This document shows, one piece after another, positions 1-64,000 of a DNA stretch of 64,000 nt. Source of the DNA: Spirochaetaceae bacterium (GTDB lineage: Bacteria; Spirochaetota; Spirochaetia; SZUA-6; Bin103); assembly GCA_028821475.1 (NCBI GenBank), contig JAPPGB010000073.1, positions 1 to 64,000 on the forward strand, in the 5' to 3' direction. Position 1 is the first letter of the stretch. Every line of letters starts with the position of its first letter. The notes below the pieces were generated by a model that was not told the origin of the DNA, did no database searches, and was given only the letters and a program-made list of their open reading frames with translations. A program made the position numbers and the translations under genes.

Positions 1-1245
1 GCGGGAACCTTCGGCGCGGCGCGCGAGGGTTGCGCGCCGGTGACCCGGGGCCGCACCGTGGAGGCGGCCGAGCTTCTGCACACGAGCGCGTTCTCGCTGC
101 CGCTGGGCACGGCGCAGGGGTCGGTGGCGGGCGCGCCGGCGCCGCTGCTGTGGTCGGTGTGGGGCCGCGCCGACCTGGGCACCTTCGCCGGCCGCCCGGA
201 GCCGGGCATGCGCTACGAGGGCGAGTTGCGCACCGGCTGGCTGGGCGTCGACGCGCGGGCGGTGCCGTGGGTGGCGGGGCTCGCGGTGAGCCACGGCATC
301 GGCGCGGCGGACTACGGTTTCGACACCGGGGCGGGCTCCGGGCAGGGCCAACTGGAGACGTCGCTGACGGCGCTCTACGCCTACGGGCGCTGGACCCCGC
401 GGGACGGCCTGGAACTGCGCGCCGTGCTCGGCGCCGGGCGCGGCGAGGCGCGGCATCGGTTCGAGGACGAGCCGCGCGAGACGAGCATTCTCACCATGCG
501 GATGGGCTCGATGGGGGTGCACCATGAGCTTGCAAGGTTGGCCGGGATCGACCTCGCGGCGCGCGCGGACGTGAGCGCCGCGCGGCTTGAGACCGAAGAC
601 GGCCCCGACTACGTGGACGGGCTGACCGCCGACAACTGGCGGGTGCGCGGCGGGCTGACGGCCGCGCACCGCGTTGCGCTCGACGGCGACACCGCGCTGG
701 AGCTGTTCGTCGAGGCGGCGGCGCGCCAGGACGGCGGCGACGGGCTGGCAGGCACCGGCCTCGAGGTGGCCGGCGGGCTGCACTACACGGCGCCCTGGTT
801 GCACCTGGAGGCGCGCGGGCGCTGGCTCGCGGCGCACTCCGAGGAAGGCGCCGAGGAGCTTGGCGTGAGCGTGACCGCGCGCATGGGGCCCGGGGCGCAC
901 GGGCGCGGGCTGTCGCTGATGCTGAACCCGCGCATCGGCGCCGGCACCGGCGGCGCGGACGCGCTGTGGGGGGCCGAACTGCCGACGGCGGCCGCGGCGT
1001 CCGGCCGCACCGCGGCGGCGGTGGACGCGCGCATCGGCTACGGCGTCGGCCTGGCGCCGCACGGGCTGCTGACGCCGTTCGCCGAGACCGGGCTCGCCGG
1101 CGACGACGGCCGCCGGCTCCGGCTCGGGACCCGGTTCGAGGCGTCGCACGTGGATCTCGACATCGAGCTCGCCGGCGAGCACCGGGAGAGCGCCGCGGCC
1201 GAGCCCGAGCAGACGATCATGCTGGACCTGACGCTCGGGTACTGA
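1..1245 (+). CDS. Outer-membrane beta-barrel domain, C-terminal part (autotransporter-like), truncated by the window edge
   Basis: The reading frame is open from base 1, so the start and any passenger region lie outside the window. The visible ~414 residues consist of alternating polar/hydrophobic strands separated by Gly/Asp-rich turns (for example LYAYGRWTPRDGLELRAVLG and VDARIGYGVGLAPHGLL). The protein ends in LDLTLGY, a terminal aromatic residue after alternating hydrophobics, as in the beta-signal recognised by the Bam machinery. This pattern matches the barrel domain of large autotransporter-like proteins of Gram-negative bacteria; that assignment is by family resemblance. It is followed on the same strand, ~300 bp later, by the lipoprotein array, but nothing in the sequence proves a functional link. 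Alternative: another type of outer-membrane porin-like barrel. Confidence 0.72.
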   Translation, partial: AGTFGAAREGCAPVTRGRTVEAAELLHTSAFSLPLGTAQGSVAGAPAPLLWSVWGRADLGTFAGRPEPGMRYEGELRTGWLGVDARAVPWVAGLAVSHGIGAADYGFDTGAGSGQGQLETSLTALYAYGRWTPRDGLELRAVLGAGRGEARHRFEDEPRETSILTMRMGSMGVHHELARLAGIDLAARADVSAARLETEDGPDYVDGLTADNWRVRGGLTAAHRVALDGDTALELFVEAAARQDGGDGLAGTGLEVAGGLHYTAPWLHLEARGRWLAAHSEEGAEELGVSVTARMGPGAHGRGLSLMLNPRIGAGTGGADALWGAELPTAAAASGRTAAAVDARIGYGVGLAPHGLLTPFAETGLAGDDGRRLRLGTRFEASHVDLDIELAGEHRESAAAEPEQTIMLDLTLGY

Positions 1246-1402
1246 GCCGCGCCGGCGGCCAGCGGAAGCTTCGCGATTACGGAGACGCCGTCGGGCTTGC
1301 ACCGACCGACCGCCGATCCCGGAGAGTTCCGCCGTGCCCCCGGCCGGTGCAGGGAGTGGTTCGTCCGACTCCGGTAGCGAAGACACCTATCCCCTCTTCG
1401 CG

Positions 1403-1549
1403 ATGCAATACCTACCTGTTTCGCGCTTGATAGTCATGGAATATTTATCGAATACCCTGTACGATGAAGAAACGTCGTGGCACCTCGCCGCCGGCGAACG
1501 ACGGCGGGGCCGCCGGTGGTACGGTCGCGCCGAACCGGAGGAGTGGACG
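1403..1549 (+). promoter_or_regulatory. Repeated leader, copy 1: promoter-like signature, GC hairpin and SD upstream of lipoprotein gene 1
   Basis: First of five copies of a ~150-bp leader found before genes 1, 5, 6, 7 and 8. A -35-like TGGAAT (1437-1442) and a -10-like TACGAT (1460-1465) are separated by 17 bp, the spacing kept in all five copies. Downstream is a GC-rich inverted repeat (CCGCCG at 1488-1493, CGGCGG at 1501-1506 region), then a conserved segment ending in the Shine-Dalgarno GGAGGAG just before the ATG. Promoter activity is inferred from conservation and spacing. The rest of the 1246-1402 intergenic stretch shows nothing recognisable. Confidence 0.45.
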
Positions 1550-3130
1550 ATGCCGTGCAACACCAAGTCGACGGTACGTTGCTCCGGCAGGCAGCCGGTC
1601 GCGTGCGGCGCGCTCGTCGCGCTGGCATGCCTTGCGCTGGCGAGTTGCGGCGGAGGTCCGGGCGCGGTTCATCCGGACCTGGTGGTGGAAGATCCCGCGG
1701 TGAGCGTCCCCCGCCCGGCTGCCGCGGCGCGCTTCACGTTCTCGGCCACCGTGCGCAACGCCGGGCGCGGGAGTGCGGCGGCGACCACGCTGCGCGTCTT
1801 CCGTTCCGATGATGGGATCGTCACGACGTTCGACCATGAGGTGGATGCCGTCGCGGTCGCGGGGTTGGCGGCTTCGGCGAGCGGCGTCGCGTCGGTGCCG
1901 GTGACCGCGCCGCCGAGTCCCGGAACGCACTACTACGGCGCATGCGTCGATCCGGTCGCCGGGGAATCCGACACCGCGAACAACTGTTCGGCAACGGTCC
2001 GAGTCGTCGTGCAGGCGCAGAATCTGGAGCCGGCGTCGCCGCAGCCGGACCTGGTGGTGGAATTACCCGCCGTGAGCGACGGCAGCCCGGTTGCCGGGGC
2101 GAGCTTCTCGTTCTCGGCCACCGTGCGCAACGCCGGGGACGGAGACGCGGCGGCGGCGGCGCTGCACGTCTACCGTTCGGACGATGAGACGATCACGCCC
2201 TCCGACGAGCAGGTGGCCGACGCCGCGGTCCCGGAACTGGCGGCCTCGGAGAGCATGGTCGCGTCGGCGAAGCTGAACGCTCCGTCAAGTTCCGGGACGT
2301 ACTACTACGGCGCGTGCGTGCACGCGGTGGCGGAAGAGTCCGACACGACAAACAACTGCTCGGCGCCGGTGCCGGTCACGGTGCAGTCCCCGCGGGTCCC
2401 GGTGTCGAGGCCGCCGCGGCCGGACCTGACTCTTGACGGACCGTGGGTGGACAACACCAAACCCGCGCTCGGGGGGGTTTTCGAGTTGTCTGCGACGGTA
2501 CGCCTCCACGGTACGCCAGAGTTGGTGAAGTCGACGCTGCGCTTCTACCATTCAACGGATGCGACCATCACCCGGTCCGACACGCAGGTGGCCACCCGGG
2601 AGAGGTGGTTGGGCACCCTCACCCAAAACTGGGAAGTGTACAAGCACGTGTGGGTGAAGGCGCCGTCGAGCAAGGGGACATACTACTACGGCGCGTGCGT
2701 GGACGCGGTGGCGGGGGAGTCCGACACGACCAACAACTGCACGGAAGCGGTGACGATCAACGTGTCGGACAACAGCCCGGACCTATGGGTCGGCTCGTGG
2801 GGTATGTGGGGTACGTGGGATGTCGGAGAGCCGGTGACTGTCCGGAAAAAGGTGTACAACGGCGGAAGCCCGTCCGACGCGACGACGCAGCGCCTCCTCC
2901 TGTTGCCGAGTCAGACGAGCAAACCGTCAGCCGGCACGCAGGTGGCTGAAGCCGCCGTGCCGGAACTGGTTGTGACGCAGGCTGAGCCGGCGTCCTCGCT
3001 GCAGATTCTGGTATTTCAGGCACCTGCAACCGCCGGGGTGTACTACTACGTCATGTGCGTGGACGCGGTGCCCCGGGAGTCGGACACGACGAACAACTGT
3101 TCGTCGGCCACCTCAATCGAGTTCCGTTGA
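1550..3130 (+). CDS. Tandem lipoprotein 1 with four CARDB-like repeats
   Basis: 526 residues. The start is the ATG preceded by GGAGGAG. It gives a basic N-terminus, a hydrophobic core and a lipobox LASC with Cys33, so it should be lipidated; CGGG after the Cys carries no Asp retention signal. Four Ig-like repeats follow (about 41-155, 165-280, 289-406, 409-526). Each opens with a PDL-type strand, has FSATVRNAG or an equivalent in the middle, and closes with YYYGACVD...ESDTxNNCS. The two Cys of that ending recur in every repeat and probably form one disulfide per domain. The pattern fits the CARDB (cell adhesion related) family. Repeats 1-2 are nearly identical to those of the paralogues; repeats 3-4 differ. 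The stop overlaps the next start (TGATG). Role inferred: surface or periplasmic binding/adhesion; ligand unknown. Confidence 0.82.
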   Translation: MPCNTKSTVRCSGRQPVACGALVALACLALASCGGGPGAVHPDLVVEDPAVSVPRPAAAARFTFSATVRNAGRGSAAATTLRVFRSDDGIVTTFDHEVDAVAVAGLAASASGVASVPVTAPPSPGTHYYGACVDPVAGESDTANNCSATVRVVVQAQNLEPASPQPDLVVELPAVSDGSPVAGASFSFSATVRNAGDGDAAAAALHVYRSDDETITPSDEQVADAAVPELAASESMVASAKLNAPSSSGTYYYGACVHAVAEESDTTNNCSAPVPVTVQSPRVPVSRPPRPDLTLDGPWVDNTKPALGGVFELSATVRLHGTPELVKSTLRFYHSTDATITRSDTQVATRERWLGTLTQNWEVYKHVWVKAPSSKGTYYYGACVDAVAGESDTTNNCTEAVTINVSDNSPDLWVGSWGMWGTWDVGEPVTVRKKVYNGGSPSDATTQRLLLLPSQTSKPSAGTQVAEAAVPELVVTQAEPASSLQILVFQAPATAGVYYYVMCVDAVPRESDTTNNCSSATSIEFR

Positions 3131-4710
3131 TGCCGCGCAACACCAAGTCGTCCAATCGTTGCTCCGGGAAGCAGCCGGGCGCGTGCGGCGCGCTCGTCGC
3201 GCTGGCATGCCTTGCGCTGGCGAGTTGCGGCGGAGGTCCGGGCGCGGCTCATCCCGACCTGGTGGTGGAAGATGCCGCGGTGAGCGACCCCCGCCCGGCT
3301 GCCGGGGCGGGCTTCACGTTCTCGGCCACCGTGCGCAACGCCGGGCGCGGGAACGCGGCGGCGACGACGCTGCGCGTCTACCGCTCGGATGACGAGGCGA
3401 TCACGCCCTCCGACGAGCAGGTGGGCGCCACCACGGTGGCGGCGCTGGCGGCTTCGGCGAGCCGCGTCGCGACGGCGCAGGTGACCGCGCCGGCGAGTCC
3501 CGGAGTCTCCTACTACGCCGCATGCGCCGATCCGGTGGCGGGAGAGTCCGACACCGCGAACAACTGTTCGGCAACGGTGCGAGTCGTCGTACAGGCGCAG
3601 CATCTGGAGCCGGCGTCGCCGCGGCCGGACCTGGTGGTGGAATTACCCGCCGTGAACGACGGCAGCCCGGTTGCCGGGGCGAGCTTCTCGTTCTCGGCCA
3701 CCGTACGCAACACCGGGGACGGAGACGCGGCGGCGGCGACGCTGCGCGTCTACCGTTCGGACGATGCGGCGATCACGTCCTCCGACGAGCAGGTGGGCGC
3801 CGCCGCGATCCCGGAGCTGGCTGCCTCCGAGAGCAGCCCTGCGTCGGTGGAACTGAGCGCGCCGTCGAGTTCCGGGACGTACTACTACGGCGCGTGCGTG
3901 CATGCGGTGGCGGAAGAATCCGACACGACGAACAACTGCTCGGCGGCGGTTCCGGTCACGGTGCAGGCGGCGCATGTTCCGGCGTCGGGGCCGCCAGGGC
4001 CGGATCTGGTGGTCAAGCGGTTTTGGGTGAACACCGCCAGTCCGCCCATCGGGGGAATATTCGAGTTGTGGGCGGACGTGCGCAACCGCGGCGGTGGGAC
4101 ATCACCATATACGATCCTGCGCTTCTACCGCTCAACCGATGCGACCGTCACGCGGTCCGACATGCAATTGGCCACCGAATGGGTGGCGCGGTTGCGCATC
4201 GACTCGGACGAATATCGCGGGTACGAGTCCATGACCGTGAAGGCGCCGTCGAGCAAGGGGACGTACTACTACGGCGCGTGCGTGGACGCGGTGGCGGGGG
4301 AGTCCGCCACCGCGAACAACTGCTCGGCGGCGGTGAAAGTCGAAGTGTTGCACAACAAACCGGAACTCAGGGTCGGCTCGTGGGATGTGACCGCCCGTTC
4401 TATCGGAGAAACGTTGTCGGTGGCAACGCGAGTGTCGAACTACGGGAGCCCGTCCGACGCGACGACGTTGCGCCTCCTCCTGTTGCCGGACAAGACGAGC
4501 AAGCCGTCCGCCGGCACGCAGGTGGGTGAGGTCGGCGTGCCGGAGCTGGTTGTGACACACAACTGGTCGGCGTCCTCTCTGCGATACGTGGAGTTTCGGG
4601 CACCTGCGACCGCCGGGGTGTACTACTACGTCATGTGCGTGGACGCGGTGCCCCGTGAATCCAACACGGCGAACAACTGTTCGTCGGCCACCGCAATCGA
4701 GTTCCGTTGA
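3130..4710 (+). CDS. Tandem lipoprotein 2 with four CARDB-like repeats
   Basis: 526 residues. The ATG overlaps the stop of gene 1 by one base (TGATG), and no Shine-Dalgarno is visible in the preceding codons, so translation probably depends on re-initiation after gene 1. The signal peptide begins MPRNTKSS and has the same LASC lipobox. The four Ig-like repeats are arranged as in gene 1, each with the terminal Cys pair. Repeat 1 has AAVSDPRPAAGAGF in place of the gene 1 form. Repeat 3 is of the KRFWVNTASP type shared with genes 4 and 9, unlike the GPWVDNTKP type of gene 1. This alternation of repeat-3 types along the array suggests shuffling of the variable half. Likely an outer-membrane-anchored extracytoplasmic protein; function not known. 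Confidence 0.8.
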   Translation: MPRNTKSSNRCSGKQPGACGALVALACLALASCGGGPGAAHPDLVVEDAAVSDPRPAAGAGFTFSATVRNAGRGNAAATTLRVYRSDDEAITPSDEQVGATTVAALAASASRVATAQVTAPASPGVSYYAACADPVAGESDTANNCSATVRVVVQAQHLEPASPRPDLVVELPAVNDGSPVAGASFSFSATVRNTGDGDAAAATLRVYRSDDAAITSSDEQVGAAAIPELAASESSPASVELSAPSSSGTYYYGACVHAVAEESDTTNNCSAAVPVTVQAAHVPASGPPGPDLVVKRFWVNTASPPIGGIFELWADVRNRGGGTSPYTILRFYRSTDATVTRSDMQLATEWVARLRIDSDEYRGYESMTVKAPSSKGTYYYGACVDAVAGESATANNCSAAVKVEVLHNKPELRVGSWDVTARSIGETLSVATRVSNYGSPSDATTLRLLLLPDKTSKPSAGTQVGEVGVPELVVTHNWSASSLRYVEFRAPATAGVYYYVMCVDAVPRESNTANNCSSATAIEFR

Positions 4711-6290
4711 TGCCGTGCAACACCACGTCGACCATTCGTTGCTCCGGGAAGCAGCCGGGCGCGTGCGGCCCGCTCGTCGCGCTGGCATGCTTTGCACTGG
4801 CGAGTTGCGGCGGAGGTCCGGGCGCGGCTCATCCGGACCTGGTGGTGGAAGATCCCGCGGTGAGCGACCCCCGCCCGGCTGCCGGGGCGGGCTTCACGTT
4901 CTCGGCCACCGTGCGCAACGCCGGGCGCGGGAACGCGGCGGCGACGACGCTGCGCGTCTACCGCTCGGATGACGAGGCGATCACGCCCTCCGACGAGCAG
5001 GTGGGCGCCACCACGGTGGCGGGGCTGGCGGCTTCGGCGAGCCGCGTCGCGTCGGTGAAGGTAACGGCGCCGTCGAGTCCCGGAACGCACTACTACGGCG
5101 CGTGCGTCGATCCGGTGGCGGGAGAGTCCGACACCGCGAACACCTGTTCGGCAGCGGTCCGAGTCGACGTGCAGGCGCAGCATCTGGAGCCGGCGTCGCC
5201 GCAGCCGGACCTGGTGGTGGAATTACCCGCCGTGAGCGACGGCAGCCCGGTTGCCGGGGCGAGCTTCTCGTTCTCGGCCACCGTGCGCAACGCCGGGGAC
5301 GGAGACGCGGCGGCGGCGGCGCTGCACGTCTACCGTTCGGACGATGAGACGATCACGCCCTCCGACGAGCAGGTGGGCGCCGCCGCGGTGCCGGCGCTGG
5401 CGGCCTCGAAGAGTAGCCCTGAGTCGGTGGAACTGAGCGCTCCGTCAAGTTCCGGAACGTACTACTACGGCGCGTGCGTGCACGCGGTGGCGGAGGAGTC
5501 CGACACAACGAACAGCTGCTCGGAGGCGGTGCAGGTCACGGTGCAGGCGGCGCAGGTTCCGGCATCGGGGCCGCCACGGCCGGATCTGGTGGTCGACCGG
5601 GTCGGGGTGAGCCCCGGCAGTCCGCCCGTCGGAGGGCTCTTCGACTTGTGGGCGGAGGTGCGCAACCGCGGCGGTGCGCCAGCGCCGTATACGAAGCTGC
5701 GCTTCTACCTTTCAACGGATGCCACCGTCACACGCTCCGACACGGAATTGGCTACCCGTTGGACGTATTTGGGCATCGAATCGCACGACAAAGAAGGGTA
5801 TGACCGCGTATTCGTGAAGGCACCGTCGAGCAAAGGCGTGTACTACTACGGTGCGTGCCTGGACGTGGCGCCGGGGGAGTCCGACACGGCGAACAACTGC
5901 TCGGCGGCGGTGAAGGCCGAGGTGTCGCTCTACATACCGGACCTGATTGTCGGCGCGTGGTCTGCACGGAGTCCCAAACCTGTCGGAGAGTCGTTGTCGC
6001 AGGGCACCGCGGTATGGAACGAAGGGAGCCCGTCCGAGGCGACGAAGTTGCGCCTCCTCCTGTTGCCGGATCGGACGAGCAAACCTTCCGCCGGCACCCG
6101 GGTGGGTGAGGTCGACGTGCCGGCGCTGGTCTTGACACACCACTGGCCGACGGTTTCCGTGTGGCATGTGGAGTTTCGGGCACCCGCGACCGTCGGGTGG
6201 TACTACTACGTCATGTGCGTGGACGCGGTGCGCGGGGAATCCAACACGGCGAACAACTGTTCGACGGTCACCGCAATCGAGTTCCGTTGA
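4710..6290 (+). CDS. Tandem lipoprotein 3 with four CARDB-like repeats
   Basis: 526 residues. The start ATG shares a base with the stop of gene 2. A TTG one codon earlier is possible, but the MPCNT start is conserved among paralogues. The lipobox is LASC, followed by four CARDB-like repeats each with a Cys pair. The end of repeat 1 reads ANTCS where genes 1, 2, 4, 6 and 8 read ANNCS. The same variant appears in genes 5 and 7, marking a shared sequence tract. Bases 4861-5375 are identical to 8371-8885 in gene 5. Repeat 3 (DRVGVSPGSPPVGG) and repeat 4 (IPDLIVGAWSARSPKP) are private to this copy. No own promoter or SD is seen; it is probably the third cistron of the gene 1-4 transcript. Confidence 0.8.
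   Translation: MPCNTTSTIRCSGKQPGACGPLVALACFALASCGGGPGAAHPDLVVEDPAVSDPRPAAGAGFTFSATVRNAGRGNAAATTLRVYRSDDEAITPSDEQVGATTVAGLAASASRVASVKVTAPSSPGTHYYGACVDPVAGESDTANTCSAAVRVDVQAQHLEPASPQPDLVVELPAVSDGSPVAGASFSFSATVRNAGDGDAAAAALHVYRSDDETITPSDEQVGAAAVPALAASKSSPESVELSAPSSSGTYYYGACVHAVAEESDTTNSCSEAVQVTVQAAQVPASGPPRPDLVVDRVGVSPGSPPVGGLFDLWAEVRNRGGAPAPYTKLRFYLSTDATVTRSDTELATRWTYLGIESHDKEGYDRVFVKAPSSKGVYYYGACLDVAPGESDTANNCSAAVKAEVSLYIPDLIVGAWSARSPKPVGESLSQGTAVWNEGSPSEATKLRLLLLPDRTSKPSAGTRVGEVDVPALVLTHHWPTVSVWHVEFRAPATVGWYYYVMCVDAVRGESNTANNCSTVTAIEFR
4861..5375 (+). repeat. 515-bp tract identical to 8371-8885 (genes 3 and 5), partly shared with gene 7
   Basis: Reading the two segments side by side at a constant offset of 3510 bp shows no mismatch from TGAGCGACCC through GACGAGCAGGTGG, after which they diverge. 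The tract covers most of repeat 1, the linker and the first half of repeat 2, including the uncommon ANTCS codons. Gene 7 carries the same sequence over about 12120-12590. Flanking sequence differs at many bases, which points to recent gene conversion or recombination and not to uniform conservation. Confidence 0.85.
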
Positions 6291-7873
6291 TGCCGTGCAA
6301 CACCACGTCGACCATTCGTTGCGCCGGGAAGCAGCCGGTCGCGTGCGGCACGCTCGTCGCGCTGGCATGCCTTGCGCTGGCGAGTTGCGGCGGAGGTCTT
6401 GGCGCCGCTCATCCGGACCTGGTGGTGGAAGATCCCGCGGTGAGCGACCCCCGCCCTGCCGCCGCGGCGAGCTTCTCGTTCTCGGCCACTGTGCGCAACG
6501 CCGGGCGCGGGAATGCGGCGGCTACCACGCTGCGCGTCTACCGTTCGGACGATGCGGCGATCACGCCCTCCGACGAGCAGGTGGGCGCCGCCGCGGTGTC
6601 GGAGCTGGCGGCTTCGGCGAGCGGCGTCGCGTCGGCGCAGGTGACAGCGCCGTCAAGTCCCGGAACGCACTACTACGGCGCATGCGTCGATCCGGTGGCG
6701 GGAGAGTCCGACAGCGCGAACAACTGTTCGGCAACGGTGCGAGTCGTCGTGCAGGCGCAGAATCTGGAGCCGGCGTCGCCGCAGCCGGACCTGGTGGTGG
6801 AATTACCCGCCGTGAGCGACGGCAGCCCGGTTGCCGGGGCGAGCTTCTCGTTCTCGGCCACCGTGCGCAACGCCGGGGACGGAGACGCGGCGGCGGCGGC
6901 GCTGCACGTCTACCGTTCGGACGATGAGACGATCACGCCCTCCGACGAGCAGGTGGCCGACGCCGCGGTCCCGGAACTGGCGGCCTCGGAGAGCATGGTC
7001 GCGTCGGCGAAGCTGAACGCTCCGTCAAGTTCCGGGACGTACTACTACGGCGCGTGCGTGCACGCGGTGGCGGAGGAGTCCGACACGACGAACAACTGCT
7101 CGACCGCGGTGCAGGTCACGGTGCAGGCGGCGCAGGTCCCGGCGTTGGGGCCGCCGCGGCCTGATCTGGTGGTCAAACGGTTTTGGGTGAGCTCCAACAG
7201 TCCGCCCCTCGGGGGAGTTTTCGAGTTGTGGGCGAACGTGCGCAACCGCGGCGGTGCGGAATCACCGTATACGGAACTGCGCTTCTACCGTTCAACCGAT
7301 GCGACCGTCACGCGGTCCGACACCGAAGTGGCCACCGAATGGGTGGCACCGCTGCGCATCGACTCCACAGAATATATCGGGTACGAGTACGCGTACGCGC
7401 AGGCACCGTCGAGCAAAGGGACCTACTACTACGGAACGTGCGTGGACGCGGTGGCGGGGGAGTCCGACACCGCGAACAACTGCTCGGCGGCGGTGAAGGT
7501 CGAAGTGTCGCACAACAGCCCGGAACTGTGGATCGGCGGGTGGACGGTGGCTGGTTCTCGTCCTGCTGGAGCGTCGATCACGGTGGGGATTGCCGTGGAC
7601 AACGGCGGAAGCCCATCCGACGCAACGACGCTGCGCCTCATCCGGTTGCCGGACCGCGAGAGCGAGCCGTCCGCCGGCACGCAGGTGAGTCAGGCCGCCG
7701 TGCCGGGGCTGGTTGTGACCCAGCCCTCGCCCGCGAATTCGGTGCAGACTCTGGTGTTTCAGGCACCTGCTACCGCCGGGGTGTACTACTACGTCGCGTG
7801 CGTGGATGCGGTGCCCCGGGAGTCGGACACGACGAACAACTGTTCGCCGGCCACCTCAATCGAATTCCGTTGA
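6290..7873 (+). CDS. Tandem lipoprotein 4 with four CARDB-like repeats
   Basis: 527 residues, fourth and last of the strictly periodic block. The ATG overlaps the stop of gene 3. The signal peptide ends in the LASC lipobox. Repeat 1 begins PDLVVEDPAVSDPRPAAA and contains SFSFSATVRNAG. Repeat 2 is identical in protein sequence to repeat 2 of genes 1 and 7 over most of its length, and the DNA is identical to gene 1 for 335 bp. Repeat 3 is of the KRFWVSSNSP type. Repeat 4 (WIGGWTVAGSRPAG) is private to this copy. Each repeat ends with the paired Cys motif, although repeat 3 has YYYGTCVD. The stop is followed by a vestigial TGATGCCGTGG that copies the junction of the array but opens only an 18-codon frame. 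Confidence 0.8.
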   Translation: MPCNTTSTIRCAGKQPVACGTLVALACLALASCGGGLGAAHPDLVVEDPAVSDPRPAAAASFSFSATVRNAGRGNAAATTLRVYRSDDAAITPSDEQVGAAAVSELAASASGVASAQVTAPSSPGTHYYGACVDPVAGESDSANNCSATVRVVVQAQNLEPASPQPDLVVELPAVSDGSPVAGASFSFSATVRNAGDGDAAAAALHVYRSDDETITPSDEQVADAAVPELAASESMVASAKLNAPSSSGTYYYGACVHAVAEESDTTNNCSTAVQVTVQAAQVPALGPPRPDLVVKRFWVSSNSPPLGGVFELWANVRNRGGAESPYTELRFYRSTDATVTRSDTEVATEWVAPLRIDSTEYIGYEYAYAQAPSSKGTYYYGTCVDAVAGESDTANNCSAAVKVEVSHNSPELWIGGWTVAGSRPAGASITVGIAVDNGGSPSDATTLRLIRLPDRESEPSAGTQVSQAAVPGLVVTQPSPANSVQTLVFQAPATAGVYYYVACVDAVPRESDTTNNCSPATSIEFR

Positions 7874-8070
7874 TGCCGTGGGAGGCGCGCCCGCGGGGCA
7901 TCGTTGTCTCGCGGACATTGGCACCGTGATGCGTCATCTTCCGTGAGTCACTTGCTCGCGCTCGCCTTGCCCCCGGCCGGTGCAGCTCCTCACGTCTCGC
8001 GTTCTGCCGGGCTCGTCCACTCGTCGCGCGGGGCGACCTCGGCAGCGACGACACGAATTCATCCTGCGAG
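7874..8070 (+). other. Spacer with a vestigial paralogue start after lipoprotein gene 4
   Basis: The last base of gene 4 starts ATGCCGTGGGAGGC, matching the first codons of genes 8 and 9 (MPW...), but the frame stops after 18 codons. This looks like the stub of a lost fifth unit. The motif CCCCGGCCGGTGCAG near 7971 also occurs near 1338 upstream of gene 1, so this spacer is a duplicated 5' flank. No other gene is visible. Confidence 0.5.
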
Positions 8071-8219
8071 ATGCACTTTTTCCCCGTTTCATGATTGAAA
8101 GTCATGGCAAGTTCATTGAATACCTTGTACGATAAAGAAACGTAGTGGCACCTCGCCGGCGGCGACGACGGCGGCGGGGCCGCCGGTGGTACGGTCGCGC
8201 CGAACCGGAGGAGTGGACG
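8071..8219 (+). promoter_or_regulatory. Repeated leader, copy 2, upstream of lipoprotein gene 5
   Basis: Second copy of the leader. The -35-like TGGCAA (8105-8110) and -10-like TACGAT (8128-8133) are 17 bp apart. The GC hairpin region is a CGG-rich variant (8155-8180). The final segment, through GGAGGAG and the ATG at 8220, matches copy 1 exactly in the last ~40 bases. In this copy the bases after the -10 read AAAG instead of GAAG. Confidence 0.45.
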
Positions 8220-9800
8220 ATGCCGTGCAACACCAAGTCGACGGTACGTTGCTCCGGCAGGCAGCCGGTCGCGTGCGGCGCGCTCGTCGCGCTGGCATGC
8301 CTTGCGCTGGCGAGTTGCGGCGGAGGTCCGGGCGCGGCTCATCCCGACCTGGTGGTGGAAGATGCCGCGGTGAGCGACCCCCGCCCGGCTGCCGGGGCGG
8401 GCTTCACGTTCTCGGCCACCGTGCGCAACGCCGGGCGCGGGAACGCGGCGGCGACGACGCTGCGCGTCTACCGCTCGGATGACGAGGCGATCACGCCCTC
8501 CGACGAGCAGGTGGGCGCCACCACGGTGGCGGGGCTGGCGGCTTCGGCGAGCCGCGTCGCGTCGGTGAAGGTAACGGCGCCGTCGAGTCCCGGAACGCAC
8601 TACTACGGCGCGTGCGTCGATCCGGTGGCGGGAGAGTCCGACACCGCGAACACCTGTTCGGCAGCGGTCCGAGTCGACGTGCAGGCGCAGCATCTGGAGC
8701 CGGCGTCGCCGCAGCCGGACCTGGTGGTGGAATTACCCGCCGTGAGCGACGGCAGCCCGGTTGCCGGGGCGAGCTTCTCGTTCTCGGCCACCGTGCGCAA
8801 CGCCGGGGACGGAGACGCGGCGGCGGCGGCGCTGCACGTCTACCGTTCGGACGATGAGACGATCACGCCCTCCGACGAGCAGGTGGCCAACGCCGCGGTG
8901 CCGGAACTGGCGGCCTCGAAAAGCAGACCTGAATCGGTGGAACTGAGCGCTCCGTCAAGTTCCGGGACGTTCTACTACGGCGCGTGCGTGCACGCGGTGG
9001 TGGAAGAGTCCGACACAACGAACAACTGCTCGGAGGCGGTGCAGGTCACGGTGCACACGCCACAGGTCACGGCGTCGGCGGCGCCGCGGCCGGACCTGGT
9101 TGTTCTCGGAGCTTGGGTGGACAACGCCAATCCCGCCATCGGTGGGGTTTTCGAGTTGGGGGCGGAGGTGCACAACCGCGCTACAAAAATGGAGCTGGAG
9201 ATGACGCTGCGCTTCTACCGCTCGACGGATGCGACAATCGAGCGGTCCGACACGCATTTGGGCGACCGCGGGTGGTGGATGGGCACCAACCGGTACAACC
9301 AGGAAGTGTACGACTACGTGACCTTGCAGGCACCGTCGAGCAAAGGGACATACTACTACGGCGCGTGCGTGGACGCGTTAGTGGTCGAGTCCGACACGAC
9401 CAACAACTGCTCGGCGGCGGCGACGATCAAGGTGTCGCACAACAAGCCGGACCTGAGTGTCGGCTCGTGGAGTGTGTTGCTTCCGCGGGCTGTCGGAACG
9501 TCGTTGACTCTCAAAAAGAGGGTGTACAACACCGGGGGCCCGTCCGAAGCGACGACGCTGCGCCTCATCCAGTTGCCGGACCGGGAGAGCAAACCGTCCG
9601 ATGGCACGCAGGTGGCTGAGGCCGCCGTGCCGAAGCTGGTTGTAACACGGGCCGCGGCGGCGTACGCCACGCAGACTCTGGTATTCACGACCCCTGCGAC
9701 CGCCGGGTGGTACTACTACGTCATGTGCGTGGACGCGGTACGCGGGGAATCCGACACGACGAACAACTGTTCCGGGGTCTCCCCAATCGAGTTTCATTGA
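8220..9800 (+). CDS. Tandem lipoprotein 5 with four CARDB-like repeats
   Basis: 526 residues. The start is the ATG after GGAGGAG in leader copy 2. The signal peptide (MPCNTKSTVRCSGRQPVACG) is identical to that of genes 1 and 6. The lipobox is LASC. Repeats 1 and 2 are a copy of gene 3 through 515 identical bases, then change to a KSRPESVEL ending. Repeat 3 (LGAWVDNANPAIGG) belongs with the gene 1 type. Repeat 4 is SVGSWSVLLPRAVGTSL. One Cys pair ends each repeat. The repeat 3 ending is ALVVESDTTNNCS, a variation of the usual AVAGESDT. The downstream spacer (9801-9941) contains no gene; a short frame just after the stop (ILLAAAIVIGAKVR) could be a fragment of another protein but is too short to assign. 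Confidence 0.8.
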   Translation: MPCNTKSTVRCSGRQPVACGALVALACLALASCGGGPGAAHPDLVVEDAAVSDPRPAAGAGFTFSATVRNAGRGNAAATTLRVYRSDDEAITPSDEQVGATTVAGLAASASRVASVKVTAPSSPGTHYYGACVDPVAGESDTANTCSAAVRVDVQAQHLEPASPQPDLVVELPAVSDGSPVAGASFSFSATVRNAGDGDAAAAALHVYRSDDETITPSDEQVANAAVPELAASKSRPESVELSAPSSSGTFYYGACVHAVVEESDTTNNCSEAVQVTVHTPQVTASAAPRPDLVVLGAWVDNANPAIGGVFELGAEVHNRATKMELEMTLRFYRSTDATIERSDTHLGDRGWWMGTNRYNQEVYDYVTLQAPSSKGTYYYGACVDALVVESDTTNNCSAAATIKVSHNKPDLSVGSWSVLLPRAVGTSLTLKKRVYNTGGPSEATTLRLIQLPDRESKPSDGTQVAEAAVPKLVVTRAAAAYATQTLVFTTPATAGWYYYVMCVDAVRGESDTTNNCSGVSPIEFH

Positions 9801-9941
9801 TCCTGCTGGCTGCCGCCATCGTCATCGGCGCGAAGGTGCGCTGACCGCCGCGGGACCGGCGGAGCCCGGCGGCGGATCGTTCGGCGGGTAACGGCATCTC
9901 GTGGTCGGGACACGCGTGAAGTCACCTATTCCTCTTTCGAG

Positions 9942-10092
9942 GTGCAATACGTACCTGTTTCATTGATCGATAGTCATGGAAAGTTCATTGAATACCTTGT
10001 ACGATGAAGAAACGTAGCGGGCACCCGCCGCCGTCGTTCGCCGGCGGCGGGGCCGCCGGTGGTACGGTCGCGCCGAACCGGAGGAGTGGACG
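9942..10092 (+). promoter_or_regulatory. Repeated leader, copy 3, upstream of lipoprotein gene 6, with inverted hairpin segment
   Basis: Third copy. TGGAAA (9977-9982), a 17-bp spacer and TACGAT (10000-10005) match the other leaders. The hairpin segment 10029-10049 is the exact reverse complement of 1486-1506 in copy 1, whereas both flanks are in the normal orientation. The SD GGAGGAG and start context are unchanged. Confidence 0.45.
10029..10049 (-). repeat. 21-bp hairpin core inverted relative to leader copy 1
   Basis: In copy 1 (1486-1506) the core reads CGCCGCCGGCGAACGACGGCG. Here the same 21 bases are present as the reverse complement between unchanged flanks. The core is bordered by inverted CCGCCG/CGGCGG arms, so flipping can be explained by template switching at a hairpin. 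Copy 5 (gene 8) has the copy 1 orientation. Confidence 0.7.
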
Positions 10093-11685
10093 ATGCCGTG
10101 CAACACCAAGTCGACGGTACGTTGCTCCGGCAGGCAGCCGGTCGCGTGCGGCGCGCTCGTCGCGCTGGCATGCCTTGCGCTGGCGAGTTGCGGCGGAGGT
10201 CCGGGCGCGGCTCATCCCGACCTGGTGGTGGAAGATGCCGCGGTGAGCGACCCCCGCCCGGCTGCCGGGGCGGGCTTCACGTTCTCGGCCACCGTGCGCA
10301 ACGCCGGGCGCGGGAACGCGGCGGCGACGACGCTGCGCGTCTACCGTTCGGATGACGCGACGGTCACCCCCTCCAACGAGCAGGTGGGCGCCGCCACGGT
10401 GGCGGAACTGGCGGCTTCGGCGAGCCGCGCCGCATCGGTCACGGTGACCGCGCCGTCGGGTCCCGGAGTCTCCTACTACCGCGCGTGCGCCGATCCGGTG
10501 GCGGGAGAGTCCGACCCCGCGAACAACTGTTCGGGGGCGGTCCGAGTCGTCGTGCAGGCGCAGAATCTGGAGCCGGCGTCGCCGCAGCCGGACCTGGTGG
10601 TCGAATCACCCGCCGTGAGCGACGACCGCCCGGTTGCCGGGGCGAGCTTCTCGTTCTCGGCCACGGTGCGCAACGCCGGGGACGGAGACGCGGCGGCGGC
10701 GACGCTGCGCGTCTACCGTTCGGACGATGAGACGATCACGCCCTCCGACGAGCAGGCGGGCGCCGCCGCGGTGCCGGCGCTGGCGGCCTCGAAGAGCAGC
10801 CCTGAGGCGGTGAAGCTGCGCGCTCCGTCGAGCTCCGGGACGCACTATTACGGCGCGTGCGTACACGCGGTGGCGGAAGAGTCCGACACGACAAACAACT
10901 GCTCGGCGGCGGTTACGGTCACGGTGCAGGCGCCGGCGCCGGCAGCGCCGCGGCCGCCGGCAGCTCCGCGGCCGCCGGCGCCGGATCTGGATGTCAACCT
11001 GCTTCGCGTGTTCCCCCGCAGTCCGCCCATCGGAGGGCTTTTCGAGTTGACGGCGAAGGTGCGCAACCGTGGGGCTACGACAACGGCGCGGACGACGCTG
11101 CGCTTCTACCTGTCAACGGATGCAACTATCACGCAGTCGGACACGAAGTTGTACGACTGGCCGATGGGGCGATTCCCCACCGACTCGAGCCTGGTAGCGT
11201 ACAAAGACCTGAGGGCGCCCTCGAGCAAGGGCACATACTACTATGGCGCGTGCGTGGACGCGGTGGCAGGGGAGTCCGCCACGGCGAACAACTGCTCGGC
11301 GGCGATGAGGCTCGATGTTTCACACGACGAACCTGACCTGCATGTCAGCAGGTGGGGTCACGACCGTTCTCGGCCTTCCGGAAGGCGGTTGTTGTTCGTA
11401 GTCGCAGTGTGGAACGACGGTAGCCCGTCGGACGCGACGACGTTGCGCATGCTCCTGTTGCCGGATCCGACGAGCAAACCGTCCGCCGGCACGCAGGTAG
11501 GTGAGATCGCCGTGCCCGAACTGGTAGTGACCCGGACCGTGCCGGCGACCTCCGTACGGGGTGTGGAGTTCCAGGCACCTGCGACCCCCGGAGTGTACCA
11601 CTACGTCATGTGCGTGGACGCGGTGCCCCGGGAGTCGGACACGAAGAACAACTGCTCGGCGACCGTCGCGGTCGAATACCACTGA
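10093..11685 (+). CDS. Tandem lipoprotein 6 with four CARDB-like repeats
   Basis: 530 residues with its own leader and SD. It has the same signal peptide as genes 1 and 5, and the LASC lipobox. Repeat 1 differs from the common form after the RSDD motif (ATVTPSNEQVG) and ends RACADPVAGESDPANNCSG. Repeat 2 starts PDLVVESPAVSDDRP. The linker between repeats 2 and 3 is unusually Pro/Ala-rich ([19 protein letters not shown]) and probably an extended hinge. Repeat 3 (NLLRVFPRSPPIGG) and repeat 4 (VSRWGHDRSRPSG) are private. The C-terminus is AVEYH, not IEFR, so the stop/start junction found in genes 1-4 is absent, consistent with this gene standing alone. Extracytoplasmic location follows from the lipobox; function is inferred only from the fold. 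Confidence 0.8.
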   Translation: MPCNTKSTVRCSGRQPVACGALVALACLALASCGGGPGAAHPDLVVEDAAVSDPRPAAGAGFTFSATVRNAGRGNAAATTLRVYRSDDATVTPSNEQVGAATVAELAASASRAASVTVTAPSGPGVSYYRACADPVAGESDPANNCSGAVRVVVQAQNLEPASPQPDLVVESPAVSDDRPVAGASFSFSATVRNAGDGDAAAATLRVYRSDDETITPSDEQAGAAAVPALAASKSSPEAVKLRAPSSSGTHYYGACVHAVAEESDTTNNCSAAVTVTVQAPAPAAPRPPAAPRPPAPDLDVNLLRVFPRSPPIGGLFELTAKVRNRGATTTARTTLRFYLSTDATITQSDTKLYDWPMGRFPTDSSLVAYKDLRAPSSKGTYYYGACVDAVAGESATANNCSAAMRLDVSHDEPDLHVSRWGHDRSRPSGRRLLFVVAVWNDGSPSDATTLRMLLLPDPTSKPSAGTQVGEIAVPELVVTRTVPATSVRGVEFQAPATPGVYHYVMCVDAVPRESDTKNNCSATVAVEYH

Positions 11686-11769
11686 TTCCATTGATATTGA
11701 TGGAGACCGGGCGCGTAGGTTACTTGCGGCAATCTCCCGCCATTGGCCGACATTATTTCCTCTTACAAG

Positions 11770-11920
11770 ATGCAGTTTATCCCTGTTTCATGATTGATCG
11801 TCATGGAAAGTTTATTGCATACCTTGTACGATGAAGGAAGCATAGTGGCACCTCGCCGTTGGCGCACCACGGCGGCGAGGCCGCCGGTGGTACGGTCGCG
11901 CCGAACCGGAGGAGTGGACA
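11770..11920 (+). promoter_or_regulatory. Repeated leader, copy 4, upstream of lipoprotein gene 7
   Basis: TGGAAA (11804-11809), 17 bp, TACGAT (11827-11832). The hairpin region (about 11855-11882) is more diverged and the stem is interrupted. The end of the leader keeps the SD GGAGGAG, with TGGACAATG in place of TGGACGATG. The 11686-11769 part of the spacer has no recognisable feature. Confidence 0.43.
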
Positions 11921-13513
11921 ATGCCGTGGAACACCGAGTCGGCTGCACGTTGCTCCCGGAAGCCGCCGGTCGCATGCAACGCACTCGTCGCGCTGGCATG
12001 CCTTGCACTGGCGAGTTGCGGCGGAGGTCCGGGGCCGGCCCATCCGGACCTGGTGGTGGAGGATCCCGCGGCGAGCGACCCCCGCCCGGCCGCCGGGACG
12101 GGCTTCACGTTCTCGGCCACCGTGCGCAACGCCGGGCGCGGGAACGCGGCGGCGACGACGCTGCGCGTCTACCGCTCGGATGACGAGGCGATCACGCCCT
12201 CCGACGAGCAGGTGGGCGCCACCACGGTGGCGGGGCTGGCGGCTTCGGCGAGCCGCGTCGCGTCGGTGAAGGTAACGGCGCCGTCGAGTCCCGGAACGCA
12301 CTACTACGGCGCGTGCGTCGATCCGGTGGCGGGAGAGTCCGACACCGCGAACACCTGTTCGGCAGCGGTCCGAGTCGACGTGCAGGCGCAGCATCTGGAG
12401 CCGGCGTCGCCGCAGCCGGACCTGGTGGTGGAATTACCCGCCGTGAGCGACGGCAGCCCGGTTGCCGGGGCGAGCTTCTCGTTCTCGGCCACCGTGCGCA
12501 ACGCCGGGGACGGAGACGCGGCGGCGGCGGCGCTGCACGTCTACCGTTCGGACGATGAGACGATCACGCCCTCCGACGAGCAGGTGGCCGACGCCGCGGT
12601 CCCGGAACTGGCGGCCTCGGAGAGCATGGTCGCGTCGGCGAAGCTGAACGCTCCGTCAAGTTCCGGGACGTACTACTACGGCGCGTGCGTGCACGCGGTG
12701 GCGGAAGAGTCCGACACGGCGAACAACTGCTCGGCTCCGGTGCAGGTCGCGGTGCAGGTTCCGGTGTCGGGGCCACGGCCGGATCTGATAGTCAACCCGC
12801 TTCGGGTGAGCGTCGGCAAGCCGGCCATCGGGGGCCGACTCGAGTTCGAGACCAAGGTGGTCAACCGCGGCAGGGCGACGGCGGGGCCGACGGCGCTGCG
12901 CTTCTACCGTTCAACGGATGCGACCGTGACGCGGTCGGACACGGAGTTCGCCACCGTGTGGTTGTCGCCGTTGTCGGGCGTGGGGATGGACTTGGGCTTG
13001 AGAACCGTGCGCGCGTGGGTGACGGCGCCGTCGAGCAAGGCGGTATTGTACTTCGGCGCCTGCGTGGACACCGTGGCGGGAGAGTCCGCAACGACGAACA
13101 ACTGCTCGGCGGCGTTGAAGGTCGAAGTGTTGCGCCACATACCGGACCTCTTCGTCACCCAGTTGACCGTGCCGGTCGTGCGACCTACCGGAGCGAAATT
13201 GTCGTTCGGTACGCGTGTGTGGAACAGCGGGAGCCCGTCCAAGGCGACCACGCTGCGACTCATCCTGTTGCCGGATTCGACGAGCGCACCGTCCGCCGGT
13301 ACGCGGGTGGGTGCGGTCGCCGTGCCGGAGCTGGTCGCGACGAAGGATTCGGGTGGGCACGCCTTCAGGTGGGTGGAGTTCAAGGCACCTGCGACCGCCG
13401 GACGGTACTACTACGTCATGTGCGTGGACGCGGTGCCCGGGGAATCCAACACGACAAACAACTGTTCGCTGGAGAACACCCCGGTCGATTTCACCGACAC
13501 CGATGGAGATTAG
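11921..13513 (+). CDS. Tandem lipoprotein 7 with four CARDB-like repeats (mosaic copy)
   Basis: 530 residues. Signal peptide MPWNTESAARCSRKPP, lipobox LASC. A mosaic: the second half of repeat 1 matches genes 3 and 5 (including ANTCS), then repeat 2 from ADAAVPELAASESMV onward matches genes 1 and 4. Repeats 3 and 4 are the most divergent of the array (NPLRVSVGKPAIGG; FVTQLTVPVVRPTG), and repeat 3 has YFGACVDT instead of YYYGACVDA. The tail is longer (ENTPVDFTDTDGD) and acidic. The Cys pairs are all kept. The divergent 3' half with a homogenised 5' half is the clearest case of the conserved/variable split of this family. Confidence 0.8.
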   Translation: MPWNTESAARCSRKPPVACNALVALACLALASCGGGPGPAHPDLVVEDPAASDPRPAAGTGFTFSATVRNAGRGNAAATTLRVYRSDDEAITPSDEQVGATTVAGLAASASRVASVKVTAPSSPGTHYYGACVDPVAGESDTANTCSAAVRVDVQAQHLEPASPQPDLVVELPAVSDGSPVAGASFSFSATVRNAGDGDAAAAALHVYRSDDETITPSDEQVADAAVPELAASESMVASAKLNAPSSSGTYYYGACVHAVAEESDTANNCSAPVQVAVQVPVSGPRPDLIVNPLRVSVGKPAIGGRLEFETKVVNRGRATAGPTALRFYRSTDATVTRSDTEFATVWLSPLSGVGMDLGLRTVRAWVTAPSSKAVLYFGACVDTVAGESATTNNCSAALKVEVLRHIPDLFVTQLTVPVVRPTGAKLSFGTRVWNSGSPSKATTLRLILLPDSTSAPSAGTRVGAVAVPELVATKDSGGHAFRWVEFKAPATAGRYYYVMCVDAVPGESNTTNNCSLENTPVDFTDTDGD

Positions 13514-13575
13514 GCGGCTCGTCCACCCGTCGCTCGGGACGACTCCGGGGAGAAGACGCGAATCTCCCTTACAAG

Positions 13576-13724
13576 ATGCAATTCCTGCCTGTTTAATGAT
13601 CGATAGTTCATGGAAAGTTTATCGAATACGCTTTACGATGAAGAACGTAGTGGCACCTCGCCGCTGGCGAACGACGGCGGGGGGCCGCCGGCGGTACGGT
13701 CGCGCCGAACCGGAGGAGTGGACA
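13576..13724 (+). promoter_or_regulatory. Repeated leader, copy 5, upstream of lipoprotein gene 8
   Basis: TGGAAA (13611-13616), 17 bp, TACGAT (13634-13639). The hairpin core has the same orientation as copy 1 (GGCGAACGACGG). SD GGAGGAG, then TGGACAATG. The 13514-13575 spacer shares a GGCTCGTCCAC motif with the spacer before gene 5. Confidence 0.45.
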
Positions 13725-15281
13725 ATGCCATGGAACACCAAGTCGGCTGTACGTTGCGCCGGGAAGCAGCCGGTCGCGTGCGGCGCGCTCGTCGCGCTGG
13801 CATGCATGGCACTGGCGAGTTGCGGCGGAGGTCCGGGCGCGGCCCATCCGGACCTGGTGGTGGAGAATCCCGCGGTGAGCGACCCCCGCCCGGCTGCCGG
13901 GGCGGGCTTCACGTTCTCGGCCACCGTGCGCAACGCCGGGCGCGGGAACGCGGCGGCGACCACGCTGCGTGTCTACCGCTCGGATAACGAGACGATCACG
14001 CCCTCCGACGAGCAGGTGGGCGCCGCCGCGGTGGCGGGGCTGGCGGCTTCGGAGAGCATGGTCGCGTCGGTAACGGTAATGGCGCCGTCGAGGCCCGGAA
14101 CCTCGTACTACGGCGCATGCGTCGATCCGGTCGCCGGAGAATCCGACACCGCGAACAACTGTTCCGCAACGGTGCGAGTCACCGTGCAGGTGCCGGATGC
14201 GGTGCCGAGGGCGGATCTGGTGGTTGAGTCTCCCGACGTGAGGGCCGCCACGGAGGCCGCCGGAGCGAGATACACGTTCTCGGCCACGGTGCGCAACGCC
14301 GGGGACGGACACGCGGCGGCGACGACGCTGCGCGTCTACCGTTCGGACGATGAGACGATCACGCCCTCCGACGAGCAGGTGGGCGCCGACGCGGTCCCGG
14401 AGCTGGCGGCGTCGGAAAGCAGGGCCGCGTCGGTGGAGCTGAGCGCTCCGTCGAGTACCGGGACGTACTACTACGGCGCGTGCGTGCACGCGGTGGCGGG
14501 AGAGTCCGACACGACGAACAACTGCTCGGCTCCGGTGCCGGTCACGGTGCAGACGCCGCAGGTCGCGGCATCGGGGCCGCCGGGGCCGGACCTGGTGGCC
14601 TCCGTTTGGCTTGTCGGCACCCGCAGTCCGGCCATCGGGGGGATTATCGACTTGTCCGGGAAGGTGCTCAACCGCGGGCGCAGGACCACGGCGTTGACGA
14701 CGCTGCGCTTCTACCGTTCAACGGATGCGACCATCACGCGGTCCGACACGCAAGTGGCCACCCGTTCGGTGAGGCGGTTGGGCACCGGGTTGAACCAGTA
14801 TCTCCTGTTCCTGAAGCTGCCGTCGAAAAAGGGGGTGTATTACTACGGCGCGTGCGTGGACGCGGTGGCGGGCGAGTCGGTCACGACGAACAACTGCTCG
14901 GCGGCGGTGAAGGTCAATGCGTCGCAGAGCATACCGGACCTGTGGGTCGGCTCGTGGAGCGTGGGTCCCCGTCATCTCCGCACGTGGACGTCGGTAGGAG
15001 TAAAGGTGTTCAACAGCGGGAGCCCGTCCGGGGCGACGACGCTGCGCCTCCTCCTGTTGCCGAGTCAGACGAGCAAACCGTCCGCCGGCACGCAGGTGGG
15101 TGAGGTCGCCGTGCCGGAGCTGGTTGTGACACAGGACGAGTCGGCGTCCTCCCTGCAGTCCGTGAATTTCCAGCCACCTGCGACCCCCGGGGTGTACTAC
15201 TACGTCATGTGCGTGGACACGGTGACCGGGGAATCGGACACGACGAACAACTGTACGCAAGCCTCAATCGAGTTCCTTTGA
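13725..15281 (+). CDS. Tandem lipoprotein 8 with four CARDB-like repeats
   Basis: 518 residues, from the ATG behind GGAGGAG. Signal peptide MPWNTKSAVRCAGKQP, lipobox LASC. The linker between repeats 1 and 2 is shorter than in the other copies (VQVPDAVPRADLVV), and repeat 2 is a distinct version (ESPDVRAATEAAGARYTFSA), so this copy has escaped the homogenisation seen in repeat 2 elsewhere. Repeat 3 is SVWLVGTRSPAIGG; repeat 4 is VGSWSVGPRHLRTW. All Cys pairs are present. The stop is used as TGATG for gene 9, so genes 8 and 9 form a two-cistron unit under leader copy 5. Confidence 0.8.
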   Translation: MPWNTKSAVRCAGKQPVACGALVALACMALASCGGGPGAAHPDLVVENPAVSDPRPAAGAGFTFSATVRNAGRGNAAATTLRVYRSDNETITPSDEQVGAAAVAGLAASESMVASVTVMAPSRPGTSYYGACVDPVAGESDTANNCSATVRVTVQVPDAVPRADLVVESPDVRAATEAAGARYTFSATVRNAGDGHAAATTLRVYRSDDETITPSDEQVGADAVPELAASESRAASVELSAPSSTGTYYYGACVHAVAGESDTTNNCSAPVPVTVQTPQVAASGPPGPDLVASVWLVGTRSPAIGGIIDLSGKVLNRGRRTTALTTLRFYRSTDATITRSDTQVATRSVRRLGTGLNQYLLFLKLPSKKGVYYYGACVDAVAGESVTTNNCSAAVKVNASQSIPDLWVGSWSVGPRHLRTWTSVGVKVFNSGSPSGATTLRLLLLPSQTSKPSAGTQVGEVAVPELVVTQDESASSLQSVNFQPPATPGVYYYVMCVDTVTGESDTTNNCTQASIEFL

Positions 15282-16561
15282 TGCCGTGGGATACCAGGTC
15301 GTCCATTCGCTGCTCCGTCATGCAGCCGGTCGTGTGCGGCGCGCTCGCCGCGCTGGCATGCCTTGCGCTGGCGAGTTGCGGCGGAGGTCCGGGCGCGGTT
15401 CTTCCGGACCCGGCGGTGGAGGCTCCCGCGGTGAGCGACCCCCGCCCGGTGGTGGATACCGAGGCAGCATCGCCGCGGCCGGATCTCGTGGTGGGAGACC
15501 TGGCGGTGAGCGACGACGGCCCGACCGCCGGCGAGAGCTTCACGTTCTCGGCCACGGTGCGCAACGCAGGGCGCGGAGAGGCGGCAGCGACGACGATCGT
15601 AGTCTACCGGTCGAAAGACGACACCATCACGGCCTCCGACGAGCAGGTGGGCGCCGCCGCGGTGCCGGAGCTGGCGGCCTCGGAGCGCAGCCCTGCGTCG
15701 GTGGAGCTGAGCGCTCCGTCGAGTTCCGGGACGTACTACTACGGCGCGTGCGTGCACGCGGTGGCGGAAGAGTCCGACACGGCAAACAACTGCGCGGGGG
15801 AGGTTCCGGTCACGGTGCAGGGGCCACCGGTCCCGGTATCCGGGCCATTGCCGGATCTGGTGGTCAACCGGTTTTGGGTGAACACCGCCAGTCCTGCCAT
15901 CGGGGGAGTTTTCCGGTTGCGGGCGGACGTGCGCAACCGCGGTGCGGCGACACCTTTTTTTACGAAGCTGCGCTTCTACCGTTCAACCGATGCCGCTGTC
16001 ACGCGGTCCGACACGGAAGTTGCCACCGGTACGGTGCCGCCGTTGCGCATCGACTCGGACAAGTATGACGGGTACGTCTTCGTGACCGTGAAGGCGCCGT
16101 CGAACAAGGGGACCTACTACTACGGCGCGTGCGTGGACGCGGTGGCGGGGGAGTCCGCTACAACGAACAACTGCTCGGCGGCGGTGGAGGTCGACGTGTC
16201 GCGCAACAGCCCGGACCTGGGGGTCGCCGCTTGGAGTGTGAGCGAGCGTGCCATCGGAACGTCGTTGTCGGTGGGCTTGAAGGTGTACAACATGGGGAGC
16301 CCGTCCGACGCGACGACGTTGCGGATCCTCCTGCTGCCGGACAAGGCGAGCAATCCGTCCGCCGGCACGCAAGTGGGTGAGGTCGACGTGCCGGAGCTGG
16401 TTGTGACAGGCAACTCTCTGGCGGGCTCCCTGCGGTACGTGGAGTTTCGGGCACCCGCGACCGCCGGGCGGTACTACTACGTCGGGTGCGTGGACCCGGT
16501 GCCCCGCGAATCCGACACGGCGAACAACTGTTCGACGGTCACCGGAATCAGTTTCCATTGA
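15281..16561 (+). CDS. Tandem lipoprotein 9, shortened to three CARDB-like repeats
   Basis: 426 residues, about 100 fewer than its paralogues. The ATG overlaps the stop of gene 8. Signal peptide MPWDTRSSIRCSVMQP, lipobox LASC. After the lipobox the first residues of repeat 1 (EAPAVSDPRPV) run directly into the linker DTEAASPRPDLVV that normally precedes repeat 2, so one Ig-like repeat has been deleted in frame. The remaining repeats correspond to 2, 3 (NRFWVNTASPAIGG, the gene 2/4 type) and 4 of the full-length copies, with Cys pairs kept (the first reads NNCAGE). It ends the array, 25 bp from the convergent msrQ. No SD is seen, so it should be translated by re-initiation after gene 8. Confidence 0.8.
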   Translation: MPWDTRSSIRCSVMQPVVCGALAALACLALASCGGGPGAVLPDPAVEAPAVSDPRPVVDTEAASPRPDLVVGDLAVSDDGPTAGESFTFSATVRNAGRGEAAATTIVVYRSKDDTITASDEQVGAAAVPELAASERSPASVELSAPSSSGTYYYGACVHAVAEESDTANNCAGEVPVTVQGPPVPVSGPLPDLVVNRFWVNTASPAIGGVFRLRADVRNRGAATPFFTKLRFYRSTDAAVTRSDTEVATGTVPPLRIDSDKYDGYVFVTVKAPSNKGTYYYGACVDAVAGESATTNNCSAAVEVDVSRNSPDLGVAAWSVSERAIGTSLSVGLKVYNMGSPSDATTLRILLLPDKASNPSAGTQVGEVDVPELVVTGNSLAGSLRYVEFRAPATAGRYYYVGCVDPVPRESDTANNCSTVTGISFH

Positions 16562-16586
16562 TACGGAAAGAGATCCGGTGCGTGGA

Positions 16587-17222
16587 CTACTTGCGGCCGG
16601 CGGAGCGCTTCAGGGCGGGGGCCACGACGCGGTAGGCGAGCAGCACGCCGCCGGCGATGATGTAGAACCAGAGCTGAAAGCTGATCTCCTTGATCTGCAG
16701 CAGGTAGTGGACCACGCCCAGGATCAGCGCCGCGTAACCGAGCCGGTGCAGGGTTCGCCAGCGCTTGCCGAGGGCGCGGATCCAGCCGTTGGTGGAGGTG
16801 AGCGCCAGCGGTATCAGCAGCAGGAACCCGGCGAAGCCCACCACCACGTAGATCGACTGCGACAGGTCGGGGATGATGTACTGAAACTCGAAGTTGAAAT
16901 CGAGATACAGGTACACCAGCAAGTGCACACACACGTAGTAGAACGCGGCCAGGCCCATGGGGCGGCGGTAGGTGATGAGCCAGTTCCAGCCGGTCAGCTC
17001 GCGCAGCGGGGTGATGGCGAGGGTGACCAGGAGCAGGCGGATGCCCCAGTTGCCGGTGTCCAGGGTGAACGCCTCGATGGCGTTGCCGCCGAACTGGTCG
17101 CCCAGGTAGCGCAGCAGGGCGATGGCCAGCGGCACCATGGCCAGCGGCAGGACGACCAGCTTGGCGCGCTTGGCCACCTGCATCGGGTTGCGCCGTTTCG
17201 GTTTCGCCTTCGCCTCCGCCAT
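16587..17222 (-). CDS. msrQ: MsrQ, heme-binding membrane subunit of the periplasmic methionine sulfoxide reductase
   Basis: 211 residues; last gene of the mo(e)a-msr operon, 25 bp after msrP. Several hydrophobic spans are visible (LVVLPLAMVPLAIALL, LLLVTLAITPL, AFYYVCVHLLVYLYLD, VVVGFAGFLLLIPLAL, YAALILGVVHYLLQI). Conserved features of the MsrQ/YedZ family are TYRRPMGLAAFYYVCVH, with a heme-ligand type His, and RTLHRLGYAALILGVVHY, with two more His. In E. coli this b-type heme protein passes electrons from the respiratory chain or flavin reductase to MsrP across the inner membrane. The length matches the family (~200 residues). The start gives a Lys/Arg-rich cytoplasmic N-terminus. Confidence 0.9.
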   Translation of the reverse strand: MAEAKAKPKRRNPMQVAKRAKLVVLPLAMVPLAIALLRYLGDQFGGNAIEAFTLDTGNWGIRLLLVTLAITPLRELTGWNWLITYRRPMGLAAFYYVCVHLLVYLYLDFNFEFQYIIPDLSQSIYVVVGFAGFLLLIPLALTSTNGWIRALGKRWRTLHRLGYAALILGVVHYLLQIKEISFQLWFYIIAGGVLLAYRVVAPALKRSAGRK

Positions 17223-17247
17223 ACGCTCCCCCTGGCCTCGGTACGGC

Positions 17248-18222
17248 TTAGTAGTACCGGTTGATCAGGTCCATGCCCTGGTACATGGAGGCCACCCACT
17301 CGCCGTAGCCGTTGAACTTGAGCGTCTCGCGCCGGCCGCGCTCGCCGATGCGGCGTTCGGTGGCCTGGCTCCAGCGCGGGTGCGGGCGCTCGGGATTCAC
17401 GTTGGAGTAGAACCCGTACTCGCGCGGCTGCGCCTTCTTCCACGTGTTCACCGGCTCGTCGGCGACGAACTCGATCTTGTTGATGCTCTTGATGCTCTTG
17501 AAGCCGTACTTCCACGGAATGACGATCTTGATCGGCGGGCCGTTGGGATTCTGCAGCACGTCGCCGTACATGCCCACGGTGACCAGGGTGAGATCGTTCA
17601 TCGCCTCGTCCATGCGCAGCCCCTCTACGTAGGGGTACTGGATGGAGCGCGCCGCCTTGCGCATCTGCTCCGGGTCCCACAGGGTCTCGAAGCGCATGTA
17701 CTTGGCCGCCGAGTCGGGCTGGTAGTCCTTGATCAACTCGTGCAGGGGAAACCCGACCCAGGGGATCACCATCGACCACGCCTCGACGCAGCGCATGCGG
17801 TAGATGCGCTGCTCCAGCTTGTCGCGGTAGCGCGCGATGACGTCCGACACGTCGATCTTCACCGGGTTGGCGAGCAACCCGCCGATGCTGATTTCCCACG
17901 GTGCGGTGACGAAGTTCTTGGCGTTGCGCGCGGGGTCGTTCTTGCCGGCGCCGAACTCCCAGAAGTTGTTGTAGGTGGTGGCCTGCTTGAGCGTGTTCTG
18001 CTCTTCGTCGGTGTCGTACCTGCTGCCGGGCAGGCCGGGGAACGCGCCGTTCTGCGCGAACGCGCGCTGCACGAAGCCGGGTGCCGCGGTTGCCAGACCG
18101 ACGCCGGCCGCCACCGTGCCGGCCTTGCGCATGAATTCGCGCCGGCCCATGTAGTGCTCGCGGTCGGTGATGTCCCACCACTTGATGCCGGCTTCGTACT
18201 CTTTCCGCCTACTCTGTGCCAT
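17248..18222 (-). CDS. msrP: MsrP, Tat-exported molybdenum protein-methionine-sulfoxide reductase
   Basis: 324 residues from the ATG at 18222, chosen because GGAGGA lies just upstream and the Tat motif RREFMRK then falls at about residues 28-34, followed by AGTVAAGVGLATAAPGF. The catalytic subunit (YedY family, sulfite-oxidase fold) reduces methionine sulfoxide in periplasmic proteins. The Mo-ligand Cys is seen in YRMRCVEAWSMV, and the family blocks TTYNNFWEFG, IPWVGFPL and IPWKYGFKSIKS are present. The first 14 bases overlap the end of moaE, tying its expression to cofactor synthesis genes. MsrP is known to bind Mo-molybdopterin without nucleotide, which fits an operon with moa and moeA but no mobA. 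Confidence 0.93.
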   Translation of the reverse strand: MAQSRRKEYEAGIKWWDITDREHYMGRREFMRKAGTVAAGVGLATAAPGFVQRAFAQNGAFPGLPGSRYDTDEEQNTLKQATTYNNFWEFGAGKNDPARNAKNFVTAPWEISIGGLLANPVKIDVSDVIARYRDKLEQRIYRMRCVEAWSMVIPWVGFPLHELIKDYQPDSAAKYMRFETLWDPEQMRKAARSIQYPYVEGLRMDEAMNDLTLVTVGMYGDVLQNPNGPPIKIVIPWKYGFKSIKSINKIEFVADEPVNTWKKAQPREYGFYSNVNPERPHPRWSQATERRIGERGRRETLKFNGYGEWVASMYQGMDLINRYY

Positions 18223-18691
18223 CGATTCCTCCGCTGGTCGCGCGCTGCGCTCCATCGACCTGGCAGTTGACCCAGCCGGAATCACCGCCAGCGTAGGTTT
18301 CGCGCTTCCAGATCGGCAGGCGCCGCTTGATCTCGTCGATGATATAGCGGCAGGCGTCGAAGGCCGCGCCGCGATGCGCGGCGGCGACGCCGACCCACAC
18401 CGCTATATCGCCTACGTGCAGTATACCCGAACGGTGCGTGCAGTGCGCGGCGATTACGTCGAACCGCGCCACCGCCTCCGCCAGCACGCGCATTCCCTCC
18501 GCGTGCGCCAGTTCCCGGTACACCTGGTACTCCAGCAGGTGGACGGAACGGCCGTCGGCGTGGTTGCGCACCCAGCCCTCGAAGGTGGCCAGCGCCCCGG
18601 CGGCCGGATGCTCGAGGCCCGCCTTGAGGCGCTCCGGGGCGATCGCCGCGTCGGTCAGGGCGAAGCTGACCGCCTGCCTGGTATCGCTCAT
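18209..18691 (-). CDS. moaE: MoaE, large subunit of molybdopterin synthase
   Basis: 160 residues from the ATG at 18691, preceded by AAGGAG. MoaE with the thiocarboxylated MoaD inserts the dithiolene sulfurs into precursor Z. Family signatures: GALATFEGWVRNHADGRSVHLLEYQVY, of which the core is FEGWVRNHADG; AAHCTHRSGILHVGDIAV; AAHRGAAFDACRYIIDEIKRRLPIWKRE, with the active-site Lys region at the KRE end. The usual length is ~150. Stop and msrP start overlap by 14 bp; moaD ends 22 bp upstream. Confidence 0.93.
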   Translation of the reverse strand: MSDTRQAVSFALTDAAIAPERLKAGLEHPAAGALATFEGWVRNHADGRSVHLLEYQVYRELAHAEGMRVLAEAVARFDVIAAHCTHRSGILHVGDIAVWVGVAAAHRGAAFDACRYIIDEIKRRLPIWKRETYAGGDSGWVNCQVDGAQRATSGGIDGTE

Positions 18692-18713
18692 CGTGCTGCT
18701 CCTTGCGCGCGGT

Positions 18714-18974
18714 TCATCCGCCGGCCACCGGGGGAATGAACACCACCAGGTCACCGTCGGCGAGCGCGGAGTCCCAGTCGGCGAAGGTGGCGTTGATCGC
18801 CACCCGCAGCCGTTCCCGCGGCAGCGACAGGCGGTACCGCTCCTGCAGCTCCGCGTACAGCTCACCGGCGGTGGCGCAGGCGGTCGCCACCTGTTCCTCG
18901 TCGCGCCCCGTCTCGTCGCGCAACAGCGCGAAGTAGCTCACCCGCACCACGCGGCGCGTGGTACGCTCAGCCAC
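18714..18974 (-). CDS. moaD: MoaD, small sulfur-carrier subunit of molybdopterin synthase
   Basis: 86 residues using the GTG at 18974, which overlaps the moaC stop by 8 bases and follows GGAGG at a normal distance. The product is a ubiquitin-like beta-grasp protein: VRVSYFALLRDETGRDEE at the N-terminus, then LRVAINATFADWD, and the C-terminal PPVAGG whose last Gly is activated and thiocarboxylated. An internal GTG at 18950 is an alternative start, which would remove VAERTTRR. Partner of MoaE, encoded next. Confidence 0.92.
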   Translation of the reverse strand: MAERTTRRVVRVSYFALLRDETGRDEEQVATACATAGELYAELQERYRLSLPRERLRVAINATFADWDSALADGDLVVFIPPVAGG

Positions 18975-19482
18975 CGCCGGCCTCCGCCGCCCGGTAGTCG
19001 CTCTTGCCGCCGCTTTTCTCCAGCAGGCGGACCTCGCGAATGGCGATGTCGTGCGACACCGCCTTGCACATGTCGTAGATGGTGAGCGCGGCCACCGCGG
19101 CGCCGGTGAGTGCCTCCATCTCGACCCCGGTCTTGTGCTCGACCGCCGCGACGCAGTGCACCACGGCATTGCCGGCGGCGTCGAGCTCCACGGTCAGGTC
19201 GCAGCGGTCGAGACCGATCGGGTGGCACAGGGGAATCAGCTCGCTGGTCTTCTTCGCGGCCATGACGCCGGCCGTGATCGCGGTCTGGAACACCGGCCCC
19301 TTGGCGCCGTGCAACTCGCCGTCGCGCAGCAGGGCACGGACCGGCGGCGGCAGGTATACCTCGGCGCGGGCGCGGGCGCGGCGCACGCTGCGCGGCTTGC
19401 CGCCGACGTCGACCATCGCCGGCTGCCCGGCCTGCGATACGTGGGTGAGCGGGCCATGCGGCCCGGCGCCGCGGTCGTGCAT
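18967..19482 (-). CDS. moaC: MoaC, cyclic pyranopterin monophosphate synthase
   Basis: 171 residues. It converts the product of MoaA to cyclic pyranopterin monophosphate (precursor Z). The characteristic start LTHVSQAGQPAMVDVGGKP, the ELIPLCHPIGLDRCDL segment and the EHKTGVEMEALTGAA and YDMCKAV motifs are present. The Lys and Asp of these motifs belong to the known active site. It begins 9 bp after moaA. The C-terminus ends AEAGGG and its stop lies inside the moaD start region. Confidence 0.93.
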   Translation of the reverse strand: MHDRGAGPHGPLTHVSQAGQPAMVDVGGKPRSVRRARARAEVYLPPPVRALLRDGELHGAKGPVFQTAITAGVMAAKKTSELIPLCHPIGLDRCDLTVELDAAGNAVVHCVAAVEHKTGVEMEALTGAAVAALTIYDMCKAVSHDIAIREVRLLEKSGGKSDYRAAEAGGG

Positions 19483-19491
19483 CGCCCTGCC

Positions 19492-20520
19492 CTACCCGCC
19501 GATCTGGTACATCTCGATCTTGCGCTCCCGGTTGCGCTCGAATCGGGTCACCTCGGCGCGCTCCTCCGAGTAGCGGTCGACCCGCCGCCGCCACACGCCG
19601 GCGAGCAGGTCGGAGAGATCGCGGTCACTGGCGCCGCCGCGCAACGGGGTGCGCAGGTCGGTGCCCCGCCAGGCGAACAGGCAGGTGTAGAAGTGGCCGT
19701 CGGTGGACAGGCGGGCGCGGCTGCAGTCGCTGCAGAACGGCTGCGAGATGGAGGACACGAACCCCACCTCGGTCGCGGTGCCGGCAATGCGGTAGCGCTG
19801 CGCCACTTCGCCGCGGTAGGCGGCGGCCACCGGCAGCAGGGCGAATTCCTCCTCGAGCACGGCTTTCAGCTCGGCGCTCGGCACCACGCCGGCCGGATCC
19901 CAGCCGTTGCGGTTGCCGACGTCCATGTACTCGATGAAGCGGATCGCGATCGGCTGGCCGGCGAAGCGGCGCACCAGGCCCGGCACGGTGTGATCGTTGA
20001 CGCCGCGCTGCACCACCGCGTTGAGCTTGACCGGAGCGAGCCCCGCCTGCTGCGCGCGGGCGATGCCGGCGAGCACGCGGTCGATCGGGATGCCAAGCCC
20101 GTTCATGCGCGCGAACACCTCCGGGTCGACCGAATCGAGGCTGACGGTAACCCGCCGCAGCCCCGCGGCGTGCAGCGCGCCGGCGTGTTCGGCCAGCCGG
20201 TAGCCGTTGGTGGTCAGGGCGAGGTCTTCGATGCCGGGAATCCGCGCCAGCGCGGCGACCAGCTCCGGCAGGCGGGGACGCAGCAGCGGCTCGCCGCCGG
20301 TCAGGCGCACCTTGGTGACGCCGTGGGCCACGAACAGGCGCACCAGCCGCGCCACCTCGGCAAAGCTGAGGTAGTCCGCGGGCGGCAGGAACTGGTAGTC
20401 GTCGCCGTAGGTGTCCTTCGGCATGCAGTAGGGGCAGCGGAAGTTGCAGCGGTCGATAACGGAGATGCGCAGGTCGCGCAGCGGGCGGCTGAACGCGTCG
20501 CGCACCGTGCTTGCGCTCAT
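19492..20520 (-). CDS. moaA: MoaA, GTP 3',8-cyclase (radical SAM)
   Basis: 342 residues. First enzyme of molybdenum cofactor synthesis. The radical-SAM cluster motif CNFRCPYC (CxxxCxxC) is near residue 25, followed by KVRLTGGEPLLR. The C-terminal second 4Fe-4S site has CSDCSRARLSTDGHFYTC. The protein ends in GG, as required in MoaA for activity. The ATG overlaps the moeA stop in a TGATG, so the two are translationally coupled. Confidence 0.95.
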   Translation of the reverse strand: MSASTVRDAFSRPLRDLRISVIDRCNFRCPYCMPKDTYGDDYQFLPPADYLSFAEVARLVRLFVAHGVTKVRLTGGEPLLRPRLPELVAALARIPGIEDLALTTNGYRLAEHAGALHAAGLRRVTVSLDSVDPEVFARMNGLGIPIDRVLAGIARAQQAGLAPVKLNAVVQRGVNDHTVPGLVRRFAGQPIAIRFIEYMDVGNRNGWDPAGVVPSAELKAVLEEEFALLPVAAAYRGEVAQRYRIAGTATEVGFVSSISQPFCSDCSRARLSTDGHFYTCLFAWRGTDLRTPLRGGASDRDLSDLLAGVWRRRVDRYSEERAEVTRFERNRERKIEMYQIGG

Positions 20521-21818
20521 CACGCTCCGCCTCCGCCTCCGCCGCCGGCGCCCCAGGCCAGGGGCTGCCACGGGTGCAGGGGCAGCACGCTGCCGGCGGC
20601 GAACCGCGCCTGTCCGGCCGCCAGTTCCAGGAACCCGTCGGTGCCCACCAGGGCCAGGAAGTCGCCGGAGTTCTGCGCCGGCGCCGGGCGGGCGGCGAGC
20701 GTGCCGCCGGCGGCGGTCAGCAGCACCGGCAGGAACAGGGTCAGCGGCGGCGGGAAGCGCACCTCCTCGGCGAGGGCGGCGTGCAGCGGCGGCGCCGGCG
20801 CGGCCCCCTCGGCGGCGGCCAGGTAGGGCACCACGTAGCGGTACAGGCACATCATCACCGACACCGGGTTTCCGGGCAGGGCGAACACGCGCTTGCCGCC
20901 GCCGGTGCCGCCGATCCACAGCGGCTTGCCCGGGCGCTGCCGAACGCCGTGCAGGTAGCACTCCGCCCCCAGACGCCGGTACACCCCGGGCAGAAAGTCG
21001 GCGCTGCCCTTGGACACCGCTCCGGTGGTGATCAGCACGTCGTGGCGGGCGAGCGCCGCGCTGACCCCGGCGCTGAGCTGCTCCGGGTCGTCCGGAAGGT
21101 GGCGAGCGTCCACCTGGTAGCCGAGGCCGGTGAGCGCGGTCGCCACCACGTAGATGTTGGAGCGGCGCACCTGGTGGGCGGCGATCGGCCGGCCCACGTC
21201 GACCAGTTCGTCGCCGGTGGAGATGACGGCGACCCGCGGGCGCCGCCCGACCGCCACCTCGGCGCGGCCCACCGACGCAAGCACGGCGATGTCGGCGGGA
21301 GAGATGCGCCGCCCGGGGCTCAGCGCGGTAGCGCCGGCGCGCGTGTCGGAGCCCTGCCGGTGCACGTTCTGGCCCGGTACGATCGGGTTTTCGGGCTGCA
21401 GCCACGCGCGCTCGCCTTCGATGCGCAGGTCCTCGTTGCGGATCACCGTGTCGCTGCCGGCGGGCAGCACGGCGCCGGTCATGACGCGCAGGGCGCCGTC
21501 GCCGGCATCGCGCAATTGCCGGCGCCGGTCGCCGGCGCGCGCCTCGCCCTCAATGTGCAGCGGGCGGCCGCCGCGCTGCAGCGCTGCCGCGGCGACGGCG
21601 ATGCCGTCCATGGTCACCCGGTCGTGCGGCGGCAGGTCGCGGTCGGCCGTGACGGACTCGCGCAGGACGCGCCCCACCGAGCCGATCAGCGCGCACTGCT
21701 CGGCGGGCAACACCGCGGTGCGGTCGGTCAGGAGGGAATCGACTTCGGCGACGGAAAGCATGGCGGCCAGTTGTGCTTCAGCGTACTGCCGCGCTCGCAC
21801 GCTGGTCAACGAACCCAT
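20520..21818 (-). CDS. moeA: MoeA, molybdopterin molybdenumtransferase
   Basis: 432 residues from the outermost ATG. A second ATG at 21761 gives MLSVAEVDSLL, closer to typical MoeA starts, and neither has a clear SD. The protein inserts molybdate into adenylylated molybdopterin. Seen: DLPPHDRVTMDGIAV (family PPFDxSxMDGYA), RVMTGAVLPAGSDTVI, VAVISTGDELVDVGRP, DVLITTGAVSKGSADF, and FALPGNPVSVMMC. The C-terminal MoeA domain IV is short and ends in a Gly run. First gene of the operon moeA-moaA-moaC-moaD-moaE-msrP-msrQ, divergent from moxR with an ~84-bp gap that must hold both promoters. Confidence 0.92.
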   Translation of the reverse strand: MGSLTSVRARQYAEAQLAAMLSVAEVDSLLTDRTAVLPAEQCALIGSVGRVLRESVTADRDLPPHDRVTMDGIAVAAAALQRGGRPLHIEGEARAGDRRRQLRDAGDGALRVMTGAVLPAGSDTVIRNEDLRIEGERAWLQPENPIVPGQNVHRQGSDTRAGATALSPGRRISPADIAVLASVGRAEVAVGRRPRVAVISTGDELVDVGRPIAAHQVRRSNIYVVATALTGLGYQVDARHLPDDPEQLSAGVSAALARHDVLITTGAVSKGSADFLPGVYRRLGAECYLHGVRQRPGKPLWIGGTGGGKRVFALPGNPVSVMMCLYRYVVPYLAAAEGAAPAPPLHAALAEEVRFPPPLTLFLPVLLTAAGGTLAARPAPAQNSGDFLALVGTDGFLELAAGQARFAAGSVLPLHPWQPLAWGAGGGGGGGA

Positions 21819-21902
21819 GGTCGCCGCAAGGTCCCCGCAGGTCCCTGCTCCGCCCGACGCGGCTTGTCCAAACGGCCCGGATGCGCCATGTTACACTCCA
21901 GC

Positions 21903-22859
21903 ATGCAACAGCGGGACATCTCGCCCTACTGCGAGCAGGTACGGGCCATCGAGCACAATGTCAGCGAGGTATTTGTCGGCAAGCAGCGACAGGTTCGCCA
22001 CATGTTGATCGGCTTCATCGCCGGCCTGCACGTCCTGATCGAGGACGTTCCCGGGGTCGGCAAGACGACGCTGGCGCGCTGCCTGGCGGCGAGCACCGGC
22101 ACCGACTACGGACGCATCCAGTTCACGCCGGACCTGCTGCCCGGCGACATCGTGGGCATGACCGTGTGGAACAACGAGTCACGCCAGTTCGAGTTCAAGC
22201 AGGGCTCCATCATGCACCAGTTCATCCTGGCCGATGAGATCAACCGCGCCTCCCCGCGTACCCAGTCGAGCCTGCTGGAGGCGATGCAGGAGGGCTCGGT
22301 GACGGTCGACGGCACCACCTACCGGCTGCCCGACCCGTTCTTCGTGATCGCCACCCAGAACCCGGTAACCTTCATCGGCGTGTTCCACCTGCCCGAGGGC
22401 GAACTCGACCGGTTCGGTATCTCGCTGTCGATCGGCTACCCGCACAGCGACGACGAGGTGCGCATTCTCGACCAGTACGCCTCCGATCCGCTGCACGAGC
22501 TGCAGCCGGTCGTGCAGCCGCAGGACGTCATCGACCTGCGCAACGTGGTGCGCTCGGTCACGGTGTCGCCCGACGTGCGCCGCTTCATCATCGGCGTGGC
22601 CAACCAGACGCGCACCAGCCCGCTGCTGCGCCTCGGCATCAGCCCGCGCGCCTCGCAGCACATCATGATGGCGGCGCAGGCGGAAGCGCTCATTACCGGG
22701 CGCGACTACGTGATGCCGGAAGACGTGATGGCGGTGGCCGGCATCGTCCTGACCCACCGGGTGGTGCTGTCCGCGGAGGCGCGCATGGAGAACCTGTCGC
22801 CGGCGCAGGTGGTGGAGCGCATCCTGCAGCAGGTTCCGATACCGACCGGGTTGGCATGA
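21903..22859 (+). CDS. MoxR-type AAA+ ATPase
   Basis: 318 residues; an in-frame ATG at 21888 would add MLHSS. Walker A is EDVPGVGKTTLA, Walker B ILADEINRASPRTQSSLLEAM, and the sensor region VIATQNPVTFIGVFHLPEG, all typical of MoxR proteins, which act as chaperone-like ATPases and are usually next to DUF58 and transglutaminase genes, as here. The ATG of the DUF58 gene overlaps the stop (ATGA), so the three genes form one operon. Substrate unknown. Confidence 0.92.
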   Translation: MQQRDISPYCEQVRAIEHNVSEVFVGKQRQVRHMLIGFIAGLHVLIEDVPGVGKTTLARCLAASTGTDYGRIQFTPDLLPGDIVGMTVWNNESRQFEFKQGSIMHQFILADEINRASPRTQSSLLEAMQEGSVTVDGTTYRLPDPFFVIATQNPVTFIGVFHLPEGELDRFGISLSIGYPHSDDEVRILDQYASDPLHELQPVVQPQDVIDLRNVVRSVTVSPDVRRFIIGVANQTRTSPLLRLGISPRASQHIMMAAQAEALITGRDYVMPEDVMAVAGIVLTHRVVLSAEARMENLSPAQVVERILQQVPIPTGLA

Positions 22860-24235
22860 TTGCCTACCTGGCCGGCGTGGCCGGCGTCGCCGGCATGGTC
22901 GCCCGCGCGGCCGGCGAGGCGGCGCGGTGGGGAACGCGCTTCGCCGCCGCCTTCCCGTTCACGCTGCGGCTGCGCGCCTGCGGCGTGTACCTGTTTGCCG
23001 GGGTGCTCGCCTACCTGGCGGCCGCCTACCTCGGCGAGTTCTTCGCGGTGTTCGCGGTCGTCTTCATCCTGCTGCCGCTGGTGTCGCTGGTCCTCCTGCT
23101 GATCGCCGCCGCCGGCCTGCGCTACAACCAGCACTTCAGCAATGAACAACCGGTGAAGGGGCAGGAACTGCAGTACCGCTGCATAATCGAAAACGGCTCC
23201 GCGCTGCCGCTGCCGCGCGTGCGTGCCCGCTTCCGCGCCATCCGTCCCACGGCGGCCGGCGGCGCCGACGGATCCGAATCCGGGCAGGCGGCCGCCGCCG
23301 CGCCCGCGGCGGCACGCGGCGAGGTGGGCGACGGCATCCTCACCTACCTGCCGGGCCACCAGTTCGTGGAACGGGAGCAGACCGTGCAGCTCCCCTACCG
23401 CGGCATCTACACGGTGGGACTGGAGCGCATCGAGATTGGCGACACCCTGCAGTTGTTCAGCGTACGCCCGCGCGTGCGGGTGCGCGAGTTCCGGGTGTAT
23501 CCGCGCATCCTGCCGATCGGCGAGTTCCAGCCCGGCACCGAGCGCCGCCTCGGCACGTCGGAGGTCGGCTCGCTCGGCAACCTGCCCGACTACTCGCTGT
23601 TCAACCAGCTCCGCGAGTACCGGCCGGGCGAATCGGTGCGCCACCTGGCATGGAAGAAGTTCGCCAGCACCGGCATTCCGGTGATCAAGGAGTACGACTC
23701 CACCAGCGAGCCGGCGGTGAGCATCTACGTCGACCTGCGGCCGGTGCCGAGCAGTGCCGAGGACGTGCTGCTGACCGAGGACGTCACCGTGGAGGCGCTG
23801 GTGGCGCTGGTCAACCACTTTCTGAAGCGCAACCTGCCGGTGACCGTGCGCGCCGCCAGCCGCACGTCGTACGAATTCATCGGCGACCATGCCTCCGACT
23901 TCGGGCGCTTCTACGAATCGACCTTCGAGCTGCTGTTCGTCAGCGACATCTCCGCGGCGCGCCTGTACGAGACCCACCTGGAGACCGGCATGAACACCGA
24001 GGTCAACTCGATGTTCTTCATCACCCACCTGCTCGATCCGGAGCTGCTGATCCTGCTCGACGAGCAGCGCTCGAGCAACTTCCAGGTGACGCTGATACAC
24101 AACCAGACCGCGGAACCGACCGAGCGCCACGCCGGCTACTTCAACCGCCTGCGCGAACAGGGCACGCGCGTGGTGGCGCTGCGCGGCTCCACCACCATCG
24201 CTACCGACCTGGAGGCACACGATGAGGCGAGTTGA
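22856..24235 (+). CDS. DUF58 membrane protein of a MoxR operon
   Basis: 459 residues. Two hydrophobic helices near the N-terminus (CGVYLFAGVLAYLAAAYLG; FFAVFAVVFILLPLVSLV) are followed by a beta-rich domain and the DUF58 core around residues 255-300 (REYRPGESVRHLAWKKFAST, IKEYDSTSEPAVSIYVDL). The YRPGxxxxxIxWK-type block is the family hallmark. It probably works with the neighbouring MoxR ATPase and transglutaminase; DUF58 has a VWA-like fold in the family. It overlaps the next gene by 14 bp. An Ala-rich insert (SGQAAAAAPAAARG) interrupts the N-terminal beta domain. Confidence 0.88.
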   Translation: MIAYLAGVAGVAGMVARAAGEAARWGTRFAAAFPFTLRLRACGVYLFAGVLAYLAAAYLGEFFAVFAVVFILLPLVSLVLLLIAAAGLRYNQHFSNEQPVKGQELQYRCIIENGSALPLPRVRARFRAIRPTAAGGADGSESGQAAAAAPAAARGEVGDGILTYLPGHQFVEREQTVQLPYRGIYTVGLERIEIGDTLQLFSVRPRVRVREFRVYPRILPIGEFQPGTERRLGTSEVGSLGNLPDYSLFNQLREYRPGESVRHLAWKKFASTGIPVIKEYDSTSEPAVSIYVDLRPVPSSAEDVLLTEDVTVEALVALVNHFLKRNLPVTVRAASRTSYEFIGDHASDFGRFYESTFELLFVSDISAARLYETHLETGMNTEVNSMFFITHLLDPELLILLDEQRSSNFQVTLIHNQTAEPTERHAGYFNRLREQGTRVVALRGSTTIATDLEAHDEAS

Positions 24236-26387
24236 CCTGCGCCGCTGGGACGGCCATATCAAGGCGCTCCTGGCACTGCTCTACGGCATAGGCATTCCCC
24301 TGCTGTTCTGGAGCTACACCAAGTCCTCGCTCGCGCTCCCCCTGCTGCTCGCCGTGATCGTTCCGCTGTCGTTGCTGCAGGCCGGGCGCGCCCTGGCGCA
24401 GGGCCCGCTGCGCTGGGGGCTGAGCACCCTGGCGATGCTGGTGACGGCGGCGTTCGGGGCGGCGCTGCTGATCGGCATCGTGATCACCCCCTTTTCCGCC
24501 TACAAGCTGTGGTTCGAGGCGATGGCCGACGGTACCGGCACCGGAACCGTCTCCAACCTGTTCACGCTGATGTCGGCGTTCTTCTCCACCGCACTGGCGG
24601 CCACCTTCATCAGTCTCGGCTACGCCTGGCCGCTGCTGATCTCCGGCGCCTTCGTTACCGCCATCGTCGCGGTGATCCTGCAGACCGGGCCGGTCTACCT
24701 GCTCGCCCTGCTCACCGCCCTGGCGTGCGTGTTGTTCCTGCTGCTGCGCGACGGCCCGGCCCGCTACCTGGCGCGGCGCATCGTGTACGGCGGCGGCCTG
24801 TTCGCGGCGGTGCTGCTGGTGGCGACCGTGCTGGCGGGGAGCCGCACCGCGACCGGCAGCCAGGTGATCGACGTTACCCTGCACCCGCAGCTCCGCCAGT
24901 ACGTGTCCAACACGCTGCCGCAGTTTCCCCTGCTGTACGGTATTCCGGGATACGGCTACTCGTTCCAGGAGCGCTCGCTCGGCGGCTCGCCGGTGCTCTC
25001 GCCGCTGCCGATCTTTCGCGTCAGCGCGGACGTCGACGGACCGCTGTACCTGAAGACCGACGTGTTCGATCACTACGACGGCAAGAACTGGAAGACCACG
25101 TTCCGGCCCGAGGACTCCATCCGCGACCAGGGATCGATCATGCTGCGCGGGCGCCCGCGGCGGCGCGATGCGGCGGTCCGGGTGGAATTGCTGATCGAAT
25201 TCTACAACAAGCTGCCCTATACGCTGGACACGTCCGCGTTCCGGTTCGGGCGCGACGTGCCGGTGCTGGAAACCGGCCACTTCCATCGCGGCTTCCAACT
25301 GGTCGAGCCGCTGGTGGCCGGCGACGTACTGTTCGTCGAACGCTCCGCGATCCAGCCGATCCGCCTCACCGAGGAGGAGCGGCGCCGCTACCTGCAGTTG
25401 CCGCGCGGCATGAGCGGGGACCTGCGCGAGGTGGCGGCGGCCTTCGAACAACCCGATGCGACGCCGCACGAGCGCCTCAACGCGATCAACGGGTATCTTT
25501 CCGATACCTGCACCTATTCTCTGAACGTGGACAACCTGCGCCGCTCGGAGAGCTTTCTCGACAAATTCCTGTTCGAGGAAAAGAAGGGCTATTGCGTCCA
25601 CTTCGCCACCGCGTTCGCTACCATCGCGCGCATGAACGGCTTTCCGGCGCGCTACAACGAGGGCTTCCTGATCAATTTTCCCGGCACCGCGAACGAAACC
25701 GAGGTGACCGGGCTGTCCGCCCACAGTTGGCCGGAGGTGTGGATAGACGGCGCCGGCTGGACGCGCTACGAGGCGACGCCGGCGGTGAACCCGAGCCAGT
25801 ACGCCAACTTCTTCGACGAGGAGGAACTCCTGTCGCTGTACGGATTCGACATGGAGATGGACTCGTTCACGCTGCGCCAGGTGCAGTCGATTCTCGGCGA
25901 CCGGGAACTGGACATTGATCTCCTGGAGGGCGACGGGTTGCCGGTGCAACCGTCGATCTGGTCGCCCGTACGCATCGCGGTGGCCGGCGGCGGCGTGCTG
26001 CTGGCGGCGCTGATCGCCTGGCGACTGGTGCGCCGGTTGCGGGGGCCGCTGGTGGCGCGCGAGCTGCGCCCGCTGATGCGCCTGTCGCAGCGCTACGTCA
26101 CCCTGGGGCGCACCCTGGGCGTTCCCGACCCGCGCCGTACCGGCTGGATGGCGTGGCGCGAGGGGTACCATTCACGCAGCGCGAAGCGCGCACCGGCGGC
26201 GCGCCGGCTGGTGGAGCGCTTCACTACGCTGGTGGCGCGCGCGGTGTACGGCGGGCAGCTTGTCAGTGAGCGCGACCTGCGCTTCCTGCGTGCTGTCTAC
26301 TGGCGCCTGTTGCGCTACCGCCTGTTCGGAACGCGGCGCGGCCAGGAGCCGCCGACCGAGCCGGCCACCGATCCTGGGGCAGCGTAG
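24222..26387 (+). CDS. Transglutaminase-like membrane protein (TgpA type)
   Basis: 721 residues. The N-terminal ~205 residues hold about six or seven transmembrane segments. A periplasmic region follows, with the transglutaminase core at ~460-525: GYCVHFATAFATIARMNG contains the catalytic Cys and GLSAHSWPEVWIDGAGW the His. The candidate acidic residue lies in the following WTRYEATP part. One more transmembrane helix is near residue 585 (IAVAGGGVLLAALIAW), with a basic cytoplasmic tail. This is the usual third member of MoxR-DUF58 operons. The role is inferred to concern cell-envelope proteins or peptides; the substrate is unknown. Confidence 0.88.
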   Translation: MRRVDLRRWDGHIKALLALLYGIGIPLLFWSYTKSSLALPLLLAVIVPLSLLQAGRALAQGPLRWGLSTLAMLVTAAFGAALLIGIVITPFSAYKLWFEAMADGTGTGTVSNLFTLMSAFFSTALAATFISLGYAWPLLISGAFVTAIVAVILQTGPVYLLALLTALACVLFLLLRDGPARYLARRIVYGGGLFAAVLLVATVLAGSRTATGSQVIDVTLHPQLRQYVSNTLPQFPLLYGIPGYGYSFQERSLGGSPVLSPLPIFRVSADVDGPLYLKTDVFDHYDGKNWKTTFRPEDSIRDQGSIMLRGRPRRRDAAVRVELLIEFYNKLPYTLDTSAFRFGRDVPVLETGHFHRGFQLVEPLVAGDVLFVERSAIQPIRLTEEERRRYLQLPRGMSGDLREVAAAFEQPDATPHERLNAINGYLSDTCTYSLNVDNLRRSESFLDKFLFEEKKGYCVHFATAFATIARMNGFPARYNEGFLINFPGTANETEVTGLSAHSWPEVWIDGAGWTRYEATPAVNPSQYANFFDEEELLSLYGFDMEMDSFTLRQVQSILGDRELDIDLLEGDGLPVQPSIWSPVRIAVAGGGVLLAALIAWRLVRRLRGPLVARELRPLMRLSQRYVTLGRTLGVPDPRRTGWMAWREGYHSRSAKRAPAARRLVERFTTLVARAVYGGQLVSERDLRFLRAVYWRLLRYRLFGTRRGQEPPTEPATDPGAA

Positions 26388-26450
26388 CTTTCAGCCAACC
26401 CGGCAACGTATCTTTGCGTCAAACACACGGCTCGTCGGCACGCCGCAATG

Positions 26451-26477
26451 CCTGATTGGCCTGATTGGCCTGATTGG
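26451..26477 (+). repeat. Three perfect copies of the 9-bp unit CCTGATTGG
   Basis: In the 215-bp non-coding stretch between the transglutaminase gene and ribA, CCTGATTGG occurs three times head to tail, followed by a partial CC. No other feature is visible in 26388-26602 except the ribA SD. Such short arrays expand by slippage; a regulatory role is not shown. Confidence 0.75.
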
Positions 26478-26602
26478 CCCGCACGTCAGAGGACAGGAGT
26501 TCAGCAGCAATGTACGACCCGGCGCTTGCCCGGAAGTTGGCCCACGAAGGGCCGCGCAGTGTCCGGAACGCACGACGGTAGGTGGCACGGAGTGGAGACA
26601 CC

Positions 26603-27253
26603 GTGAGCGACCACCGGACGTCGGCGCAGCGTCCCAAGACCGCACCGGGAACTGCCGGTGGCAGCGCGGGCCACGTGCGGCGCGTGGCTCATGCCGCGTT
26701 TCCCACCCTGTTCGGCGATTTCACGTTGATCGGTTTCGAAGACAGCGAGGGCGGCACCGAGTTGACCGCGGTGGTGCGCGGACAGGTGCGCGACGCGCAC
26801 GACTGCCCGGTGAGGGTGCACTCGGAGTGCCACACCGGCGACATCTTCGGCTCGCTGCGCTGCGATTGCCGCGAACAGTTGGAGGAGTCGCTGCGCTACA
26901 TCGCGGCGCGCGACCGCGGTGCGGTGATCTACCTGCGCCAGGAGGGACGCGGCATCGGCCTGCTCAACAAGATCCGCGCCTACGAGCTGCAGGACCAGGG
27001 GCTCGACAGTGTCGACGCCAACGAACGGCTCGGCTTTCCCGCCGACGCCCGCGACTACCGGACCGCGGCGCGCATTATCGAGCTGCTCGGCATCGTCTCC
27101 GTGCGGCTGCTGACCAACAACCCCGCCAAGATCGCCGGGCTTGAGCAGGAGGGCATCACTATCACCGCACGCGTGCCGGTAGTGGTGCCGGCCAACCGGT
27201 TCAACGAGCGCTACCTGGCCACCAAGCGCACCCGCTTCAACCACCTGCTCTAG
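26603..27253 (+). CDS. ribA: RibA, GTP cyclohydrolase II
   Basis: 216 residues from the GTG at 26603, preceded by GGAG at 5 bp; a GTG at 26582 would add seven residues. First step of riboflavin synthesis from GTP. Zn ligands are in HSECHTGDIFGSLRCDC, the catalytic region in IYLRQEGRGIGLLNKIRAY, and the GTP-binding block in TNNPAKIAGLEQEGI. It is a stand-alone RibA, not the RibBA fusion, and no other rib gene is in the window. Confidence 0.93.
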   Translation: MSDHRTSAQRPKTAPGTAGGSAGHVRRVAHAAFPTLFGDFTLIGFEDSEGGTELTAVVRGQVRDAHDCPVRVHSECHTGDIFGSLRCDCREQLEESLRYIAARDRGAVIYLRQEGRGIGLLNKIRAYELQDQGLDSVDANERLGFPADARDYRTAARIIELLGIVSVRLLTNNPAKIAGLEQEGITITARVPVVVPANRFNERYLATKRTRFNHLL

Positions 27254-27504
27254 CATCCCGTGGCGAGACCCGGCCGCATTGAATGCCGCGCTGCATCCCG
27301 GCTCGCCGCGTTGCTCATCGCTCACCTGCGTCTGATATGCTCGTTCGTCGCGCCTTGCCTGCTCGGCGCCTCGCCGCTCCGGTGCGATGCCCGGTTCCTA
27401 CGCGGGCGGCTGGCCGTACCCGTGTGCCGGCGCCGTACGGCAGTCACCGCCGCCCGCCGCGCGCTTGATCGCCGGGGCACGTCGGACGGCGTGGCCGCCG
27501 CGGC

Positions 27505-28245
27505 ATGCTGAACCTCGCCCGGCGGCACGCCATCGAGTCGGCGTACGACGCGGCCGCCCACCGCGCCGGTTGGCTGCTGCTGGCGACCGCGGCCGCCACC
27601 GCCGTGGCCGTGGTCGCGCGGGTATCCGCGGGCGCCGACCTGCCCACGCTGGCCGACTCGCTGGCGGCCATTGCGCGGCGGCGCGGGCTCTACGGCGCCG
27701 GCGGCGCGGCGCGGCTGGTGTCCGGCATCACGCTGTTTGCCGGCGCCTGGTACCTGTGGCACACGCGCTTCATGCGCCGCCGCCTGGGCACGCTGCTGGT
27801 ACCCGTGTTGCTGGCCGTTTCGGGTCTGTTCACCGCGGTCTCCGGCGCGTCCGCCGCGGCCCTGGCGCTGATCGCGCCGGCGCCGGCGGCGGCGGCCGAG
27901 GTGGCTGCGCAGGGAGGCGCGGTGGCGATGGTAGCCGAACTGCGCTGGATCGGCGGCCGGCTCGGGTTCACGCTGGCCGGCCTGGCCCTGCTCGCGAACG
28001 CCGCTCGACAGTGGCGCCGCGGCGGCACGCTGCGCCGGCTGGCGCCCGCCACCGCATTGGTCGGTGCGGCCATGCAGTTGATCTGGGTGGACGCCGCCAC
28101 CGTGTTGCACCGCTTCACCGGGCCGCTGTTCATGGTGTGGCTGGCGCTGATCGGCTTCATGCTGGCGAGCGGACGCGTGGGCCGCCGCATCGCCGGCTCA
28201 ACCGCGCGCCGCCGCCGGCCTGCGCGCGTGCGCCGCACCGGCTGA
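27505..28245 (+). CDS. Integral membrane protein of unknown function
   Basis: 246 residues with about six hydrophobic spans: WLLLATAAATAVAVVA, LVSGITLFAGAWYLW, LGTLLVPVLLAVSGLF, LGFTLAGLALLANA, ATALVGAAMQLIWV and PLFMVWLALIGFMLAS. The C-terminus is Arg-rich. No catalytic motif was recognised. No clear SD precedes the ATG; the 27254-27504 stretch upstream has no gene that can be supported. A four- to six-helix DUF family is likely, but the family was not identified. Confidence 0.6.
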   Translation: MLNLARRHAIESAYDAAAHRAGWLLLATAAATAVAVVARVSAGADLPTLADSLAAIARRRGLYGAGGAARLVSGITLFAGAWYLWHTRFMRRRLGTLLVPVLLAVSGLFTAVSGASAAALALIAPAPAAAAEVAAQGGAVAMVAELRWIGGRLGFTLAGLALLANAARQWRRGGTLRRLAPATALVGAAMQLIWVDAATVLHRFTGPLFMVWLALIGFMLASGRVGRRIAGSTARRRRPARVRRTG

Positions 28246-28476
28246 CCGAGAAGCGCCGACCACGCCCACAACCGCCCACAACTGCCGGCCCTGGACGACG
28301 GCGGCCACGAGCGACTCCCGCGGACGCTTGCGTGCCCGGGGCCGTCGCCGCACGGTCGCGGATCAGAATACATAACTACCTGTATTATATAGATTTGGGC
28401 ATAGTCTCCGATTGCGGTACGGTTGCTAACAGTGGCGTGTGGTGATAAGCTAAGTGGCAATGAACGAGGGGCGAGC

Positions 28477-28719
28477 ATGACACCACAGTGGACTACCGCA
28501 GCGTGTGCTTTGGTCGCTGTCGCGATCACACTGATCGGGATTCTGGTAAACCCTTTCAAGAAGCTCGACGGCAAACTCGACGATCTTGACGAACGCACAA
28601 AACGGTTGGAAACCAACCAGAGGGCCATACTCGGGGCGGTCCGCTCCATTGCCCCTGACTCTGCCGTAACGATTTTGGACAGCGTGGTGAGTTCGCGTCG
28701 CACGGGCCGGGAGGGATGA
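28477..28719 (+). CDS. Small single-span membrane protein with a coiled-coil stretch
   Basis: 80 residues from the ATG at 28477 behind GAGGGG. One N-terminal transmembrane helix (ACALVAVAITLIGILV), then a charged heptad-like stretch (KKLDGKLDDLDERTKRLETN) likely to be a coiled coil. The last three bases overlap the start of the next gene (ATGATG/TGA), so the pair is co-translated. An AT-rich tract upstream (about 28365-28400), unusual for this genome, may contain the promoter. Function unknown. Confidence 0.6.
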   Translation: MTPQWTTAACALVAVAITLIGILVNPFKKLDGKLDDLDERTKRLETNQRAILGAVRSIAPDSAVTILDSVVSSRRTGREG

Positions 28720-29012
28720 TGCAACCACTTGATCCCGAGTCCAGGCTAACCGAGGAGGCGATAGAACGCCTCAAGCATCACCTGGTGGATCGCAAGATCA
28801 CGAGGTGTTGTGCGGACCCTCGGCTTGCGCCGGTTTCGGAAATGTTCTCCTGGCCGGTGGCCAAGCGACACGGGGAGTCGATGACCACGAGTCTGGCCGA
28901 AGGAACGCCGGTGATGGCTGTCGCCTGCACGTCATGCGGCCAAGTGAAGACCTTCATGGTGCAACTCGTATTCCCGGATGGCGAAGGCGAGCAGCATCCT
29001 CGCAGATCCTGA
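28716..29012 (+). CDS. Small hypothetical protein with a CxxC pair
   Basis: 98 residues; ATG at 28716 or 28719. It contains CC at about residue 31 (ITRCCADPRLAPV) and a CTSCGQVKTFMV segment near residue 71, which together could bind a metal in the manner of a small zinc ribbon. The order CC...CxxC, together with the coupled membrane protein upstream, is all that can be used for assignment; no family was recognised. Its GC content is lower than that of its neighbours. Confidence 0.55.
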   Translation: MMQPLDPESRLTEEAIERLKHHLVDRKITRCCADPRLAPVSEMFSWPVAKRHGESMTTSLAEGTPVMAVACTSCGQVKTFMVQLVFPDGEGEQHPRRS

Positions 29013-29054
29013 TCCGGCCGTCGCGACGGGCTTGTTGAAGCCGCCGTCTCCAGG

Positions 29055-31244
29055 CTAGCCGGAGCCGCGCCCGGTTCCCGGCGCGATGGCCGCGAGCTGG
29101 CGGGCGAGATCGGCCGCCGTACTCACCGGCAGGTCGCAGGTGAAGTCGCGGCACACGTAAGCGCGGGCGCCGCGGCCGGCCGCGGCCATGGCGGCGACGG
29201 CCGGGTGGCGCCGCTGCCACCAGGCCGCCGCCGCGGGCTGCAGGTGCACCACCACCGCGTCCGGCAGGTAATGGCGTGCCAGTTGGCGGCGCAGCGGCGC
29301 GGTCTGCTCCCAGTCGCCGGCGAGCACCACCTCCACCGGCGGATGGCCGGCCAGGTCGGCGGCCACCGCGAGCAGCGGAGCCGCGGTAGGTTGGGCGGCG
29401 GCGGTCGCGGCAACCGCAGCCAGGGCGCGCCGGGCGGCCTGCTCCCAGTCGCGGTTGCCGAGCAGGCGGCCGAGGCGCAGCAGGCCCAGGATCGCGGCGG
29501 CCGGTCCGGACGGCTCGGCGGAGTCGTACAGCTCACTGGTGCGCATGATCAGGTCACTCTGGCCGCCGGGGGTGTCGTACAGCGCGCCGTTCGGCGCAGC
29601 GAACTGCGCCATGATCGCGTCGGCGAGCTCGCCGGCCCACTCCAGTGTCCACAATTCACCGCAGCTCTGGTACAGCTCGACCAGGCCACCGACCAGGAAC
29701 GCGTAGTCGGCCAGCCCGGCCGCGTGCCGCGCCTCGCCCGCCCGGTAGCGGCGCAGCAGCCGCCCGTCGCGCATCAGTTCGCGGCGCGCGAAGCCGGCGG
29801 CAGCGGCAGCGGCAGCGACGAAATCGGACCGCCCGAGCACGCGCCCTGCCACGGCCAGCGCCTCGATCGCGAGCCCGTTCCACGCCGCGATCACCTTGTC
29901 ATCCAGCAGCGGCCGGGCGCGCCGGTCGCGCGCCGCCAACAACGCGTCCCGCCACTGCCCCGGCAGCGGACCCTCGCCGCGCGCCCGATACAGGACGTTG
30001 CCGCTGCCGAACTCGCCCTGCGGATCGGAGATCGTGTTGCCGCGCGCGGTCAGTCCGTAGGCCGCGATCATCTCGCCGGCCTCGGCGGCGGCAGCGCCGC
30101 CGGCCGCGGCGAACGCGGCGCGCACCTCGTCGATGCGCCACAGGTAGAACGCGCCTTCCACCTTGTCCTCGGGCTGCTGCGGGTCGCGCGCCGAGTCGGC
30201 GTCCTCGGCGGAATAGAAGCCGCCCTCCGGCGCCTGCAGGTCGTGCAGCAGGTAGTCGAGGGTGGCGGCCGCGACGGCGGCGCAGGAAGGGTCGCCGGTG
30301 ACCTGGTGGGCCGTGGCGTAGGCGGCGGCGAGCTGCGCCTGGTCGTAGAGCATCTTCTCGAAGTGCGGCACGCGCCAGTAGCGGTCCACGCTGTAGCGGT
30401 GGAAGCCGCCGCCGAGGTGGTCGTACATGCCGCCGCGCGCCATCGCGTGCAGCGTCTCCCGTGCCATCTCCAGGGCCTGCTCGCTGCCGGAGCGGCGATA
30501 GTGGTGAAACAGCGCCGTGAACACCGCCGGGCGCGGGAACTTCGGCGCCGAGCCGAAGCCCCCGTAACGGGCGTCGAACGACTCCGCCAGCCCGTCGGTG
30601 ACGGCCGCCAGCAACGCGGACGGCGCCGCCTCCGGGGCCGGCCCCGGCATCGCCGCGGTCCCGCCGGCCACCTGGCGCACCGCGGTGGTGATGCGCGCGG
30701 CGGTGGCTTCCACCTCGGCGCGCCGCTCGCGCCAGCGCCCGGCCAGGAACAACAGCACCTCCCGGAACGCCGGCCGGCCGTACACCGGCCGCGGCGGGAA
30801 GTAGGTGCCGGCGTAGAACGGCTGCCGCTGCGGGGTCAGGAACACCGACATCGGCCAGCCGCCGGAGCCGGTGACCGCCTGCACCACGCTCATGTAGATG
30901 CGGTCCACGTCGGGCCGCTCCTCGCGGTCGATCTTGACGTTGATGAAGTGCTCGTTCAGCACGGCGGCGGTTGCCTCGTCCTCGAACGACTCGTGCTCCA
31001 TCACGTGGCACCAGTGGCAGGTCGAATAGCCGATCGACACGAACACCGGCTTGTCGGCGGCCGCCGCCGCGGCGAACGCCTCGTCACCCCACGGATACCA
31101 GTCGACCGGGTTGTAGGCGTGCTGCAGCAGGTAGGGGCTGCCCTCGTCGATCAGGCGGTTGGGCGTGCCGCCGGCGGCACGGCGGCGGGCAATGAGCGCT
31201 TCGGCACGGTTCGCGGAAGAGGCGGCGGCGGAATTCTCGGCCAT
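29055..31244 (-). CDS. DUF255 / YyaL-type thioredoxin-fold protein
   Basis: 729 residues from the ATG at 31244 (AAGGTGG upstream); longer in-frame extensions have no SD. The N-terminal thioredoxin-like domain shows [20 protein letters not shown], the CxxC-type [16 protein letters not shown], and [17 protein letters not shown] long alpha/alpha barrel follows, with [22 protein letters not shown] and [12 protein letters not shown]. The family (SSP411/spermatogenesis-associated protein 20) is widespread but its enzymatic role is not settled. It stands alone on the minus strand. The 31245-31459 spacer contains nothing recognised. Confidence 0.88.
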
Positions 31245-31459
31245 GGCGCGCCACCTTACCAGGAGCGGACGCCGGTACCCAACACCCTGATGCGGACGCC
31301 TGGAACTGCCCGCTGCAACCTGTTGCGGCAAGGATGGCGCCCCGGAATCGACCGGCTCGATAGCGTCCCCGGTGCGTCACGGGAAGGTCATGCGGCCAAT
31401 GCCGGCGCCGCCAAGCAGCTCGATGCCGCGAGCGGGCGGAATGCTCACCGCAGCGGCTC

Positions 31460-32074
31460 TCACCGGAGCGGTTTTCGCAGCAGCGCCAACAACTCGCCGG
31501 CATCGAGGCGACCAGGTGCATCGCCGGCCGCGAGGAGGCGTTCGGCCAGATCGCGCTTGTGCCGGTGAAGATCGACGATCTGCTCCTCGATGGTTCCGTT
31601 CGTGACCAGACGGTAAATCGTTACCGAACGCGTCTGACCAATGCGGTGGGCGCGGTCCGAAGCCTGGTCCTCGACCGCCGGGTTCCACCACGGGTCCAGG
31701 TGAATCACATAGTCCGCGGCGGTAAGGTTCAGTCCGACGCCGCCGGCTCCCAGCGAAATCAGGAACACCGCTCCCTGACCGGCCTGGAATGCCGCGACCC
31801 GGTCGCGCCGCGCCGCGTGCGTGGTGCTGCCGTCGAGGTACTGGTACGTCACTGCCTGTTGCTTCAGGTATGCCTCGACCAGCTTCAGGTGGTCTACGAA
31901 CTGAGAGAACACCAACACTCGGTGGTCGCCCGCCAGCAGGTCGGCGAGGGTATCTGCAAACATGGCCAGCTTGGAGCTGGGAGGTGCCGCGCCCGCGTGC
32001 ACCAGGGCCGGGTTGCAACACGCCCGCCGGAGTCGCATCAGGTGGGCGAGGATCCGCAGCCGGCGGTCGGCCAC
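31460..32074 (-). CDS. SNF2-type helicase, C-terminal helicase domain (second half of a frameshifted gene)
   Basis: 204 residues from a GTG that is unlikely to be a real start. This is the continuation, in another frame, of the gene at 32038-35598. It contains RRACCNPALVHAG, VLVFSQFVDHLKLVEAYL, YLDGSTTHAARRDRVAAF, ISLGAGGVGLNLTAADYVIH and the motif VI region DQASDRAHRIGQTRSVTIYR of SNF2/RapA-like ATPases. On its own it lacks Walker A and B and cannot be an active motor. See the upstream half for the break point. Confidence 0.85.
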   Translation of the reverse strand: MADRRLRILAHLMRLRRACCNPALVHAGAAPPSSKLAMFADTLADLLAGDHRVLVFSQFVDHLKLVEAYLKQQAVTYQYLDGSTTHAARRDRVAAFQAGQGAVFLISLGAGGVGLNLTAADYVIHLDPWWNPAVEDQASDRAHRIGQTRSVTIYRLVTNGTIEEQIVDLHRHKRDLAERLLAAGDAPGRLDAGELLALLRKPLR

Positions 32075-35000
32075 CGGCCGGACATCGACTCCAGATCTTC
32101 AACCGCGCGCAGGCGCAGCGCCTCGTAGAATGCCGCTTCGTCAGGTGACATCTCCACGTGCAGGGTGATTTCCGTGCGTGGTGGCAGGTCATGCAGCACG
32201 TCGGTCTTCAAGCGGCGGAGGATGAACGGTGCCACCAGCCGCCGCAGTCGCTCGCGAGCCGCGGTATCGGCATGCTGCTCGATGGGCATGGCGAAAACGC
32301 GCCGGAAGTGTTGCGGAGATCTCAGCATGCCGGGGTTCAGGAAACTGAACAGCGAGTGCAGATCAGTGAGATTATTCTGGATCGGCGTGCCGGTGGTGAC
32401 CATGCGAAACTGCGCATTGAGACTGCGGGCGGCGCGCGCACGCTTGGTGTTGGGGTTCTTGATCGCCTGCGCCTCGTCGAGCACCACGCTGTTCCAGGTG
32501 ACCGCCCGCAGCCGTTCCACGTCGATATGCAGTAGCGCGTAGGTGGTGATCACCAGGTCGAACGGACCGGGCGCACCAAGCAGACGTGCACGCGTCGTGC
32601 CCGCGCCGGCATAGACTGCCACGTTGAGCCGTGGCGCGAAGCGGCGCGCTTCGGCGACCCAGTTGGCCACCACCGAGGTCGGCGCCACCACCAACGCCGG
32701 CCCCGCCGGAGCGCGGTCAAGCAGGAGGGCCAGCGCCTGAATGGTCTTGCCGAGGCCCATGTCATCAGCCAGACAGGCGCCGGCTCCCCAGCGGCTCAAG
32801 CGCGCCAACCAGCGGAACCCGTCCAGTTGATAGGAACGCAGCCTGCCCCGCAGGGCGGCCGGCACTTCAGGATCGAACTCCTGAGCATCCCGCAGCCGCT
32901 GCTGAAGCACCGCCCACTGCGTGTCGGCTTCAAGCTGGGTCTCCGCTACGAACTCGCTCAGCGAGAGCGCGGCGAGGGTGTGCAGGCGTATCTCGCCATG
33001 TTCCGCCGGCGACGACAGACCGCGCAGATCGTCCAACTGCCGCCGGAAGGAATCCGTCAGCGCGAGGAACTCGCCGCCGGTGAGTTCCAGGAATCGAGCA
33101 CCCGGTTGCTCGTCGAGCAACGTAAACAACTGCTTCAGGTCCAGGGTACGCCGGGGGTCGATCGGCAGTTCGCCGCTGGCGCGCAGCCACTCCGCGCTCG
33201 ACTTGATGCGCAGTTTCAGTTGCGCCGCATCGCCGCGCACGATCCGGTACGGTTGCCCGTGCGGCCAGAGACAGCGTGCTTTGGCCGCCGCAAGCTGCTC
33301 CAGAAGCTCGAGGGCATGGGCCGCGTCGGGCAACTGCACCGACCACGGATCGCGCTCAATCCCGGCAAGTCGCGGGCAGGCCGCGGCCAGTTCCGCAACT
33401 GCCGCCCGCTCTGCCTGCAGGTCACGCCGCACCTGCAGCGCCTCGCCATTGCGGTAACCGAACACCAGTTTGCCACCGCTGCCAGGATCGAAGTAGAGTT
33501 CGGACTCGGGCAACGGCTCCACCACCAGCGTCGCGGCAAGGCCGGCCGCGTACGGCACCAGCCTGACGCTTGGTTCGGCGTGCCCTTCCACGAGGCGCCC
33601 CACCGGCGCCACTCCCGGCAGGTCGTCGCCGCGCAGCCGCACTATCGACACCAACCCTGCCGCCGCCTGCAACACGCGCGCCGCGGCCGTGGTGGGCAGC
33701 AGCAAGCCGTCGAGCGGAAAAATCTGCCGCAGGCGCTGCTGCTGCCTGGTGGCCTCCATCACCTCGCACCGCCGGTCGGCGGCCATGCGGGAGTGGTAGC
33801 GGTCGCCATCCCAGTCTGCCGGCAGCAGGCGCAGGTGCACCGTACCGCCCCGCCGGTCGATGACCAGCTCCGGCGCAATACGCACCACTTCGACTGTGTC
33901 TCCCGCGGTATTGAAGACGCGCGGATGTCCGGTCAGCGCGAACAGCACCGCATGGGTCGATCGGTGCATCTGCCAAGCGTCGGCGTACTTGTCGATTGCG
34001 GCCGCGGCCGCGCGGTCCTGTGGCAACAGGTCGGCAGCGGCGATCGCGTGTTCGACGATCCACTCCGCCGAGCGCGCCTCGCCCTTGGTCCACCTGCCGC
34101 CGCGGGCGAGGTGCTGCTGGTAGGCGGCAACCTCGACGTGACCGAAGCGCCGCCGCAATTTCCAGGCCAGCCGGCGCCGCCGTTCGTCCGAGCCGCGCTC
34201 ACCGTCGGCGCCCGCCTGGCGCCGCGTCTCGAACGAGAAATGCTCCAGCGCCTTGAGCGGTGGCTCCCAGGCGGGGACCTTTGGAAGCACGCCGGCGAGG
34301 GTCCTGGTGCCGAGTCGGGAATGTATGCTGGCCGCCTGTTTCGCGGCGGCGGCGCGCGACCGGCCGCCATGCGGATACAGACACGCCTGCGGATCGGCGA
34401 TCACCGTCAGGCACTCCGCCAGAGCCCAAAGCACCCGGTCCGCTGCCAGACGCTCCACGTATCCATGGAATGCTTCGCTACTGTGCACGGGAAGGAATCG
34501 CGGGGGTCCGGTCGCCGGCCAGCAGCCCGCCAGCCCCAGGAGCAGCAGGTTGAATCCCCGTGGATAGGAACTGTGCGTCCAGAAGGGCTGGATCCCGCCG
34601 ACGCGGAGCGCGGCGGCATACATGGCTACCTGTGCGGTTGTTGCTGCCAGGCCGCGACGCGGCAGCTCGAGGAAGGCTTTGAACAGGTTCCGATCTTCCG
34701 GGGCATCACGTTGTACGAGGGCCAGCAGAGAGAGCGCGAGCGGCGCCGACAGCGCCACCCCGGCGGCTCGCCGCGGGCTCTCGACGCGCGCGGCGTGGTG
34801 GCTCTGGAGGCAGCGCCGCGCGGTGTCACAATCACCGCGCACCAGGGCAATGAGGGCCTGTATCGCCTTCTGGTCGGAGCGTACCGCCGGCGTGTCGCTA
34901 CGCTCCGCCGGCAGCGCGTCGAACACCTTGACTGCGTCATCCATGCGTCCCTGCAACACGCGGACGAAGGCGATGTCCGACGCCAGCGCCGCGAAATTCG

Positions 35001-35598
35001 TGGCACTGGCGTAGCAGGCGGTGATGATCGGTTCGGACGGCGCCGCGTGACGGATGACCTCGCCAAGACAGGTTTGCAGCGCTTGATCCCGGAAGCGTTC
35101 GGGCAGGGTCGCAAACAGGTCCGTTGCCCCGGGTTGCGCCAGAAACGACCAGCACTCGGCGCGTACTCGGTCACCAAGCGCCTCGAAATTCCCGGATACC
35201 GTCCTGCAACGAACCTCCATGCGCTCGCAATCTCGCTCCAGCCTGCGCGAAGAGGCCTTCGCTTCCTTTCCGTGGGCGTTCCGGATCGGCTCCAGGATCC
35301 CCCCGCGTGACGCTTCCCTGGTCAGCCACGTGGCCGCCTGCTCAACCCCGGCAAGAGCGCGCTTCCCGCTGTGGTGCGGCGCGACCAGTCCACTCTCGAC
35401 CGCTTCTTCAGCGGCCCGCGTGACCCCGGCAGTGGTGACCGGTCTTCCATCCAGCTTGATGCCGGCAACCCGCAGGACACGCGCCAATTCGGTTGCATTG
35501 CTGGCGAGGGGGTAGATCGATCCAAGCACCTGGGCGGCAAGACGCGCCGCGGGTGCAAGAGCCCGAAAGCTGGCCGCCACGTCCATGTACGCACTCAC
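32038..35598 (-). CDS. SNF2-family helicase, N-terminal and ATPase parts (first half of a frameshifted gene)
   Basis: 1186 residues from GTG 35598, or from ATG 35586 (MDVAASF). The first ~700 residues are of unknown fold. The SNF2 ATPase part has LADDMGLGKTIQALALLL (Walker A), WNSVVLDEAQAIKNPNTKRA (Walker B, DEAQ) and VTTGTPIQNNLTDLHSLFSF. It then reads ALRLRAVEDLESMSGRWPTAGCGSSPT and stops, while the expected continuation (ADRRLRILAHLMRLRRACC) is present in another frame from about 32074. A single missing base near 32074-32090 would explain this. There is no homopolymer or obvious slippery site. It is either a real pseudogenising mutation or an assembly/base-call error. Full length would be ~1380 residues. 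Confidence 0.85.
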   Translation of the reverse strand: MSAYMDVAASFRALAPAARLAAQVLGSIYPLASNATELARVLRVAGIKLDGRPVTTAGVTRAAEEAVESGLVAPHHSGKRALAGVEQAATWLTREASRGGILEPIRNAHGKEAKASSRRLERDCERMEVRCRTVSGNFEALGDRVRAECWSFLAQPGATDLFATLPERFRDQALQTCLGEVIRHAAPSEPIITACYASATNFAALASDIAFVRVLQGRMDDAVKVFDALPAERSDTPAVRSDQKAIQALIALVRGDCDTARRCLQSHHAARVESPRRAAGVALSAPLALSLLALVQRDAPEDRNLFKAFLELPRRGLAATTAQVAMYAAALRVGGIQPFWTHSSYPRGFNLLLLGLAGCWPATGPPRFLPVHSSEAFHGYVERLAADRVLWALAECLTVIADPQACLYPHGGRSRAAAAKQAASIHSRLGTRTLAGVLPKVPAWEPPLKALEHFSFETRRQAGADGERGSDERRRRLAWKLRRRFGHVEVAAYQQHLARGGRWTKGEARSAEWIVEHAIAAADLLPQDRAAAAAIDKYADAWQMHRSTHAVLFALTGHPRVFNTAGDTVEVVRIAPELVIDRRGGTVHLRLLPADWDGDRYHSRMAADRRCEVMEATRQQQRLRQIFPLDGLLLPTTAAARVLQAAAGLVSIVRLRGDDLPGVAPVGRLVEGHAEPSVRLVPYAAGLAATLVVEPLPESELYFDPGSGGKLVFGYRNGEALQVRRDLQAERAAVAELAAACPRLAGIERDPWSVQLPDAAHALELLEQLAAAKARCLWPHGQPYRIVRGDAAQLKLRIKSSAEWLRASGELPIDPRRTLDLKQLFTLLDEQPGARFLELTGGEFLALTDSFRRQLDDLRGLSSPAEHGEIRLHTLAALSLSEFVAETQLEADTQWAVLQQRLRDAQEFDPEVPAALRGRLRSYQLDGFRWLARLSRWGAGACLADDMGLGKTIQALALLLDRAPAGPALVVAPTSVVANWVAEARRFAPRLNVAVYAGAGTTRARLLGAPGPFDLVITTYALLHIDVERLRAVTWNSVVLDEAQAIKNPNTKRARAARSLNAQFRMVTTGTPIQNNLTDLHSLFSFLNPGMLRSPQHFRRVFAMPIEQHADTAARERLRRLVAPFILRRLKTDVLHDLPPRTEITLHVEMSPDEAAFYEALRLRAVEDLESMSGRWPTAGCGSSPT

Positions 35599-35790
35599 CG
35601 GGCGTCACCGGCCCCGCAGGTGTCGTCCACGAGGCAACCGAGGACGCGGCCACGAATGTGCTGTCGCGGCCCGGCAACGCGGTTCTGGTGGCAGGTACGA
35701 TGCACGGTGCTGACTATACCAGCGGTCGCCCGCGGGTTACGAAGGCGCATCGACCCTGCCCGCAGCATCGGGGTGAGGGTATATTGCCGC

Positions 35791-37584
35791 ATGCACGAGA
35801 TGAAGCGCACCGTGACCTGCGGCGAGCTGGATGCAGCGGCGGCGGGCGGGCAGGTGACCCTCAACGGCTGGGTGGCGCGGATCCGCGACCACGGCGGCAT
35901 CACCTTCCTGGACCTGCGCGACCGCTACGGGGTGACGCAGGTGGTGTTCGACGTAAGCGCCGACCCGGATGGCGCCCTGGCGGCCGCGGTCGGCGGCCTC
36001 AAGCTGGAGTACTGCGTGGCGGTGCGCGGCACCGTGCGCCGGCGGCCGCCCGACATGGTCAACACCGAGCTGGCCACCGGCGAGATCGAGGTGGCCGGCG
36101 AGCAACTCGCGGTGTTGAGCACCTGCGACACCCTGCCGTTCATGGTCAGCGACCAACCCGGCGCCCATACCGAGGCGCGCGAGGAGTTGCGCCTGAAGCA
36201 CCGCTACCTCGACCTGCGCTCGGCCACCATGCAGCGCAACCTCATGCTGCGCCACCGCGCCTCCCAGGCCATGCGCGCCGCCCTCAATTCGCGCCGCTTC
36301 CTGGAAATCGAGACCCCTACCCTGATGCGCTCCACGCCGGAGGGCGCGCGCGACTTCGTGGTGCCGTCGCGCCTCAAGCCGGGCAGCTTCTACGCCCTGC
36401 CGCAGTCGCCGCAGATCCTCAAGCAGCTCCTGATGCTGAGCGGCTGCGACCGCTACTACCAGTTGGCGCGCTGCTACCGCGACGAGGACGCGCGCGGCGA
36501 CCGCCAGCCGGAGTTCACCCAGCTCGACTTCGAGATGAGCTTCGTGGACCAGGACGACGTGCTCGCGGTGCTGGAGGCGGCGTTCGCTGCCGCCTTCCGC
36601 GACGGCATCGGCTACGAGCTGCCGCTGCCGTTCCCGCGCATCACGTTCCACGACGCGATGAACCGCTACGGTTCCGACCGCCCCGACCTGCGCTACGAGT
36701 TGGAGTTATGCGAGTTCACCGAACTGGCCCGCGCCGGCGAGTTCGGCATTTTCAGGAAGGCCGCAGAGCGCGGCGACACCGTCAAGGCGCTGCGCGCTCC
36801 GGGTCTGGCCGGCTACTCGCGCCGGCAGATCGAGGAACTGGAGGAACACGCCAAGACGTACGGCGCCGCCGGCCTGGCGTGGATGAAGTGCGGCACCGAC
36901 GGCCTGGAGAGCGGCGTGTCACGCTTCTACCAGGCGCAACAGTCCGAGATCTACCGTGCCCTGGCCGCGGAGGCGGGCGACCTGCTGCTGCTGGTGGCGG
37001 CCCCGTGGCGCACCGCCTGCACCGCCCTCGGCGCCGTGCGCACCGAGCTGGCGCGGCGCGAGGGGCTGGCGGAGCAGGGCGCCTTCCGGCCCTGCTTCGT
37101 GATCGACTTCCCGCTGTTCGCCTGGAACGAGGAGGAGCAGCGCTGGGACGCCGAGCACCACATGTTCTCGAACCCCCAGGCACAGTACCTCGCCAGCCTC
37201 GAGCAGGACCCGGCGGCGGTGCGCGGCGAGTTGTACGACGCGGTGATCAACGGCGTCGAGCTGGCCAGCGGCTCGATCCGGATCCACGACCCGGCCCTGC
37301 AGCGCCGCATATTCGCAATCCTGGGCGTCTCCGAGGAGGAGGCCGCGCAGCGCTTCGGCTTCATGCTCGACGCGTTCCGGTATGCCCCTCCCCCGCACGG
37401 CGGCGCCGCCATCGGCTTCGACCGCACCGTGATGCTGATGGCCGGCGAAGCCACCATCCGCGACGTCATCGCCTTCCCCAAGAACACCTGGGCCGCCTCC
37501 CCGATGGACGACTCCCCCGCCCCGCTCGACGCCCGCCAGCTCGCCGAACTGGCGCTGCAGCTCCGCCAACCCGCCGGCGGCTGA
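35791..37584 (+). CDS. aspS: Aspartyl-tRNA synthetase (bacterial type)
   Basis: 597 residues; the start ATG at 35791 gives the usual N-terminus (MKRTVTCGEL), and a second ATG lies at 35800. The N-terminal OB-fold anticodon domain includes LNGWVARIRDHGGITFLDLR. Class II motifs: motif 2 region YYQLARCYRDEDARGDRQPEF, aspartate recognition QSPQILKQLLM, GAD insertion domain about 290-420, and motif 3 GGAAIGFDRTVMLMAG. Length and insertion domain match the bacterial AspS class. Whether it also charges tRNA-Asn cannot be read from this. The 35599-35790 spacer upstream, divergent to the helicase gene, holds no other gene. Confidence 0.95.
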   Translation: MHEMKRTVTCGELDAAAAGGQVTLNGWVARIRDHGGITFLDLRDRYGVTQVVFDVSADPDGALAAAVGGLKLEYCVAVRGTVRRRPPDMVNTELATGEIEVAGEQLAVLSTCDTLPFMVSDQPGAHTEAREELRLKHRYLDLRSATMQRNLMLRHRASQAMRAALNSRRFLEIETPTLMRSTPEGARDFVVPSRLKPGSFYALPQSPQILKQLLMLSGCDRYYQLARCYRDEDARGDRQPEFTQLDFEMSFVDQDDVLAVLEAAFAAAFRDGIGYELPLPFPRITFHDAMNRYGSDRPDLRYELELCEFTELARAGEFGIFRKAAERGDTVKALRAPGLAGYSRRQIEELEEHAKTYGAAGLAWMKCGTDGLESGVSRFYQAQQSEIYRALAAEAGDLLLLVAAPWRTACTALGAVRTELARREGLAEQGAFRPCFVIDFPLFAWNEEEQRWDAEHHMFSNPQAQYLASLEQDPAAVRGELYDAVINGVELASGSIRIHDPALQRRIFAILGVSEEEAAQRFGFMLDAFRYAPPPHGGAAIGFDRTVMLMAGEATIRDVIAFPKNTWAASPMDDSPAPLDARQLAELALQLRQPAGG

Positions 37585-37626
37585 TCCCGCTCCGCCAACT
37601 CGGCCAACGCCGGCGGCGGCCTCGCA

Positions 37627-38715
37627 TCAGCGGACGTTGCGGCGGCGGTTCTTGGCGTAGTCGGCGAAGATGTAGTTGCCGAGGTTGTCGAGCGACGAGT
37701 AGTAGGCGCGCCCGCTGTTGACGCGCGACAGCTCCTCCACGAACTGCACCAGGTAGGGGTCCTCGGTGACCATGAAGGTGGTGATCACGATGCCCTGCCG
37801 CTTGCAGGCGGCGGCCTCCTCGAGGGTCTGGTTGACGATCTTGGGGTCGAGGCCGAACGAGTTCTTGTACAGGCGGCCATTCTCGAAGATGGCGGACGGC
37901 TTGCCGTCGGTGATCATGAACACCTGCTTGTTGGGGTGCTTCTGGTTGCGCAGCACCTGCTGGGCGAGCTGCAGGCCCGCCTTGGTGTTGGTGTGGAACG
38001 GCCCCACCTTCAGGTAGGGGATGTCGCGCACCTCGATCATGCGCGCGTCGTCGCCGAAGTAGGCCACGTGCAGGCTGTCCTTCGGAAACTGCGAGGTGAT
38101 CAGCTCGTACAGGGCAAGCGCCACCTGCTTGGCCGGGGTGATGCGATCCTCGCCGTACAGGATCATGCTGTGGCTCAGGTCGATCAGCAGCACCGTGGCG
38201 CAGGACGAGTTGTGCTCGGTGTCGAACACCTCGAAGTCCTGCTCGCCGAGTGAGATGTCGTCCACGCCGCCGCGCTTGACCGCGTTGTTGATGGTGGCAA
38301 AGGCGTCGATCTGGGTGATCGGGTCGCCGAACCGGTAGGGGCGCGTCTCCGGCAGGCGTTCGCCCCCGTCGCCGGTGTGCGGCGTGCGGTGCTGGCCGAA
38401 GCCGCCCTTCTGCAGGTTGTTGAAGATCAGCTTCAGCGACTCCTTGCGGATCTGCTGCTCGCCGCGGGCGGTGAGCGAGAAGCCGTCGCCGTCGCGGGCG
38501 ATGATCGCCTGGTGCTCCAACTGCTCGCGGAACTCGTCCAGGTCGAAGCGCTCGTCGATGAAGCCGCGGCGCTGCAGGTACTTCATCCACTCCAGCACCT
38601 TGTCCACGTCGCCGCTCGCCTGCAGCAGCAGGAAGTTGAACAGGTTCATGAGGTTGGAGAAGTTCTGCAACGCGGCGGCCAGCGATTCATCCCACTTCAG
38701 GTACTCGAACTTCAT
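37627..38715 (-). CDS. VWA-domain protein, partner of the AAA+ ATPase encoded upstream
   Basis: 362 residues. The C-terminal half is a von Willebrand factor A domain with the MIDAS motif DLSHSM (DxSxS) in CATVLLIDLSHSMILYG, and TDGKPSAIFENG later. The N-terminal ~150 residues are helical and charged. It follows the AAA+ gene by 41 bp on the same strand. AAA+/VWA pairs act as chaperone-like assembly or metal-insertion machines in several families (MoxR/VWA, ChlI/ChlD-like); this pair is of unknown target. Confidence 0.85.
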   Translation of the reverse strand: MKFEYLKWDESLAAALQNFSNLMNLFNFLLLQASGDVDKVLEWMKYLQRRGFIDERFDLDEFREQLEHQAIIARDGDGFSLTARGEQQIRKESLKLIFNNLQKGGFGQHRTPHTGDGGERLPETRPYRFGDPITQIDAFATINNAVKRGGVDDISLGEQDFEVFDTEHNSSCATVLLIDLSHSMILYGEDRITPAKQVALALYELITSQFPKDSLHVAYFGDDARMIEVRDIPYLKVGPFHTNTKAGLQLAQQVLRNQKHPNKQVFMITDGKPSAIFENGRLYKNSFGLDPKIVNQTLEEAAACKRQGIVITTFMVTEDPYLVQFVEELSRVNSGRAYYSSLDNLGNYIFADYAKNRRRNVR

Positions 38716-38756
38716 CCTCTTCCTCCGTCAGGCACCCTGCAGTCCAGGCGCCCCTG

Positions 38757-40358
38757 TCAGTCGCGGTCCTCGTCGCTCATCTGGTCGAACATCGCCTTCA
38801 GCATGTCGCGGTAGGAGGTGGTGCTGTCCAGGTCGCGCTTGGAGATCATCGAGTGCTGGTGCAGCCCCTCCAGGACCAGTTCCATCGCCAGTCCGGCCTC
38901 CTCGGCGGCGCCGATCTTCAACCCGGCAACCGCCAGGTCGCGCAACCCGTCGACCTGAGCCAGGCGCTGGGCGTAGTCGGCGTACCCGAGCTCGTCGGCG
39001 GTCTCCACGGTGTTGCCGTCCGAGAACCACTTCACGATCGGCGCGTAGGTCGAAGAACCGTCCGACTCTTCCTCGCCCGACTTGCCCTCCTTGCCGTCGC
39101 GCACCTTCACGTCCGGCTTGGGAAAGTAGCGCCGGAAGGTGCGCCGCACCGCCTGCCCGATGATCTTGCGCGCCACCAGCGCCGGCCCCTCCTGCTCGCC
39201 CTCGTAGACCAGCTCCAGCTTGCCGGTGATCGCGGGCAGGGCCATGTGCAGGTCCGACAACCGCGGATAGGCCACGCTCTCGCCGTGCCGCAGGCAGCGC
39301 CGCTCGACGTTGGACACCACGTTCTCCAGCAACGCGATGGTCATGCGCGCCGATACGCCCGACTTCTGGTCGACAAACTCGCTGCCACGCGCCTCGAACG
39401 CCACGTCCTCGATCAACTCCCGAAAGTACTCCGGAATCTCGATGCGGGCGCTGCCGTTGCGGCTCTCCCACGCCTCCTGCCGGGTAATCGCCAGGGCGTG
39501 CTCCATGTCGGCCGGGTAGTGGGTGATGATCTGCGAGTCGATGCGGTCCTTGAGCGGCGAGATGATGTTGCCGCGGTTGGTGTAGTCCTCGGGGTTGGCG
39601 GAGAACACCATGCAGATGTCGAGCGGGATGCGCAGCGGGAAGCCGCGGATCTGGAAATCCTTCTCTTCGAGGATGTTGAGCAGCCCCACCTGGATGCGCG
39701 GCGGCAGGTCGGGCACCTCGTTGATGGCGAAGATGCCGCGGTTGGTGCGCGGCACGATGCCGTAGTGGATCACGCCCTGGTCGGCGTAGGAGAGGCGCTG
39801 CGTGGCCGCCTTGATCGGATCGACGTCGCCGATCAGGTCGGCGATGGTCACGTCCGGGGTGGCGAGCTTTTCCTGGTAGCGCTCCTCCGGCTCGATCCAG
39901 CGGATCGGCGTGTCGTCGCCGTGCTCGGCGACGATCTGGCGGCCCTGGGAGGTAATCGGCCGAAACGGATTCTCGTTCAGGTCGGAACCTTCGATGGCGG
40001 GTATGCGCTGGTCCAGAAACCGTACCAGGGAGCGCAGGATGCGCGTCTTGGCCTGGCCGCGCAACCCCAGCAGGATGAAGTCGTGGCGCGACAGGATGGC
40101 GTTCACCAGGCCCGGCAGCACGGTCTTCTCGTAACCGAGGATGCCGGGAAACAGATCGCCGACCTCGGCGCCGTCGCGCAGCATGCGCAGCAGGTTGTCG
40201 CGCATCTCCTCCTTGACGGTGCGTTCCTCGGGGTAGCCGAGGATGCGCAACGCGGCCAGGGTACGCGGCAGCAGTTCGGGACGCGGGGCGTCCGGTAGAA
40301 TTCGGGTTGAAGTGGAATGGCTCAAGGGTGGCCCGTAGGGTATCGTACTCCCCGGCAC
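38757..40358 (-). CDS. AAA+ ATPase of the ChlI/MoxR-like type
   Basis: About 533 residues if the GTG at 40358 is used; TTG at 40325 and ATG at 40205 are alternatives, and the short divergent gap to cysK makes 40325 attractive. Walker A-like segment LGLRGQAKTRILRSL, Walker B-like segment GIFAINEVPDLPPRIQVGLL, and the sensor VFSANPEDYTNRGNIISPLKDR with an Arg finger-like element. The order and spacing match the Mg-chelatase I-subunit-like ATPases often mislabelled as sigma-54 regulators. The C-terminus (about 400-533) is a family-specific helical region ending in MSDEDRD. Works with the VWA protein downstream. Confidence 0.83.
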   Translation of the reverse strand: MPGSTIPYGPPLSHSTSTRILPDAPRPELLPRTLAALRILGYPEERTVKEEMRDNLLRMLRDGAEVGDLFPGILGYEKTVLPGLVNAILSRHDFILLGLRGQAKTRILRSLVRFLDQRIPAIEGSDLNENPFRPITSQGRQIVAEHGDDTPIRWIEPEERYQEKLATPDVTIADLIGDVDPIKAATQRLSYADQGVIHYGIVPRTNRGIFAINEVPDLPPRIQVGLLNILEEKDFQIRGFPLRIPLDICMVFSANPEDYTNRGNIISPLKDRIDSQIITHYPADMEHALAITRQEAWESRNGSARIEIPEYFRELIEDVAFEARGSEFVDQKSGVSARMTIALLENVVSNVERRCLRHGESVAYPRLSDLHMALPAITGKLELVYEGEQEGPALVARKIIGQAVRRTFRRYFPKPDVKVRDGKEGKSGEEESDGSSTYAPIVKWFSDGNTVETADELGYADYAQRLAQVDGLRDLAVAGLKIGAAEEAGLAMELVLEGLHQHSMISKRDLDSTTSYRDMLKAMFDQMSDEDRD

Positions 40359-40385
40359 ACGTTCAACTGAACATCGCAGGCAGGC

Positions 40386-41331
<946 letters not shown>

Positions 41332-41348
<17 letters not shown>

Positions 41349-41844
41349 CCCAAGAGCGGGTGTGGCGGTCAGCGGAAGGGACGGCGCGATTCTTCACGTT
41401 GTACTCTACCAGCCGCAGATTCCGCAGAACACCGGCAACATCGCCCGCACCTGCGCCGCGGTGGGCGCCGCGCTGCACCTGGTGGAGCCGCTCGGCTTCG
41501 CCGTGACCGACAGCGCCGTGCGCCGCGCCGGCCTCGACTACTGGTCCGAGGTCAGGGTGCGCACCCACGCCGGCCTGGAGCCGGTGCTGGCCGCCGCCGG
41601 CGCCGCGGGCGAACAACTCGTGCTGCTCTCCACCCACGGCACGAGGCCCTACACGCGGTTCCGTTACCGGCACGGCTGCTACCTGCTGTTCGGCAACGAA
41701 ACCGCCGACCTGCGCGCCCGCCACCGGTCCGCCACCGCCCGCATCCCGATGCGCCCCGGCCTGCGCTCCCTCAACCTCGCCAACTCGGTCGCGGTCGTGG
41801 TCTACGAAGCCCTCCGCCAACTCGCCCCGCCCCACCTGTCCTGA
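41332..41844 (+). CDS. trmL: TrmL, tRNA (cytidine(34)-2'-O)-methyltransferase (SPOUT family)
   Basis: 170 residues from GTG 41332 (overlapping cysK by 17 bp) or 160 from GTG 41362, which is closer to the usual ~155. Motifs: [34 protein letters not shown] (family FGxExxGL) and [20 protein letters not shown], which form the SPOUT knot and SAM site. It 2'-O-methylates the wobble base of tRNA-Leu isoacceptors. Confidence 0.9.
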
Positions 41845-41883
41845 CTACCGGTCGCACGGGCCGCACGCGTCGCGTGCTTGCAC

Positions 41884-43077
41884 ATGCCGGTGTCCACGTG
41901 CAACGTTGCCCGCCACATGGTTCATCGCACCCACTGGATATCAGCCATCGAGCGGCTCTGGGAGGAGAAGTCAGTCGTGTGGTTGAGAGGCGTACGGCGC
42001 GCCGGCAAGACGTTCCTGTGCCAGTCTCTCCCAAACGTCGAGTATTTCGACTGCGAGCTCCCAAGTGCGCGTCGCGAACTGAGCGACCCGGAGCGCTTCC
42101 TGCACAACGTGCGAGGGCGCCGCGTGGTTCTCGACGAGATCCACCGTCTCCCCGATCCGTCCGAATTGCTGAAGATCGCCGCGGACTACCACCCGACCAC
42201 CCGCATCGTAGCGACCGGATCGTCGTCCCTCGGGGCTTCGCACCGATTTCGCGACACTCTCACGGATCGCAAGCGCGACCTGTGGCTGACGCCGATGCTC
42301 CTTCAGGATGAACGCGAATTCGGTCAACGTGGTCTCGATCATCGGTTCCGATACGGCGGGCTCCCACCATTCTATCTCTCCGACAGCCCTCCGGAGCACG
42401 GCTTCCAAGAATGGATCGACTCCTTCTGGGCGCGCGACATCCAGGAACACTTCCGACTCCGGCAGCGTTCGTCGTTCTTGCGCTTCCTGGAGCTGCTGTT
42501 TGCTGTCAGCGGCGGCATTTACGAAGCCACTCGGTTCGCCACGCAGTGCGAGATCAGCCGCAACCTAGTGCGCGAGTATCTGCAAGTACTGGAGGAGACC
42601 ATGGTGGTCACCGTCGTACGTCCGTTGAGCACGCGCCGAACCACGGAAGTCGTGGCAGCACCGAAAGTATATGGATTCGATACGGGGTTCGTCTCTCACT
42701 TCAAGGGATGGGCCCGACTGCACGCCGAGGATCGTGGACTACTCTGGGAGCACTATGTGCTCAACGAGTACCTTGGGAGGACGGGCAGCAGACGAGTATT
42801 CTATTGGCGAGACCGGCGCGGCCATGAGACTGACTTCGTATTCGCCACCCAAAACCGGCCACCAGTGGCCGTAGAGTGCAAATGGCGGGCCGAGGGCTTC
42901 AATCCTCGAAATACCCTCGCGTTCCGTACCCAATATCCGGAGGGTCCGAACTATGTGGTAACGGCTGATCCCGGCCGCTCCGACGTACGCGACTACAACG
43001 GCGTCAACGTACGGTTTGTAGGCCTCGCCGAGCTTTTGCCTTCGATAACCGCCGATCCATATGCCGGTTTCGCTTAA
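41884..43077 (+). CDS. AAA_14 / DUF4143 ATPase
   Basis: 397 residues from ATG 41884; TTG 41878 and ATG 41917 are alternatives. The N-terminal P-loop domain has WLRGVRRAGKTFLCQ (Walker A) and RGRRVVLDEIHRLPD (Walker B), followed by ATGSSSL. The C-terminal DUF4143 part has GLLWEHYVLNEYL and HETDFVFATQNRPPVAVECKW, which reads like the D...ExK core of a restriction-endonuclease fold. Such proteins are common in accessory regions and their role is mostly unknown. GC content is lower than in the neighbouring trmL, and the gene is tail to tail (6-bp gap) with the next one, so the pair may have arrived together. Confidence 0.85.
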   Translation: MPVSTCNVARHMVHRTHWISAIERLWEEKSVVWLRGVRRAGKTFLCQSLPNVEYFDCELPSARRELSDPERFLHNVRGRRVVLDEIHRLPDPSELLKIAADYHPTTRIVATGSSSLGASHRFRDTLTDRKRDLWLTPMLLQDEREFGQRGLDHRFRYGGLPPFYLSDSPPEHGFQEWIDSFWARDIQEHFRLRQRSSFLRFLELLFAVSGGIYEATRFATQCEISRNLVREYLQVLEETMVVTVVRPLSTRRTTEVVAAPKVYGFDTGFVSHFKGWARLHAEDRGLLWEHYVLNEYLGRTGSRRVFYWRDRRGHETDFVFATQNRPPVAVECKWRAEGFNPRNTLAFRTQYPEGPNYVVTADPGRSDVRDYNGVNVRFVGLAELLPSITADPYAGFA

Positions 43078-43083
43078 GCGAAT

Positions 43084-46000
43084 CTATATGTCCGCGCCGC
43101 GCTCCCGTAGAGCTGTCTGGAGTCGCTGATACTGGTCAGAGCCACTTAGATTGGATGATCTTTCGAGCAGCTCAACCGCCGCCTTCTCGACTATCCCCTG
43201 ATGCCACTTTGCGCGATAGTATGCTGGATCTCGCCTCCCGTCTGACTGGTGCCTTGAGGAGGACCTGCGTACAAGCGTATCCATAATCTCCAACGTGGTG
43301 TCGTCTGGTACCAGTCCGGCGGCACGCTCGGCGACTACATTCGGCTCATCGATACATCCGCCGGTGCGCTTTAGCGTCTTGAGCGTCAGCAAGCTCCACT
43401 GTCTGTCGTCCAAGACTGTCGCGCGTACGAAACCTCCGAATCCGGCAAGTCCTTCAACACTTTGTCTTGTTTCGATCATGACTTCCCAGAGTCGGATAGC
43501 CCTCTCAATGTGAGCCTGCTTTGCGCTATCGGTGTCCAACAGGGAGCCAAGCCGGTGACCTGCAGCCGACAGCAACTCGGGCTTCTTGGCCAGAAACTTT
43601 GCTGCTTCTTCAAGTGAGTAACCGTCCCAGTCCCACAGCATCGCTGTCAAATAGCAATCCAGAGCATGCTTCACTCTTCGGGATACCGCGTCCATAACAC
43701 TATCCCGAAGCGTCTCCATCAACCACTTGTTCGTCTGACCCCACTTCAATACCTGGTCGACAGTCTTCTGGCCCAACCCTGTGGGTGCCAGCGATCCAAA
43801 CAGCAAGTCTCGATTCGTCTCCATCCACTCCGGTGCAACCTGACGAAGAAGACCGACATAGGGCGCTATCATTGCCCGGTGGTAGAGACCGTCATCGCCG
43901 CCCAGGTGTAATGTCTCATCAAGAAGACGAAACGCATCGGCTCGGATACGATTGGTACTCCGATATTCGTAAGCCACAAACTGCAAGGCAGCCCCCAGCG
44001 CTTGCGTGTGTGGCTTGTTGATTGCGACATTGACCGGATCCCGAGCCGCGGGTACGGCGACCTCGTTCGGACGGGATCTCACCGCCGACTCCAGGATCTT
44101 CCACACCTCGTTCGAGAGCCCAGCAAACCCTATGTCTTCCTTGGCTAGTTTCTCGATCAGATCGATGGTCGCACGATCCACGCTATCCCAACCGGTGTCG
44201 TATTCGAACGTACGCGTGCCAAGCTGGTCTGCCTTCCATGGGTGCGTTCTGAGGAGAGAAACGAGGCGAATTAATTCGTCGACGGGCGCCACGCCATCGG
44301 AGATGGTGGTCCGAACCGCCACGAGATATCGATGAATATAGGTTGGATGCCGCAGTGCCATCGCGATCCGAAAAGGACGTCTTACCCACTCGGAAGCCCT
44401 GCTGATCACGACTCGCTCAAGTGTCAGAGACAAGCTGTGCGCGCTGACCCTCCAGGCACCTTGTTTTGGCCTCCATCCAGAAATCCTGTGACACGCATCT
44501 TCCGGCGACAGCGACGCGAGTTCATCAACACTAAACGGGCTGCCGACGAGAACGAGCTCCCCTTCCGCCAACTCTTCACGGTGCTCCAGCAGCTCGCGGC
44601 TCCACGTCCCGAAGTACGCCGAAAGAACAGCCAGTGCGTCCTCCCACGCTCCGACCGATACCCCAGCCAGAAGAGGGAACCAATAAAACGCCCGTATCCA
44701 CTCTTCCCGCGGCTCATCCGCAGCCAACGCTCGGCCCACTTTCTCGATAGCTGGCGCCGGCCCAATTGCTTCACGCCAGCGAGTTTCGTAAAGCGCCGGA
44801 TCAGCCATCTGAACGACCCTATCGATCACCGCCAAATCATCGCCGTTTGGGCGGCGCTGCTCGAGCGCCCCGGAAATCTCATCGATCAAAGTCCCGACAC
44901 TCACTTCCGGTGTATTACCGAGAAACCAGAGGCGCATTCTCACGCCGATCATCCCCGGCAACGTGTCCATGAGATCGAGCAGAGAACTCACGCCTACCCA
45001 CTTCAGGGCGGTACGGATGCCCCGCATGAGCCCTTGGATGAGCACGTCGAGTCGTTCCTCGTATTGTTCGTCGTACCGGTCGGCGATTGAGCCATAGGGT
45101 TTGTGCTCGTGCCAGGACCGAACAAGATCATCGCCAGGCGTCGACCCGATCTTCGAAACGAGTAGCTGCAGACGACCCATAGCATTGCTCGCATCCATAC
45201 CACTTACGAACCGCTCGGCGATCTCTCCGAACGTCCAGGCAAACGAGCTCGAGTGCTGATTGAGAACGATGTCCATAAAAGTATCGAAGCTCTCGGACGA
45301 TGGATTCGCACTTCGCGCAGCGTCCCACGACAGTCGAACCACGTCCGCCTCCGACGAATGCCGTCGCACGATCCGAGCCACGAGCGGTAGACCGGAGTCG
45401 CCAATCGCCAGTGCGGCGTCCCCGATCATCGACACGCACCTGGCATTTCCCGACAGCCGTGCGTACATCTTGTTCAGCCACTTCGCTACTACGGCAGGAT
45501 GTCGACGCGCCAAGCGCTCCGTCGCTACGAACACCGGCCATCCTTCTCCGTCGTCGGGTGGGTCCAGCAGGCCCGAATCGGTCAGCAGGTCAAGCCACAC
45601 CGGACGCTCTACTCGAGCAAGAAAATAGCGGAGATGAGGGGGCGCGATGACGAGCTCGCCGACGTTCTGCACATCGTCAGCACTGGGCTGCTTGACACTC
45701 GCCAGCCGTTCAAGTTCGCGATAGCGTACGTCCGGCAAGAACAGCAGCCGCAACAGCGTCACGCACTCCGACCAGGTGTGCTCCGCCTGGTCTGCGTCGT
45801 ATGGGGCCGATCCATGCACAACCTTGTTCAAGCCCTGCGTGGTGCGTTGGAACCTTTTGACCGAGGTACTGCCGGCCAACGGAGGGGTTCCCGTTCGGTC
45901 GAGCAGCACGGCAATGAGCCGGCGTTCGCGATCTGACTCCCGTTCGTGAAACCGAGCCATGTCCTCGATCTTCTTCAAGAGCTCGGCTAGAGGTCGTTGG

Positions 46001-46302
46001 CCGTCCGGGCCCGACCCGTGGACCCGCTCAAAGCGTTGCTTGGCCTTGACCACATCTCGGGATACCGATCGCCACGATTGCCCCGAGTCATCCTGCGAGT
46101 TCAGAATCTCCGTCATGGCCTCGCGCAGGCAATAGGCAATGGCATTTCCGATTCGGGGAGCGGCGGTCTGGTCGTGCTCCTTAGCCCAGTTCAGCGCACT
46201 TCGTGCCGTCAACAGACAGTCGGCGGCGCGACGGCCATGCGAACCGAATTCGCTCCGGAGATGGGCGAGTAGCTGGTCTATCTCAGACTGCGTGTACCTC
46301 AT
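43084..46302 (-). CDS. Large orphan alpha-helical protein, possibly part of an acquired defence locus
   Basis: 1072 residues, ATG at 46302. No enzymatic motif was recognised. The composition is helical throughout with Trp and Arg scattered, and the middle (about 220-640) reads like degenerate helical repeats. The N-terminal ~100 residues (SEIDQLLAHLRSEFGSHGRR onward) resemble a short helical bundle. GC content (about 55%) and codon use differ from the flanks, as for its convergent neighbour. Such large helical orphans occur as sensor or effector scaffolds in phage-defence islands, but this is inference from context alone. No signal peptide or membrane span. The 46303-46375 gap has no feature. 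Confidence 0.65.
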   Translation of the reverse strand: MRYTQSEIDQLLAHLRSEFGSHGRRAADCLLTARSALNWAKEHDQTAAPRIGNAIAYCLREAMTEILNSQDDSGQSWRSVSRDVVKAKQRFERVHGSGPDGQRPLAELLKKIEDMARFHERESDRERRLIAVLLDRTGTPPLAGSTSVKRFQRTTQGLNKVVHGSAPYDADQAEHTWSECVTLLRLLFLPDVRYRELERLASVKQPSADDVQNVGELVIAPPHLRYFLARVERPVWLDLLTDSGLLDPPDDGEGWPVFVATERLARRHPAVVAKWLNKMYARLSGNARCVSMIGDAALAIGDSGLPLVARIVRRHSSEADVVRLSWDAARSANPSSESFDTFMDIVLNQHSSSFAWTFGEIAERFVSGMDASNAMGRLQLLVSKIGSTPGDDLVRSWHEHKPYGSIADRYDEQYEERLDVLIQGLMRGIRTALKWVGVSSLLDLMDTLPGMIGVRMRLWFLGNTPEVSVGTLIDEISGALEQRRPNGDDLAVIDRVVQMADPALYETRWREAIGPAPAIEKVGRALAADEPREEWIRAFYWFPLLAGVSVGAWEDALAVLSAYFGTWSRELLEHREELAEGELVLVGSPFSVDELASLSPEDACHRISGWRPKQGAWRVSAHSLSLTLERVVISRASEWVRRPFRIAMALRHPTYIHRYLVAVRTTISDGVAPVDELIRLVSLLRTHPWKADQLGTRTFEYDTGWDSVDRATIDLIEKLAKEDIGFAGLSNEVWKILESAVRSRPNEVAVPAARDPVNVAINKPHTQALGAALQFVAYEYRSTNRIRADAFRLLDETLHLGGDDGLYHRAMIAPYVGLLRQVAPEWMETNRDLLFGSLAPTGLGQKTVDQVLKWGQTNKWLMETLRDSVMDAVSRRVKHALDCYLTAMLWDWDGYSLEEAAKFLAKKPELLSAAGHRLGSLLDTDSAKQAHIERAIRLWEVMIETRQSVEGLAGFGGFVRATVLDDRQWSLLTLKTLKRTGGCIDEPNVVAERAAGLVPDDTTLEIMDTLVRRSSSRHQSDGRRDPAYYRAKWHQGIVEKAAVELLERSSNLSGSDQYQRLQTALRERGADI

Positions 46303-46375
46303 GGGAGTTCAGGTCCAACGAGGATACCGCCAATCGGTGTTCACTTGGTAGCCCGCTACCCGCCCGACAACGACC

Positions 46376-47131
46376 TCAGCGGAGCTTGACGGGGTTGGTG
46401 AGGGTGCCGATGCCGGGGATCTCCACTTCGCAGGTGTCGCCGTCGTTGAGCTGGGCGGGGGTGCCGGAGGTGCCGGAGAAGATCACGTCGCCCGGCTGCA
46501 GGGTGACCGCCTGGCTGATGAACGAGATGGTCACGGCGAAGTTGTGGATCATGTCGGCGAGGCCGCAGCGCTGCACCTCGGTGCCGTTGATGCGGGTGAG
46601 CACCGACAGGTCGTCGGGGTTCAGGCCGGTGGCGATGCCGGGGCCGATGGGGCCGAAGGTGTCGGCGCTCTTGGCGCGCCACCACTGGTTGTCGCCGCCC
46701 TGCCAGGGGCGCCCGCTGACGTCGTTGCCGCAGGTGTAGCCGAGCACGTAGTTCAGCGCCTCGCGCTCGGTCACGCGGCTGCACCACTGGCCGATCACCG
46801 CCACCGCCTCGCCCTCGGCGTCGACGCGCGCCAGGTTGGGCGGCAGCAGGATGGTGTCGCCGGGCCCGATGAACGCGTTCGGGGTCTTCCAGAACGGCTC
46901 CGGCTGGGTGGGCACGGGGGCGCTGCCGAGGTGGTCGCGGAAGTTGCCGGCCAGCGCCAGCCCCTTGCCGGGGTCCACCGGCGCCAGCAGGCGGACTGCG
47001 CCGGCGGCGAGCGGCGCCCCTTCCTCCGACCAGGTGCCGAACGGCGAGCCGTCGATGGGCTGAATCTCGTCCCCGGCGAGCAGGCCGTAGGAAACACTCT
47101 CGTCTTCACGGGCAAAGCGAACGAAGGTCAC
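46376..47131 (-). CDS. Fumarylacetoacetate hydrolase (FAH) family protein
   Basis: 251 residues. The FAH fold is indicated by NAFIGPGDTILLPPNLARVDAE (shortened family motif), DAEGEAVAVIGQWCSRV with the metal-binding Glu residues, GYTCGNDVSGRPWQ, KSADTFGPIGPGI, and the end GDVIFSGTSGTPAQLNDGDT. The family includes hydrolases, decarboxylases and isomerases acting on 2-oxo acids, and the substrate cannot be told. It starts 5 bp after the aconitase stop; its Shine-Dalgarno GAGGAG lies inside the last codons of that gene. Confidence 0.87.
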   Translation of the reverse strand: MTFVRFAREDESVSYGLLAGDEIQPIDGSPFGTWSEEGAPLAAGAVRLLAPVDPGKGLALAGNFRDHLGSAPVPTQPEPFWKTPNAFIGPGDTILLPPNLARVDAEGEAVAVIGQWCSRVTEREALNYVLGYTCGNDVSGRPWQGGDNQWWRAKSADTFGPIGPGIATGLNPDDLSVLTRINGTEVQRCGLADMIHNFAVTISFISQAVTLQPGDVIFSGTSGTPAQLNDGDTCEVEIPGIGTLTNPVKLR

Positions 47132-47136
47132 GCTGA

Positions 47137-49887
<2,751 letters not shown>

Positions 49888-50020
49888 GATCGGCGGCGGT
49901 ACCTCCGGTCCACAAAGTATGCGCCCGCACCGCCTACGTCCAGCCGCCCCGGGGCGCACGGCTCCGCGGCGGCGCACGGCCCGACGCCGGTCCGGGCTCC
50001 ACCGCGCCGATACTAAAGGC

Positions 50021-50671
50021 GTGAAGACGATCGCCTTCGCAACGGTCGCGGCGCTGGCGGTGGCGGTGCTGAACGGGTGTACCACCGGCGACGTGCGGCA
50101 TGCGCCGCCGTCCCTTGCGGGGCACTCGCTCAGCGAGCGCCAGCGGGCACTGGTGCGGTCGGCGCACGACCTGATCGGGGTGGATCGGCTGTACGTCGGC
50201 GGCACCGAGTACCGGGACGACTGCACCGGTGCGGTGCTGGCCGTGTACGCCGCGGCCGGCATCAACCTGGGCGCACGGTTCCACCAGTACCAGGGCAACG
50301 GCGTCGAGCGTCTCCATCGGATGATGCGCGATCACCACCTCTACTTCCGGGCCGCGCCCGACGCCCGCCCCGAGCCCGGCGACATCGTGTTCTTCGACAA
50401 CACCTGGGACCGCAACGGCAACCGCCGCTGGGACGACGACCTCACCCACATGGGGCTGGTGGTGGCGGTGGACCGCGCCGGCACCATCAGCTACCTGCAC
50501 AACCACGTCCGCCGCGGTGTCATCATCGAGCAGTTGAACCTGCGCCACCCCGATGCGCGCCGCCTGAACGCGCCCATGCGCCTGCGCGGCTCGCCGCGCG
50601 ACGGCAGCGGTCGCTGGCTGGCGAGCCACCTGGTTCGCGGTTTCGGCAGCGCGTACCGGCTGCCGACTTGA
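50021..50671 (+). CDS. Putative NlpC/P60-like lipoprotein (cell-wall peptidase fold)
   Basis: 216 residues from the GTG at 50021 (AAGG upstream; more 5' starts would lack a signal peptide). KTIAFATVAALAVAVLNGC gives a lipoprotein signal with lipobox VLNGC, Cys22. The mature part has YRDDCTGAVLAVYAAAG, with Cys in the position of the NlpC catalytic Cys, and PGDIVFFDNTWDRNGNRRW...DDDLTHMGLVVAV, with the His; SYLHNHVRRG may supply the third residue. A CHAP-type amidase is an alternative. Likely periplasmic or outer-membrane-attached, acting on peptidoglycan. Divergent from acnA. Confidence 0.72.
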   Translation: MKTIAFATVAALAVAVLNGCTTGDVRHAPPSLAGHSLSERQRALVRSAHDLIGVDRLYVGGTEYRDDCTGAVLAVYAAAGINLGARFHQYQGNGVERLHRMMRDHHLYFRAAPDARPEPGDIVFFDNTWDRNGNRRWDDDLTHMGLVVAVDRAGTISYLHNHVRRGVIIEQLNLRHPDARRLNAPMRLRGSPRDGSGRWLASHLVRGFGSAYRLPT

Positions 50672-50702
50672 CCGCGGCGCCGGAGCGGCTCACCATGGCA
50701 GC

Positions 50703-51203
50703 ATGTCGGGTATGAGCCGAGCATTGGTAGCCGCCGTGTGCGGCGTTGCATTTGTGCTGTCCGCCGGCGCGAACCTGTTCGCGGATTCGCCGGACTGGGT
50801 GCTGGACGCAATCGAGCACGCCACGCGCGATCCCGGTGAGTTGTACTACTTCCACGGCGTGCAGAGCGACTGCCCGATCGGCGACGCACATGCGGAAGGC
50901 GTGATCGACGCCATCCTGACCGGCGTCAGGATCCAGCCGCGGCACCTCAACCTGTCGAGTTCGCTGTTCGATCAGCTCTACCTCGATCTCTCGGTTTCCT
51001 GCCTGGACCGGGGTGACGACAGCTACGTGTACGCGATCGACGCCTACTTTGGCGTCCACTCGCCGCTCGGCGGCCAGCGCATGTTGATCGCCCGCCGCTT
51101 CGGCCGCATCGGTCTCGGCGACCGGACGTCCATCCTGCAGGCAATCCAGCAGTCGGTGGAAGACGCCGCCGGCGCCTTCCTGGCCGCCAACGACCGCGGC
51201 TAG
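50703..51203 (+). CDS. Secreted protein of unknown function
   Basis: 166 residues; ATG 50703 or 50712. The signal peptide is seen as LVAAVCGVAFVLSAGANLFADS, with probable cleavage near ADS. The mature protein begins PDWVLDAIEHATRDPGEL, has Cys residues in VQSDCPIGD and VSCLDRG that could form a disulfide, and no recognisable enzymatic motif. It lies 31 bp after the NlpC-like gene and may share its transcript. Its 3' end overlaps the convergent dehydrogenase gene by four bases. Confidence 0.6.
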   Translation: MSGMSRALVAAVCGVAFVLSAGANLFADSPDWVLDAIEHATRDPGELYYFHGVQSDCPIGDAHAEGVIDAILTGVRIQPRHLNLSSSLFDQLYLDLSVSCLDRGDDSYVYAIDAYFGVHSPLGGQRMLIARRFGRIGLGDRTSILQAIQQSVEDAAGAFLAANDRG

Positions 51204-54200
51204 CGAGCAACTCCGCCGCGGCGGTCGTCCGGGAGGGCGGCGCGCAGGATCTGGGCCGGGTGCAGCGCCGTGCGGGTGCAGCCGTGGGCGATCTGGTGGC
51301 GGCAACTGGTGCCGGCGGCGGCGATCAGGGTGTCGTCGCCGGCGGCGCGGACGGCGGGCAGCAGGCGGCGTTCCGCCATGGCCAGCGACACGTCGAGGTG
51401 CTCCGCCTCGTAGCCGAAGGAGCCGGCCATGCCGCAGCAGCCCGAGTCCACCTCTTCCACGGTGTAGCCGGCCTGTTTCAGCACCTGGTGGCTGGGCCCG
51501 GTGCCGACCAGCGCCTTCTGGTGGCAGTGGCCGTGCAGCAGCACCCGCCCCGCGTCGGACGGGAACTGCAGCGCAAAGCGGCCCGCCTCGGTTTCGGCGG
51601 CGACGAACTCCTCGAAGGTGGTCACCGCCTCCGCCACCGCCTGCGCCTTGGCGTCGCCGGGCAGCAGCGACAGGTACTCGTCCTTGAGGGTGAGGATGCA
51701 GCTCGGCTCCAGGCCGACCACCGGCATGCCCTGCGCAACCAGGGGATGCAGCTTGTCGACCGTGGCGCGGGCGGCCGCGCGCGCCTGCTCCACCAGGCCC
51801 TTGGACACCATGGGGCGGCCGCAGCACCAGTGGCCCGGCAGCACCACGCGGTAGCCGGCCGCCTCCAGCACCTCGACGGCGGCGATCGCCACCTCCGGCT
51901 CGTTGTAGGTGTTGAACGTGTCGTTGAACAGCACCACGCTGCGCGGCGGCGCGGCGGACCCGTGCACCGGAGTGCCGTTCGCCGGAGTGGCGTTCGCCGG
52001 AGTGGCGTTCGCCGCAGGCGCGCCGCCGTTGAGCTGCGCGGGGGGCGGCGCCGGGGGCGTTCGGGAAGGCTTGTCCGGCCCGGCGCCGCGACGGAGGGCG
52101 GCGCGTTCGGCGAACCAGCGCGTGAACGGCCGCTCGGCGAAGCGCGGCAGGGTACGCTTGCTGCTGATTCCGAGCGTCTTCTCCAGCAGCCGGCGCACCG
52201 GAGCGGCCCTGAGCAGGGCGTTCACGATCGGCGCGCGCCAGCCGCTTCCGGCCCGGCTGGCACTGGCGATGTCGGCGAAGAAGCGCACCCGCGGCGGCAC
52301 CGGGTTGGCCTCGTAGTAGCGCGCCAGGTACTCGAACTTCACCTTGGCCATGTCCACCGACGACGGGCACTCCGCCTTGCACGCCTTGCACTCGATGCAC
52401 AGGTCCATGGCGGCGTAGATGCGTTCGCCGGTCAGCTCCTCGGCCGGCAGACGGCCGCTCATGGCGGCGCGCAGCAGGTTGGCGCGCCCGCGCGTGCTGT
52501 GCTCCTCCTCGCGGGTGACCATGAACGACGGGCACATGGTGCCCTCGGTCTTCTTGCGGCAGATGCCGGCGCCGTTGCACATCTCGACGGCGCGGTCGAA
52601 GCCCTGGTCGCTGCTGAAGTCGAGATGCTCGGGCTGCTGCAGCGCCTTGTACTCGACGCCGTAGCGCAGGTCCTGCGTCATCGGCGGCGCATCCACCACC
52701 TGCCCCGGGTTGAGGATGCCGGCCGGGTCGAAGATGCCCTTCACCTGCCGGTACAGGCCATACAGCTCGCGCCCGAAGAACTGCTCGTTGAGCCAGCTTC
52801 GCACGCGCCCGTCGCCGTGCTCGCTGGACAGCGAGCCGCCGTAGCGGCCGAGCAGTTCCGCGGCGAACGAGGCGATCTTCGGCAGCCGCTCCACGTCCGC
52901 GGCCAGCTTGGCGTTGATCAGCGGCCTGATGTGCAGGCAGCCGGCGCTCGCGTGCGCGTACATCGCCACCCGCTCGGTGCCGACCTCCTTGCAGAAGCGC
53001 TGAATCTCGGTGACGTAGTTGGCCAGGTGCTGCGGCGGCACCGCGGCATCCTCGATGAACGGGATCGGCTTGTAGTCGCCCTTGATGCTCATCATCAGGC
53101 CCAGGCCCACCTTGCGCACCGTCCACACGTTGGTCTGCAACTGCGGATCGATCGCCGCCACGGTGTGCGTCCTGACGCCCTGGCGGGTCAGGTGGCGCTG
53201 CAGGTTGTCCACCGACTCGCGCAACTCGGCCTCGCTCTCACCGCGAAACTCGGTGATCAGCACGCAGTCGGGAGCGCCTTCCACGAACGTGGACAGCAGG
53301 CGCGCGTACTGCGGCACGCCGCGGCACAGGGTGAGACCGAGGTTGTCGAGCAGCTCGATGGCGCTCGGGCGCGTCTCCAGCATTGCCGGCACCGACGACA
53401 GCGCCTCGTACAGGCTGTCGAAGTGCACCACCGCCAGCCCGGTGCGGGTCGGCAGGTCGACCACGCCCAGCTTCAGCTCGGTCATCACCGCCAGGGTGCC
53501 TTCCGAGCCGGATATCATCTTGGCCAGGTTGAAGCGCGGATCGCGCGGGTAGCGGAACGAGGCGCCGTCCACGAAGCGGTCCAGGTTGTAGCCGCCGCAC
53601 CTGCGCCAGTGCTTGGGCGTGCCGGCCAGGATGGCGTCCACGTTGTCGCGCGCGAGCTCGGCGATGCCGCGATACAGGCGCCCCTCCAAGCCGGGGCGGC
53701 GCTGATATTGCGCCAGCGCGTCGTCTTCGACCGGCCCCAGGTGGGCGGCGGTGCCGTCGCTCAGGAACGTGTCCAGCTCCAGCACGTGATCGGCGGTCAT
53801 GCCGTACAGGATGGAGTGCGAGCCGGTGGAGTTGTTGGCCACGATGCCGCCCATGGCGGCGCGGTTGCTGCTCGCCGGGTCGGGACCGAACTGCAGGCCG
53901 TGCGGCTGCAGGTACAGGTTGAGTTCGTCGAGCACGATGCCCGGCTGCACCCGTACCCAGCTCTCTTCCTTGTTGAGCTCGACGACGGCGTCGAGATGAC
54001 GCGAGAAGTCGATGATCAGCGCTTCGCCGATCGCCTGCCCGGCCAGGCTGGAGCCGGCGGTGCGCGGCACGATCGGAATGCCCCGCTCGTGCGCCAGGGT
54101 GACCGCGGCCTGCACGTCGTCCGCGTTGCGCGGGATCAGGACGGCATGCGGCATCACCTGGTAGATGCTGGCATCGGTGCTGTACAGCATGCGGCTGTAG

Positions 54201-54334
54201 AGGTCGGTACGCAGCTCGCCGGTCACTCGCGGTCCGAGGTCGGCAAGGAAGTCGGCGACGTTCTGCACCGCCTCACGAGACTGGCGAGCAGCCGCCGAGG
54301 GCCGCTCGGGAATGTGTTGTGTTGTAGTACTCAC
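51200..54334 (-). CDS. Large FAD-linked oxidase with 4Fe-4S and CCG domains (D-lactate / D-2-hydroxyglutarate dehydrogenase-like)
   Basis: 1044 residues from the GTG at 54334; the upstream TTG is less likely. FAD_binding_4 domain (PRTAGSSLAGQAIGEALI, SNRAAMGGIVANNSTG), FAD oxidase C domain ending NPGQVVDAPPM, a ferredoxin-like part with CNGAGICRKK and CIECKACKAECPSSVDM (two clusters), and a C-terminal pair of CCG blocks (WCCGRPMVSKG, GHCHQKALVG, DSGCCGMAGSFGYE). The order is that of YdiJ-type fusions, which oxidise D-2-hydroxyacids. A Pro/Ala-rich linker with a repeated 15-bp unit (ANATPANATPANGTP) precedes the CCG part. The acceptor and exact substrate are not readable. Confidence 0.85.
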   Translation of the reverse strand: MSTTTQHIPERPSAAARQSREAVQNVADFLADLGPRVTGELRTDLYSRMLYSTDASIYQVMPHAVLIPRNADDVQAAVTLAHERGIPIVPRTAGSSLAGQAIGEALIIDFSRHLDAVVELNKEESWVRVQPGIVLDELNLYLQPHGLQFGPDPASSNRAAMGGIVANNSTGSHSILYGMTADHVLELDTFLSDGTAAHLGPVEDDALAQYQRRPGLEGRLYRGIAELARDNVDAILAGTPKHWRRCGGYNLDRFVDGASFRYPRDPRFNLAKMISGSEGTLAVMTELKLGVVDLPTRTGLAVVHFDSLYEALSSVPAMLETRPSAIELLDNLGLTLCRGVPQYARLLSTFVEGAPDCVLITEFRGESEAELRESVDNLQRHLTRQGVRTHTVAAIDPQLQTNVWTVRKVGLGLMMSIKGDYKPIPFIEDAAVPPQHLANYVTEIQRFCKEVGTERVAMYAHASAGCLHIRPLINAKLAADVERLPKIASFAAELLGRYGGSLSSEHGDGRVRSWLNEQFFGRELYGLYRQVKGIFDPAGILNPGQVVDAPPMTQDLRYGVEYKALQQPEHLDFSSDQGFDRAVEMCNGAGICRKKTEGTMCPSFMVTREEEHSTRGRANLLRAAMSGRLPAEELTGERIYAAMDLCIECKACKAECPSSVDMAKVKFEYLARYYEANPVPPRVRFFADIASASRAGSGWRAPIVNALLRAAPVRRLLEKTLGISSKRTLPRFAERPFTRWFAERAALRRGAGPDKPSRTPPAPPPAQLNGGAPAANATPANATPANGTPVHGSAAPPRSVVLFNDTFNTYNEPEVAIAAVEVLEAAGYRVVLPGHWCCGRPMVSKGLVEQARAAARATVDKLHPLVAQGMPVVGLEPSCILTLKDEYLSLLPGDAKAQAVAEAVTTFEEFVAAETEAGRFALQFPSDAGRVLLHGHCHQKALVGTGPSHQVLKQAGYTVEEVDSGCCGMAGSFGYEAEHLDVSLAMAERRLLPAVRAAGDDTLIAAAGTSCRHQIAHGCTRTALHPAQILRAALPDDRRGGVAR
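51967..52010 (-). repeat. 15-bp coding repeat (about three copies) in the dehydrogenase linker
   Basis: Two identical copies of GCCGGAGTGGCGTTC (51981-51995, 51996-52010) follow a slightly different one. They code for the PANAT units of the linker between the Fe-S and CCG domains. The unit keeps frame, so variation changes only linker length. Confidence 0.8.
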
Positions 54335-55241
54335 GGCGTCGCCCTGTAAGCTAACGCCTTGCGCCTTCTGACGCAACGGTCAATTCAGCGCGACGCACTG
54401 TCGATTTACAGTGCGCCCGGTCCGCCCGATCGAACCCCATCTCAACTTAGCCCATCCAGCCGGCGTCGACGAGAGGACGTTCCGATGCGCGCATACGGAG
54501 AGTGCGACCTCGGTCAGATACCGCCGCCAGCGCAGCGCCGGAGGAGACCCCGACGGCCACAACAAGCCACGCCTCACTCCCTGTTGTGAACCACCTGACC
54601 GTGTGAAGACCCTGCCCCGCTCGCCGCTACTTGCTTCGCTTCGCGCCCGTCCCGGCCCGCATGGACACTCTGAGACATACCACCGAACGCATAAGTCGAG
54701 CAGTGCCGCAACGGCACCCCGAGCATTCCAACGATGCCGACTATACGCCCGCCATTCTCCGTTCGCGCACCGATTACGACATATGTCCGTAGAGTGCAGA
54801 AAGACTCCCTTGAAACCGCTCAGCACTAAGCCACCAATCCGGTGAACCGTCAACTAGCGCCGGAGACTCTCGATCGGTGGGAGTGCAAGCCCGACATAGT
54901 CAATGATCAGCTACCTCGGACATCGACCGCATGTCCCCGTGACCCCTAACAATACGCACCCGAAATAGTATAGCTTCTAGTTGGTCTCGGAAAATACGTT
55001 CCTTCAGTCTGTCCAAAGATTTATTCGGAGAACCGGAATGGAACGCTGCGCTCAGGACGAAGCAAGAACTGTGTTTCGCTGTAGTCTACTTGGTCATCCC
55101 ATCGCAAAGGATCGACTCCTCATCGCGAATAGAGAACATCATAATGGTACCGCAAATCATGCGTCACAATTTACCTGATCTCGACGACATCGCACAATCT
55201 GTCCCCAACACGAGTTCCACATAGGACGTTCGTTAACACTC
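54335..55241. other. About 900 bp without a supportable gene; transition from high to low GC
   Basis: Both strands have open frames of up to ~157 codons around 54380-54853, but they overlap each other on opposite strands, have no SD and no recognisable family. From about 54850 the GC content falls, marking the left border of the HEPN/DUF262 island. No att-like direct repeat, tRNA or integrase was found. A decayed gene cannot be excluded. Confidence 0.5.
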
Positions 55242-55775
55242 TCACCTGTACTCCTCAAGTACTCTCCTAAACCAGTCAACGAACCCTCTAGCTTGGCCAT
55301 ATAGTCCGTATATCTCCTCCGAGGTTTTCTCCATCCTAAACGCGACGAAGTCTTCGTGTACAACACGGTTTCGCTCGTTCCCTATCTCCAAGAACGCACT
55401 CACCGACTTGGACAGTGTATCACTACGGCGCACCGCGTCCTTCGAATCGCCTAAGAATGTTGCCCCAAACATGCTGAAGAACTGATTCGCATTTGACCCC
55501 GTCCAATTGAACCATGTGTGATACTGCCTCTTGATGACCTTGCGAACGACCATATGAACTATTACATGATCGTCGCCGCTCACGTCCTCGGTAAACTCCC
55601 TCACGGCGTCTGTTAACTCACGTTCGAAATAGCTCGCAGACGCCAACAACAAAACCTTTCGAAAGTGACTATCCACGAAGCTCATCGCGGAGACATCTCC
55701 TGCAGCCTCCAAACTCCTCATGAGATCCCCATATTCCTCATACAATGCCGTTACTGGATCCTTTCCCACGGACAT
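55242..55775 (-). CDS. HEPN-domain protein (RiboL-PSP-HEPN / MAE_28990-like), probable RNase effector
   Basis: 177 residues, helical, low-GC. The motif NERNRVVHEDF contains R-N-x3-H, that is Rx4H, the catalytic pattern of HEPN ribonucleases. AASASYFERELTDAVREFTE near residue 50 also fits the family. It starts 8 bp after the stop of the DUF262 gene, so the two are co-expressed. HEPN effectors typically cleave RNA in abortive infection or toxin-antitoxin systems. The partner suggests a sensor-effector pair; this is inference from family knowledge. Confidence 0.72.
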   Translation of the reverse strand: MSVGKDPVTALYEEYGDLMRSLEAAGDVSAMSFVDSHFRKVLLLASASYFERELTDAVREFTEDVSGDDHVIVHMVVRKVIKRQYHTWFNWTGSNANQFFSMFGATFLGDSKDAVRRSDTLSKSVSAFLEIGNERNRVVHEDFVAFRMEKTSEEIYGLYGQARGFVDWFRRVLEEYR

Positions 55776-55783
55776 CAGTAATC

Positions 55784-56959
55784 CTAGTGAATCTGTATGA
55801 GTGCCTCAGCGCGCTCCAGCCTCTTATCGACATTCGCTTTCTGCGTCGTACCTTGTGCGGCTGCCGAAAGAAAGGTCGTGTCGGTCGAGAGCCTGCGGAT
55901 CTCCCTCGCCCACAGCTTCCCGCCAACTGTGCCCTTGTCCGCGAATGCCTGTTTGCAGGCGACGGTGAATACGGCTTCATACAAAGCGATGTTAAATCGG
56001 CCTCGCTTTGTCATAAAAACATCCTCCGGCAAGGATGCGCAAGCCTTCAGGAACGAAGTGAACAAGAGCTCCAAGTATTGAATCTTCTCTGCGTTTAGCC
56101 CTCTACAGCTGAATGAGAATTGATTCAAGAATCTTACCATCGAGGAAGCGTACTTATCGCGGTCCACCAACATTGCGAAGCCGCGCAGCAGTATCTCGAT
56201 GTCTTTCATGTGTAAGTCTGGATCACTCGCACCAACGAGTCTTCTCCAAATTGCATTTTCCGCGTTTATCCGATAGAGCATCGTGTAGAAGTCAGAGTGA
56301 TACATGCTCGTCCTGATTTCTTGGGGTCGCAAGTTCACGCCGCCGGAGTTGAGTCTATTGAAGATCTCGAATATTGAGGACTGATCATCCTCCGGCGCGC
56401 TCTGTTTGACTACGATGTTCCGAATCGGGCGCATGTCTAGCTGAGTCTTGTGGTCTTCGCTCAACGTGGAATAGTTGAGACCCCGAAACCGGTTCCGACG
56501 ACGAGGTCTATCGTCCGACAGCCGCAAGTTGAAAGTCTGGAAGTACTTATCGTCATGCAACATATTCTCCGGCACTTGACCGCCTCGGTCGAATTCCCGT
56601 CGGATATCGGCACGTCTCGAACTACGAGGGAAGCGCTTCTTGATGAAATAGTAAATCGACATCAAGCGTTGCTGGCCATCAATTACCAAGAAACGATTCT
56701 TCCCTTGCTCGTAAAGAAACAGCTGGGGAACTGGAAGACCCAATATCAAGGATTCAATGAGCCTTGATGCCCGCCCGATATCCCAAACGAAATTCCGTTG
56801 GAATCCTGGAATCCTTACTGACCCTCTTTCGACAAAGCTGCAGAGCGTCATCACACTAAAATCGTTTGGCGACACCGTGATATCATACTCCTCGACCTGA
56901 AGATCATGAATGCTATCGTCCGCGTCGTCGTACCAATCAACTCGCCCGTTTTCGCTCAT
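55784..56959 (-). CDS. DUF262 protein (ParB/GmrS-like nuclease or NTPase domain), partner of the HEPN protein
   Basis: 391 residues from the ATG at 56959; an in-frame TTG 18 bp upstream is less likely. Motifs: VRIPGFQRNFVWD at about residue 48 and FLVIDGQQRLMSIYYFIKK at about 90 (the DGQQR box), then SIFEIFNRLNSGGVNLRPQE, together the DUF262 signature. This family includes GmrS of the type IV restriction enzyme GmrSD. No fused C-terminal nuclease (DUF1524 HNH) is present, so the effector may be the HEPN protein downstream. Low GC compared with flanking genes suggests transfer. The 56960-57178 stretch upstream contains no gene. Confidence 0.83.
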   Translation of the reverse strand: MSENGRVDWYDDADDSIHDLQVEEYDITVSPNDFSVMTLCSFVERGSVRIPGFQRNFVWDIGRASRLIESLILGLPVPQLFLYEQGKNRFLVIDGQQRLMSIYYFIKKRFPRSSRRADIRREFDRGGQVPENMLHDDKYFQTFNLRLSDDRPRRRNRFRGLNYSTLSEDHKTQLDMRPIRNIVVKQSAPEDDQSSIFEIFNRLNSGGVNLRPQEIRTSMYHSDFYTMLYRINAENAIWRRLVGASDPDLHMKDIEILLRGFAMLVDRDKYASSMVRFLNQFSFSCRGLNAEKIQYLELLFTSFLKACASLPEDVFMTKRGRFNIALYEAVFTVACKQAFADKGTVGGKLWAREIRRLSTDTTFLSAAAQGTTQKANVDKRLERAEALIQIH

Positions 56960-57178
56960 CTGTATTGCACCCCGCAACTAGTGATAGGGCGACCAATCGA
57001 TGTGACCAGCACCCTCAAGATCGTGGTCCATCCATCGATTTTCGGTCGTTTGAAGCAGTGTAGAGCATCCGGACATCGGATCGCAAGGTCATCCATAGCT
57101 AGTAGCATTGGTATCAGCGGGCATTGAGGGCTACGATCGGGATCGATGATGGACAGCGTGCAACTAATCGATTGGTCC

Positions 57179-58165
57179 TTACGGACCGATCGCCAGGTGG
57201 TCGAGGTCCACGTTGCCCCCGGTCAGGACCAGGCCGACGCGCCGCCCGCGGAACGGCTCCGGATGGGCGAGCACCGCCGCGAGGGTGACCGCGGCGGAGG
57301 GTTCGACGACAAGCTTCATGCGCGTCCAGATGAGCCGCATGGCGGCGATGATGTCGGACTCCGCCACGGTGAGGATCGCCACGCGGCCGGTACGCAGCAG
57401 GGCGAAGGTGAGCGGGGCCAGGGAGGTGCGCAAGCCGTCGGCCACCGTGGCCGGCCGTTCGACGGGGATGATGCGCCCGGCGGCAAGGGAGCGCGCCGCG
57501 TCGTCGGCCGCGGCGGGCTCGGCGCCAAATACGGCGATCTCCGGGTGCAGGCCGCGCGCCGCCACGCTGATGCCGCTCAGGCAGCCGCCGCCGCCCACCG
57601 GCGCCACTACCGCGTCCAGCGCCGCAACCTGCTCGAACAGTTCCAGCGCCAGCGTGCCCTGGCCGGCGACGATGCGCGCGTGGCCGTACGGGTGGATGAG
57701 CGTGGCGCCCTGCTCGGCCTGTATCCGCCCGGCCGCCGCGGCGCGCGCCGCATCGCCGTCGGCGCACAGCTCCACGCGCGCCCCGTAGCCGGCCACCGCC
57801 GCCCGCTTCACCGCCGAAGAGCTGCGCGGCATCACCACCGTGGCCGGCACGCCGCGGGCGCGTGCCGCCGCCGCCACCGCCTGGCCGTGATTGCCGGATG
57901 AGTGGGTCACCACGCCGCGCCGCGCCTCGGCGGCGCTGAGCTGGAGCACGAAGTTGGTGGCGCCGCGCATCTTGAACGCCCCCACCTTCTGCAGGTTCTC
58001 GGCCTTGAAGAACAGCCGCGCGCCGCTCTCGCCGTCCAGGTACGCACTGGTGAACACCGGCGTGCGGTGGATGTAGGGTCCGATGCGCGCGGCTGCCGCG
58101 CGCACGTCCGCTGCCGTCGGCAGCCCGGCGTCGGTCTTTGGTGCGTGCGGTCGCTCCGGGATCAC
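57179..58165 (-). CDS. PLP-dependent serine/threonine dehydratase or racemase-like enzyme
   Basis: 328 residues from the GTG at 58165, preceded by GGAGGATGGAGGA. Fold type II PLP enzyme: NLQKVGAFKMRGATNFVLQ has the PLP Lys, THSSGNHGQAVA the substrate loop, and VAPVGGGGCLSGISV the phosphate-binding loop. LVLTGGNVDL is at the C-terminus. No regulatory ACT domain is present, so it is of the catabolic threonine dehydratase / serine racemase group. It converts Thr or Ser to 2-oxobutyrate or pyruvate, or hydroxyaspartate analogues in some relatives; the exact substrate is open. Confidence 0.88.
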   Translation of the reverse strand: MIPERPHAPKTDAGLPTAADVRAAAARIGPYIHRTPVFTSAYLDGESGARLFFKAENLQKVGAFKMRGATNFVLQLSAAEARRGVVTHSSGNHGQAVAAAARARGVPATVVMPRSSSAVKRAAVAGYGARVELCADGDAARAAAAGRIQAEQGATLIHPYGHARIVAGQGTLALELFEQVAALDAVVAPVGGGGCLSGISVAARGLHPEIAVFGAEPAAADDAARSLAAGRIIPVERPATVADGLRTSLAPLTFALLRTGRVAILTVAESDIIAAMRLIWTRMKLVVEPSAAVTLAAVLAHPEPFRGRRVGLVLTGGNVDLDHLAIGP

Positions 58166-58235
58166 TCCTCCATCCTCCTGCGGGCGCCGGCGGTGTGTTT
58201 GCCTGCCGCGATTGCAGCTACCGTCCGCGCCGGGT

Positions 58236-58637
58236 TCACTCCTCTGCCGGGGCGCAACTTACGGGCAGCAGTGCCAGGCGCGGCTTGCAATGCCAGTCGA
58301 AGATGCGCCGCGGATCGGCTGCCACCGCCTGCGCCTCGCGATCGGCCGCCGCCATCGCCTCCAGCAGAGCCGTGAGGTCGAGCGCCAAGTAGGGTGACGG
58401 AACCGCCGCCAACTTGGCCGCCGCCTTGGCCAGCAACCGCCGCACGCCGCGCATGTTGCCGCGCTCGGCGTGCACGAACGCGGCCGCCAGTTGAATGACG
58501 CCCTGAAAGAACAGGCGCCGCTCGGGGTCGCCGGTGGCCCGCCACAGATCCTCCAGGACCTCGTGCGCGTGCCAGTGGCTGCCGGCGTTGTAGCGCCTGA
58601 TGCACTCCAGGTACGGCTGAGGTAGTGGCTCGTTCAT
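58236..58637 (-). CDS. DUF309 family protein
   Basis: 133 residues from ATG 58637 (MNEPLPQPYLEC). The family core is IRRYNAGSHWHAHEVLEDLW, then RRLFFQGVIQLAAAFVHAERGN, helical hairpins with conserved His and Glu that may bind metal. DUF309 proteins have no firm function. It is divergent from ligD with ~110 bp between starts and 70 bp from the dehydratase gene. Confidence 0.85.
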   Translation of the reverse strand: MNEPLPQPYLECIRRYNAGSHWHAHEVLEDLWRATGDPERRLFFQGVIQLAAAFVHAERGNMRGVRRLLAKAAAKLAAVPSPYLALDLTALLEAMAAADREAQAVAADPRRIFDWHCKPRLALLPVSCAPAEE

Positions 58638-58750
58638 GGGCTGCCGGCCGGCCCCTGCAAGGTCGCACGGCGAGACGCCCCGTAGCAACGCCGGCGGCGC
58701 CCGCCTTGCCACGGTTCACCGGCACGGCTACGGTGCGCCTGAGTTACCCG

Positions 58751-61099
58751 ATGGCCGGCTCTCCAGGATCAACCGCGGACTACGGCGCCAAGCGCGACTT
58801 CGCCCGTACCCCCGAGCCGCCGCCGCAGCCGGCACCGGCAGCGGCCGCGGCCGCGGGCGGCGAGGCGGGCATCCCGGCGACCGACGGCACCTTCGTGATC
58901 CACCGCCACGAAGCGCGCCGGCTGCACTACGACCTGCGCATGGCCACCGACCGCGTGCTGGTGTGCTGGGCGGTGCCGCGCGGCTTCTCCTACGACCCGG
59001 CGGTCAAGCACCTTGCCGTGCACACCGAGGACCACCCGTTGCGCTACCGCACCTTCGAAGGGGTCATTCCCAGGGGCGAGTACGGCGCCGGCACCATGCT
59101 GATCTGGGACACCGGCTCCTACGAAGTGCTGAAGGCCGACCACCTGGCTGCCGCGATCGGCGCCGGCGAAGTGAAGATGGTGCTGCGCGGCCGCCGGCTG
59201 CGCGGCGAGTGGCACCTGGTGCGCACGCGCGCGGGGCAGGACGGCAAGGACGAGTGGCTGCTGTTCAAGGCGCGCGACCGCTACGCCCGCGAACCCGGCG
59301 AGCCGGCGCCGCCGGTGGTCGACCCGGCGCGCGCCCTCCGGGCACCGATGCCGGCGCCCCCGCGCGCCATGGCGGCCGGCGCCGACCACAAACAGTTCTC
59401 CGACCCGGACTGGCTGTTCGAGCTGGAGTTCGACGGCCTGCGCGTGCTCGCCTCGGTCACCGGCGGCGACGTGGCGTTCGCGACCCCTGCCGGAAGCCCG
59501 GCGACGCTGACCGCGCCGATACGCGCTGCCGTGGAGGGCGAGTTCGCCCGCGTGCGCGCTTCGCAAGCCCTGCTCGACGGCGTGATCGTGGCCCTCGATC
59601 GGCACGGCAGACCCGCGCGGCATGCACTTGACGGCCACCACGGAAGACCTCCGCCGCAGGCGCCTGACGGCGGTGATGGCCAGGGCGGGCGGGCGGCGGC
59701 GCGCGGCGATGCCGCGCATGGGGGCAGCGCAGCGCGTGCGGTCGCGGGCGCCGATGCGACCGCGGCAGCCGCCCCGGCGCAGCCGGATGCGGGCGCGTAC
59801 CCCGGCAACGGCGGTGCCGGCACCGCCGCGGGGGCGCCGCCCGATGTGGCGTCGGAGCGGCTTGGTGCGGGACCAACGCGGACGGTGGCGTTCTATGCGT
59901 TCGACCTGCTGCACTACGACGAGTGGGATCTGCGCGGCCTGCCGCTGGTGGAGCGCAAGCGGTTCCTGCGCTCGCTGCTGCCGCCGCTGCCGGCGCTGCT
60001 GTACGCCGACCACGTCACCGCGAGCGGCGAAGGCCTCGCCGCAGTGGCGGCCGGCGCCGGCTTCCGCGGCCTGGTCGCCAAGCGCGCCGCGAGCCCATAT
60101 CGATCGGGCCCGCGGTCGGACTGGCGCCGCGTGCCCCTTCAGGCGTCGGCGGAGGCGCGCGAGGTGGAGGTGGGCGCCGCCCTGTCCGCGGCCGTCAGCC
60201 GGCAGCGCGGACGAAGCGACGTCCGGTACAGCAACCTGGACAAGGTGTTCTGGCCGGCCGAGGGCTATACCAAGGGCGACCTGCTGGCGTTCTACGAGCA
60301 GGTGTCCGACCACCTGCTGCCCTACCTGCGCGACCGGCCCGTGCACATGAACCGCTTCCCGGACGGCATCGGCGGCAAGTCGTTCTTCCAGCGCCAGGCG
60401 CCGGCCGGGATTCCGGACTGGGTGGAGCTGGTGGAGGTGGACGACCGCCACACCCGGCAGTTCATCTGCAACGACCTGCGCACCCTGCTCTACCTGGTCA
60501 ACCTGGGCAGCATCGAGCTGCATCCCTGGCTGTCGCGGCGCAGCAGCCTGGCCGTACCCGACTACGCGGTGCTGGACCTGGACGCCAAGGAGGCCAGTTT
60601 CGCCAACGCCGTGCGCGTGGCGCGTACGGCCGGCAAGGTGCTGCGCGGCATCGGCCTGCGCCCCGCCATCAAGACCTCCGGCGCGTCCGGACTGCACGTG
60701 TACGTCGCGCTGGCCGGCGGATTCAGCTACGAGCAGGTGCGGCTGTTCATGGAGGCGGTGGCGCGCGTGGTGGCGCGCGAGCTGCCCGACATCGCGAGCG
60801 TGGAACGCCTGCCGCGGGGCCGCGGCGGCAAGGTGTACGTCGACTTCCTGCAGAACCGCAGGAGCGCCACGGTGGTGCCGCCGTACGCGGTGCGGCCGGT
60901 GGCGGGCGCGCGCGTGTCGATGCCGCTGGAGTGGGACGAGCTGGACGGCGGCCTGCACCCGAGCCGGTTCACCATCGCCAACGTGCCGGAGATGCTGGTC
61001 CGCCGCGGCGACCTGTTCCGCGCTACCCTGACCGATCCGCAGGACTTCGCGCCGGCCATCGACAAGCTGCAGATCTATCTCGCCGACGCGTCTCCCTGA
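58751..61099 (+). CDS. ligD: LigD with phosphoesterase and polymerase domains and a degenerate ligase domain
   Basis: 782 residues from ATG 58751. Domain order PE - LIG - POL. PE (about 45-200): VIHRHEARRLHYDLRM, IPRGEYGAGTMLIWD. LIG (about 215-480) is degenerate: where ligases have EVKWDG it has FELEFDG, with Glu226 replacing the adenylated Lys; motif IV reads RGLVAKR and motif V DWRRVPL without the usual Lys residues; a Gly/Ala/His-rich insert (~285-375) splits it. POL (about 500-782): RYSNLDKVFWPAEGYTKGDL, VLDLDAKEAS with the catalytic Asp pair, SGASGLHVYVAL. So end-processing and gap-filling activity of NHEJ is likely, but not sealing; a separate intact ligase is encoded at 62701-63666. 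Confidence 0.9.
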   Translation: MAGSPGSTADYGAKRDFARTPEPPPQPAPAAAAAAGGEAGIPATDGTFVIHRHEARRLHYDLRMATDRVLVCWAVPRGFSYDPAVKHLAVHTEDHPLRYRTFEGVIPRGEYGAGTMLIWDTGSYEVLKADHLAAAIGAGEVKMVLRGRRLRGEWHLVRTRAGQDGKDEWLLFKARDRYAREPGEPAPPVVDPARALRAPMPAPPRAMAAGADHKQFSDPDWLFELEFDGLRVLASVTGGDVAFATPAGSPATLTAPIRAAVEGEFARVRASQALLDGVIVALDRHGRPARHALDGHHGRPPPQAPDGGDGQGGRAAARGDAAHGGSAARAVAGADATAAAAPAQPDAGAYPGNGGAGTAAGAPPDVASERLGAGPTRTVAFYAFDLLHYDEWDLRGLPLVERKRFLRSLLPPLPALLYADHVTASGEGLAAVAAGAGFRGLVAKRAASPYRSGPRSDWRRVPLQASAEAREVEVGAALSAAVSRQRGRSDVRYSNLDKVFWPAEGYTKGDLLAFYEQVSDHLLPYLRDRPVHMNRFPDGIGGKSFFQRQAPAGIPDWVELVEVDDRHTRQFICNDLRTLLYLVNLGSIELHPWLSRRSSLAVPDYAVLDLDAKEASFANAVRVARTAGKVLRGIGLRPAIKTSGASGLHVYVALAGGFSYEQVRLFMEAVARVVARELPDIASVERLPRGRGGKVYVDFLQNRRSATVVPPYAVRPVAGARVSMPLEWDELDGGLHPSRFTIANVPEMLVRRGDLFRATLTDPQDFAPAIDKLQIYLADASP

Positions 61100-61149
61100 C
61101 GCGGCTCCCGGCGCGCGGTAGAATGGCGCCGGGAGGCGCAACGACGAAC

Positions 61150-61335
61150 ATGGGCAATGCCAACGGCTGCCGCGGGCTCAGTGCCGAGCAGGTGGACCGG
61201 TTTCAGCGCGACGGGTACGTCAGGCTCGGCCGCGCCTTTGCCATCCACTTCATGACGCCCGGCACCAAGTCGCGGCGCACCGGCGATTACCTCCCGGTGT
61301 CGTTCGCGCGACCCCTGTTGCGCATGCGCGTGTAG
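61150..61335 (+). pseudogene. Phytanoyl-CoA dioxygenase remnant (internal deletion)
   Basis: 61 codons. The first part, LSAEQVDRFQRDGYVRLG, is the typical N-terminus of phytanoyl-CoA dioxygenase (PhyH) family enzymes. It is fused after only a few residues to a tail of the sort found at the end of such enzymes (FMTPGTKSRRTGDYLPVSF). The catalytic centre (HxD...H, 2-oxoglutarate Arg) is missing, so it is a non-functional remnant of an in-frame deletion of some 200 codons. It lies between ligD and the convergent BRCT-MerR-TPR gene. Confidence 0.6.
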
Positions 61336-61348
61336 CTGCTGTCCGCGT

Positions 61349-62704
61349 TCAGTCGCGTTTTGGCGGTAGGTGTTCCAACAGTTCGCGAATCGCGGTGGCC
61401 CATGAGCTGTGCGGGTCCAGGTCCAGGTAGGCTGCCCAGTGCAGGCGCGCCTCGTGGTAGCGCCCCAGGTAGACCAGCGTCTCCGCCAGGTTGCTGTGCG
61501 CATCCGCGTAGGAGGGCTCCAGTTGCAGCGCGCTGCGGTAGGCGTGCACGGCATCGTTCAACCAGCCGGTCTCGGCGAGGGCGTTGCCCAAGTTGTTGAG
61601 CGACTCCACGTACTCGGCGTCCAGTGCCACGGCCTCCCGATAACGCTCGGCGGCGGCGCGCTTGTGGTCGAGTTCGTACAGCACGTTGCCAAGATTGAAA
61701 CAGGTTTCGGGATCCGGGCCGCCGGCCGCGAGCGCGCCCTCGTAGAGTTGCTGCGCCAGCTTCCACTGGCCGGCATCCTCGGCCGCGACGGCGCGCTCAA
61801 ACAGACGCTCCGCGCTCGCTCCGGCAAGCCCGCCGCCGCGTCCGCCGCCGGCCCGCGCCTGCAGGTCCACAATGCGTCCCGCTTCGCGCGCCCCGGGGCG
61901 CGTCCCCTCCGTGCCGGCGTCGCCCTCCGGCTGCCTGCCGGCCGGCTGCATGCCGGATGGGAGCGGAAACTCGATCGGCGGCGCGGCGCCTTCCTCCGGG
62001 GCCGCGGTGGCGGCCATCGAGAACACGTTGTCGGGCGACGTGCGCCGGCCCGGATCGGAGACGCCGCCGTGGAAGTCGAACAGCCGTTGCCCGGTGGGCT
62101 CCACCAGGCTGCCGTCGGTGAGCCGGATGCTCAGCTTGTGGTCCGGCGACAGGGTCTCGAGCTGGGTGAGCATGCGCTCGGCGTCGGGCAGCCATTGGGC
62201 CAGATCGCGAATGCTGCGGCCGATGCGCGCCGTGCTCACACCGGCACTGGTCAACGTGTGCAGCGCGCGCGCCATCGCCACTTCGCGGAAGTCGAACCAG
62301 GCCAGGCGCCGTGCCACCTTTGCCGGGCGGATCAGCTTGCGGCGCATCCAGGAACGGATGTGCGGCACCGGGATGCCCAGGATGCGGCTCAACTGGGCCG
62401 TCGTGAACAGGCGCTGCAGGTCGTCCACCTTCTCGGTCAGGCCGAGCATCTCCAGGAAGGTGGTCTCCGAGACGATCTCCAGGTCCGGGTACTGCTCCCG
62501 CAGGCGCCGGGTGCGCAGCACGCTCCGGTCCGGGAGGCCGTCGCTGCCGAGCGGCCAGGCGCCGTGCCCCACCACGAGGTAGTCGGTGCGCACGCTCGGC
62601 TCGCGCACCACGCGGCCGCCGGCCGCACCGACCCGTTCGGCGGCCTCGCGCTGCGTCATCGACGCCAGCCGGCCGGCAAACGTCACCTCCATCGCCTCGT
62701 TCAC
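61349..62704 (-). CDS. BRCT - MerR-like helix-turn-helix - TPR protein
   Basis: 451 residues from the GTG at 62704, which overlaps the ligase stop (GTGA) and has GGGAGG upstream. N-terminus (about 5-85): VTFAGRLASMTQREAAERVGA and YLVVGHG, a BRCT domain. Middle (about 95-165): FTTAQLSRILGIPVPHIRSW, a MerR-type HTH with the DNA-recognition helix. C-terminal (about 300-440): at least three TPR units, for example ETCFNLGNVLYELDHKRAA and YVESLNNLGNALAETGWL. Between them is a disordered linker. The coupling to the ligase and Ku suggests a link with end-joining or its control; otherwise the role is unknown. Confidence 0.8.
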   Translation of the reverse strand: MNEAMEVTFAGRLASMTQREAAERVGAAGGRVVREPSVRTDYLVVGHGAWPLGSDGLPDRSVLRTRRLREQYPDLEIVSETTFLEMLGLTEKVDDLQRLFTTAQLSRILGIPVPHIRSWMRRKLIRPAKVARRLAWFDFREVAMARALHTLTSAGVSTARIGRSIRDLAQWLPDAERMLTQLETLSPDHKLSIRLTDGSLVEPTGQRLFDFHGGVSDPGRRTSPDNVFSMAATAAPEEGAAPPIEFPLPSGMQPAGRQPEGDAGTEGTRPGAREAGRIVDLQARAGGGRGGGLAGASAERLFERAVAAEDAGQWKLAQQLYEGALAAGGPDPETCFNLGNVLYELDHKRAAAERYREAVALDAEYVESLNNLGNALAETGWLNDAVHAYRSALQLEPSYADAHSNLAETLVYLGRYHEARLHWAAYLDLDPHSSWATAIRELLEHLPPKRD

Positions 62705-63666
62705 GCCTCTCCCTCCCGTACCAGCCGCTCGAAGACCGGCGCGCGCAGCAAGCCGCCGGCGGTCATTCCCACGCAGGATACGACGCAGAACAACACCGGC
62801 TCGACCCAGCACACCTGGTCGAGCTGGTCACGCGCCGAGCGGTCGCCGGGCACCGGCAACAGCGGCTCGTCGCAACGGTGGCGGCGAAGCAGGTCGTTGA
62901 GCTCCGCCCGTTCGGCCGCATCGAACCCGCCGCCCACGCGGCCGGCGTAATGCAGCCCGGCCCCCGGCTCTCGTTCGGTGGCCACCGCCAGGCTCTGAAA
63001 GTCGCGCCCTTCCTTGGCGATGAAACCCAGCACCAGGCAATGGTAGCTGACACGGCGTTTGATCTTCACCCACGCGTCGGAGCGGCGCCCGGCCAGGTAG
63101 CGGCTGTCGCGCCGCTTCGCCATGACCCCTTCCATGGCGCGCTCGCACACCTCGCGGTAGAATCGGACGCCGGCGCCGACGATGCCCTCGGAAAGAACGA
63201 CGTGGTCCGACCGGCAGGCGCCGACCAGCTCCGCGAGCGGCTTGCGGCGTTCCTGCAGGGGCCGATCCATGGTAGGTGCGAAGCTCAGGTACATGAGGTC
63301 GAACACCACGTAGACGGCGGGTTGCCCGGTGCCGTCCGGCGCCCCCGAGCCGCGCCGGTCACGGCGCAGGGCGAACTCGAAGTCGGGCCGGCCCTCGTTG
63401 AACACCACGATCTCCCCGTCCACCACCGTGCCCGGCGGCAGCCGCTCCAACACGGCAAGCTCCGGGTAGTTGCCGGTGAGGTCGCTGCCGCGGCGGCTCA
63501 GCATGCGCACGCCGTGCCGATCCACCATCGTGACGGCGCGGATGCCGTCCCACTTCACCTCGAACAGGTGGCGGTCGGAGTCGAACGGCGGGCCCGACGT
63601 GGCCAGCATCGGCGCGAAGCCGGACGGCAGGCTGGCAGGGGCTATGGTCCCGGCTCCGCGGCTCAA
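62701..63666 (-). CDS. ATP-dependent DNA ligase of the LigD ligase-domain type (stand-alone)
   Basis: 321 residues using the TTG at 63666, which overlaps the Ku stop (TTGA); ATG 63609 gives 302. Catalytic motif I HLFEVKWDGIRAV with the Lys present, motif III region YVVFDLMYL, motif IV MEGVMAKRRDSRY and motif V DAWVKIKRR are all complete. Adenylation and OB domains correspond to the ligase domain of LigD. It seals ends in the Ku pathway, complementing the inactive ligase domain in the LigD gene of the same locus. It follows Ku and precedes the BRCT-MerR-TPR gene, all overlapping, so the three form an operon. Confidence 0.9.
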   Translation of the reverse strand: MSRGAGTIAPASLPSGFAPMLATSGPPFDSDRHLFEVKWDGIRAVTMVDRHGVRMLSRRGSDLTGNYPELAVLERLPPGTVVDGEIVVFNEGRPDFEFALRRDRRGSGAPDGTGQPAVYVVFDLMYLSFAPTMDRPLQERRKPLAELVGACRSDHVVLSEGIVGAGVRFYREVCERAMEGVMAKRRDSRYLAGRRSDAWVKIKRRVSYHCLVLGFIAKEGRDFQSLAVATEREPGAGLHYAGRVGGGFDAAERAELNDLLRRHRCDEPLLPVPGDRSARDQLDQVCWVEPVLFCVVSCVGMTAGGLLRAPVFERLVREGEA

Positions 63667-64000
63667 CCGGCCTTGCGCTTGTCGCCGGCCTCGGATTCGG
63701 CGTCGGCCTGGTCCTGGCGCCGGGTCTTGGCGCTCGGCGCCTGCTTCTTGCCGCCCGCCTCGGCGGCGGCTCCCTGTGCCGCGGCCACGCTCTGCTTCAG
63801 TGCTTCCATGAGGTTGATGATCTGCGGCGCCTCGGTATCGGGCGTCTGCACCACCTCCGCGCCCTCCACCTTGAGGCGAATCAACTCGGACAGTTTCTCG
63901 ACGTAACGGTCGGTGTACTTGCCGTAGTCGAAGTCCTGGATGCGGGATGCGTTGATCAGCGTGCCGGCGAGCTGCAACTCTTCTGCGCTGCACTCGTCGT
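63663..64000 (-). CDS. ku: Ku homologue of bacterial NHEJ, C-terminal part (truncated by the window edge)
   Basis: About 112 residues are visible; the start is beyond the window edge. The stretch EELQLAGTLINASRIQDFDY and KYTDRYVEKLSELIRLKVEG is characteristic of the end of the Ku core. The tail is Lys/Gln/Ala-rich (GGKKQAPSAKTRRQ), as in extended Ku proteins that bind DNA or LigD. Ku recruits LigD to double-strand breaks. It is the upstream gene of the ligase operon. Confidence 0.92.
   Translation of the reverse strand, partial: DECSAEELQLAGTLINASRIQDFDYGKYTDRYVEKLSELIRLKVEGAEVVQTPDTEAPQIINLMEALKQSVAAAQGAAAEAGGKKQAPSAKTRRQDQADAESEAGDKRKAG

Follow-up and report, generated by a model that had tools for sequence, protein, structure and literature searches.

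Borrelia vlsE and gonococcal pilin each combine one expression site with silent donors, and gene conversion alters the variable part. Ig or FN3 scaffolds elsewhere serve as diversified binding surfaces. PFam54 of Borrelia is a head-to-tail array of 6-11 lipoprotein genes on lp54 with lineage-specific gains and losses, and its member CspA binds host factor H (PMC11389397). We analysed a 64,000-nucleotide stretch of DNA (the window) from an uncultured member of the Spirochaetaceae, related to a sponge symbiont; it contains a comparable array. Judging from the sequences, we hold with moderate confidence that the genes of the array simultaneously encode a repertoire of lipoproteins, predicted to lie at the surface, that pair a constant stalk with a diversified binding head.

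Organization of the array and fold of its repeats

Nine lipoprotein ORFs (g1-g9) lie head-to-tail on the plus strand and span exactly positions 1550-16561 of the window, where the original prediction had placed nine adjacent paralogues. They carry 35 CARDB repeats in total. The expected four repeats (R1-R4) were present in each of g1-g8 but not in g9, which has three; its leader and ~15 residues of R1 are kept and fused in frame to R2, the rest of R1 being deleted. The first four genes are g1 (1550-3130, 526 aa; R3 of type GPWVDN at 2420-2770, R4 at 2777-3127), g2 (3130-4710, 526 aa; R3 of type KRFWV at 4000-4353, R4 at 4360-4707), g3 (4710-6290, 526 aa; R3 at 5580-5930) and g4 (6290-7873, 527 aa; R3 of type KRFWV at 7160-7513). 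They are followed by g5 (8220-9800, 526 aa; R3 of type GAWVDN), with a constant half at 8220-9089 and a variable half at 9090-9797; g6 (10093-11685, 530 aa), whose R3 (10981-11325) is preceded by a longer Pro/Ala linker; g7 (11921-13513, 530 aa; R3 at 12779-13135); g8 (13725-15281, 518 aa; R3 at 14586-14927); and g9 (15281-16561, 426 aa; R3 of type KRFWV at 15851-16204).

One-base overlaps (TGATG) at g1/g2, g2/g3, g3/g4 and g8/g9 point to five likely transcription units: g1-4, g5, g6, g7 and g8-9. The same upstream segment opens each of the five. A 26-bp 5′ element with a Shine-Dalgarno sequence, GGTACGGTCGCGCCGAACCGGAGGAG, occurs in five exact plus-strand copies, one before each unit, at 1518-1543 (g1), 8188-8213 (g5), 10061-10086 (g6), 11889-11914 (g7) and 13693-13718 (g8-g9). 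With as many as three mismatches allowed, no further copy was found in the 5.7-Mb genome. RNA structure in the element was considered and rejected, folding being no better than that of shuffled sequences. A scan for sigma-70 promoters and terminators gave counts at chance level.

The leader and lipobox were identified by eye. All nine proteins have an N-terminal signal in which a basic and a hydrophobic stretch precede LASC-GGG, in accordance with the lipobox pattern [LVI][ASTVI][GAS]C; the lipobox proposed to be common to all nine is retained in every copy. These features predict lipid anchoring and a cell-surface location. With intact starts and lipoboxes, the nine genes look expressible.

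Both checks proposed for the domain assignment, a profile comparison and structure modelling, identified the repeats as CARDB. The PF07705 (CARDB) profile matched all six proteins scanned, with E values of 5e-24 to 4e-35 and scores of 84.9-120.9 bits, above the curated cut-off of 22.7 bits in each case. Beyond CARDB, the Pfam scan of these six proteins returned DUF11 and weak other matches, and none to Borrelia lipoprotein families. Every repeat (35/35) has exactly two Cys, spaced C-x13-C, which bears out the prediction of a conserved Cys pair in each CARDB-like repeat; in the repeat model the pair is Cys93 and Cys107, a putative disulphide. An AF2 model of repeat 3, built with 109 related repeats as input (pLDDT 92, pTM 0.85), resembled, among solved structures, that of the CARDB domain in PF1109 best (3idu/2kl6; Z 12.9, rmsd 1.7 Å, 102 residues aligned); model and match together show the seven-stranded CARDB beta-sandwich. 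The whole-chain model is a string of CARDB domains whose mutual orientation is uncertain (pTM 0.37). Because of this uncertainty, a whole-chain Foldseek search was uninformative and was set aside; it returned only generic multi-Ig proteins, e.g. complement. A profile search of PDB sequences gave no matches.

Divergence, exchange and selection along the genes

Pooled over all gene pairs, pN/pS was.093/.137 in the leader,.090/.137 in R1 and.106/.161 in R2, versus.271/.310 in R3 and.243/.286 in R4. Nonsynonymous and synonymous divergence each approximately doubled from R1-R2 to R3-R4, in agreement with the predicted split into constant repeats 1-2 and variable repeats 3-4. The description of R1-R2 as almost unchanged was accurate for g1-g7, but not for R2 of g8 and g9, which is 80-86% identical to that of the others. 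R3 nucleotide identity was 81-86% within the type formed by g2, g4, g9 and, more distantly, g3; it was 77% for g1/g5, and otherwise ~62-78%. These two types are therefore real, although the strict alternation along the array that had been proposed was not found. The relatedness of genes was not tied to array position. As a scale for these values, msrP, msrQ and moaC showed pS of.25-.28 relative to the sister species; the distal halves thus appear to date from roughly the time when the species separated, and the proximal halves to be younger or homogenised.

Shared runs among g1-g8 were assessed by permutation. Seventeen gene-conversion-like tracts were significant, all ending before alignment column 266 and within the region from leader to R2; examples are a tract common to R1 of g3, g5 and g7 and another common to R2 of g1, g4 and g7. 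R3-R4 contained no significant shared tract; two runs there were borderline, both in the conserved motif of strand F. Between-gene distances in the leader, R1 or R2 were uncorrelated with those in R3 or R4, or with array position, whereas R3 and R4 distances were partly correlated with each other (Mantel r 0.44, p 0.045). The uncorrelated genealogies indicate that the genes are mosaics of modules. The clearest case is g7, in which R1 resembles g3/g5, R2 resembles g1/g4, and R3 is unlike that of the other genes.

Codon models were fitted with our own implementation using F3x4 frequencies. M2a improved on M1a by 2ΔlnL 36.0 in R3, with 11% of sites at omega 5.3, and by 59.7 in R4, with 21% of sites at omega 4.4, values that recombination within R3/R4 could inflate. 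In R1 and R2 the gain was zero and there were no positively selected sites. R3-R4 evolve faster than R1-R2, and positively selected codons were found in them alone. Sixteen R3-like data sets simulated under M1a gave 2ΔlnL of at most 0.75, and with the R4 tree imposed on R3 the gain was still 38. Candidate sites (g5 numbering) were 298, 310, 327, 352, 361, 362 and 368 in R3 and twenty positions in R4, including several in 413-427, 432-434, 479, 482 and 486. Most selected sites are on strands A, B and D-E of the CARDB sandwich, often at alternate residues; this every-second-residue pattern fits a single exposed face, which the selected residues would form. The C-F-G part with the Cys pair (motif YYYGAC...NNC) is conserved.

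For strands A/AB/B/DE/E versus the rest, omega was 0.87/0.30 in R3 and 1.16/0.34 in R4, compared with 0.43/0.28 in R2 and 0.36/0.35 in R1. This set of elements was picked after the variability had been seen; the M2a test is free of such a choice. A Nei-Gojobori dN/dS of 1.40 for the same elements of R3 was superseded by the codon model with F3x4 (0.87), the earlier ratio having probably been inflated by GC-rich codon bias.

The main rival explanation is neutral birth-and-death of tandem genes, in which exchange is frequent where copies are alike (the 5′ half) and stops after drift, while exposed residues of the distal repeats are under relaxed constraint. It explains part of the contrast. Synonymous divergence also doubles in R3-R4, which indicates that much of the contrast reflects homogenisation and not selection, and the averaged omega of the varied face was not different from 1 (LRT 1.2 for R3, 1.3 for R4), so that relaxed constraint accounts for part of the pattern. 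However, a purely neutral process does not readily yield the M2a gains with site omegas of 4-5, far above the R3 null simulations; nor does it fit the lack of such a site class on the same strands of R1-R2, or the recurrence of the pattern at a second locus (below). We therefore regard it as a serious but rather doubtful account, and retain the reading in which selection has diversified the distal repeats.

Distribution of the array and of the repeat family

The array is known from one genome only, a MAG, whose contig starts 1.5 kb upstream of it. Just upstream of the array, window positions 1-1245 encode the C-terminal beta-domain (PF03797) of an autotransporter, truncated where the contig begins; it shares 45% identity with part of an open frame of 7398 codons on another contig of the genome (C79). 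The right-hand neighbour is a msrQ-like gene (Ferric_reduct; 16587-17222, minus strand), the first gene of a flank colinear with the sister species and hence the array edge. That species, Spirochaetaceae bacterium bin103 of the same genus, is a symbiont bin from the sponge Aplysina aerophoba (PMC5649159). The msrQ-msrP-moa region is colinear with that of bin103, at 87% identity, as far as the edge of the array. In bin103, clpB directly adjoins msrQ at this site and the array is absent, so that relatives do not share a fixed nine-gene set. clpB also adjoins msrP in another genus of the family (G003), so the order with clpB is the older one. No clpB orthologue was found in the array genome, where it is either lost or in an assembly gap. 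The array was present in 1 of 26 genomes searched in the order.

Elsewhere in its genome, bin103 has two relatives, one with four repeats and the other with two. It also encodes a predicted lipoprotein (L101:7637-9985) in which two CARDB repeats are joined to glycine-rich RTX-like repeats. The array genome has a further relative at C96 and, on contig C171 (L102:7264-11218), two more family genes with the same kind of leader. The amino acid identity of this pair is 83% in R1, 77% in R2, 49% in R3 and 60% in R4, the same constant-to-variable gradient as in the array. The left flank of the pair is 90% identical in bin103, and colinearity ends just before the two genes. An assembly artefact is unlikely, because colinearity with bin103 extends right to the array and the same kind of leader recurs at a second locus, although on its left side the array is bounded by a contig end.

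Two other regions of the window have lower GC. An island of ~0.50 GC at 54380-56977 contains a gene for a GmrSD_N protein that matches PADLOC NsnA (1.8e-58) and PD-T4-2_A; together with two unknown neighbours, it is a possible defence gene. At 41878-46302, a DUF4143 AAA ATPase (PADLOC PDC-S01, 6e-46) adjoins a 1072-aa ORF on the opposite strand, in lower-GC DNA, that had no match in Pfam, NCBIfam or PADLOC.

Two motif patterns, run against 84,980 species genomes, picked out 166 relatives; 73 loci (L024-L096) were among the matches listed. At least 44 of these 73 bear project codes traceable to sponge studies: 31 RHO/COS/CAR/IRC/APA codes match hosts of PMC8163846, PMC5649159 lists bin103 and bin129, and PMC9531527 names jk18x, with p16x probably from the same study. 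The remaining listed loci (SB06xx, OX/OY/CATOS, CO36388, PCPOR and one other) are probably sponge-linked in a similar way. The listed loci are distributed over about eight phyla (Spirochaetes, Gemmatimonadota, Latescibacterota, Proteobacteria, Chloroflexi, Acidobacteria, Actinobacteria and Poribacteria), and 243 of 249 extracted repeats have C-x13-C. None of the 73 was a comparable tandem lipoprotein array. The sponge genomics literature examined contained no mention of the CARDB repeat family.

Head diversity might alternatively be driven by recognition among bacteria (kin recognition, biofilm matrix, or decoys for phage receptor-binding proteins) and not by host ligands. The same sequence evidence is compatible with this explanation, and the domain model also matches the biofilm scaffold RbmA (Z ~10), as many Ig-like domains do. 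However, no relatives were found on viral contigs, and the occurrence of the repeat family mostly in sponge-associated genomes of many phyla, among the matches listed, favours a host or holobiont context. Otherwise nothing specific speaks against recognition among bacteria, which we consider unlikely as the main driver.

Proposed function and comparison with known systems

Under the reading we favour, a multi-ligand surface repertoire, each protein is a chain of three or four CARDB (Ig-like) domains that would be tethered to a membrane via the lipidated Cys of LASC-GGG. Repeats 1-2 would form a uniform stalk and repeats 3-4 a distal head, whose strands A, B and D-E bear the residues that vary between genes. 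Multiplication of the genes would have taken place within this species; recombination, by gene conversion or by unequal exchange, would keep the leader, R1 and R2 alike and at the same time reshuffle which head sits on which stalk, and selection would favour differing head surfaces. The most likely job of such a set, if its members are expressed together, would be binding several ligands at once without switching. Presuming a sponge host, candidate ligands are glycans or proteins found in the sponge matrix or on cells nearby. An adhesion role is plausible, though CARDB repeats need not be adhesive.

The original prediction had likened the array to antigenic-variation systems. In a switching system, one or few genes would be expressed at once and the others would donate variable heads; the split into a constant 5′ and a variable 3′ half, the shared tracts, 5′ homology that would permit head replacement by recombination, and the partial co-inheritance of R3 and R4 are in keeping with it, but it is very unlikely, since starts and lipoboxes are intact in 9/9 genes, five separate 5′ elements are present and each of the remaining four genes overlaps its predecessor by 1 bp, no silent cassettes were found, no short-unit tandem tract for phase variation occurs at gene starts, no local inverted repeats of an invertible promoter flank the upstream segments, and significant exchange tracts are confined to the constant half.

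Within the favoured repertoire reading, we tentatively suggest a more specific possibility, that the array is a multi-specific recognition set of a sponge symbiont, in which concerted evolution would maintain an exchangeable stalk and the CARDB A-B-D-E face would serve as the diversified binding surface, in a family that spans phyla and is found chiefly in sponge symbionts. Such a set would bear on mutual recognition between sponges and the dense communities of symbionts from many phyla that they harbour. The array offers a concrete, expressible candidate for specificity with residues named for testing; it raises the possibility that CARDB repeats can be diversified as a binding scaffold, and draws attention to a repeat family enriched in sponge symbionts.

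The repeats share with the CARDB family (PF07705; PF1109 of Pyrococcus furiosus, 3idu/2kl6) the fold, the profile family and occurrence as repeats in extracellular proteins. They differ from it in the invariant C-x13-C pair of each repeat and in being encoded by an array of lipoprotein genes whose proximal half is homogenised and whose distal half is positively selected. The multi-CARDB proteins of sponge-symbiont MAGs have the same repeat with C-x13-C; however, they are mostly single large multidomain ORFs of up to ~3000 aa. vlsE and gonococcal pilin resemble the array in having constant and variable segments and gene-conversion-like exchange, but here all copies look expressible and the conversion-like tracts are in the constant part. 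In behaviour, the array comes closest to that of Borrelia PFam54. In both, many diverged variants lie side by side; the present genes are likewise head-to-tail paralogues with lineage-specific copy number (nine here, none in bin103), and diversifying selection acts, in R3 and R4 only, on parts whose strand pattern suggests exposure. The protein families are unrelated, and what distinguishes the present array from PFam54 is its domain-wise split into a homogenised putative stalk and a diversified putative head.
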